From Oryzias latipes (lineage: Eukaryota > Chordata > Actinopteri > Beloniformes > Adrianichthyidae): a stretch of 64,000 bases of DNA. The notes beneath the pieces were generated by a model. It was not told where the DNA came from, made no database searches, and saw only the letters and a program-made list of their open reading frames with translations. A program made the translations under genes and the position numbers. The stretch is taken from the NCBI RefSeq assembly GCF_002234675.1, contig NC_019862.2:26858707-26922706 (forward strand), in the 5' to 3' direction. Of the stretch, positions 1 to 64,000 are shown piece by piece. The number at the start of each line of letters is the position of its first letter. Position 1 is the first letter of the stretch.

Positions 1-360
1 TGATGCTTATCACGACTCTGCTCTTCACTCTGGTGACTCTTTTAATGGTATTTGTTCTCATCAAGGTTAGTAAAACACGAAAGGACCAAAAGCCCTGGCG
101 CTTGAGTGCATCTTTACTCGTGTGATTGCATCCCAATGACACCTAACGAGCTGAGTGCTTTCCTGCTGCAGGTGCACAGACTGTACCGCGGCGGCGGCGG
201 CAGCCTGGAGCGCGCTCAGGAAGAGTGGAGCACTGGTCTGTGGAAAAATGCTCCAGTGAGGGAAGCTGGACTCAATGCTGCTGCTCACACAGCACAAGGC
301 CCCAGTTTGCCCGAGTACCCCGCTGCCGTGCCGAGTTACCCTAACAACAGCAACTGGTAA
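1..360 (+). CDS. scamp4: Secretory carrier membrane protein, SCAMP4-like (3' end only)
   Basis: Two coding exons are visible: up to 65, ending at a GT donor, and 172-360 after a CAG acceptor, with stop TAA at 358-360. The first encodes the end of the fourth membrane segment (MLITTLLFTLVTLLMVFVLI, then K). The second encodes a cytosolic tail starting VHRLYRGGGGSLERAQEEW and ending SLPEYPAAVPSYPNNSNW. The YRG-GGS-AQ-EW pattern after the last membrane helix is typical of SCAMPs, four-helix proteins of post-Golgi and endosomal recycling membranes. The LPEYP-VPSYP ending resembles SCAMP4 more than SCAMP5 or SCAMP1, from memory of the family. The gene begins upstream of the window, so length and start cannot be judged. 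SCAMP family membership is near certain; the paralogue number is less sure. Confidence 0.85.
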
Positions 361-1380
361 TGCCTGACAATCACCCCTAGATGGCGACAGGTGATCTGCC
401 ATTTCCCCTGTGCTTGGAGAAGCAGCAGTGGGTGCGTCTTAAATCAGAGGAAAGGAGAACTAAAGAAGTTATGGCAGGTTTGCTTCCAGAGTTCATTTGA
501 AGAAAAAAAAAAAAAAAAAGTGCCATTCCATTTAAACTTTGTTTACAAAAAGTTCGTAAGAACAGATGAGGATGGTTCTCTCTGGTTAAAGAACAGATTA
601 ATTTTGGAAGGTTTTATGTTTTTCAGATAATTAATTGGAATTTCAAATAGAAGAGTGAACCATTACATATGTGTATAGAGCATGTGCCTTATGGAAGTCA
701 AAAGTGCTGAATTCTAGGTGTGTTCATGAATTTTTTTTTAAACCACCTACTGCTATGCTGCAACTGTTTGCTTCTGTTCCAACTTTGTTTTTGATATTTC
801 TTTCTCAATTCCCACCTGCAGCTCACCTATATGTTTTAATATGTCCCCATACATCATGCATGTGAAAAATGTCTTGCCTTAACAAATGCAGCTTTTTTTT
901 GGTGAAATTAGATATATGCTTCAGTGAAGCAACTCTTCTTTATTTTACTGATGTGCCAAAAAACACACCTCTTTCTATTTTGATACTGGAGCAGGTCACA
1001 CCCAAAGTAGACGGCGTGCTTTAGTCTCAGCTTGAGTTTTTACCGTTTTATTTTTTCTGGAGCCTCCTGCTTGGCTTTGAGAAGTCTGAGCCGGGCTGAG
1101 AAATCACCACATCGACTGTTCTTGGTGTCATTACTATCTCTGCATGTACGTTTTTCTTTTTTTTCTTTTCTTATGTGGGGCACGACTCGCCTGTCAAAGC
1201 TTGTGAGGTTTAAACCCGGACTAAGAGAAAAAGAAATATTCACTACCCTTTATCTTGTTACTAAAGTGTCTTTTGTGGCCGACTGCCAAATTTAAAATCA
1301 CGTTTTTTCTGTAATTTTGCCAGTGACACTAACTGATACTAATGTGACATTTAAATATTGCAAGATTTCAATAAAACATT
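361..1380 (+). other. scamp4: scamp4 3' UTR
   Basis: This non-coding stretch follows the scamp4 stop. It is AT-rich, has no convincing long reading frame, and holds a canonical AATAAA at 1370-1375. That makes about 1.0 kb of 3' UTR the simplest reading. The cleavage site is inferred. Confidence 0.6.
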
Positions 1381-1929
1381 GTTGTTCACATCACCTTTGT
1401 GTTGCGTGATTTATGATGTTGAAGTGAGAGAATTTATCCAACAAGGAGCTTTTGGTTAGAATTGTATCCAATAGTTTTCTGCCAGTAAAAGCATTATACT
1501 TTTTAGTGCACGTGTAATTAAGACTTTTATCTTTTTCCTTTATAACACCTCACTACAGCTTAATAGAGATCAGTCATCTAGGGGGAAAAAGCGACTCTTA
1601 AGAGCTAAGACAGCGAATTTTGTACATGTGGGTTGAAAGAATTTGATTTTATTCAAAAGAACAGTTAAACTTTGATAGTTTAAATCTTTTTGTGTTCTCT
1701 CCCATAACTTTGTTTAAAAAAAAGGGGCATATTTGAAACATCAGCTTAAGTTGCTGAACTTTACAGGTGACATTCTTTTAAGAAAATGATTTTTTTTTTA
1801 ATTGTTTGTAATGATTCAAATAGATACCAGAGCAGAGGTATTGTAGGGTGGTGTTGATGGAAAGGCTTTAAAAGAAAAAAAAAAGTAAAATACAGATTTT
1901 CTAGATTCTGCAATGAACTTTCTTAAACA
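1381..1929. other. Intergenic, no gene seen
   Basis: AT-rich sequence between the scamp4 polyadenylation signal and a SINE. I see no exon, RNA gene or recognisable element here. Confidence 0.5.
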
Positions 1930-2186
1930 AAAATGGTGAATGGCGTTTACATATATAGTCCTTTAGAAGGCCCAAAGCGCTTTCTGGGTTAGGTCCCATG
2001 CGCACACACATTCACACACTGACGGTGGCTCCGCTGCCGAACACATGGCACCAACCTGTAAACGCCAGGAGCAATGAGGTTCAGTGTCTTGCGTTATTCA
2101 CTTTGGGTGGACAAGGAGGGAGCTGAACCTGCAGTCTTCCAATCAGAGGTTGACCACTCTACCTTTGCACCATGGCCACCCCACCC
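1930..2186 (-). mobile_element. tRNA-derived SINE copy
   Basis: This is one of three copies of the same repeat; the others are at 33725-33998 (+) and 52253-52516 (-). Read on the minus strand it starts with a tRNA-like head carrying a degenerate A box and a B box like GCAGGTTCAGCT near 2130. It continues through a body with the shared GTGTGTGAATGTG-type segment and GCGCTTTGGG, and ends at a CGCCATT motif. Such SINEs are common in teleost genomes. The copy is diverged and is not a functional tRNA gene. Confidence 0.65.
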
Positions 2187-3033
2187 TTTTACTAAACAAA
2201 AATAAGATCATTCGTTTTATCTAATATTAGAAACCATATTAATGATCAGACACCTCAAAAAACTGCAGCATGTTGGAACTCTTGTGAAATGGATATAAAT
2301 CCATACAGACAACTGAACATAAACTAGCACTTGTATATATAAAAAACCCAACTATTTCTTTATATAAAAAACATTGTTTTAAAGTTGTAAATGTGCTGAG
2401 ATTTTCAGCAAATTCAATGAAATGTACATTCTCCAAATAATCTACATTCAAATGAGCCTTTAGGAAAAAAAAATACCGTAAATTCACGTCTGAAATGAAC
2501 CCGTGTACCTTGCCAAAAAGTGCCATGGTTACATGTTAACCCCAGATAACATTTAAGAAGAGTTGCAGTTGTTTTTTTTTTTTTCAAACACAATCAATAG
2601 ATGGTATTATTGGAGTGTGTTCACGTGTGTGCAGCAAATCAGTGCCTGACAGCACAGGTATCAACAGCTATCAGGAAACACAGCAGCACAGTTGAATCAC
2701 TGACAGTCAAACTCCAATAGAACCGTTTTGGACAGAAAAAGTCACCTTTTTCAAAGGGGTCAACGCCCTGCTAGTTTGTGTGCTTGTTTTTTTGTCTTTA
2801 CAAGATGTAAAAAAATAAATAAATAAACATATTGCAGAAATTGAACCCAAAGTTGTAAAAACGAGCTTTAAAAAACATAATAAAGCCCACTATGGTGTTC
2901 TCACAAAGAACATGAGCCCCTTTAAGAGGAAATTATTGGTAATGTAAATAGTAGTCTATTATGAATAATTTCATTATAGACTTAGCAGTAAGAAGAACCT
3001 TCTGAAGAAACCCCTCAGCCTGTGCCTCAGTAG
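2187..3033 (-). other. Probable semaphorin 3' UTR and intergenic sequence
   Basis: This lies downstream of the semaphorin stop on the minus strand. No canonical minus-strand AATAAA was found; a TATAAA variant lies near 2359-2364. The extent of the UTR is therefore uncertain, and nothing else is recognisable. Confidence 0.35.
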
Positions 3034-6000
3034 TCAAATCTCGGACTCGTCGCATATATATCCCAAACCATCCAAGCCTGAAATGTTGGCCAAGTGGTTG
3101 TCCCCGTTCACTTTGAAGTCCACACAAGAGTGATTGTTGTTGGCAATGACGGCTCCTGCCTTTGGCTCCAGGAGCTTTGTCTCTGAAGTTTTGTTCTGGC
3201 TGTGTATATACTCCCCCGACGGCCTTCTCCCCTCTCCACCACCGAGGGTTTGCACAATTCTCAGACACCTCAAGTGTTTTCGACCCCAGAACCAAAAAAT
3301 GGCCCCAAAAAGGCAGAGACAAAGCAAGGACAGCAGACCAACAGCCACCTCCAGGTGACTCACTCTGCCATTGTCTTTTCGGTTCTCAGGGAGTAACGGG
3401 CTTGGCATCACTTCCTCTGTCTTTGTTGTCAGGGTGTTGGTGTGAGTGTAGTCTGAATATTTTATCATTGTGGTCCCTGGAGTGGAAACGGCGACCACTG
3501 GGGGGGCAGGGGGAGTCTTAACGCTATAAAGAGCAATGGTCCTGCTGAACGTTCTGCTGCCTATCTGCTCTACGGAGTCACAGGTGTACAGGCCGGCATC
3601 CGACTCAGAGGCATTCAGGATGAGGAGGCCTCCGCTGTAGATGTAGTATTTGTTGTTGGCCTCTAGTGTTTGGTCAGAAAATTGCCAGTGGGCCTGTGCC
3701 AGGTTGGAGTGAAGCCTGCAAGGCAGCTGGATGTTGTTCCCAGGAACTAGGTGAAAGTCCACAGCTTCTACGGGATCTTCAAACCAAACAAAAGAGTAAT
3801 CACACAAAGATATAAAGATACAAAAGGGGTTTATACAAATATACACCCTGTTAGTTTGAATATCCATAAACCCCTATTGTAACAGTAAAACAAGATGTCC
3901 AAAACAAAAGGGCATTCAGCTCTGATCTGCTTGCTCAGCTGTTGGACAGGACAAGTAAAAAATAAAATAAAAAGAAAATCACCCAAAGACCTACTCTGTT
4001 TTGCTCAAAAACTACTTTTTACTTGTGAGTTACCCACCTACACCTATGTGGGGCGTTGACCCGCATGGATGCTGTGAGTTTTTGGATCATAGATAAAAGC
4101 AGCAGCATCTTAAGGGGAGCGCTGGTGTGTGTTGAGGTTCATGCGGCCACCTTGAGAGACTTCATGAAAATAGAACCTACGACTGTGGTGCATTTGGTAA
4201 GTGTACTGTGAAGTATTTATAAAGTTAAGTGGCAGACCCTTAAGACGTACTAGTGATGCTGTATTAGTATGACGCTGAAATCAAATAATTTTCTTCAGTA
4301 AAGTGCGAGCACTGGCCTTACAGACTTACTTACTGACCGCATGCGAATGCTGCGCAGACTGGGTGTGCAGGTGATTCCTATGCACCTGTAGGATTACCAC
4401 ACAATCTACGTTCTGAATGCTTAATTTCCACATTTCTAACAGTCAGACTGCATGCAGGAAACACACACTTATGATGGAAACAGCACTTACAGCCCCTTTG
4501 TGCAGTGTGTAGGATTGGGGGGGATAAAAATCTGTAAGAAATGCCTGTGTCTTACCAACTTCCCCCTTACTTTACCCCTATTATTTTGTATAAATGTTCA
4601 AAACGACCTGTCAACCACAGCATGCCCGTAAAAAAATGCAAATTTTCCCTCTTGGTGCTGGCAGAGCGGCCTACGACTTTAATATTTTGTGCGGACCACC
4701 TGCGTTCAAGTTTGTCCATTTTTCACCTGGCGACAGCCCATATCCACCCATAAGGGGAGTTGTCACTTAAGCTTTATGGATTTCATGAAAAAATGCAAAT
4801 GAGCCCACCTGGTGCAGGACATTCCGACACGTCTCCCTCCTCCAGACTCTGCACCATATTCTTGGAGGAGGAAGACAAGCTGTGGACCCGGGAGCACTGC
4901 TCAGAGGAGGTATCCCAGGCACAGTAGGGATCCCTGGAAAGGACGCAGTCCACACAACTCTCGTAGCGACCACAGTTACTGACTGGCATCTGGATGACAC
5001 TGCTGTCTGAGCCCGCATACAGTTGGCCCTGTAATCAAATAACATCTTTAGCAAAAATGATGCTTTGATGTTTAGACTTCAATTTAAAATCAGACGAAAA
5101 CCCAACCATGACTGAAGGGATAAAAAATGTTGGTGACTTGTAACGACAGACACAGCAACTCCACTAAATGTCTTCAATTTACATAAAAACTTCTTCTGGG
5201 AGAATTCAAATATTAACTTCTTTGGCAAGTCCTGCTGGTACAGGTTTTGTGTTTCTGAAATGCATCCAGTGCAAACTGAAGTTTTGCTGCAGATGGAGCA
5301 AGACTGTTATAATTACCATACACTACCTTTGGGCAGCAGTGCCTAAATGTGTCCAGGCTTTTGATTTGACAATTAACACCTGACCCGTTAATACATCCAC
5401 TGGCTGAACAATAAACTCTACCATGTAATAAAAACAGAGAGGAGGATCATGGGAATGAACTTAAACAAAACTGATCCCCCTTTGATCCAGCATTTGTAGA
5501 TAACACTCCAGGATCCAAATGATATCCTAGAACCCCAGAGATCCCTAGCCTGAGAATACCAGTTGGATTTGCTGTTTTTTCTAAACACTTTTCTATAAGC
5601 GCAAACTGGGTGTCTTAACATCTAGGCCCACAGCATGATTTCTAATGTGTACTCAAAGATGCACTAACATTTTATGGCACAGTATTGGAACGTATTGGAG
5701 CCCGAGTGCCCAGAGGCTACTGATAGTTATTCGGTGAATACCTTGCTAGATGAGAGACGCAGGATGCCGACAGGCTCAGGGCTTTCGAGCACTTGAATCT
5801 CCTCAATGATTAACATCTCTCCAGCGTAGTTGACAGCTTTCTGGATAAATCCATTTTCTGATGTGGAGACCAAAAAGAATGCACAAAATGAGAACCACAC
5901 AGACAACCTTACAGTTCTCATGTGTATTAAATGTTTTGACACCAGAGTAAAAAGTTTTGATTTTTTAGACAGATGATGTACCAGTAATAGTTTAGCAACA

Positions 6001-9000
6001 GCTTTGCTCAGTTTAAGTTCTTAGTGTGGCATAAAGTGTCAAGTTTTTTTTTGTTAGCTTCATCGTATGCTTTTCTGCGTTTAATGCCTTAGTCACAACT
6101 GCCCCTACAGGTGGATATGGGCTTTCTGGGAGGGAAAATGGTCACATTTGCACGGGGCCCACAGGAAATATCAAATTCATAAACCACTCTGTGGGGCGAA
6201 TATGTTCATGCACATTTTTTCTATTAGCATGCTGCAGGCGACAGGTCATGGTGGACGCTTAAACAACAAATAGGGGTAAGTAAGGGTGAAGTAGGTGAGA
6301 CGCAGGCGTGTGATAAAGATTTTTTTTATTTTTTTAATCCCCCTGAAACCTGTGCACTAACTGCAGTAGTGCTTTTCAATTAATGAGTGCACGCCCTTTG
6401 CGTACTCTGAGCTTGCAGCACGACTGTTGTGAATCAGGAAATTAGACAACCAGAGGGTAGTTTCTGTGTTCATCCTATGGAGTCCTACAGGCACAAGTGT
6501 ATCACGTTCACACCCGTGCTGTTATTAAGTCGCCAGTGCTTGCAACTTACTAATTAGTAGAGTGGAGCGTAAGGGCATTACATGACAGCATCACCTGTAC
6601 GTCAAAAGTCTTTGTAACTTACATTATCACCAATACTTCACAATACATTTACCACAAGCATGACAATGGTACGTTCCATTTTCATGACATCCCTTAGTGG
6701 GGTTACATGAGTCTCAAGGGAACTGCAAGACACACTTGCACTCTCTTGAAGATGTGATTCCTCCTCTACGACTCTCCAAGGGCCCAGACAACCCAAAAAC
6801 CCTTAGCAACTGTACGGGCCACCCCTCGTACGTCAGCATGTGACTAAGGCATACATCGGAGCTAAGCAATGTAATGTTAATGCATTTTTACCAGTGCCAA
6901 TGAACATGACATGATACGTCTGTTGGTTCAGTGCAGTCACGCTGTCCACCACAATCCGGGTCAGCAAAGGTCCCTTCTTCAGCAGAAGCGGTCTGCCCGT
7001 CACTGGACTGACGGCGTCGTCCATCAGGGGTCGGTCCCTGACAAACTGCAGGGTTTTGTCTGGAAGCTGCCGCGACTCATTCACCCCCATTTTACGCGCC
7101 ACATTGTTGATGCACTGAAATGTATGACAGCAGTTTAGATTTAAATAAACCTTTCAGTGTCTCATGTTTAGCTATGTTGAGAACAAACTCTCTAAACCCA
7201 CCGCTCCTGGTCTTGGGACTGGCACCTCCCCAGTGTACATCACCCACTTGTCCTGAGATGACTCCACAGCGGCACGGGTCTTAAACTTTCCCTCATTGAA
7301 AATGTTTCTAATATCAGAAATGCTGTACGCACACACTGCAGACACCTGAGACAGGCCTCTGGAAGCATAGCAACACAGGTTTATAGTTAAGCAAACACAA
7401 ACAAAGGCAAAAACATCTATTTAAAAAGCTGCTGACTCATTATCCCCTTTATCATTTAATGTTAATGTCCACGTCGCCACAGATCTAATAGTAAACACTT
7501 ACGACTGTGGTGTGAAGATACCATAAAATACACTTTTTCTCCAGTCATTGTGCTTCATCAGGAAAACATCCTGGACAATAAGGGGCAGGCTGGGTTCAGG
7601 GAGAGAACAATCCAGACGAGCTTTCAGGAACGACGTCCATTTCCTCTGCAGCGTCCGCTGGCCGCCCATGTCTCCCTACACTCAAAACACACGTTGATTA
7701 ACACATGTTTCCCCAAAACCCCACATACAGGGGTTTAAATCTGTTACTTTTAATCATACCTTGCAGACACGAGCCACCCGTGACACTTTGACTTTAGTGT
7801 AAAAGTCATATTCCACAGCGTTCTCACTGAAGATGAAATACACTTTGTCGTCATCGCCGTCAGGACTGTCAAGACTCTCGCCAACAATGTCCATGAAGAC
7901 GAAGTTTGGCTCTGAAATAGCAAAACATAAGAAAAAAAGAAAGAAACCATCACAAAAGTGTGGAGCTGCATGATATTTAAAAAGGTCTATTTTTGCAGAA
8001 GAGGAACTCACCATTGAGCCAGAAATATTTAAAGTCACTGCGAAGAGCTGCTGAGCTGGAGCTACGCAGAATCACAGGCTCAGAGCCCAAGAAATTGATG
8101 GATGTAGCAGAATACAGGTCACTTCCTGTCAGGGAGGACCAAGAAAGGATTAAACATTCCTGGAAATACATTACTCAGATTTAGTTAAAACAATAAAGCC
8201 TTTATGTGCTCACTTATCGACTAAGCAGGTTTGGTTGACTACTTATACTGCTGTAATGATGGAGCAGGTGAGGTTTATCAGGTGATCTCTGTAGTGTATT
8301 TGGAATATGGTGAAATGTCCACACAGAGAACATTCAGCGGTTTTCTGCTTTTGTTCTCTTTGGCAACAAAACCAGACACTCACCGACCATGAGGGAGGAG
8401 TATCTCTGAAAGGGATCAAAAGGACACTTCCCCTTTCCCTCCTCTGGCTTTCCCTTCAGCAAAAGCTGCCCATTAGCAAATGTCTGTGGGATTTAAGGAG
8501 ATTAACAGAAAAGTAAGCTGTTGGATCATTCTTGAGCTTAAAACTGAAGTCAGTAATTAATGCAAAAGCTAAACAGTATTGGATTATTTATTCTAGCTGC
8601 ACTGGACTCAGCTGCATGGAAAGCCTGGGGCTTTAAGGTCTTCTATTAGTCATAGACTGTGCTACATGATACAAGCATGATGCAGCTGTAGTCAGGCTTC
8701 CGTTTATTCCACTGCACTACAGCGAATCTCCTGTGTCAGTTCAATTACCCATCTTCTGTGTGATAAGGCTGCACTCTTCCTCTGTGAACCAAGACCAACA
8801 CGGTTTTCTCCATTTATGGAGCTCTAACTTGTTGTTTGTGGGTTGTTGTTTTTTTTGTTTTTTTTGCATCACATTGTAGCAGCGTTTTAATCTGGGAGCA
8901 ACATTAATCTCACTCCAAAAACCATCCACTTGCAACCTGGAAAACAAATCCAGATGCCGTCTCATTTCATTGGAGGAACTGCCAGAAGTGGTTCTTTGTG

Positions 9001-12000
9001 ATTTCTTAGAAGTATTTTTTTAATGCAGTTTGAATATTCAGATCTATCCATCTCCATACCCAAATATTGTAATGTAAATGTTTTTTTTGGTCAGTAAAAA
9101 TATTAAAAGAAGTCAGTTGCCTGTTCTGACACAAAAAGTTGTTTTAAGGTTTTGCAGATGCAGGTAAAAATAGTTAAAGTAGACAAACAAGCATTTCAAG
9201 ATGTACAAAAACGTTTTCCAAACTAAAGTAAGAAACAACACATATAATCTTGGGAACACATAAAAGGTAAAGGGACCTAATAGTTTTATATAAACATTAA
9301 TATTAGACCATAACTCACACATTTAACAGAGGGGAGAGGTTCTACACAGACGAATAAATTCAGAGACATATTTGTCTAATGAATATTTGAACATTTAACT
9401 CAAGTAACAAAGACAAGTAAGGTGATGGATTTTGTGTGCGATTGTTTTTTTTAAATAATTATACAAATTAAGTCAGTTGTCTTGTTTTTAAGTTATCTAT
9501 TTTCGATTAGTGTTAGCATGAATTGGAGTGTACCAAAGTTCATATGTTCATATATGTATAAAAATAAATAAACTGTGTTTTATTGAACTCCTGGCTTTAC
9601 CAAAAAGACGCAAAACCAACTTTTTGAAATTTAATGAAAACAATTTTTTATTTCTATGAAGAATAAAAAAGGAAAATAAATTGACACACTCACCAAATAA
9701 TCACAGACTGGACTAAAAGCATATGTGCCACAAACGTAAATTGTAGTGTCATTTATGGTGTGCAGGGTTCGAATGTAGTTACGGCATTCCACCTGCAATG
9801 TGATCCAGCAGAGAGAACGCCAAGGTCAGAGTTTTGTTAGCTTAGTCCCAAAAACACAAACATACCACACACGTACAATGACAGCACACACTGCCAAACA
9901 CTGAGCAGTGGGCCTAAAGGTCAAGGGTGCTTTTTCTTCTCATGCCTTTATTTGAGCATCTACTACGCAGCTTAGCCCTTCAAAGGGATTGCTGTAAAGC
10001 CAAAAAAACACAAAAATTCCCAGATAAATTATTTACTGCGAGAAATACACTGTAGGGTCAAACAAAGCATTTTGGGGGTTTACCAGATCCTTTGAGGAGC
10101 TGTGGTTATAAAACGGATTACACAAACCTCAGCTTGTTTACCCTTGTAGGTGCAATCCGTCTGCTTCACCTCAGTCACAGGCCAGTATACCTGCAGGAAG
10201 AGATTTACAAGAACTATTCAAAAACAGAGTTATGATGATGCAGCCATGCAGAAGTAGTCTGTTCACGCCATCATGACATTTAACAAAGTTAAGAGAAAAA
10301 CACCTCAACACTAGAAAACTGGTACATCTGCATGTGAATGTTAACATAGCCCTGTGATTTGAAAAATGCTTAAATAGGTTTAAACATGTTTAAATGTGCT
10401 TGAATAGTTTAAAATGAATGATGCAAAATAATGTATGTTCTTTGTTGATAAAAAACAACAATTGTTGCATCCATGAATATGGTTATTTACGCTTTTAAAA
10501 TGTTTTTACTTTTAAAATACAAAACAAAAATGATTTTTTTTAAAAATCAGTTGTCTTTTTTGAACAATATATATAGGGAAACCTACTAATTTATTTTTAA
10601 AGATCAATAATAATTGAAAAAATTGAAAAGTTAGATTTTTTTAACCTATTTCTAGGAACATTTTCACAGCCATGTTTTTTTTTCTTCTAACATTCAGTTT
10701 TGGCCATGATTAGCCAAATTTAAAAGAGTGCTAAAACAGCTGTTCGGTTATTTTGGACACGACAGGTTTTATGCAAATGCATTACATGGTGATTTGGACT
10801 AACGATAGAAAACAACACTGTGATAAACAAGAGCGTTTTGTCATTGGAAGCAGCGACCAATGTTAAAAAATACAAACACTATGGAAATTAATTTGTTGTT
10901 GAATACTGCCTTTTTCACATGAAGCAGAGGGTATCTTGTGCTTTGTTTCCTGGTTTTTTTAGGCTAAAGGGGAGGGAAAATGTACCAATGAGAAAAATTC
11001 AAACTTTAATTTTTTCAATGGCCAATCCACAAAACTCAGTTTTATATTAAAGGAAAAAAAAGTTGAGTTGTGTTTGTCCATTTTCCCTTACCCTTGTTAT
11101 TCAGAAGTTTCATCAAACAGCAGCAGTGCCACTAACATTTGTTCCTGCCCACACAACATGAGTATAACTGTAACCACTCTGGTAAGCTCACATAGGTCTG
11201 TTAGTTATTTCCAAATGTGTTGCTGGATCAGCTGAAACCAACTTTTAAAAAATATGAGACTGGAATAATTTTTCAGAGGGGAACATGTATTACTTTTTAG
11301 AATGAATCGTAAAATAAATTTTTAGCAAACAGCGACCTGCCCCAATGGTGGCCTCTGTCTGGCAGATAATTACATTTAAAGGTAGATAGTTTGTATTATT
11401 CTAAAAGCCTTCCTATTGGTCTTTTAATTATGATTATGCAATTTTTTTTAGCAAAAAAAAAAAAAAACGTAGTTTATGCAGAGCGGTAGGATTTAGTCAG
11501 AAATTTGTTTCTGAGTTGCTGCTGTGTTGCTGACGCTGAGTCGTGTCAGAAGCAACCCTGCAGCCCTTCCTCTCTCTGTTCACACTCTCTCCAGCTAGCT
11601 TACAGTACCTGACACTCCCAACCTAACATTACAGGTCCAACAAAGAATGGTGAGCAATGTCGGCGCTATCTCACCATGCAGTTTGGAGCCAGATAAAAGC
11701 TCAAACGAGGAAAACGAAGACGTACATGAAGCTTTTTGTCTGCAAGTGGAAGCATCAGAATGGAGCGGAGCAGGGAAGTTGTGGCCTGCCGACTCTAGAC
11801 TCAACGTCAAAAATACAAGCTTTTTCCAACTGCTTTTTTTCCCTCTGCTCCTCATTCACAACGATTTCAAAAAGAAATTCTCAGAAATGCAATATAACAA
11901 ATAATTTTCATTATATATGTCCTCCATCATCACAAAAATTCCACGAGAACATGTTAAAAATGCCAAAAACATATTTATTAGAGTAGATCTTTAAGGGGTG

Positions 12001-13011
12001 GATCAAGGTTTTAGTTTTTGGACCTTTGCTGATTTGCATTTATATAAATGTCTCACGATTTTGTTTATTGTAGTTACTTTCCTGCCAAGTGGTAAAAAGT
12101 CTATGAATAAATAGTTGCATTTTGTCATATGTGTTTTTGGTTTGCTGGACCAAAAAAAATGCTTTTTGTTTTTTTATGAAATTCGTCCAGTTTTTCATTG
12201 GACAATCATTATGTCCACTTAAAATGCTAAGTTTATGAATGAAAATAAGTCTAAGGTTGTAAAGGAAAGCATAATATTTATATTTTTTCTTTTGGTTTTC
12301 TTGTGTAAGAGAAAGTTTAATTACTTTAAGATTAAAAAATGTATATTTTTGAGTATTATCCCCCTAGCAAAACTCCTTTTGAATTTAAGGAAAGTTCCAA
12401 TTTTAAGACAAAAAGAGTAAATGATTACCGAATAAAATTATTTGACTGCAGGAAAACAACTACATTTTAGAAAGAACATTGAATCTTTTTGATAGGACTA
12501 CTGACAGTTGCTTACCCAAGATTTTTTGGTAGAAATGTTGTTGATATCCAGAGCAAAGATGGCCTCTCTTGCCCCGATGAGCACCACACCCAGGTCATCT
12601 CTGAGCTGCATGGTTGTGTAGTTAAAGATGTTGTCTTCTCTGAACACCTTCAGATCATCTGCCCAGAAAAATCTGCATTACCGCTACGCTCACTCAAGCT
12701 CAAAACCATCTTCAGCCAAATGCTCCCACAGCCAAAAACAGCAAAATGCAAATTTACACCAAAGCAAACGGTTTTCTTTTCAATATACCGTACTTGATCA
12801 TATAGAACACCCCCCCCCCCCATACACAAATGCAATGATGCACAGATGTTAAACTATTCAAATGTTAGTGATGTCATATGACGGGAAGACTTTGTGACTT
12901 ACTGGGATGTAGGATGGTGTTTCTTGGGACACCGTAGTGGTTATGGAGTGCACCACACCAAACACAAAGCATCAATCTACAGACGATGCTGAGAGTCGGC
13001 AGAAGAGACAT
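3034..13011 (-). CDS. Class 4 semaphorin, transmembrane (possibly sema4e)
   Basis: Thirteen coding exons on the minus strand: 13011-12903, 12658-12516, 10190-10128, 9792-9694, 8483-8384, 8125-8012, 7911-7760, 7675-7503, 7358-7202, 7114-6892, 5857-5742, 5028-4809, 3776-3034. All have GT/AG borders, phases match, and the sum is 2412 nt (803 aa). Start is [10 protein letters not shown] with a hydrophobic signal peptide. The Sema domain (about 40-490) has [10 protein letters not shown] and conserved cysteines. A PSI domain follows (about 499-552, [16 protein letters not shown]), then one Ig domain with cysteines near 576 and 622, a TM helix near 699-720 and an 83-residue tail. Sema-PSI-Ig-TM without thrombospondin repeats defines class 4: plexin ligands that act at cell surfaces in guidance and immune contacts. 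The tail ends ESEI, a class I PDZ-ligand pattern. The subtype is not certain; fish sema4e is my best guess. Upstream noncoding exons are likely. Confidence 0.94.
4010..4770 (+). mobile_element. DNA-transposon-like repeat, copy 1 (inverted partner at 6086-6848)
   Basis: This intronic segment matches, in opposite orientation, the segment at 6086-6848 through many shared blocks. Examples are the GTACTGTGAAGTATT region near 4203, GTGATGCTGTA near 4252, CACCTGTAGGA near 4384, GACCTGTC near 4607 and CCCATATCCACC near 4737. This copy is the more decayed of the two and its left border is uncertain. It lies between the last exon and the PSI exon of the semaphorin. Confidence 0.55.
6086..6848 (-). mobile_element. 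DNA-transposon-like repeat, copy 2
   Basis: This is the inverted partner of the repeat at 4010-4770. Its ends are complementary: GCCTTAGTCAC near 6086 and GTGACTAAGGC near 6838-6848, so it looks like a small DNA transposon with short terminal inverted repeats. The flanks offer at most AT as target duplication. The right end stops about 44 bp from the exon boundary at 6892. The class is undetermined. Confidence 0.55.
11420..11990 (-). mobile_element. MITE of the GTCCCACTCC family, carrying a P2RX7-like reading-frame remnant
   Basis: Related to the copies at 27275-27812, 36020-36300, 46470-46745, 48283-48880, 55607-56093 and 60731-61280. Inside, on the plus strand from 11647, an open frame reads [16 protein letters not shown] and then SSNEENEDV. 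The same frame recurs in other copies (see 60731-61280). It lies in the large semaphorin intron between 10190 and 12516. The ends are worn and no clear target duplication is visible. Confidence 0.6.
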
Positions 13012-16000
13012 GGCTCAAAGTTCCCGTTTATCGAAGTGGGAGAGCTGTACAGTCCAGCTCTGCCACCAAAGCAACGAAATCAGAGCCTGAACATGTTCCA
13101 AAGTCTACATCTGTATGTCGCTCCTTTGATCTCACGGTCCTGCACACATGAATCCTGTTCATCTACGGAGGATTTCCAAAGGGGGTCGGTTCAGGAAGGG
13201 TGTCCACTTGAAAAAAGCAGGTGCAGTCTGTTTGGAGGTTGGTGGGTTTCTATGTTGGCGTTACCCTCCAGGGCAGTTCTAATGAGCTGGTGGTGTCTTC
13301 TCTGCAAGGAGAAGCTGGAGCCATGTTGCTCAGCTAGTGATGGGGGATTCTGCAGGAGACCATTGTCATGGTTCTGGGAAAGACATGAGAACATCTATGA
13401 AATAATCAAAGCAGTAAATAAAATAAAACAGTTGACTCCACTTCAAAGTATGATTTTCTTCAAAGCAAAGAAAATAGGGAGCTTGGTTTCCTTCAACAAC
13501 TTTTATTATTTTTTTACTGAGTTATTATTCAAGAGTAGCGGCAAGTACAACCTTAACTTTGACAAGTCATTAGAATGAATCTTGCAGAGTAAACTAAATC
13601 TGGCGTGCCATGTTTTCCAGCAACCCCCACTACCTCTTCCTCCCCCACTCCCCCAGTATTTTCCTGTCCTCCTCCCTGATAAGAGCCTGCTTCCTCTGGG
13701 CTCAGCGGGGTTTGCACAGCAGAGGGGGATCAGCTCAGGTTTGGGCATGCATTCACGTCACGGTCATTCCTCGCTTTAGTGACTCAAGAGGAATTGTTAC
13801 CACATCTTTGGTTTCTGTTGTGCCTATCTGAGCAGTGGGAGCTCATTCAAAATTCATCAAGGTTCTTAATCCCAGTGCAACACGCAAACTTACTCTAGAA
13901 CACACTCACATAGTGAGAGCATAAACCTTTTGGGGGGACACGGTGAGCTCAGAAGCAGCCGCAAAATGCGGGCTACTTTGTAGCGGTTTCTTTCTTCTTT
14001 TTTAGATTTTAGCTCCCAGAGAAAATTCCACAGCTAAATTTATAGAGATGCCTTCTTTGAAAAACACCGCAGCATCCTCCACTGTTGACATAAAAAGAAG
14101 GATCGACTCCTCCAGAGGCACTCCTTCCTCCTCTGCCTGAAAATGTCACTTTTGAGACTGTTGTTTGGCATCCAAGTGGCACACTTTCACTTTGTTGTCA
14201 GTTGACAGAACAGGACAAGCTGCTGCACTCACATGCCGCAGTCTGTTGCTGCTGGCAAGTTTAGCACCACAGTTGAATGCAATAACTGCTAAATGTTTTT
14301 GACATCCATGCTTGCAGAGCGCGGACAGACGAGCTTAGCTGCAACAACAGACACGAACATATCATCATCCATCTTTTCTTCTGCACTGTTTACTCAAGAT
14401 GACGCGTGAAACAGGTTCAAGAGCAGCATGGAGGCAAACGGATGAACAGAAAGACTGGATCGATATACAGTTACATAAGTTGGGAAATTAACCAAATTAA
14501 ACTTTTATCATGTTTATCATGTTTTGGACTAGTATGTCCATCAAAGGATTCTTAAGGCCTGCTGCAACAAGCACCAGAGCAAGAGGTCATCCAGTCATCA
14601 CTGAAAACCTTTAGGACTCCTCTACTTCTTTAGGTAATCTGATCACTATCAGTCAGATGATGCTCTAGCAGATCATGTTTGCTTATCAGATTTCTTAAAT
14701 ATCCCAGTCCTTTTTTAGTTCTTTTCAGGTATGCTAGTGCAATAAAAAAAAGTGTAAAACTAAGACTGTTTTCTTATGAGATTGACTCCTTGAATTATTG
14801 AATCCTTGAAACCTTAATTTAGCCAAAAGGCTATTTTTCATCTGGACAAGTGGTAAACGTGTCTACCTAAAAACAAAGTATAATTAACAACAACACAAAA
14901 TCAACATAAAATATAAACCTGAATTAGATGTATAAATACTGTTAAAGGGCAAAATACAATGTATTATAATAGAAACAATATTGTTTCTCTGTTTTTATCT
15001 GTTGTATCAAGCTTAAAGATATTTTAAAAGAACATAAATCAAGGAAAAAGTTGCCTCAAATATAAACCCATCCAGATCTGAGTCTCTGATCCTCTTTTGA
15101 TTATTTCATCTTTTTTGTTGAACCATGTGACTTAATTAGGATCTTCTTTTTTTAGTTGGACATTTCAAAATTTTAAAGAAGAATCCACCATAGCACTGTT
15201 GACCCTTAACCCACAGACCACAGCACTGCAGCGACTTAACAGCTTACAGCATTAACATCTTTAGACCAGTGTGGGAGGGTTATTAATATCAGTTATATGA
15301 TCACCACCACACCTACAGTATTTTAGTCCCAGTCAGATATTAACAACGTATTGCATGTTTAACAAACACTCTTGTATTAATGTGTGACTGATTTATGAAT
15401 ATACGGGAGCTCTGCAGAGCTCCTTATCTGAAACAGGAATGTTTGCATTTCTTGTCGATGCTTAAACATGACCTTTGGGATTTTCTCTTACAGGAAATTG
15501 GTGAAATTTCTGAGAGTCAGGTTTGTGTGTGGCAGGTTTGAAATCTGTTTTTTTGGAGAATCGGATTTGATTCTAGTACAGCCAGCCAAACCTGCAGCGG
15601 TAGCTGTCATTAAACACACAGCAGTTCTCAATCACTTCTCTTTAGCTAAGGTCCTAATGGAGGATTTTCTTTAAAAAGTTGCTTTTTTTATTATTTACTT
15701 CTCATTTGAGGCTACAGTGAGTCACTATCAGGAATGATAATCAGTGGTTTTTTATTTCTTCTTTTTTTTTGTGGCTAATCTAGCAACACAGCATGAACTG
15801 CAGATGAACCAGCAGTTAAAGAGGCTCTGCAGCTGTATGTTCTACCACTTTAAGAATATTTATAGCCAGGTCAGGAGCCTCTACAATATCTACAAAGTGA
15901 AAAACAACGAGAGGCCATGTAAAGGTCCATGCATGTTTATCTAAAGCATGGACTATCACACTTATGTTGTGCACCTCAGCCACAACACCACAAGAAAAAG

Positions 16001-17269
16001 TGTTGCAGTGTAACAGGCTCAACATCCAGAAACTGACATCCTTGTGTGTTCGGCTGCTGCGGGTGAGGCTGTAACTGATTCACCGGCTCAGCTGACTAAC
16101 TGATCCACAGCTCTGGGGCTGGCTTGCTCGCTGGAACTTCGTTTTTTCTGCCTGTCACTCGGTGGCACGGCTGGCGGCCTGACGCTGCAGCCCACCAGCT
16201 GGCGTGCTGGCTCTCTCACAGTATTCCATCTCGGAGGGAACCAAACAGGAAACCTGTTGTGGGAGGGTGTTCACCTCTGACACCCCTCTATGTCACAGAG
16301 TCCGTTGTGAAAAGATATCTGGAAAATACAGCCTGGGACAGCACCTGGTTATACAACATCAGACTGCCAACAAAATGACAGCTAAATAAAAGCTTGTATT
16401 TTGATGTTCATGGGAGAGGCCGTCTGTGTGACGTGTTCCAGCATGCTGGGACATGTACCGTTTAAGTCACCAGACAACAAACGAGTACAGCAACCTGTTT
16501 CTTTGGGTCCTCCGCTCCTGACAATTTGTCATTAATGAGAAAAGTCTAACCCACTGCCAGGCAAGTCTCAGCAGGACAACAGCAGGAAGAGAAAAAAAAA
16601 ACTGGTGTTGATGAACTTTTTCTTTAAAGACATTTAAAACTGAGCTGTATTCTGATTAGAAATGTCAGTACTGAAATTGTATTTAAAATGTAAAAAACGA
16701 TGCTACTTCAGTGTCATGATGCGGCATGATAAGAGATCTTATACTAACTTTGTCTTCCATCACTCTTCAGCAGCAGTTTTTATGCAATCTTGAGAAAAAA
16801 ACCAAACCCCGAGCTGTGACCACAACATGAGAGTGTAACATCTGAGGAGCTCCTCTGCTGTGTGAGCTGCAGTGACAAACCCTGCGGTTGGTCTATAATT
16901 GTGGGCTCAGACGCACAGGTGTGTGTGTGTGTGCGCTTCATTTTGCATTTTGGTAATTTTCAGAAATGTCTGCGCGCAAAAGGGAGATGCTCGTTTTTGC
17001 TTTTTATCAGTAAACATTTGAGGGAAAACAAACAACTAATAAAGACTTTATGAAGTTCGGGGCAGTAAATCAGTGTCGCAACAACTGGGCTGAGTTCAAA
17101 CAGTTTGGCTGTCCTCCCATAGATCCAGGCGACTGACAACACTCCTTCGTTCGGCTGAAGTTTGAAACCAGATCACCGCGTTTCCAGGCATCCTTACAAC
17201 TGCTTAGTTCAGCTTCTTGTGGCTATTATTAGATTACTTTATCTCATAATCTTTAAATAAGTCGGGCCA
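13012..17269. other. Upstream region or 5' intron of the semaphorin, no gene seen
   Basis: About 4.2 kb between the semaphorin start codon and a GC-rich patch. It most likely holds the first intron, because the signal-peptide exon lies in ordinary AT-rich DNA without promoter features. The 213-codon frame at 12937-13578 (+) runs antisense through the signal exon and looks like chance. The piece at 16080-16400 is richer in GC and ends in AATAAA, but I could not recognise a gene in it. Confidence 0.4.
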
Positions 17270-17530
17270 TTTGCAGCGTGCAGTCTCTACACCTCTGTCC
17301 AGTGCGCACAACCGCAGCACAGGGGACCAAAACGACCACTTTACGCACACGCGCGCTCTCATTCAGACTTACCGGGACTCCACACGAAAGCTCAGCCTCA
17401 GCTCCGCTTGTGCTGATTCAGGTACTCCTCTGCTCCACCTGCAAGCTTTCACTTCGCGATTTGGCCCCGAGAGGAGCGCTCGGCGGCAGGCACTGCCCTG
17501 TCACGTGACCCCAGGCCGTACCTTTCCTTA
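17270..17530 (-). promoter_or_regulatory. Candidate CpG-rich promoter of the semaphorin
   Basis: This short stretch is richer in GC and CpG than its surroundings (for example ACGCACACGCGCGCTC near 17343 and the CGCTCGGCGG area near 17478). It lies upstream of the semaphorin coding exons and directly beside the transposon at 17599. A noncoding first exon here is an inference from base composition alone. Confidence 0.35.
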
Positions 17531-17589
17531 CAAACAAAACAACCCTTCGCAGCCAATCAGACGGCGCGGAAAACAACCTGCTCCCATGG

Positions 17590-17598
17590 AACCGGCCT
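17590..17598. repeat. Left 9-bp target-site duplication
   Basis: AACCGGCCT precedes the left transposon end and is repeated exactly at 19007-19015 after the right end. The bases beyond the match (G on each side) do not extend it further. Confidence 0.85.
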
Positions 17599-19006
17599 AC
17601 GACGGAGTTTTAGGGCCACGGTGAGGAAAAAAAATTCTGGCCAACATGACGAGATTAAAGTCGTCATGTCGACTTTAATCTCGTCATGACGAGAAAAAAC
17701 TCGACACAAAGTTTCGAGAAAAAACTCGTCGTGTCGAGATAAAAGTCGAAATAAAGTTTCGAGATTAAAGTCGCAATATTGCGCGAGAGCAGTGAAGCTG
17801 AGTCTTTCAGGAGCATTCAGTGTTATGGCTAATGTTAGAGAGCTAGTGGCTTTGTAGTTAAGAGTTTACAACAGAGTTTAATGGCCACCAAAAAAAAGTA
17901 AATTTATTAGGAGATAAAAACTCGTAAATTTACGGGAAAAAGTTCATAGATTAACAAGGAGAAAACACCGAAGTTGTCTGTTTATCGGAGCCTAGCTTGA
18001 AGATGAAATATGTGGAGCCTTTTGTGAAGCTTTATTTCCGGATTATAGGTTTAAAACAAAGAGATTTTGAACCTTTTGGCGACTCAAAATGAGATTATTT
18101 TCCGTGTAGCAGTCTTTCAGGGGTTCGGTGTCAGTAAAGCGGAGTTTCATCTGTAAAATAAGGAGCTCAGAGACACGTTTGGGTGTAGAGGATCGCTGCA
18201 GCCTTTATTCTCCTTTTCATTAGTTCGGTAAAGAGTTATTGAGGCCGGAAGTCCGAATCTGTGAATATCTTTCTAACTTTACCGAACTCTTTTCATTCAC
18301 ATAACCTGAAGTTCATCTGTCACATTACGTCATGAACCTGTCATCAGATCACCAATGCGGAAGTAAACAGTGTTACATACGCCCCCTCCTGCAGATGAAG
18401 CGACCCGTTTGATCATTAAAAAACAAAGATGAATGAAAATAGTCTGTTATATTAGCATTACAACGTTGAAAAAGGCAAAAAGTGCTTCTCCTCCTCAGAC
18501 AGAAGCATCACACAAACATAGAGATCTGGTCTTTGGTGGAGGAAGAAAGGATTCAAGCAAACAGCTGCAGGGACACCCGATGGCTTCATGTTCATCGGGC
18601 TGCAGTGATCCTGCAAACCAACCATCAATAAATAAAACTTTAATAACTTGTGAATCAATCAAATGAGCCTCCAGACATTTGGAACGTTATCAATTAACAT
18701 TCAGCTCACCTGTTCAGCTACGTTTAGTCGGTCTGCTCTGCTGCTGCACGGCGATCACCTGCTGCTCTGCATGCTCACTTCCACAATAATCTCGTAAATT
18801 TACGATTTTTTTTCTCTCGCGCGCAACATTGCGACTTTAATCTCGAAACTTTATTTCAACTTTTATCTCGACAAGACGAGTTTTTTCTCGAAACTTTGTG
18901 TCGAGTTTTTTCTCGTCATGATGAGATTAAAGTCGACATGACGACTTTAATCTCGCCACGTTGGCCATAATTTTTTTTCCTCACCGTGGCCCTAAAACTC
19001 CGTCGT
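17599..19006. mobile_element. Foldback DNA transposon, MULE-like, non-autonomous
   Basis: The element is 1408 bp. Its two ends, 17599-17790 and about 18815-19006, are inverted copies of each other with only a few mismatches. Both begin ACGACGGAGTTTTAGGGCC when read inward. Each arm is itself built from short palindromes of the type GAGATTAAAGTCG / CGACTTTAATCTC. The perfect 9-bp duplication and the long inverted ends fit Mutator-like elements. The interior (about 1.0 kb) has no transposase frame, so the copy is non-autonomous. It sits upstream of the semaphorin promoter candidate. The superfamily is inferred; the termini and duplication are seen directly. Confidence 0.85.
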
Positions 19007-19015
19007 AACCGGCCT
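19007..19015. repeat. Right 9-bp target-site duplication
   Basis: AACCGGCCT, identical to 17590-17598, directly abuts the right end of the transposon. Confidence 0.85.
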
Positions 19016-19484
19016 GGGTTTGGGTGTGTGCGTTCTTTTTTTTCTCTCACTCCAAGCGGTTCATAAATCCGGAAACCCTTTATCATAATCTAAAAGTCAT
19101 TTCAACAAGAAACAAACAAAAAAAAAACTATGCAGCCTATATTTAAATATTGATTTAATTGTCACCAGAGGAAGACAGTTTTACCGAGTTTGTTTATGAT
19201 TTAGCCAAACGTATACAAATATTACATATTTTAATTTAAATTTTAAAAAAAAATTGAACGGACGGTAACTTAAAAAAGAAAACTTATTACAAGCAAAAAT
19301 ATTCTCTAAAAGCGACATCAATCGCCATCTAGCGGCGCATGACAAAAACGGAACAACCTGAAAAGTCACATTTAAATCATCTTTCATATATATATTTACA
19401 GAAAAGCAGAAAGGGTAAACAGTGGATGAAAATGGATAAAATGAGGACTGGGTGGGTGGATTGTCCTGTGCGCCCCTGGTTTGG

Positions 19485-22400
19485 TCAGGGTCTGAGTCTG
19501 CGTTTGCCCTCTTCGTACCTCCTGGAGGGGCTCGGGGTCCGCAGGTTCTGATAGGGTTCGGCCAGCTTCAGTTGATCCGGCCGGGGCGGAGGCCGAGGGG
19601 AGCGCTCCTTCTTCTTGGGGTGGGTGTTTGCATAGACGGGGTCTAGTTCATCTGTAACCCAGATGGAAACAAGGAGAACTTTGAAGATTTTTAAAGATGG
19701 ACACACAATAGAACAAAGATGAAAGGTCCTTTAACGGGGAACCATCTGAGTGGGGCCAAACTGCTGGTGTGTTCATGTTTATTTATTATTATTAATTATG
19801 TTTTTATTTTATTTCATTTGTTGGTTTTGTGTTAAAGAACATCTATCAACTGTATTGGATTTATCTCATTGCTTTACTCTTTGCTTTTACTTGTCAGGAC
19901 CAAAATGTATTGATATTGAAGAAAAACAATAAAAATACAACAAAAACTATATAGACAAAAATTCTTAAACATTAGAATGATCAAATACATAATAAATAAA
20001 CAAGAAAAGAGTTGCACAAACTTTTTGCTTTCTGAGTCATCTTATTTTTTAAGTGCTTTCATGTATAAAGAAAACGTTGATTTTTCTCCAGTTTCTCCTC
20101 TAGCTAAATGAGTGTGATTGACTTTTATCACCTTTGTTCTCGTCTATATATGAGCCACCCGATATAATTTTTCTATGTGAAGACAGAATACAGTAACACA
20201 TGAAACAAAGCAAAAAATACAACACAACCAGACGTCAAAGTTAAAATAAAACCATGTTTTCATTTTTCACCTCTCCTTATAAAAATGTTTTAAATGTAAT
20301 CGAAGCCGTGCTCTGTCTGTAAAGCAGCAAACATTCTGCTGCCTTTCAAAATTCACAGGGTGACTTCTCACTGATTCACACTTTATTCACATGAAATGTC
20401 TTCTCCATCATTTCCATCATTGAATCAGTCTGAGTTGGATCCTAATGGAAATTTTTCCTGAATCCTTTAATCTGAACTGCCAACCCTATAAAGTCTTTTT
20501 GTGCCAAGGTTGTAAATTTGTCACAAATATTTTTCTTAAAACTCCAGCCGTCAAATGTCACTGGGACGCTCCGCGTCAATCAAGAAACAGCTTTTGTTTA
20601 AACTAAAGTATGAGAAAAATATGCCTAAAAGATGTTTTCTTTTCCTTTTTTACTAAATATTTTTGATTGATCTTTTAACAGCACATGTACAAGATTGAGA
20701 CCAAACTGATGTTAATCTAGAACATCTTCCTGTATGTAACATTAACATACATGCAAAAGCCTTTGCAGTGGCAGAAACATTAAAGACAACTCATGAGGCT
20801 GTTCTGCTTCTGCTGCTCTGTCTTTTAGGCATTTCCTGTGGTCAGACCACACGGATGACTACTTCTGTGTTAGTCTCACAGTGAGTTATGAAAATGAATT
20901 GTAATAAGTCAGAAGGACTTCTTTTTTTGGGTGTTTGAAACAGTAGATAGTGTTTACTGAAGATGGTCTTAGAGCCCCTTCATCACTTTAGTTAGAGCAG
21001 GATAGAAAATCATCCTCAGAACAGAATTCTGAGAGATGAAGACAGAGACGGATGAAATCTGATCCAGATGAATGGAAACACTTGCAGAAGTTTTAACTTG
21101 GGTTTCTAAAGGGATCAAGTAAATTTTCCTGTTTTTTTTGTAAATAAGAAATGCTCCTGCATCAGAAATGTAATAAACTCAAAGGAGAACTGAGCTAAAA
21201 ACTTTCATGTGAAAAAGTTGTGGTCAATGATCTTACCAATAGGTAGATACCTTTTTGTGAAAAACTCTCAAATTTGATATTAAATCTTTATACATCTAGA
21301 CCCAAGCCACAGAGAAAAAAGATATTTTAGTCAAACAGTTTACATGTCATCACACCTCTTAAGCATCCGCTTAGAGTCAAAGTCCATCTGTCAGTATCTT
21401 TAAATAGCATTACCTCACTATCTCAAAGTGGGCTTGCTGAATTTGTATCAAGTTTATCTGCAATCTGTAAATGTATCTGCTGTTCTGATGTGCGATCAAA
21501 CTTTGCAGAAGGCAGAAAGACTGGTACCTCTGTTTCTGAGGCACGCTCTTCTGAAGATCACACACAGAACCATCAGGATGACCACGATGAGAGAAGACAC
21601 ACCCACCAGGAGCCACGGCCACATCGAGGAGGATGGGCTGTTTTCCAGTGGTACTGTAAAAGGAAAACTCAGCGTTAAAAAGTTAAAACCTCTTGACCCA
21701 CTTTAATAATCTTCACAATTACATCACAAAGTAGCGACATGTGAAGAACACCACCAGCATAAAGGAAGTTTGTAGTGTAACTCTTAGCAAACAGAGAAAA
21801 AACCCTGCCCCATCCCTAACATGTCCTGATGTTCTCCTGAAAATGATATGAATGTAAATGCAAAAACATCTCCTATGCATTCAGAGTCTGGACTATTCTA
21901 TACCAAGTACCACACATCACATGGAGACCAAAAAGAACCACGCACACACCTTTTGTTTCTGTCCTTCTAGACAATGTTGTACTTTCCACTGAGCTCCCCT
22001 CTGTAACAATTAATACAAGAAGCTTTCCTCAGTCTTTGGGAATGTGAAGATTAATACTGAGTCTGTTTAAGATGGGACGCTTAAGCATTTCAGAGATACA
22101 GAAAGTCTTTGTAGGTCGTATTCAAAGAAGTTTTGTTCAAAGACTGAACTGTATTCTTTAAAACAATACTCACCGATGAACACTTCCACTTGCGTGCTCT
22201 TGTTCGTTCTTAGATCAGGAATCTCTGTTACAGTTTCACAAGAGTAAAATCCATTGTTTGCACTGGTAACATTGTGTATTTCCCACGTTGTACAGTTGCA
22301 CTTCATGTAAGGCTGTGTTTGATTCTTTTGCTCCTGCTTTGTAGTGGAGGTTTCCAAATTACCACAAGTCCCAGTCTGACAGCTCAGGGAATTGTTCTTG

Positions 22401-22755
22401 GTATCATTGAAAAAAAAAGTCACACGATAGCGGACAGAATCAGCATGAATGAGGCACTTGAAAGTTAGAGATCGAGCAGAAATATTCCACCGTTCCTTGG
22501 GTGATCCATGACCTCCAGACTCTCTCAGAAGAATTTCATCTGAATTTCCCACCATGGCTGCTTCTGCCACTGAAGATTTAAAAATAGTTCAAGTCAATCA
22601 TCACCAAAAGCCATAAACAAAACAGATTTGAAAGTGTTAACACATCAAATCATGTCAGTTCCTTTTGTCCTTTGGTTTAATTCTTAGCTAAAAGTCTGCG
22701 CTTATTTCTTACCTGTGAGTAACACCAGAACTGCCTGTTTCAACCACACTGCCAT
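19485..22755 (-). CDS. Orphan single-Ig type I membrane receptor, paralogue A
   Basis: Five exons: 22755-22713 (signal peptide MAVWLKQAVLVLL), 22569-22174 (Ig domain), 22000-21950 (17-residue stalk), 21653-21528 (stalk and TM), 19651-19485 (tail). All junctions are GT/AG and phase 1; the sum is 783 nt, 260 aa. The Ig exon (15-146) has a first cysteine in LTFKC and the F-strand NNGFYSC, four additional cysteines and seven N-glycosylation sequons. TM is about 176-197, uncharged. The tail has DPVYANT (Y212), a proline-rich part with PRPPPRP, then EPYQNL (Y239) and YEEG (Y251). Y212 and Y239 both fit YxN, the Grb2/GADS SH2 ligand pattern; PRPPPR also fits PxxxPR. This is not a canonical ITAM or ITIM. 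I do not recognise the family; an NFAM1-like or other leukocyte receptor is possible. Function is inferred from motifs only. Confidence 0.85.
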
Positions 22756-22959
22756 TCTATCAAGTGACAAGTGGTCGTGCTCTGAGTTTCATCCTCTCTC
22801 AGCTGCCTTTGTGAAAATGCATCAGACAGAGCTCGACACAAACCTGCGTGTGTGGGTGGGAAGGAGGGGTGAATTTCTCTTAAATGCAGAGTGACAGCGT
22901 TGGTTGCTATGTGGGCTGGGGTTTGGGGGGGGGGGGCTGTCTGCGGAAGACGAAAAGAA

Positions 22960-23950
22960 CTGTATATAAGTATGCTATTTTAAAGTATAAAAGATAGAAA
23001 AAGAGCTCTCCTAAATACAAAGAGAACAGAGGAACCAGATTCTGCAGTAATTTACAAGCTTTCAGTCGACAAACATCAAAGGGTCCAGATCTTGTTTCAC
23101 AATGTGAACATCCTGCTTTGGTGCTCAGTGGCAAAGACAATAATGCTCACTGTTTGATTACCCTACGGGGAAAACAGGACAACAAATCCAACTGGGGGTT
23201 TGTGAAACTCTTGTGGGTTTTGGTACTAAGGTGCTAAACACATTTACCCACCATGTCTCAGTAGAAAGGGAACACTTGCATTCTGGTGAACCAGCACAAA
23301 ACTGGTCTTAGAATTCTTTATCCTGTCTTCAACTACAAAGTTATGTAGAGCAAATAGAAGACAAACAGCATTATCACCATCCTTTAATGATTTATGAAAA
23401 ACAAGGAGCAGAAAAATGAAAAAATAATACGGCTAATGTCAGCACAATGAACTGCTCTGAAATCAAACTTTCCTCCTACTAGCCAAAAATTCAGTTATCA
23501 AGTAAATTTTACTGCTGTCGGATCACAGGAAAGAGACTCAAACATGAAGGTATGTGGGGGGGCGTACATATGCTGAAACCTCAGCTTTAAAAGTTTCCTT
23601 GTACAGACTGAAAGTAGGTCCCATCTGCTTATGACGAAGACCAATAATCTACAAAATTCTTGCAGCTTTGCATTTGTTCAAAAGGATTTAAGAAGGTTTT
23701 AGAATACTTCCTGAACCTTAAATAACTGAGAAATGCTGTCATTGTTTGTTTTATCGCAGCTTGCAGCTTTCTTTAAATCTGATGGTCTCTGATGGTATTT
23801 TACCTGAACCAACAATTTGAAGTTTATTGTTTTGTACTTTATGTTTCAACGACTGAACATTTAAAATTATCCACAACATTTGTTTTGGATGGAAACATGT
23901 GAAGCCAAGGCTTATTTCCCATACAAACATCACATCTTCCTACAAATTGA
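22960..23950. repeat. Conserved upstream block of receptor A
   Basis: Begins about 280 bp upstream of the paralogue A start codon and matches 32243-32975 upstream of paralogue B. In the first 350 bp (from about 23038) I count roughly ten differences, about 97% identity. That is far closer than the Ig exons of the two genes. A 35-residue peptide frame shared by both copies is likely incidental. Confidence 0.7.
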
Positions 23951-23999
23951 AAGAACCTTAAAAAAGAAAAAAAAAGAAGAGGAAAAAACAAAAAAAAAC

Positions 24000-24420
24000 A
24001 CTTTTTAAAATTTAGAGAGAATATGTGTTATGTGTGGTTTCCATGATAATTTATGATTCAAAATTACTCCAAGATATTTTATTTCATTTACTCTTTCAAG
24101 AACAACATCCTCAATCTTACCTCAGAAATGTTTTGCAGTTTTCTATAGCCAAATATGATGTACTTGTTTTTTATTTTTATTTAAAGGCAGTTTGTTTGAA
24201 TCAAACCATTGTTTGATTATGGATATTTCTTTTGTTATGTCTGCAAGAAGCTTTTCCAGATTATTTCCTAATAAATACAAAGTAGTGTCGACAGCATATA
24301 TAACACAATTTAACAAATCAGAAACTTTACAAAGGTTGTTTATGTACAAAATAAATAATATATAAAATAAATAATATAGGACCCAGTAGGGTGAATTAAC
24401 AGAGACGCCATCCAAATGTC
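24000..24420 (-). mobile_element. Non-LTR retrotransposon reverse transcriptase fragment
   Basis: A minus-strand frame from 24415 reads LFILYINNLCKVSDLL, then IYAVDTTLYLLGNNLEKLL and IIKQWFDSNKLPLNKNK. This is the palm region of a LINE reverse transcriptase. Further 3', beyond a stop, a second frame looks like the downstream YLGV-LSW region. The catalytic YADD is YAVD here, and the copy is 5'-truncated and interrupted, so it is dead. Unit B lacks it, so it probably inserted after the duplication. Confidence 0.75.
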
Positions 24421-24550
24421 ACTACCAAGTCTCTGATTAGTCAAAGTTTGACCTGGTTTAATTTTCAACACATGCTAAATCACTATGTTTTCTATGCGGA
24501 GCCCAAAAACGGTTAGAAAATGTTGTGTAGCAGCGAGTATGTGGTAGTTT
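24413..24550 (+). repeat. Half copy of a foldback element
   Basis: Starts TGTCACTACCAAGTCTCTGA and resembles one arm of the palindromic element at 29711-30030, including CTATGCGGAGCCCAAAA near 24493. Only one arm is present. Confidence 0.5.
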
Positions 24551-25212
24551 TTTTAATGCAGAACAGCGAAATGCCTCGATTTTTCATTGGAAGTGGCCGC
24601 TTGAACATGCGTTGCTGAAAGCAGCTTTACACAAGTTTGTTTTTTAACAAGTTTTGAATTAAATATGTGATCACCTGAGATAAATTGACATGTGTCATAC
24701 GGTATCAGTTCAGTTACACCTTTTTTTCTCTTGTAGGACATTACCTGAAAAAAGCCGAAGTGGTTTGAAAAAAATGTGTTTGTCTGGAACTCCACACCAC
24801 AACTTCTTCCAAAGCAGAAATGAAAAGTCTAACGTGTTATGAAAACACAAAGAAGGGCACAAAATAAAAACTGTGCTTCAATTTCAAACTTATTTGAGAA
24901 CAGACGCCATTGTTTTAAAGTCTCAGGAAAGTGCGCAGATATAAAGTCATTGCAAAACTTGTTTTCGTCGCTTTTCATTTTCTGCAACTTCTCCCCAACA
25001 CAAAACAATGTGATGATACTGACATTGAAACAGTGTGTCAAAATGTGATGGGATATCAAGAAAAGGAGCAAAAAGTACTGAAAGGAACGGATTTATTGAC
25101 TGCATCAGCAATGCAAAAGAGAACTAATACACAGAATGACCAACGTCAGGCTAATTCTTAAGAACTGAAAACTACAATGTGGTTAAAAAAGCTTCCTGGT
25201 TTAAATGAACGT

Positions 25213-25515
25213 GCTATGGGGGTCATAGTGGTGTAGTGGTAAGCATGTTAACATCGTCAGTCTCACCCTAGGCATCATCTTTGTCCTCATGCATGTGAGA
25301 CACTACAGCTTCCTTCCATGGCCCAAAAACATGCTACAAAGTCTCTACAAAGGACTCTAACTTGTGTGTGTACTGTGGAAATGTACAGCACTGCAACACA
25401 TTGGCAACCTATCCAGGGTGTACCCCACCTTCACCCAACAGTAGCCAGGACAGGCTCATCCAATTCTAAGACCCTGGAAGGGATCCAGCAGGTTCAGAAA
25501 AGGAATGCGTGTTGA
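25213..25515 (+). mobile_element. tRNA-headed SINE or related repeat
   Basis: Starts with a tRNA-like A-box region, GTGGTGTAGTGGTAAGCATG near 25230. It ends in the fish repeat tail of the type ATCCAGGGTGTACCCCACCT, GCCAGGACAGGCTCATCC, ACCCTGGAAGGGAT. A related, better preserved copy forms the host at 52064-52860. It lies in the spacer between the two receptor genes. Confidence 0.55.
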
Positions 25516-25892
25516 GCAGGTTTTAAGAGGATCCTTTAATTTTAAGAAGCCCACCATTTCAAGAAAACACATTTCTTTTTTACTTTCTTTGTGCTCAAAT
25601 AACATGTATCATGTTCAGATTCTTTTTTTTTTTAATTCTGTCTTTATAATTTTTTATTTTACAAACAGCAATTTTGAATAGTTTAAGATATGTGTGATGG
25701 ACTCTCAGAGAGAAACTATTGGGTTTAAAGTTACAGTTTCCTGTTTCCTTAGAGATGTAATCCTCAATTCACACCAGGGATCTGGCTTCACAGGGTTTTG
25801 GGGGTGCCGTTTCTGACCCAACATGCTGCAGTCAACCAGACTTTGGACCAGCACAGGCAACACTCGAGAGCGCCTCCCGGTGGTAACAGTAT

Positions 25893-25985
25893 CTTACAGC
25901 ACTTGGTGGTCACAGGTCACCTCCAGGGCCTAACTAACCCTGCTCAGCTTCTGAGATCAGACGAGATGTGAAATGTTCAAGGGGC
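25893..25985 (-). pseudogene. 5S rRNA-derived remnant
   Basis: On the plus strand TACAGCACTTGGT is followed by CCAGGGCC, ACCCTGCTCAGCTTCTGAGA and TCAGACGAGAT. This is the reverse complement of the conserved 5S rRNA core (ATCTCGTCTGAT, AGCTAAGCAGGGT, GGTGCTGTA). The 5' portion and several stem bases are substituted, so it should not be a functional 5S gene. It is either an isolated 5S pseudogene or the head of a 5S-derived SINE (SINE3 type). Confidence 0.75.
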
Positions 25986-26408
25986 AACCTCGATCTCTGA
26001 AGCAACAACTGTGGCCCAAAGTGAACATGTCACCACGAGAATTTAACAAAGTGCAAGACAACTTCCTATTAAAAAACATAAACAAACAAAAAAGTAAAGT
26101 GTTAATGTTTCTTTTGTGCGACTATATGCAATTGTTATTATATTTATTATACATTTAATCACATTTAAAATTTTCAAAAGCAATCATCTGAACAATTGCA
26201 CGGATAGAAAAAAAGACAACTTACAGGCAACATTTTAGAGTTGCATGACAAAAACAGAACAACCTATATACATTATATTTCAAGCTATTTGTTCGATACA
26301 TATATTTCCAAAAAAAAAGAAAGAAAGTAAGATAAACGGAAATTAATGGTTAGAAGCAGATAACATAAAGACTCGGGGGATGGATTGTCCTGTGCACCCC
26401 TGGTTTGG

Positions 26409-28045
26409 TCAGGGTCTGAATCTGCGTTTGCCCTCTTCGTACCTCCTGGAGGGGCTCGGGGTCCGCAGGTTCTGATAGGGCCCGTCCAGCTTTAGCTGAT
26501 CGGGTCGGGGCGCAGGCCGGGGCGAGCACTCCTTGCTCTTGGGTTGGGTGTTTGCATAGACGGGGTCTAGTTCCTCTGTAACCCAGATAGAAACAAGGAG
26601 AACTTTGAAGGCTTTTAAAGATGGACAGTTTATAAAACAGTAGTAAAACAAAATCTGAAAGATGAATACGGACGCAGATGAAACATAACTTTTGCTTATG
26701 TTGAACTTTCATGGTAAAAAGTCATATCAGCGATCTTTGCCAAAGAAAGAAAGCGACTCTCACTTTGTGAGAAGCTAAAAAGTGTCCCACATTTTCCCTG
26801 GAATCTTTACACCTCCTAACTCAAGACATGAAGAAAAAATGACATTGTAGTCAAACAATTTACATGTCAGCAAACCCATCAAAGTCAAAGTCCATCTGTC
26901 CGCTGTATCTTCTGTTCTGTTTCCAGATAGCATCACCTCACAAAGCTAACGCAAATGTTTGGTGGAAAAATTAAACTTTTTTTGACAGGTCTTCTTTTTT
27001 TCTCTTGACCTCTTTATCTCAAAGTGGGTTCGCTGAATGTGTGCAAAGCTTATCTGCAATCTGTAAATGTATCTGCTGTTCTGAAATTAGATCAACAACG
27101 CAAACTTTGCAGAAGGCAGAAAGACTGGTACCTCTGAGGCACGCTCTTCTGAAGATCACACATAGAACCATCAGGATGACCACGATGAGAGAAGACACAC
27201 CCACCAGGAGCCACAGCCACAGTGAGGAGGATGGGATGTTTACTGGTGGTACTGTAAAAGGAAAACTCAGCGTTAAAGACCAACTCCAATAAAAACGATG
27301 TTTTTGACATCTTCTTGTGACACTCCTGTCATGACGGAGGATAAATTTAAGGAAAATTTGCACTTATGACATAGCGTTTCTTAGTATTTCTTTTACAAAT
27401 ATTTGTGAATTAGGAGCAAACAAAAAAATTGCAGTTTGAAAAACCTTTTAGATATCATGTACAAACTACAATCGGCAGGCTACAAGCTCCCTGTTCCACT
27501 CCATTCTGATGCACCTCTTTGTTTTCCTCGCCGTTGTTGTTACACCTGTAATGTTAGGTTGGGGTTGTGAGGGGCTGTAAGCTAGCAGGAGAGCGTGTTA
27601 ACATGTGGATAGTGTGGGGACAGGTTTTTCTCCGTACCAACATTTCCCCCCAAACTCAGAGGTGAATTTCTAATGAACTTATGCTGCTCTGCAGAAACTA
27701 TGTTTTTGAAAACAACTTTTTAAAAATTTTGTTATAAACAGCATGATATTAATTAGAAGACCACTGGGAACACTTTTACAATAGATCAAAAGATGATTGA
27801 AGTGGGACGTAAAAAAATTAGAACCTCTTGGCTCAATTAGAGAGCAGAATAATCTTCTCAATCACATCCCAGAGCAGCAACGTGTGAAGAACATCAGCTG
27901 CATGAATAAGTGGAACGCCTTGTCTCATCATTATCATGTCCTGATAAGGATGTGAATGATAACGCAGAAACAGCACCTGTGCATTCAGGGACTATTATGT
28001 ACCACTTACCCCACACCCACACACCACATTGAGACCAAAACAGCA

Positions 28046-28079
<34 letters not shown>

Positions 28080-31000
28080 TACCTTGTGTTTCCGTCCTGC
28101 TAGACAATGTTGCACTTTCCACTGAGGTTGCCTCTGTAACAATTAATACAAGAAGCGTTCCTCAGTCTTTGGGGCAAAGGTGGTCCTGACCAGTTTGGCG
28201 CCCCAGGCGAATTCCCCTCCCCCGCCTGAACCTCAAAGCCCACCTCCAAGAACTCACGGCCTGTTTATATACTACCACAAGAACATCATATATTGTTTAT
28301 TTTACTTCATTAACTGATATAGGTGAATATAACCCTAACACCAATTAGGAATGAATACATTTCTGTCATTTCCGTTGGCTTCATGAATGAACATCAATGG
28401 AAACGAAAGAACACATTCTTCTGTTTTTTCTGCTCAAGTGTCACATAAAACTGAACAAAAAAGACAAATGATTGTGTATATTGCATCTGAACCACATGAC
28501 AACGACAGAAGAGCTCAGATGAAAGCTACCAATAGGCTAATTAACAGGACCAGTCTAGTTTAGTGCAAACCTTCATTTGCCAAATATTGCTCAAAATGTT
28601 ACTCCTTGAACAAAAATTTTGGCTGTCTTAATTTTGGACACCGCCTGTATTCCTTTATTCGTGGAGTGCTTTTTACTTCCTCTTCGTTCTAAACTGGACG
28701 CTGGTGTTTCCTTTGATCTTTTGTCCGTTTTCCACAACTTGACTAGACTTTTCTGTCTGTCAAACACCCAGAGTCAAGATAAGTGAGAAGATGGAAACAA
28801 ATCCACTTTGATGCAGACTCCTATTTTTTTTCTTGCACTTTCACTCAGACATTTTGGGAAAAAAAGTCTCATTTTGTATCTACCCATCTGTGTGATGATT
28901 ATGAATTATTTTATGATCATATTGTTTTTAAATGTTTTATTTATGGAACATTTAAAGCAAAGACAAATTTAATTGCTAATTTACTCATAATTATGGCTAA
29001 ATATCACATACATTAGTGTTAATATCCTGACAAATCCAATGTTTTCTGTTTTTCACAACAAGATGAGAAATTTGCACTAGGTGTGGAGTGTCATGTACAA
29101 TATTCTGTAGGTGGACTGTGTAATATGTGCAACGATCCAGCCCAGCTGTCCAGACCAACTTTGCACTTATGCAGATATCTACGGTCAAACTTTGCACTTG
29201 CACAATAAGGATTGTACAGTCCTGATCCGTAAATGTTTTCTATTTTTTTCAACATTAAAAAAGTAAACTTTTACATTATTGTGAACATTTAAAGAAGCAC
29301 CTATTATTGTTAACATCTCGAGCTAAAGTAGACGCATTCATGCATGCGGGGCACCAATCAGGCTGCCGTAAAGCTATGTTCAAAGCGGGCATGTGACGCG
29401 CCTCAAGGAACTTGCTAAACGCAGGTTATTTAACCGATTTTAGCCCCGAATGTTCACACTGGACAAACAGGAAGGGACTTCTTTTTTTCTTTTCTACCGC
29501 TTACTAATTCATGAGAGGCTTGGTGCAAAATATCAAAGTGGTGTGAATCTTGTTCTATTTTTTTTCTTTTACAGTTCTATTCTGATACATGAAAGACTTG
29601 GTGTCATATAATTCCGGTTGGGCACAAACCACAATGATTAATTTCTGCTCAATGATCAATTTTCAAATGGTTGGCACTTCCATAGAAAGAAATTAACACC
29701 ATCTATATGTCACTACCAAATCTGAGTCCCTGATCAAAGTTTGAAAGATTTATTCGGCTCAATAGCCGCAAGTTTTGTATGTAGAAAATGGTCTTAAGAA
29801 CTCACGTAGATACACGCGAGTCCAGGAGTATTTAATGCGGAAGCCCAAAACTCGCATTTACGTACGTTTATGCGCTCCCATGTTCAAAACTCATGTTCAC
29901 ACGTCGCTATGCAAGGTTTTAAGACCATTTTCTAGTTTTATGTACAAAACGCATGGCTATTGCACTCGTGTTGCCAATTCAAGTAGGTCAAACTTTAACC
30001 AATCAGGAACTCGGTTTTGGTAGTGACTGTGTGGAACTCACCAAACTCAAAGTGTAGCTTGTGTATCTTGTGAACCCAGACATGCTGACGATCCTGGCAA
30101 CATATGCGTTTGTTTTTCCAAAAAAGGTAAACCAAGCCACTCACCTGGCAAGGATGCTAACAATGAACCGAACTGTTTCGTGTCTATGTCATGAGATTTT
30201 GCACCAAGCCTTGTTCAAATGTAGGTGATGGACATGCGATAGTAAACAAAAGAAAAAGAAGAAGAAGCCCCTCCCTGATTGTCCAGTGTGAGCACCATAA
30301 TATCTCCGTGTTAAACTCATCAAATGCCCAGTGTGTATAGCAGAAGAGATTGCGCCCTCGGCGAACGCCCACATTGTCCGTAGATTAAACCGCCTCTGCT
30401 TTGGGGTCCAGAATGTGGGGAGACAATACAGATGTTGTGCTTCAGTGCTTCATACAAACATACAGAAAGTCTTTGCAGGTGGTTTTCAAAGAAGTCATTT
30501 TTAAAGACTGATGTGTATTCTCTAAAGTAATACTCACCAATGAAAACTTCCACTTCCATGCTCTTGATCTTAGTTAGCTTAGGAAGCTCTACTACAGTTT
30601 CACAATAGTAAAATCCATTGTTTGCACTGGTAAGGTTTTGTATTTCCCATGTTGTACCGCAGCACTTGTTGGGCTGTGTTTTATTTTGGCACTTTCCTGT
30701 TTGCTCCTCCTTTGGTAGAGTAGTGGAGGAATTTGAGTTTCCCCGAATCATAGTGCTACAGTTCAGGGTAATGTTGGTATTTGGATCCTTGAAATAAAAA
30801 ATCACTCGATAGCGGTTACCATCAATTGGTATGCCACACTGGAATTTTAGAGAGCGAGCAGAAATATTCCACTGTTCCCTGGGTGATCCATGACCTCCAG
30901 ACTCACTCAGAATAATTTCATTTGAATTTCCCACCACGGCTGCTTCTGCCACTGAAGATTCAAAAAGAGTTCAAGTCAATCATTACCAAAAGCCATTAAC

Positions 31001-31137
31001 AAAACAGATTTTCAAGTGTTAACACATCAAAACATATCAGTTCCTTTTGTCCTTTGGTTATATTTTTAGCTAAAAGTCTGCGCTCATGTCTTACCTGTGA
31101 GTAACAGCAGAACTGCCTGTTTCAGCCACACTGCCAT
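26409..31137 (-). CDS. Orphan single-Ig type I membrane receptor, paralogue B
   Basis: Exons 31137-31095 (MAVWLKQAVLLLL), 30951-30538 (Ig), 28133-28083 (stalk), 27251-27132 (TM), 26575-26409 (tail). Same exon plan and phases as paralogue A; the sum is 795 nt, 264 aa. The Ig exon is six codons longer, with LKFQC and NNGFYYC as likely disulphide cysteines and several sequons. The TM segment WLLVGVSSLIVVILMVLCVI matches A exactly. The tail has DPVYANT (Y216), PRPAPRP, GPYQNL (Y243) and YEEG, about 85% identical to A, whereas the Ig domains share only about 60%. It lacks two residues (NR) at the end of the TM exon. Both copies are open throughout with intact splice sites, so both are likely expressed. 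Likely a paired or diversifying surface receptor of leukocytes (inference). Confidence 0.85.
27275..27812 (+). mobile_element. MITE of the GTCCCACTCC family
   Basis: Begins AAAGACCAACTCCAATAAAA and ends GAAGTGGGACGT, with the family's internal blocks (TGACGGAGGA near 27334). It sits in the intron 5' of the TM exon of receptor B and is absent from receptor A. Confidence 0.6.
28043..28079 (+). repeat. (CA)n microsatellite
   Basis: CA-dinucleotide run, nearly uninterrupted, directly beside the stalk-exon donor of receptor B. Confidence 0.9.
29711..30030. mobile_element. Foldback (palindromic) element
   Basis: Two arms of about 155 bp face each other. The left arm begins GTCACTACCAAATCTGAG; the right arm read backwards begins GTCACTACCAAAACCGAG. 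Both contain AGAAAATGGTCTTAA and TGCGAGTTTTGGGCTTCCGC-type blocks. It may be the core of a larger foldback, since TTCACACTGGACAA near 29452 pairs with TTGTCCAGTGTGAG near 30279. It lies in the large intron of receptor B. Confidence 0.6.
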
Positions 31138-31364
31138 TCTATCAAGTGACAAGTGGTCGTGCTCTGAGTTTCATCCTCTCTAAGCTGAAGGGTGAAAGCG
31201 CATCAGACAGAGCTCGACACAAACCTGCGTGTGTGGGTGGGAAGGAGGGGGGAATTTCTCTTAAAAGCAGAGTGACAAGAAGTTGGGGGTGGTGTCTTCC
31301 TGCAGACGAACTATATTTGAGTGTGCTCTTTAAAAAAAATAAAAATGAAAAAGAACAAATATGA

Positions 31365-32240
31365 TTAAATGTGCAAGCAGCGCAACCGGCCACCGCCGCC
31401 TTTGACCCGCCCTCACTGGCTGAGCGGCTGCCACACATGTATTTCTCTTCCCTTCTACCCCTGCATGAGAATTAATTCATGAAAAAAACTACTTTTTATT
31501 AATAAGACGACTTTTTATTTAAAATTGTGGCTTTTTTGTTCCATCCATAGCTACTGTTTCATTTTTTGGCCGGTTCTGGGTGACAAACACAGGTATATGT
31601 AATTTTTAGAAGAATCAGCAAAAGCAAACTTTTGGATTTCCTTGGCAACAGAGGTTTTTTGTTAACCACGGTCTGCATTCCTGTTACGTTCATATCATAT
31701 GTAAAATCTTTTTGTTCAGGTTGAGCCAAGGTTTGAAAATTTTCACGCAACACGGGAACGCCACTTTCATGAGGTCGCCACAAAATCTACAACTTCTAAA
31801 ACCAACATTTTTTCACCAAGTAGCTTCCAAATTATGCTCGAGGAGTTAAGAGGCTATGGATCGAAATCCCTGGGACGAGGTCAAAGTTGTAGCTGCTACT
31901 GAGGTGAGGATTTTTGGAAAATTCCAGATGGCAACCCCTACCTAAGGTCAACAAAACTTCACTCAAACAAAAGTTTTATTTTCCCATATTGTGCAAAAAT
32001 GGAAAAAGTTTTAGACGTCACAAAATGCCCACGAAGCTGTAGGTGCTTTGGACACACCATTCTTTTTTTTGGGCAGTTTCTCCTGCTGTGGTGTCATCAT
32101 TGGGGGGGGGGGGTTTCACAAAGTCAAAATTTATTTTTTGGTGCGTTCAAATTTTAGGGCGTTTTTAAGTGTAGTGAGGGTGAAATTTTGGCTCAAAGGC
32201 GCAGGAAGAAAGGATTATGAAAACTATGTCATGGTCCTTT
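31365..32240. other. Insertion specific to unit B, origin unknown
   Basis: This stretch of about 0.88 kb separates the 5' end of receptor B from its conserved upstream block and has no counterpart in unit A. The left part is GC-rich (near 31380-31435). No transposase or terminal repeats could be recognised. Confidence 0.5.
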
Positions 32241-32242
32241 CT

Positions 32243-32975
32243 GTCCAGATTCTGCAGTAATTTACAAGCTTTCAGTCGACAAACATCAAAGGGTCCAGAT
32301 CTTGTTTCACAATGTGAACATCCTGCTTTGGTGCTCAGTGGCAAAGACAATAATGCTCACTGTTTGATTACCCTACGGTGAAAACAGGGCAACAAATCGA
32401 ACTGGGGTTTTGTGAAACTCTTGTGGGTTTTGGTGCTAAGGTGCTAAACACATTTACCCACCATGTCTCAGTAGAAAGGGAACACTTGCATTCTGGTGAA
32501 CCAGCACAAAACTGGTCTTAGAATTCTTTATTCTGTCTTCAACTACAAAGTTATGTACAGCAAATAGAAGACAAACAGCATTATCACCATGCTTTGATGA
32601 TTTGTGAAAACGAGGAGAAGTAAATGAAATGAAATGAAATGGAAAAAAATGAGGCATCTAAACAGCCCAATAAACTGATCCAATCTCTTTTGAAACTAAA
32701 ATGTCTTCCTATTTTCAGCCAAATATATAGTTTTAAAGTAAATTTTACTGCTGTCAGAACACAAAAAAGAGACTCCAAAAAAACACACACACACATGAAG
32801 GTATGTGGGGGGCGTACATATGCTGAAACCTCAGCTTTAAAAGTTTCCTTGTACAGACTGAAAGTAGGTCCCATCTGCTTATGACGAAGAACAATAATCT
32901 ACAAAATGCTTGTCGGGCAGCTTTGCATTTGTTCAAAAGGATTAAAGAAGGTTTTAGCATACTTCCTGAACAATT
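32243..32975. repeat. Conserved upstream block of receptor B
   Basis: Counterpart of 22960-23950. It lies about 1.1 kb upstream of the receptor B start codon because of the 31365-32240 insertion. Confidence 0.7.
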
Positions 32976-33724
32976 AGAAGTTCATTTTTTTGTAATTTGT
33001 TACATTTTAACAATTAAACAATGAAAAATGTCCACAATATTCTTTTTTTTCAGTTAATACTTGATCTGAAATAGTTGCTAACATTGATACTACAGGCTGC
33101 AAAGTCAGTTTGAGAAACATTGGTATAAAGAGGAATTAGTCTCCTACTTGTGACAAGTAAATGCTTCAACCCTATTTATTTATTGTACTCCACCCCAAAG
33201 GTAGAGTACAATAGAGTTCAATTGTTAACACTCTAAAAGCCTTTATGGGTGTTATGGAACATAGATATTGAAAGGCTTCAAAGCTCTGTACAACAAAAGA
33301 AAAAAAGTACTTCTAAAGAGTTAGACAAGTTTTAAAACCTATGATCACCTGAAATAAATCGATGTTTTGATTTGGCATGAATTCAAATGCAACATGAATT
33401 ATTTTTCTTTCAGACATTACCTAAAAAAAAATTGGATAAAAGGAATGTGCATCTGAAACACCACAAATTAATCAAAAGCAGAAATTAAAAATTGTACGTG
33501 TTATAAAAACACAAATAATGTCAATAAATAAAAACTGGGTCTATATTCACCAATCTAGTGAGCATCAATTTACACTGGTTTTTCGCAGAGACTTCTGGGA
33601 AATCCCAGGGCACACAATTTTGAATTTTTAGACAGCTATGCAAAATGGCGAACGCACTATATAGTGCACTATGTACAGAGTAGTGAAGGACTTTGGTCAC
33701 AGAAACTGAGCCATCCAGCCAAAA

Positions 33725-33998
33725 TGGGGCAGCCGTGTGCAGCGGTATGGCGGTCGACAGACAATCATAAGATTGCAGGTTTAATTCCTGCCTTGCACAC
33801 GCATGTGTTGAAGTGTCCTTGGGCAAGACACTGAACCCCACCTTGACTCTGGTAGTAGGTTGGTGCCAGTGTTCGGCAGCGGAGCCGCCACCAGTGTGTG
33901 AATGTGTGTGTGACTGGGTGAATGGGACTGCAACTGTAAAGCGCTTTGGTCCATCAAAAGAAGGTAGAGAAATGGCGTATAAGTATACGCCATTTACC
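33725..33998 (+). mobile_element. tRNA-derived SINE copy
   Basis: Plus-strand copy of the SINE also seen at 1930-2186 and 52253-52516. The tRNA-like head carries an A box near GCAGCGGTATGGCGG and a B box near GCAGGTTTAATTCCTGCC. The body contains GTGTGTGACTGGGTGAATGG and GCGCTTTGG, and the end is CGCCATTTACC. Confidence 0.7.
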
Positions 33999-34892
33999 AA
34001 AAATGTTTGTATTAATTAGGTTTTTACTTCATGAAATCGGTGACAACGTCATATTTGCCATTTAAAAAAAAAAGATGACCATGGTGCCTAAATCGCTTAT
34101 AAAATCCAGGACACTAGATAGTCTCGCACTAGATAGTTTTATTTAGTAATTAGGAAGCGAATTCAGACACATATAGACAAATACAAATATAGACCACAAT
34201 ACATTTTTGTGGAAAAAAAGCGTTTTATTTTTTTACAAACCATCCACAGTTTTAATCTTCAGAACACATCGGTTTATAAATAGTCTTCATAAAATGTTCA
34301 TATTTATTTGTTTTTTTTTTCTTCTTTGGAAAATTGGTGATGTCATATTTTCTGTTTAAAAGAAGTAGTGCAGTGTCTGACTTGCTTTAGAAATCCAGGG
34401 CACTAGGTAGTTCATTTTTTCTTTTTGTTTTACTTTATACATTTACATGACATATACTGTGGAACAACAAACAATAAACTCCTCGTCAATTTTTCCTAAA
34501 CACACACACACACACACACACACACGCACGCACACACACACACACCAGGGGACTAGAACTGTAAAATAGATCAATAAAAGCAGCACCATATTATTACGTT
34601 GAAACAGATAATGGGATTTAATTGCTTTTTGTTGTGAAATTGTGTGTAAATAATGTCTGATTTGAGCAATTATGTCAAAGAAATTTATATTTCTGTTACT
34701 AAATGGTTTGGGAATCTACTGTTTTGCTAAGAAAATCTGGAGAATTTATCAGATAGAAATGTGAAATAGCATTAAACCAAACAGAACGTTCTTTCAAGCA
34801 GGGCACTAGATGGACTACATAGTCTTTTAGCTGTTAGGGAATATGGAGGGAATTCGGACACAGCCAGAGAGGGAACATCACTACCCATAGTC
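33999..34892. other. Intergenic, no gene seen
   Basis: AT-rich spacer between the receptor duplication and fsd1. It contains a CA/CG-type dinucleotide tract at 34501-34545 and nothing else recognisable. Confidence 0.5.
34501..34545 (+). repeat. (CA)n microsatellite
   Basis: CA-dinucleotide run with two CG interruptions. Confidence 0.9.
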
Positions 34893-35073
34893 CTTTTCTC
34901 GCGCATGCGTGTCAGGCCTTACGGCCCAAAGGCGTTGGTGGCTGGTGTCCGTCCGAAGATGCCGTTTACTCCGGCAGCATCAGTACCAGCTCTGCCCTGC
35001 TAACCGACGGCAGCGCGTGGACACAGGGGAACCGCACGCGGCTGGAGCAGCGCCCGCGCGCCTCGACGGCAGG
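34893..35073 (+). promoter_or_regulatory. fsd1: CpG-rich fsd1 promoter and 5' UTR with NRF1-type site
   Basis: GC- and CpG-rich sequence directly before the fsd1 start codon. CGCGCATGCGTG at 34900-34911 is one mismatch from the NRF1 consensus, and ACTACCCATAGTCC at 34880-34893 resembles a ZNF143-type element. No TATA box is visible. Transcription start is inferred from composition. Confidence 0.55.
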
Positions 35074-43540
<8,467 letters not shown>

Positions 43541-44650
43541 TCACGGCTGCAGATCATCCTCTGCACCCGCTGCAATCCGAGCAGTCTAACGAAAGAATTT
43601 CATCACAGGAGGGCGATAGTTACTGTAAAACACGGGCTTGTTCACTCTGTCCACCTCTGAAACTGGCTATTGTGACTGCTTGAGGGTGCATTAGGTTTAG
43701 TCTTCTTTTCATTTTGCTGCACATTAGGTCAGAACTGGCACACTGCTGCTAGAGCAACAATTTAGCGCTGGCCGCTGCCTCCTCACCAAAACAGTCAGCC
43801 GCTGGTTCAGGGTCATGATCTGTCATGTGCCTTCTTTGTCTTTTCCAAAATGCCGGGTGATCAGAGACATCCTTTAATGTCCTCCTTGTTTTAAAGCACA
43901 TATTACGTCTGTGCCAGTATGTCGTAGTGTGGCTGAATCTTCCTCCAATTATGTCATTTACCCAAATAATATCCTGTATCTCGCCTGTGAGACTATGTGG
44001 GTCAATTCAAGTAATGATTATATGAAAGGTGTCTTTGCCACAGCATGCAAACCTTACATTCACTGCAGTTCTGTTTGTGAGAAAGAAGTCCTTGAACCTC
44101 CTGCTGAGAGCTAGTGTTGATTTGAAGTCTCCCTCCTTTCCAGAGTTTGGGAATTCTCCTTCTTTAGCTTCTTTTAGTGAAGTATTAGACGATGCAGATG
44201 TAGGTTGAGGGATGTGGGGATGACTACTGTATGAACTCTTCACAGTTTTCACACAAATGCTTGTATGTGTTTATATCTGAAGCCACATTCTTTTTGCAGC
44301 AGAGATCATGTCAAGTTGGGGGCTAGCTGCACTCCAGTTATGTCCATTAGCCTGTAGCTCCAGCTTACACATCCCTATTGAGGTTTTTTTTGCCAGGTTT
44401 GAAACACACTATAGAAGCGGTATTATCAAAGAAAAATGTTTGGAACTAATGTTTGTTCACCTAGCCTCAGACTCCCTTTCTCTTGTCTACATTAATTCTG
44501 CTTGTCTGTACTTTGTAGTTGTACCCTGCAGTGCTTTAAGGAAGCATTTACTTCTTATTTTTGACAAAACATCACAGTTTATTGTAAATACTTTAAGTTT
44601 TCCTAAATAATGTATCAGTCATTTAGGTAATAAAGGAATACGAGCAGTGT
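43541..44650 (+). other. fsd1: fsd1 3' UTR
   Basis: Non-coding sequence after the fsd1 stop, with a canonical AATAAA at 44629-44634. This gives a 3' UTR of about 1.1 kb. Confidence 0.65.
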
Positions 44651-45304
44651 TTTGATGTATTATTGAACCTGGAACAAAGAGTTTAAAGTAAAAACAAGAA
44701 AACAATAGATTAAACTAACTACAGAACTCTATAAAACGGATTAATCTCACTGTTAAACTGCTGCATAGCAGATACCAAACGTTGCTTAGTGACATCTGAT
44801 GTGATGTAACAAAAGCAAAAGTATAGTTTTCCACTTAAGACTTATGAATAATAAGAAACAGGAAGTTAAGCGGCTAAAATTAACATGTTGATTAGTGTTG
44901 ACAGTACATAGAAACAGTGCTATCTAAATGACACACAAAAGCTCATGGATGAAAAGATCCAGTTGAATTCTACAGACTTTTTAAACTACAACACTGATCC
45001 AGTCTGATGACCAAAGGGCTCCTCCATCACTGCCAAATGTGCAAATGGTACAACAGAAAAGTGAAGATAATGTGCTAAGAACATCCGTCTCCACAGCCAG
45101 TTAGTTTTGCCAATGATTGTTCCAGAGGTAAATCCATAAAATGTAAATCTTCAAAGGGGCCTCTCAGACGGGAAATCGATGGAGAGGAGGGGTGCAGCTT
45201 CAATGCAAAGGAAGGAAACAGTCTCCGTGGGTTCCTGCATGGATGGTCTGTAAGCTGTAGTGTCGGACAGGATTTTAGTGGATGCTTCCGACCGTCAGAG
45301 CACT
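44578..45304 (-). other. stap2: stap2 3' UTR
   Basis: Minus-strand sequence after the stap2 stop. The first minus-strand AATAAA is at 44583-44578, which lies inside the fsd1 3' UTR. The two convergent transcripts may therefore overlap by some tens of bases. Confidence 0.45.
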
Positions 45305-48300
45305 TCACTTCTGAATCACTGGCCTCAGGTTGAGTTTAAGCTTTAGCTCTGATATGGCTGCTAAAGGAACTGCAATACAAAAGAAGACAAGAGTTTATTC
45401 TCTGGCGGGTTATGAATGAATGTTTAAAAAACGGAAAATGTGCAGAATGTGACCGTACGCTGTTTTGGGCAGTCTGGACTGGTGTTTAGCTCAGCACTGG
45501 CTGGAGAGGCAGAGGATGGTGCGATGTAGCTGGCTCTGCGAGGAGCAGGTAGAGGAGGCATCAGTATCTTTTTTGGAGTTTCCTCTTTCTTAGCTGTTAA
45601 ACAGAAATGGAAACAATTGAAGCGGTTAGAGATAAGGTGAAAACATTAAAAGCATTCTTTGTGGCGCAGAGTGCAGACACTTACGCCGTGGAGGAGGAAC
45701 AGGGAGATCTGGCTTCTTTTGTTGCATCACTATCACTGTTTAAGCACAATTCCGTCAGTGACAGAAATGGGGAAAAAATGAAGACACACCTGTTTCACCA
45801 CAAGACAAAAAAACAATGACACTCACGATCGTCATTCATGTACACCCTCTCCTCTTCTGTCAGATTCGGCTCTAGTTTTTGAGACGACATGGTCCGAACA
45901 TCTTAAAGAAAGAAAGCATAAAGGTTAAAAAGTTAGATTAATGAGATTCCAGGTTAGAAAAATAATCAAGACTGTTGAGCTGTGACCAAGATAGGGGTGT
46001 GGATGTTTTGTCAAAGCAGAACAAAGGACTGTTTCCTCAGATGATGCTTGGTTGGTGGTGATCTACACTTAAATTTTCCTGTGAGTCACTCAATCATTCA
46101 TTTTATTACTTAATAAGTGGAGAGGGGGGCCAACAGCGTTTGTTTCAGAGCATTTTTTGGAAATAGCGAGGTCATTGTGTGACGTTCAGCATCTCGTCCT
46201 TCAAGAAGTTCAACTTCAGTTCAACAAAAACCAACACACGAGGAACGCTGCGTAACAAAGCCTCTAAACTGCGCAAACACACAGTGTCATGGAATGGACT
46301 CACAAAAGCTCTTTTCTTCATGGTGTGGGTCAGTGATAAAGCCGGCTGAAAACCCGCATAGGAGTAAATTTATCACTTCTGGGAGCAGATGTGATTAAAA
46401 AAAATATAACCTTTTATAACCTTTTTTTCCATCTATTGTAAGAGTGTTCCCAGTGGTTTTTAAATTAGGATTATGTCGTTTTTAGCTAAAATAAAAAAAC
46501 ATTTGTCCTTTTCTAAGATATTGTTTCTGCAGAGTGGCAGTAGTTTATTAGAAATTTGAAAGTTGTGGGGCAGGACGGTTGCGGTTGGCACTGAGCAATC
46601 CCGCCACCTTTCCCCTCCCCTTTGCAAAGAGCTTGTGGCCTGTCTTGCAATTTTTTAGTTGAGTTTTCTTTATATGTGTCCTTCATCAAGAAAAAAATGC
46701 CACAAGAACATGTTAAAAACATCCAAAACATCATTTTCATTGATTTATGCTTGTTGAGGGCTGGCGAGGCTCGCCTTGAGTCGCATGATTTTAACAGGAT
46801 AGTTTTCAAATAACTGACTTCAAGGAGTGAGAGAAACAGCAACCCATTTTAGAGGTTTCTGCTCTGGCTGTAGTGTGTCCACATACCCTGCCTTAACGCC
46901 CTCTGAAGGTTTGGTAAAGGCTTCTCAGTTCGCTCCCCACTTTCTGCATCTGAAGCAATAAAAGCTGTCCAGGTCATAAAAAAAGAGAAACAGATTACTT
47001 TCATTAACTCATTAGGGTGTAAATAATCATAGATAAATGAGCAGTATTGTTTGTGCATACAGAAATTTCTTTCATAGGGTCCCTCAATGATGAGAGGAAC
47101 CAGAACTCCATTCGTCTGTTCTACCAAGTGGGTGATCACGTCATGCAGTGAGTCACAGTGGACCTGCAAGTAGAAAAAAAATAACTCAACAATGGAGTGC
47201 CTGAGGCTGTAGGTCACCACGTTTGCCATTACAGAGACTCTTCTAAACAGCTCTTACCACAAGTTTTTAATTCTTGTTGTGAAGTTTATCTTGATCCGTC
47301 AGAAGAACATAGCAGGAGATCCATCACAACAAGCCCAAATGTATCAGCAGCTGAAAATCCATTTAACCCTTGTGCTATCTTAGATGACCCCACCCTTACA
47401 TTGATGTGTTATTCCTACCATGACAAAGGTGGATAAAGGTGAAGAGGATTTCATGTAATCCATGGACACCAGTGAAGATCACAAATCATTGAAGAAAAAT
47501 AGTTTAGCGCACTGTCTTGTGGGTCTAGATGACCCAACTCCCATTGGTAAAGTGCCTAGGATAGCACAAGGGTTACGGAGTGATTCATCACTTTAGCAGC
47601 AGACAAACTTCACCTGTCTTACAGTTACAGGTGATGCAGTCAAGGCCATTAAGAATGTTTATTACTGCCACTTGAATCGTTACTGGAAGGAAGCTTCTCT
47701 TTTCCCAGCAGGTCAAATACCTGAACCGAGGTTCATATGGACCTTACATAAGGCCATAAACTCTTCGTGCGGTTAAAGATTATTTTTGCAGAGGTTGACA
47801 AGCAATAAAAGTAATCCATTTTCATGCTCGACAGGTTTATTGTCAAGAAGAGTACAGACGTTCTTGCAAGTTTTGTTTACTAGATTTGGGTTTAAATACT
47901 TACAGGATTGTTCACATCAATCACAAAACCCCCTTCTGGTCTGCTTGTCACACGGTAGTGTTTGTACAGAGCCCTTAAAAAAAGAACAGTACATATCATA
48001 TTTTTCATTTCTTTTACATAATTCATATCTTTTTAGTTGTTTTTGTTGTAAAGAGACCGGAGTTGCACAAATGTTCAGATTTACATAAAAAAAGGAAAAT
48101 AAAATAAATTGTAGTTCCATGCAAATGTTCTGAAATTATTTAAATATTTGGAGAATATTGGCGTGACACAAATAAAGGACATTATGACTGTTGCCAAGGC
48201 CAACAGACGAAGAGAACTAACCCTGACGGTGTGTCATTTTATCTATAGGAGGTCCAGCATTTCAAGACAATAGAAGAAATGCTTTAAAGACCAACTCCAA

Positions 48301-50768
48301 TGAAAATAACGTTTTTGTTCTTTTTTATGTTCTTGCGGCCTTTTTCTGATGATGGAGGACATTTTCTAAAGAAAACTTAGCCTAACATTGCGTTTCTGAG
48401 TATTTTTGTATTCAAATAGTTGTAAATCAGGAGTAGACAATAAAAGTTCAGTCACCGACAAGGAGTTTCTAAGGGCTGGGATGGCCAGTTTAGGCTGTTT
48501 AGTTAAGTTTTAGCAATCAACTATCGTGTTTTAGAACTGATTTTATGTTCTATACAATTGTGAAGCCGGTTGAGAAAACCGTGTTGGAATATTGGGCTAT
48601 ATAAACAAAACTGAATTGAACCGAATCCACTTGTAGACAAATAGATCCGTGTACGTCTTAGTTTTCCTTGTACTACCTGGAATCTGGATCTAAACTGTAC
48701 AGCTTGATAGCACCTGTATTGCTCGCCATTTTTATTCTCTGCTAATGTTATGTTGAATGTGTAAACAGATGGATGATGGGAAAGGGAGGTGGGGTTGCTC
48801 CGGGCCAATGTTCTCGCCCTCAGCTCAGAGGACAATATCTAATGAACTCCTGTTGCTCTGCTTTGTCCTAGAAATAATCAGACAAGTTTTACGCAGAAAC
48901 AATCTGTGAACGTGACCTTACCTGTCAAGTTCTTGTCTTGTGGTAATGGCGTAGGACGCTCCATCCCTGCTGGGCCTTAGCAGCATGTTTCCTCTCGCAG
49001 CTTCTCTCTCGAGCAGCAAAGACGCCTCAATGCGGGAGATGGGATAGTAACATCTGCATCACAACACAACTTTTCACTTATGGCAGATCCACACCACATA
49101 ATAGAGGAATCAATCTGCAATTATTTGTTCTATTAAAAAGAAAACATTTAAAAATTAGTGGTACTGACGCTGGCATATCTGCATGGACGCTGGTGTTTTG
49201 ACCAGCGGAAGGTGATTGCAGATTTTTCAATCTCTCCTCTTCCTGCTCAATTACCTCATTCAGCATGTGGATTTGACCAGGCAGCAGCGTAAGAGACGGA
49301 GGTACTGACAGCTGCAGGGAGACACAAGCTCTTATTTAAAAAATATATATGTATATCTGTGCCACTGGTAAACTGAAAAACTGCAAATACAGCAGCTGAT
49401 TAGACATTTAACTGTGAAGACGGATCTGTTTTCATGATTTGAAAGGAAAGCAGTGAGGCACAGACCTGAGCAATAGACTGAATGAAGGCCTTCCATAGCT
49501 CTCGACTTTCTGAGTTTGAGGCCTGCAGAAACGGTGAAGATAAATGGTAAACAAACATGTCCAGAAGGAACCAAAAAAAAGTTCCTACCGGTAATTGCAT
49601 CACTTACAGTGAAATTGGTGGTTCCACTTTTCAGCTGGAGGCTGAACCTGGCCGCCTTTGAGAAATGATCTGAACTGATGTTTCTCACTGAGACAAATCC
49701 AGTCAGGTCCAGTTTTTCTATGTACTGATAACCACACACGTACACAGATCATTATAAAATAAAAAAGTCCAATTAAAAGTTTGGTTAGATGGATTTTCTG
49801 ATGTTGACTTACATCGTTGTCTCTCTTTTCATTGAAGAAAAAGAGGGAGTTTCCACACAAGCATGCCCACAGCTTTTGGGATGTCTGCACAGACAGAGAG
49901 ACATGGGTACAACAACAACAACAAAAAAGCACGCACAGAGCAAAGACAACTTCACAAAACACCAGAAACAAGTAGAAACCAAGTCCTAAAAAACGTTATG
50001 TCATTTAGCCATTAGATAAGAGGGTTTTCTTGTTTTTAACCCATTTCAATCCATGGTGACGTCAGTGTAACAGAAGGACATCAGAAATGTGAACTGTTGT
50101 CCACTTGTGGTTTATCCCACATAATTTTAATTTAGGGAAAAATGTGTCTAGGTTCTTATGGGTCAGGAAAATAGTCAGGACTATTTAGCTAAAGAAATCC
50201 TTCATTGAGTCCTTTGTGCCTGAGCGCATTGTTAAAATTAGTGACGCCCAGATAATCACAAGATCTGCAAATGTGTTCCATCAGTAACTATTTTGCTTTT
50301 AGCTTCTTAAAGTTGAATTTCTGAGCTCTATTTGTAAAAAATAAAATAAAAATAAAAATAAAAAGCCATCAGACTAGTTGCGAAGAAAAGCTGGGAGATT
50401 CCAGTAACATGGCAGAGTTTTAACCAGCAGCTTTACAAGACTATGAATTAAGCATCAGATGTGTTATTAAGTAACATCAACAGCACAAAAATGCTATATT
50501 TTTGTCTTAAAAAATGAAAAATATCTCTAAAAAATGTGATAAATCACATTCACTGCTGTATATTGCTACATAATACATGAGTGCTGTGATAATCTATCAA
50601 CTTTGAACCGACAGTGAATAACAATTACCACACAATTACAAAGTTTTGCAGGTTTATCAAGAAAAGCTGCTGAACCTCATCATCATCAGGCGTGCTCTTC
50701 TCCAGGTAACCCTCGTGGTAACAGTGCGGCAGCTGATTCCTCTTTCGCCAGGTTCGGTTTGCCATCAT
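45305..50768 (-). CDS. stap2: Signal-transducing adaptor protein 2 (PH-SH2 adaptor)
   Basis: Thirteen exons: 50768-50676, 49884-49813, 49724-49608, 49522-49466, 49311-49169, 49053-48922, 47973-47904, 47163-47061, 46949-46887, 45901-45827, 45708-45685, 45593-45459, 45369-45305. They sum to 1149 nt, 382 aa; human STAP2 is about 403. The PH domain (about 18-115) has YHEGYLEK and ELWKAFIQSIAQ. A linker with SLTLLPGQIHML is followed by the SH2 domain (about 161-258), with GNMLLRPSRDG carrying the phosphotyrosine-binding arginine near 186 and HYRVTSRPEGGFVIDV. The C-terminal region has VYMNDD (Y303), PVPPPRP and MPPLPAPRR. STAP2 is an adaptor in JAK/STAT, NF-kB and BRK signalling. ATG is doubled at the start (50768 or 50765). 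The 24-nt exon at 45708 was needed to keep the frame; its acceptor has a poor pyrimidine tract. Confidence 0.93.
46470..46745 (-). mobile_element. MITE of the GTCCCACTCC family, fragment
   Basis: Contains the family blocks TTTCTGCAGAGTGGCAG near 46525 and GTGTCCTTCATCAAG near 46676. The middle is deleted relative to other copies. It lies in the stap2 intron between 45901 and 46887. Confidence 0.5.
47367..47572. mobile_element. Short MITE, piggyBac-like ends
   Basis: 206 bp with inverted ends CCCTTGTGCTATC and GATAGCACAAGGG, preceded by TTAA and followed by TTAC. It is over 90% identical by eye to 52629-52833. CCC-type ends beside TTAA suggest piggyBac, but only one side keeps TTAA. It lies in a stap2 intron. 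Confidence 0.65.
48283..48880 (+). mobile_element. MITE of the GTCCCACTCC family
   Basis: Begins AAAGACCAACTCCAATGAAA. On the minus strand it keeps the frame MASNTGAIKLYSLDPDSR followed by a stop, homologous to the frame in other copies. It lies in a stap2 intron. Confidence 0.6.
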
Positions 50769-52063
50769 GAGACGCGCAGAAACTTGAAAACAGCAGCGGC
50801 TGTGTCAGTAGTCACGTCTGAGTCATGAAAACTCCAAAGAAAAGGCACCTGTCTGACACTAACAACCGAATCCCTGCCTGCGAAGACGCCCTGATCACTG
50901 ATTGGTCAGTGTGTGGAGATGGGCGGGCCAAACTACAGTTCAGGTGAGTGGAAAAGGGAAATTCCAAGGCTGAGCCACACCCACAAAAAACCTGACTTAT
51001 GTGCGACTTGTGAGTCCCTGAATGAGGAAAACATTCTAAAAAAAACTTCATTCATCAAACACAATAGTATGTTTTCCTACTTGCACAACTGCATAAATCC
51101 TAAAATTAACTTTAATTTGTGGTTCAAAAATTAGAAAGAAGGAAAACAGTTTTAAAATTTTACCAATATTTGAATATTTTATGACTTCAGGACATTTTAA
51201 ATTGTAGGATCAAGCCACACAAATCTGTAATTTTGTTTTTTTTAATGTTTGGATCCTAACTAGAGCTTATGTACAGTCATTGTGCAGATGAAGAGGTGTT
51301 TCATAGACTGCATAAAGAGATGTGCCAGATATTACAGCTTATTAAAAAGGGTTACTAATGTTGTTGTCTTAACTGAACTTAATTAATACTATTAATATAT
51401 TAATTAATACATACAATTAATATAATAATTAATACATGTGTAAAAGCTTTGAGCATCTGGAAAAGCGCAGATAAATTCAATCCATTCTTATTATTATAAA
51501 AACTATTATTATAAAAAATTACTATAAAAACTTCATCTCTTTAGAGGATTGGAAGAATTGCCAAACAGTTTCCTTGCAGTCAAGAATATTTTTTAATAAT
51601 AGTTAGGAGTCACTCATGGTTGTTTGTAAGTTTTTAGCAAGTATGTTGTACTATAGTACACAGAGAGGCGTTGGCATACATTTGCTTGTTAACCGTTCCA
51701 TCACTTCCTTGTGTGCAAAAAAGCAGAACTCCACTTTAGAATTTTGTTGAAGTGGACATTATTTTGTGCAACGTAAAAACAGAGTTCACCATCTGCTTTT
51801 TTTTGGTCAAAGGTTTTACTTTTCTGTTGATCAATTTCTGTTTCTTAGAGGTTTGCAGATGAGTTAATTGTAGTTTTCGTTTGTGGTTAATCAGCCTTAA
51901 AAACCTTCAAGTTGTTTGTAATTGTGACCATCCCTATTGCTTAAATGACCCATACTAAACACAACTTTAAACCCAAAGGTTTCACAATTTGGTAGAACTC
52001 AATAAAAAGGAATTTAGATTTAATCTGAAGCACAGACACTGTTCTGACAAAAAAAAAAAAAAA
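50769..52063. other. stap2 upstream and intergenic, no gene seen
   Basis: AT-rich spacer. The stap2 promoter should lie near 50770-51000, but no CpG island or clear core element is visible. Confidence 0.4.
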
Positions 52064-52252
52064 GGTGAGACAACAAAGGAAGGGTAGTGGTTACCACTCT
52101 TGCCTCACAGTCCTGTTTATCCCGTCTGGGTCCTTTTTGTGTGGAGTTTGCATGTTCATCATGCATAGGTTTACTCTGGCCACTCCAGTTTAACCTCACA
52201 GTCAAAAACCTGCTTCATAGGTTAACAGTGGATTCTAAATGGTCACTTAGTT

Positions 52253-52516
52253 GTAAATGGTAAATTGTAAATGCCGTTTATGTCTATCGTGCTTTACTAC
52301 CTTCTTAGAGGGTCCAAAGTGCTCTACAGTAACACTCCCATTCACACACACATTGACACACTGATGGCAGCTCTACAGCCAAACACTGGCGCCAACCTAT
52401 AACCACAAGGGGCAATGTGGGGCTCAGTGTCTTGCCCAAGGACACAATGACACATGAGCAGGGTGGGAACTGAACCTGCGATTTTCTGATCAGAGGTCGG
52501 CCGCTCTACCGTCTCT
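52253..52516 (-). mobile_element. tRNA-derived SINE copy, nested
   Basis: Minus-strand copy of the SINE at 33725-33998. The head is near 52515 (GGTAGAGCGGCCGACCTC on the minus strand) and the end near 52255. It is inserted into the host repeat 52064-52860. Confidence 0.65.
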
Positions 52517-52628
52517 CATGAATGTGAGTGTGTGCGTGTTCCTGCAATGGACCGGCGACCTTACCCCCCTTCACCTGACTATAGCTGGGATGGGGTCGAG
52601 CCACCCCATGACCCTGAACTGGAAGTAA

Positions 52629-52833
52629 CCCTTGTGCTATCTTAGATGACCCCACCCTTACATTGACGTGTTCTCCCTACCCTGACAAAGGTGGATAAAG
52701 GTGGAAAGATTTCATGTAATCCATGGACACCAGTGAAGATCACAAATCATTGAAGAAAAAAGGTTCAGCGCACTGTCTAGTGGGTCTAGATGACCCAACT
52801 CCCAACGTTAAAGTTACTAGGATAGCACAAGGG
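52629..52833. mobile_element. Short MITE, second copy, nested
   Basis: 205 bp, inverted ends CCCTTGTGCTATC and GATAGCACAAGGG, closely similar to 47367-47572. It is inserted between the body and the GGATGGATGG tail of the host repeat. Confidence 0.65.
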
Positions 52834-52909
52834 ATTTAGAAAATGGATGGATGGATGGAAACAACGAAAAACAGTGTGTACAAAGTTACTAAAGTAATTT
52901 GGATCAGAT

Positions 52910-53235
52910 GTTTTTATTTATTTATATTTATTTAACCTTTATTTATCCAGGAATTGTCCCATTGAGATTAAGAATCTCTTTTTCAAGGGATTCCTGGCTA
53001 GGGGGAAACAATAAATTACATTTACAATAAAAATTTCAACATTAAATACATAAAATCAATTAAAAATGAGAGCTTATGTAAAACAGGTACAGTTAACAGT
53101 GACTTTCTCCTCCAATCTCAGCCTGGGTTTTATAATATTCAGAGGGATGAGTTCTTTTAATTTCCATCTTTTTTGTAGAGTGTTCCATGTGGAGGTGGAG
53201 TAAAGACAAAAGCCTTTTTTCCCAGTTCTGCACAA
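52910..53235. repeat. Fish interspersed repeat next to the rab11b promoter
   Basis: Contains TATTTAACCTTTATTTATCC near 52928, TCCCATTGAGATTAAGAATC near 52957 and TTTTTCAAGGG near 52979, a pattern I recognise as an abundant fish repeat. A related TTTTCAAGGGGGTCCT piece occurs near 41094. The minus strand has a degenerate frame but no intact gene. Confidence 0.45.
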
Positions 53236-53239
53236 GTTC

Positions 53240-53435
53240 GTGGTTGAAGCATCGCGTGAAGCCGCGTCGGGGTAAGTTACGTCAACACGTAGAGCGCCCG
53301 CCCCCCTCCCCTTCCTTACGTAACGTGCGCGCTGTCTCCCATCATCCCGGCTGGCGCTGCACCACCCAAGCCGCCGGTGCAGCAGAAAAGTCTTCTCCGT
53401 CACCGCTGGGCTGTTCGCCAGCTGATCTCACAAAA
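53240..53435 (+). promoter_or_regulatory. rab11b: rab11b promoter and 5' UTR with two bZIP-type palindromes
   Basis: CpG-rich sequence just before the rab11b start codon. TTACGTCA (53277-53284) matches an ATF/CRE-type half-palindrome and TTACGTAA (53316-53323) matches the NFIL3/PAR-bZIP palindrome. No TATA box. Binding is inferred from motif only. Confidence 0.5.
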
Positions 53436-56446
<3,011 letters not shown>

Positions 56447-56925
56447 CGCTCAGGCTGAAAATACACATCTCGGCTTTCAATTTTACTTGTGCACTTGTTT
56501 TTCATCATTTCAATTATGGCCATTTCTCTTTTTCCTCCATTTCTTTTGTTTTTACATATACATATATATATAAATCACAGGTCCTCCTGGTCTCAGAAGC
56601 CCTTATTTCACTTGATAGTTGGAGGTGTCCATGGAGTGGGTGGGTGGATGGGAATATCCCTGCCATGCAGGGATGAGGCCTTCTGCTGAAAGCAGTCACG
56701 TTCTGCTGAATATGAAACACATTTTCATGGTCAACCACTAGATGGTGCTGCAGCAACAAATTGTAATTATCAGTATTATGCATTTGACAGTGGAATCACA
56801 TCAGTAAATATGCCAAAAAATCTTTATTATGTTTGTATTTAAATAATGTCTGGCTTTATTTGTTCTTTACTTTTTGCTTAAAAGTTGTAAAAAATAATGA
56901 CAATAAAATTCTTCAATCAGTACAT
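56447..56925 (+). other. rab11b: rab11b 3' UTR
   Basis: Follows the stop; a canonical AATAAA at 56903-56908 gives a 3' UTR of about 0.47 kb. Confidence 0.65.
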
Positions 56926-58261
56926 TTTGTAATGGTTTAATTTTTGGACTTTAACTTAAAAAAAAAAAAAAAAAAATTTAAGAATAACAGTTAGTTGCAT
57001 CTCCCAGGAGGCTGTTGCATTGTGGAAGTAGTTGGCATTGAACTGTGAATCATTTGAGTTAATGTTAGAGTAAATGTTGACGCATTTGAAGAAAAAGGTA
57101 TTTTTCAAGTTTTGTTGCAGGCATGAGCACATTTTAGTCAGAGATGGTTCAATGTTTTGTCTGCCTAGGAAAGCTCTGGCTAAATTCTGCTTTTGATGCA
57201 AGTATGGAAATAGGTGAACAGAGTAATTTTCTTCAGAAATCTGCTGAATGATAATCTTTTATTATGAAAAATAAAAGTGGTGCAATAGAAACAAGTTCCT
57301 TTATTTCTGTACTTAATTAAATATGAAGGTAGCATGACTTAAAATGTTTCCTAATTTTTAGAATTATTTGATTATATATAAATCAAGGAATTAATATCAA
57401 ATCTACCAATGATTTTATAAAAGTAATTGAATTATAATAAAAAAAGAGGACGACTTATTGAAGTACCTCGAGAGTTTGTGCATTCACATTTTTGCCAATA
57501 AAAAAAGTTTAAAAATAATAATGCAGTTGGATAAATACAACTAACATCCAATAGGATTTACCTAAGGGCCAAACAAGAAGAAGATATTTATTTTCTTCTG
57601 AGACTAAAATAACACAACAGTTTGTGTTTTTTTCCTTTTTCCTTCACACAATTTCATTTTTGAAGTTTATAGTGAGCCTTTATTTGTGAACAATACGAAA
57701 CTTTCCATGTAAACTTTTTCATATTGTTCCTTGTTTTTTTATTTCTGGTCTTCAAATCAGAAATTCACAGTTATTTTTGTAAAAATGTATTTAAGTCTAT
57801 TTCTGCTCTATGTGAAGAAATGAAGAATTGCAACAACATTTTCATTAAATCGCTCATTTGTATTTAAGGGGCTGATTGGTTTGCCCCCCTCACCAAATGT
57901 GACCCTCTTTGCAAAAGGGTTTGGAAACCCCTGGACTACAGTTTCTATAACAAACTGCATGCAGATGTGACACAGCAGCATCTGCATGTCCCTGTTAGAG
58001 AGAATATTGTGTTTTGTAAGTTCTGGACAGCAGGGACAGGAGGAGGAGGATGAGGAGGTCACAGTTCCACCATCACCACCATCACCAGGATTACCGAGCT
58101 GTTTACCAAACCGTACTTGTTAAGGTAAAGCCCCCTCCCTCCCCCCTCCCTCCCCCACACAGATCTAGAGGATGATAAGTAAACAAGAACTAGATTAGAC
58201 TCCGTTTTTAAGACCTTCCATGAAATAGAACAACACACAGCACAGCTGGAATCCAAAAGCA
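56926..58261. other. Intergenic between rab11b and marchf2
   Basis: AT-rich spacer without exons. At 57865-57945 a worn hAT-type terminus is visible: GGGTTTGGAAACCCCTGGAC near 57917 preceded by a GACCCTCTTTGCAAAAG block. Near 58040-58150 there are GA- and CT-rich simple stretches. Confidence 0.5.
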
Positions 58262-60166
58262 TTTATTGGCTTTGCAAACACAGAGTTCTGGTCAAAACAT
58301 TTTTTTTTCAAAACATGTTATCAGGGTTAAAAACAAAACAAAAGAAGCAACAGCTACTTTAACTGATAGCATCAACGCCCCTTCCTCTACAGAAAGGCAA
58401 CATCAGAAAGAGAAGAGAAAAAGTGCTGCATGGTGCATGCATGTTTTCATTTCAATAGCAAACCATTCTCAATCTTTTTGGATTTTAAAAGCTGGAGATG
58501 ATGCTTACATTTTTCTTTAAAAGTGGTTTGAACATTTTGTGCAAATTCTATTCGACGGACAAAAAAACGAAACAAAAAAAGATGGCATAATGAAAAATAA
58601 CTGAAAACAGCTTCGCCTTGCCCGCCCACCCCGCCCGCCGACCAGCAAACACGATGCAAATGACGGCGGCAGGAAGAGCACTCAGCTGGCTGCATATAAT
58701 CCCGTTCAGAGATCAGTCAAAAAACACAAACAAATGCTTGTGTAACGTCCGAGCCGGTGCACCAGCCAGACAGACGGAGGACACGAGTCATGTAAACGAG
58801 AGGACAGCGCCTCAGCGCCGACAGATCCTCTGATAATGTTGATCCGTCAACAACCACACTGGAGCAAAAATATCACCATCTGCTGGTGTTTAGTTTCTGC
58901 ACCATAATACATCCTCCTCTCAAAACGACGCTCCCCTAACATTTATTATGTCTGTTTGAAACTAAAATGACAAAAACAAAAAAACAACCAAGAGTTTTTA
59001 TTAACCAAATTTAAACCAACTTTTTGCGTAAGTTTGAGTTGTTTAAAGCTATGTTCAACTCAGAATTCAAATCTAAAGGTTTTAGATCCGTGCATCATGA
59101 GTATTTACACGTTTTACAGACATGTGTTCACAAAAAGAAGTTAAAGTTATGACAAAATCGTCATAAGAAAAAAAAACAAGCAATAAAATGAACGAGCATC
59201 TGAAGGCTCAATTAAATGCAAGCACCTTCATTCCTTATGCATTTGTCCAAAACGCAGACTTGCAAAGCAATGCAGGGTTATTCATCTGATAGTCTTTCAA
59301 ACTTTTGTTTTCCCGGTCCAGTTTGTTCATTTAACAGTAGTTAAATCTCCACAGATTAAAACTCCATTCACCGTCTCAACCGCTGAACTTTGTAAAATAA
59401 TGAACCAATGACTTCATCTGACTGAGCAGAAGCTGCAACGAGCTAGACAGAAGGAACCGGTCCTTCCTCAGACCCGAGTCCGCTCAGTATCAATGACATA
59501 TCGGGGGTTTAACTTAGAATTTAGGTCGGCTTCTGTGAGGAAGCCACAAACATGGGAATGTAAACAAAACCTCAGCAAAATTCCAATTGAAAAGCTAAAA
59601 ATGACTCCGTTTTGCAGGCAAAAATACACATCGCAAGAAATGTTCCTTCACAAGTACTTTGTCTCCACGTTCTTCACCTTTTAAACTGCTGTTTTGTACA
59701 AAAACCTTCATGACGACTCACGGAAATCTGTCTTATAATAGAAATTCCAGTTGAAATAACAGTCCCCGGTGTCACCGAAAGTGCAGTTTGCATTTGAAAA
59801 GGTTGCGTGTCGGCACACAGCTCTTCATGTCCTGTGCAGACCTGTCGCGTCCACAGTGTTTTTTGCTGGCCAGTCTCTGCGTTCTGCAGCAGCCGTTCCC
59901 GTAAACCTGCTGAGGGTCAAGCCTCCTCCCAGAGTGCATAACAAGGAGAGGATGGCGGGACACATCTGTCCGCCATGCTAAGGCGATGTTTCAAGCGCCT
60001 TTTGCATATTTGTGGTCAACGCCCAGCATGAGGGCAGCTCTCAAACTCACAAGATTTACCGACGGGCAGCAACTGAAAAACATTGCAAAGAAGACATAGA
60101 AAATAGGATTTAGATAAGAGCGCCTGTGAGAGACCAGATGACAGCAGGGTGAACTCCAACGTGATC
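58262..60166 (-). other. marchf2: marchf2 3' UTR
   Basis: Minus-strand sequence after the marchf2 stop. A canonical minus-strand AATAAA lies at 58267-58262, giving a 3' UTR of about 1.9 kb. No intervening coding exon was found. Confidence 0.55.
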
Positions 60167-61909
60167 TCATACGATGTTTTCAGTGCTGGACTTTTTCAGT
60201 AGTTCGTTCGAGAGCAAAGAATGCTGGGAAAAGTTTGCCTCCTTGGCTTCAGGAATGAGAAGACATACTCTCTGATTTGTTTTCCTCCACTCAGAGTACA
60301 GCTGACAGTGGTAGCGGAATGACACCTGTGGCAGACGGTCAAAAGTGGGCATGAAAAACACATTAAACCTAAAATCCCATTTTACTGCTACATCGCTGTT
60401 ATTTTTTATTGATAACAGGTTTTTGTTTTTTCTCTTACCAGAGTCCAGAGGATATAAATGGTAAAGAGAGCAATGGTGAGAGCAATGAGACCAGTGGCCT
60501 GCAGCCATTTCCCCAGCTGGAGATGGTCCTGAGCGCCCCTCAAGCACAGCCAGCCGGAGATGGCGGCAAGGGGCGTGATAAACAGGAAACACACCATGTC
60601 CCAGAACAGCGTCCTCTTCTCGTTACGAGGACCGGGCTCCTGCAGCCACTGCAGAGTCATTAAAACAAACGAGAGGGACAGAAATGTTAGAAATAAGAAA
60701 AAAAAAAACTGCAGTGATCCCGAGTTACTTCAAGTCCCACTCCGATAAAAATGGTGTTTTGGATGTTTTCAACATGTTCTTGTGGGATTTTTTCTAATGA
60801 CGGAGGACATATATAAAGAAAATTAAGATTACATTTTTATTTCTGAGTATTTCTTTATTCAAATTGTGGCGAATTAGGAGCATATTTGTTTGAAAAAGCT
60901 TCTGTTTGTTACGTGCAAACTACAATCGGCGGGTCTGAAGCTCTCTGCTCCGCACCGAGCAAGCGCATCCGCTTGCAGACAAATAGATCCACGTGCGTCT
61001 TTGTTTTCCTCGTCCGCGACGGGATCTGGATCAAAACTGTACGGCTGGATATCTCCGATGTTGCTCACCGTTTCTGTTGCACCACTTACGTCAGCTTGGG
61101 AGGGGCTGCAAGTTAGCGAGACAGCACGTAAACAAAAGGGATGATGGGAAATGAGGAAATTTCAGCAAGTGCCGCTCTGCAGAAACTATGTCCTAGAAAA
61201 CAACTGGGGTATTTTGATTTCTGCTAAAAATGGCATCATCATAAGGAAAACAGATCAAAAGGTGAGCGGAGTGGGACTTTAATTGTAAAAAGGGATGAAA
61301 GGTAAAACAGTTTCGCACATTCGAGTTGCAAACACAGCAAACTCAAAGAGAATGGCGAGAAAGGCTGTTGCAATGGATGCGAGGTACTATGACTCACCTC
61401 TGTGAGAGGCCGCTGCTGGCGCTCGATGCAGAACTCCGTGTGGCAAAGCTCACAGTAGCTGGTGTTGGAAGACGACAGCCACTTCTCCAAGCAGCTCTTG
61501 TGCACGGCGCCCTGCGTTCCTGTGCAATCGCACGGCGACAGCAGATCTTCACTGCTGCCTCCCTCATGGCAAATACGACACATGGAGCCATCGCTGATGC
61601 AAAAGTAGGTAAATTATTAAAAGCACAGAATTAGATTGGAGGTGTTTTTTTCCCCCCCTTTTGACCCTTTATATATGCCAAACGCACCTGAAATGATTGA
61701 CATAAAGGTTAGAACACACCCCCTCACCTTTGCACACTGACTGGCTTGAGCACAGAGGACAGCAATCGACCATCTATGGCTGTGACCTGGGTCACATAGT
61801 GCGCCTGGCACCCGTCGGCACCACCGTCCTCCACGCCCTTCCACAGGCCTGTGGCGTTGGCACAGTCACAGAGAGAGCCGGGCAGGTGGAAACACCTCCC
61901 TGTTGTCAT
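60167..61909 (-). CDS. marchf2: Membrane-associated RING-CH E3 ubiquitin ligase MARCHF2
   Basis: Four coding exons: 61909-61728, 61593-61398, 60648-60439, 60325-60167; 747 nt, 248 aa (human about 246). The start [16 protein letters not shown] is the MARCHF2 N-terminus, and the more upstream ATG in the same frame is not needed. The RING-CH finger (about 66-113) runs from CRICHEG through [18 protein letters not shown] to YCELCHTEF, keeping the C4HC3 ligands. Two TM helices lie at about 141-162 ([19 protein letters not shown]) and 177-199 ([18 protein letters not shown]). The C-terminal cytosolic part has [17 protein letters not shown] and ends [17 protein letters not shown]2 ubiquitinates membrane cargo in endosomes, ER and plasma membrane. 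The last four residues ENIV lack the S/T at -2 expected of a class I PDZ ligand. Confidence 0.94.
60731..61280 (+). mobile_element. Best-preserved MITE of the GTCCCACTCC family
   Basis: Both ends are clear: AAGTCCCACTCCG and CGGAGTGGGACTT, about 550 bp. On the minus strand from 61068 the frame reads [15 protein letters not shown], then [18 protein letters not shown]. The IQPYSFDPD plus acidic stretch plus LQ-core pattern resembles the domain shared with the P2X7 receptor C-terminus (P2RX7_C), which is widespread in fish proteins. It lies in marchf2 intron 2. Confidence 0.75.
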
Positions 61910-63533
61910 GGTTACAGCGTCCAGCGACAGCAGCAGTGCAGATGAGGCCGCGAGGGCATCCAGGCGTTGGACGCAAAAATACAAAAAAAAAAATGCTAAC
62001 ACCTCCTGCTTTCCTCTGGTAAGGAGTGCTTCTATAAAATAAAAGCATAAATAATACATACAAGGTGAATGACATAATGAATTCTCTACTCTTTTTTACA
62101 CTATATTCCGCCTTGAGGGGACAGTTGTAGGCTTTTGGGTTTTTGTGTCACATGACTCCACTAAACTGAATATTTCTAAAGACAATGTTCTACGGTTATT
62201 ATTGACTTTTTCGGTCAATCATAAACGATTTAAGGATTAAAAAAAAAAAAAAAGAGAAAGACAAGAAACTCCAATTAGGAACCAGTGTCTGGTCTGCGTG
62301 GAATACTGGATATTCAGGTAAGAAATCCAGATTATTATTTTCTAGGAAACAGCAGCTGCTAAATCCATTATGACAGCCAGAGTAATGTCAGCGGCAATGA
62401 CTGAGATGTGCAGCAGCCTGATAAACAGCTTCCCCCCCCTCAGATAACCTCTTTGTACAGATGGAGGCCTTCTGTTGCTGCTGTACTGCTGGCGGCCCAC
62501 TTCTTCCCCTCTGAAAACACAACAGCAAAGAAGGCGGAAAACCAGGATCCCTGCCACTGTTAGTGTAGGGGAAATGAAGACGAAAACGTCTATCTTAAAC
62601 AAAAAAAAAAAGACTTGCTCTCCTGAATGTTTGACAGCTTCATAGCATTTTTTTTTTGTTGTTGTTGTCAAATAATAAACTGGCTTTACAAAGAATTAAA
62701 CTCTAATCTACCGTACATAATCCTGGACGCTACACACTGATGTTGTTGACCAGGAGATAAACCACAGATGTAAACAACAGTTATTGTTGAGGGTTTTCAT
62801 TCAATTATACATCAACCGTGTTCTGGTGTCAAGAAATATTAGATTAAAAGAAAAATGTTGTCTTTTAAAAGCGGATCACTCTTTTTCACTCTTTGGTTTT
62901 TGTATTTCCAGAAACTGGAAGTGGTTTGGAACTTCTTGACATGTTGGCTTCCTCATTGAAGCAATGGTCAAACAGAGGCATTGCTCAACCATTTATGCTG
63001 ATCACAACCAGATAACTGACAAAAACAACTAGATGAGCGCTTTTATTTTGACATCAGTATGATCATCACAGGTGGCAGAAGAACAAGAAATTAGTATTTC
63101 TGACTTAACGTTTTTTTTTAAATAACATAACATGTTGAGAACATAACAATCAGAGCCTCAATACCGAGAAGAAAAAAAAAACACATTTTCTTTAAAGAAC
63201 AAATGCATCTGAGGGTCTTCCCCCTTCCCATCATGTCGTTTTCGGCTGCAGTCAGGATTTGGATACCGGCTATTGTCTGGATCACAGCGTTGTTTCCTGT
63301 CAGCGTTGGCCCTATATACACCACAGCAGCATAACCCGGGTCGCTGAATCTTACAGTAAATATCCACAACCCTTTGTTTTCCCCTAAACGCCCCGTAGGA
63401 TTATATCAGGATGCTCAGGGAAACCTGGTTTCACCGATCCAGCACATACACGCGCTCCTGCTGTGACAGCTGTGCGAGCACTAACTGCTACGAGGTTTAC
63501 TTTCTGTTAGCAACAAAATAATAGACTATTTAC
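61910..63533. other. marchf2: marchf2 first intron
   Basis: Between the candidate 5' noncoding exon and the start-codon exon. A minus-strand open stretch at 62342-62600 follows a CACTAACAG-type acceptor and would encode a cysteine- and leucine-rich piece, but no known domain was recognised. Otherwise AT-rich and empty. Confidence 0.4.
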
Positions 63534-63720
63534 CCGGTGGCGTCTCATGTCCGATCAGGCATTTCCGCGCGTTGCTTCCACCGTGGGGTAAAGATCCGGA
63601 GCCCGCAGCAGCAGAGCTGTTCGTCTTCGCTGCTCTGCTAACGCAAAGCCCCCAATCAGCTGACAACACAGGCCGAGCCGAGCTTCCGCTTTTACGAGGA
63701 CGTAAGCACACAGTGAACGC
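63534..63720 (-). promoter_or_regulatory. marchf2: Candidate marchf2 5' noncoding exon and CpG promoter
   Basis: CpG-rich stretch upstream on the minus strand, ending in a good donor: CACCGG followed by GTAAATAGT, with the exon edge at 63534. It suits the role of a first noncoding exon for marchf2. The 5' border is not defined. Confidence 0.45.
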
Positions 63721-63819
63721 ACCACCGGCCGCTGGGTAAGATATAAACACACGTCAAAGCACGCGCACGCGCGCACACACACATGTACAGTTGGATTTCC
63801 AAAACATTAGAATGTCATG

Positions 63820-63845
63820 AAAACGTGTGTGTGTGTGTATGTGTG

Positions 63846-63915
<70 letters not shown>
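63820..63915 (+). repeat. Compound (TG)n(TA)n(AG)n microsatellite
   Basis: A TG run near 63822, then TA units, then an almost pure AG run from 63859 to 63915. Confidence 0.9.
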
Positions 63916-63921
<6 letters not shown>

Positions 63922-64000
63922 AATATGTATATATATACATAGATATATCTCTACATCTGTATCTCTTTCTATCTACATCTGGATTAGGACTCTTGGTGAC

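Follow-up and report, generated by a model that had tools for sequence, protein, structure and literature searches.

A probable tandem duplication of the CD28H (tmigd2) gene beside fsd1 and stap2 in a fish

Results

A tandem pair of Ig-receptor genes

Two neighbouring genes on the minus strand of the window (the whole stretch of DNA that was analysed, 64 kb) are most probably a tandem duplicated CD28H (tmigd2), a reading to which we give a probability of about 0.9 and which is based above all on the fsd1/stap2 synteny, and also on the motifs in CDR3 and in the cytoplasmic tail and on an alignment with the V domain of TMIGD2. Gene content and compactness suggest that the window comes from a teleost. 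CD28H has previously been reported in the teleosts pike, salmon and stickleback (Quiniou et al. 2024, PMC11599192). The receptor type is thus already known in fish, and the doubled gene together with the two-YxN tail is a modest new detail. A sequence-only reading made earlier had presented the pair as undescribed and without a match to a named receptor, a view that is overturned by the synteny, the CDR3 motif and the YxN tail, all of which lead to CD28H/TMIGD2 (PMC11599192). The passages on CD28H in that study mention neither a tandem cd28h pair nor a second C-terminal YxN; the duplications met in its passages concern other genes or genome duplications, and the word "tandem" is absent from its main text. 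No other studies of fish TMIGD2/CD28H were found among the matches listed in a search of the open-licence literature.

Both genes are intact and consist of five exons, gene 1 running from 31137 to 26409 and encoding 264 aa, gene 2 from 22755 to 19485 and encoding 260 aa (Table 1). The start codon at 31137 and the end of the last stop codon at 19485 are the exact bounds of the pair. GT donors and AG acceptors are found at 8 of 8 introns (four per gene), both frames are open through the five exons, and all eight introns are in phase 1, which is the usual layout of Ig-receptor genes. The two five-exon Ig-receptor genes proposed earlier for this interval are therefore confirmed to the base. Intron lengths differ between the copies, with intron 2 spanning 2404 bp in gene 1 (28134-30537) versus 173 in gene 2, and intron 4 spanning 1876 in gene 2 (19652-21527) versus 556 in gene 1. 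Repeats that are present elsewhere in the window also sit in intron 3 of gene 1 (27252-28082). About 0.5 kb 3' of gene 2 lies an inverted repeat of 192 bp, perhaps a mobile element, whose arms (17598-17789 and 18816-19007) are 96% identical and separated by about 1 kb.

Table 1. Positions of the two receptor genes, their motifs and the syntenic markers in the window.
Feature	Position	Strand	Description
Gene 1 (putative cd28h copy A) exon 1	31095..31137	-	start codon, signal peptide
Gene 1 exon 2	30538..30951	-	Ig V-like domain, 6 Cys
Gene 1 CDR3 motif E-L-P	30581..30589	-	from the sequence; published CD28H signature is E-I-P
Gene 1 exon 3	28083..28133	-	stalk
Gene 1 exon 4	27132..27251	-	end of stalk and transmembrane helix
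Gene 1 exon 5	26409..26575	-	cytoplasmic tail, stop codon
Gene 1 membrane-proximal YxN, DPVYAN(T)	26550..26567	-	DNA pattern search
Gene 1 second YxN, PYQN(L)	26467..26480	-	DNA pattern search
Gene 2 (putative cd28h copy B) exon 1	22713..22755	-	start codon, signal peptide
Gene 2 exon 2	22174..22569	-	Ig V-like domain, 6 Cys
Gene 2 CDR3 motif E-I-P	22217..22225	-	identical to published CD28H signature
Gene 2 exon 3	21950..22000	-	stalk
Gene 2 exon 4	21528..21653	-	end of stalk and transmembrane helix
Gene 2 exon 5	19485..19651	-	cytoplasmic tail with PRPPPR, stop codon
Gene 2 membrane-proximal YxN, DPVYAN(T)	19626..19643	-	DNA pattern search
Gene 2 second YxN, PYQN(L)	19543..19556	-	DNA pattern search
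fsd1, syntenic marker	35659..43483	+	Pfam domains; seven colinear human FSD1 matches
stap2, syntenic marker	46852..50804	-	SH2 exons; best solved structure STAP2 2el8

Protein features of the two copies

Both proteins begin with a hydrophobic leader, followed by a single Ig-like domain containing six cysteines, a transmembrane helix devoid of charged residues (KD 3.16 over 19 residues) and a cytoplasmic tail, and they carry six (gene 1) and seven (gene 2) N-glycosylation sequons, in agreement with the architecture first described from the sequence. The Ig domain can be recognised, but its profile matches are weak, with Pfam V-set scoring 15.2 bits in both genes, below the cut-off of 26, and Pfam Ig_3 scoring 17.1 bits in gene 2, below the cut-off of 30. 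AlphaFold models of the two proteins have low confidence (pLDDT 39.3 and 43.8), and a fold search with the higher-pLDDT model, itself of low confidence, returned beta folds of other kinds, the matches listed including no chain of the CD28 family.

The motifs DPVYANT and PYQNL are present in both tails as had been claimed, with their tyrosines 27 residues apart (216/243 and 212/239). When searched as DNA patterns, PYQNL gave 2 matches in the 64-kb window versus 0.07 expected, and DPVYAN (up to two mismatches allowed) also gave 2, both exact, versus 0.36 expected, at least two matches being obtained in 4 of 100 shuffles; neither pattern occurs in the window outside the two genes. At least two YxN were found in 29/20000 and 87/20000 shuffled tails for the two copies. 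The tail length of 55 residues given earlier is right for the part encoded by exon 5, including the split codon, while the full tail counted from RRACL comprises 61 and 63 residues. Similarly, the SH3 sites attributed to the proline core of both tails are borne out for gene 2, in which PRPPPR forms a class II site (PxxPxR), but not for gene 1, whose PRPAPR contains no PxxP pattern. An ITIM pattern was looked for in both tails and is absent, and each tail has one YxxL, so that the description of the tails as neither ITAM nor ITIM stands.

The fsd1/stap2 locus

The plus-strand gene next to the pair was identified as fsd1 by its Pfam domains (fn3 in 39810-40121 and SPRY in 42855-43220) and by a sequence taken to be that of human FSD1, which aligns with it over seven colinear stretches (35659-43483, 44-85% identity). 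For stap2, the joined SH2 exons matched human STAP2 (2el8, 2.1e-13) and then STAP1 (3maz, 4.8e-12) among solved structures; the piece near 50804 was recognised as the first PH-domain exon by eye only and had no match in the searches. Gene order and strands at this locus are the same as what we take to be the human arrangement, namely TMIGD2(-), FSD1(+), STAP2(-). CD28H (TMIGD2/IGPR-1) has been described as lying in the fsd1/stap2 block in cartilaginous fish, teleosts and tetrapods alike, although this synteny is not absolute, since cd28h is found in a different genomic context in siluriformes, cypriniformes and clupeiformes (PMC11599192).

CDR3, tail motifs and V-domain alignment

From sharks through to mammals, CD28H shows strong conservation of an E-I-P motif in CDR3 (PMC11599192). 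Gene 2 has this signature (CETVTEIPDL); gene 1 does not, its CETVVELPKL showing ELP, which is one conservative change away. Copy A is filed as a putative CD28H through its tandem paralogy to copy B, the two proteins being identical at 193 of 257 aligned residues. The tail motif of CD28H has been defined as Y-[E/G/V/T/A]-N-[V/I/M/T] and is a Grb2/GADS motif (PMC11599192); YANT fits this consensus in both copies, and the second site, YQNL, fits it in neither. The earlier suggestion of a CD28-type leukocyte costimulator with Grb2/GADS-type YxN sites was right in kind, as CD28H is a CD28-family costimulator, and both the motifs and the locus support it well.

Local alignment with a sequence taken to be the V domain of human TMIGD2 gave z scores of 5.3 and 6.0 for the two proteins, reached by 1 of 1000 shuffles in each case, and the alignment spans the CDR3 region. 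The semaphorin-like Ig of the window, used as a control, gave z 0.0 and was equalled by 473 of 1000 shuffles. In phmmer and profile searches of both proteins against solved structures nothing was significant and CD28H was never named. The same TMIGD2 V-domain sequence, searched in this collection, gave four matches, of which three were CD22 chains and one an antibody light chain, none of them TMIGD2. A described CD28 relative, named beforehand as the finding that would count against novelty, did emerge through synteny and motifs, though without a strong reciprocal match.

Comparison with other receptors

The pair shares with published fish CD28H the fsd1/stap2 synteny, a putative single V-type domain, the membrane-proximal YANT-type motif and, in copy B, the EIP of CDR3, and differs from what the passages on CD28H describe by its two tandem copies, the ELP of copy A and the extra C-terminal PYQNL (PMC11599192). 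We consider it improbable that the pair represents one of the CD28H-like paralogues, CD28HL1, HL2 or HL3, moved beside fsd1: HL1 and HL2 share EIP in CDR3 and HL2 has a YxNx near its C terminus resembling PYQNL, but the published synteny of HL1-3 lies elsewhere (man2b/kiaa0232; slbp/tacc3/tmem129; prkab1b/pla2g1b/tmem233), and HL2 is without a well-conserved membrane-proximal motif and among teleosts has been found in elopomorphs only (PMC11599192). Furthermore, CD28HL1 has a Y[E/D]SF motif and HL3 an ITIM/ITSM tail in many species (PMC11599192), and both Y[E/D]SF and the ITIM pattern are absent from the two tails.

Even less probable is an unrelated lineage-specific Ig receptor with convergent YxN motifs. 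The weak sequence similarity to any named receptor would fit such an origin, which nevertheless demands that the fsd1/stap2 position, the one-Ig layout, the CDR3 motif and the YxN tail all coincide with CD28H. A fish NFAM1, CD3 or other ITAM-type receptor, suggested by a short tail with YxN/YxxL tyrosines, is highly unlikely at an fsd1/stap2 locus and with YxN tyrosines 27 residues apart, since an ITAM pair (two YxxL/I 6-12 residues apart) is absent and one YxxL is found per tail.

CD28 itself resembles the pair in having a YxN as Grb2/GADS site in a short tail. However, the PPP of CD28/CTLA4 is absent from both CDR3 regions (VELPKL in gene 1, TEIPDL in gene 2), neither copy has YxxxxT in the transmembrane helix or YMNM/YxxM in the tail, and the published CD28 locus is elsewhere (PMC11599192). 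The ICOS tail motif E-Y-M-[D/P/F]-M is likewise absent, there being no YxxM in either tail.

Human TMIGD2 (CD28H, IGPR-1), like the CD28H candidates studied here, has one Ig domain, a transmembrane segment and a proline-rich tail, and is costimulatory. Its tail presumably also carries a YxN, of which we take Y192 to be the tyrosine, and is, we assume, clearly longer than the 61- and 63-residue tails of the fish pair with their second YxN. The human proline-rich tail binds SH3 proteins (PMC6753945) and the WW domains of NEDD4 (PMC8103646), and the receptor, through HHLA2, provides costimulation to T and NK cells (PMC10761673). In an AML cell line, the mutation Y222F, at a tyrosine further downstream, reproduced the behaviour of the tail-less receptor and Y192F did not (PMC10761673), which weakens a simple YxN signalling story for CD28H even in human.

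Divergence between the copies

Over all 257 codons, comparison of gene 1 with gene 2 gave a dN of 0.145, below a dS of 0.195 (NG86). The V exon is more divergent, with 73 of 393 bases differing in the nucleotide alignment (Nd and Sd together amount to about 76 in the codon count), while the transmembrane and tail exons are better conserved, with the same residue in 34/40 and 47/54 codons. Exon 2 starts with an almost unchanged stretch, and divergence climbs from near 30858. We judge that the V differences probably reflect ordinary drift or patchy gene conversion and not selection for new ligand binding. Within the V exon dN and dS are alike (0.216 and 0.253, NG86; Nd versus Sd, p 0.76), and three blocks in introns 3-4 are as divergent as V (23/110, 18/91 and 18/98). 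Noncoding identity is patchy, ranging from 76% in the 3' flank up to 26/26 bases in intron 3. Against drift or conversion, V exceeds the 5' flank plus intron 1 (22/283, p 4.9e-5), with the climb described above, as well as the distal 5' flank (55/681, p 7e-7), and in the first third of V the raw estimate of dN (0.201) is higher than that of dS (0.133). When V is compared with all noncoding blocks counted (145/1041), the excess becomes marginal (p 0.03, both over all sites and over nonsynonymous sites). Adaptive divergence of the V domain is possible, and no more is claimed for it because introns 3-4 diverge alike and dN and dS are alike within the exon; drift or patchy gene conversion would fit the divergence data as well.

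Discussion

In the CD28 family, the V domain binds ligand, tail tyrosines become phosphorylated and Grb2/GADS are recruited to YxN. If the pair works along these lines, each copy would yield a receptor at the cell surface whose single V-type Ig domain might, on lymphocytes, bind a B7-family ligand (B7H7/HHLA2-like), teleosts reportedly possessing B7H7 orthologues. The two tail tyrosines could then be phosphorylated by Src-family kinases, each pYxN would recruit the SH2 domain of Grb2 or GADS, and the expected outcome is a costimulatory output with two adaptor sites per tail, to which the proline core may add SH3 or WW contacts, clear in copy B only. As the transmembrane helix is uncharged, signalling is suggested to go through the receptor's own tail and not through a DAP12-type partner. 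Besides, since the V domains differ at about one third of positions and the YxN sites are unchanged, the two receptors may not have the same affinity or specificity for ligand.

It is conceivable, but doubtful, that the duplication has produced two CD28H checkpoints, in which bivalent and perhaps stronger two-YxN tails have been kept while the V domains bind different ligands or bind with different strengths. If so, this lineage would have a pair of such checkpoints, a single CD28H being what is usually described. Laboratory mice and rats are without CD28H (PMC6753945), which makes in vivo study of its biology difficult. Two intact copies in one fish, the one with EIP, the other with ELP and both with the two YxN kept, would let CDR3 and ligand binding be compared in a natural setting. 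Apart from this, the pair extends a CD28H family already charted in 2024.

Other features of the window

A semaphorin-like gene lies on the minus strand at 3037-7153, where one exon, at 6836-7153, encodes a Sema domain (2.7e-24) and another, at 3037-3873, an Ig domain and a TM-like stretch. A plus-strand exon at 54815-55150 encodes a small GTPase (Ras family, 1.8e-26), which we take to be Rab11-like, and a RINGv-domain exon, presumably MARCHF2/3-like, is found on the minus strand at 61242-61613 (8e-16). Finally, two units of about 209 bp in direct orientation share 92% identity; one lies at 47364-47572, within the stap2 span, and the other beyond stap2 at 52626-52833.
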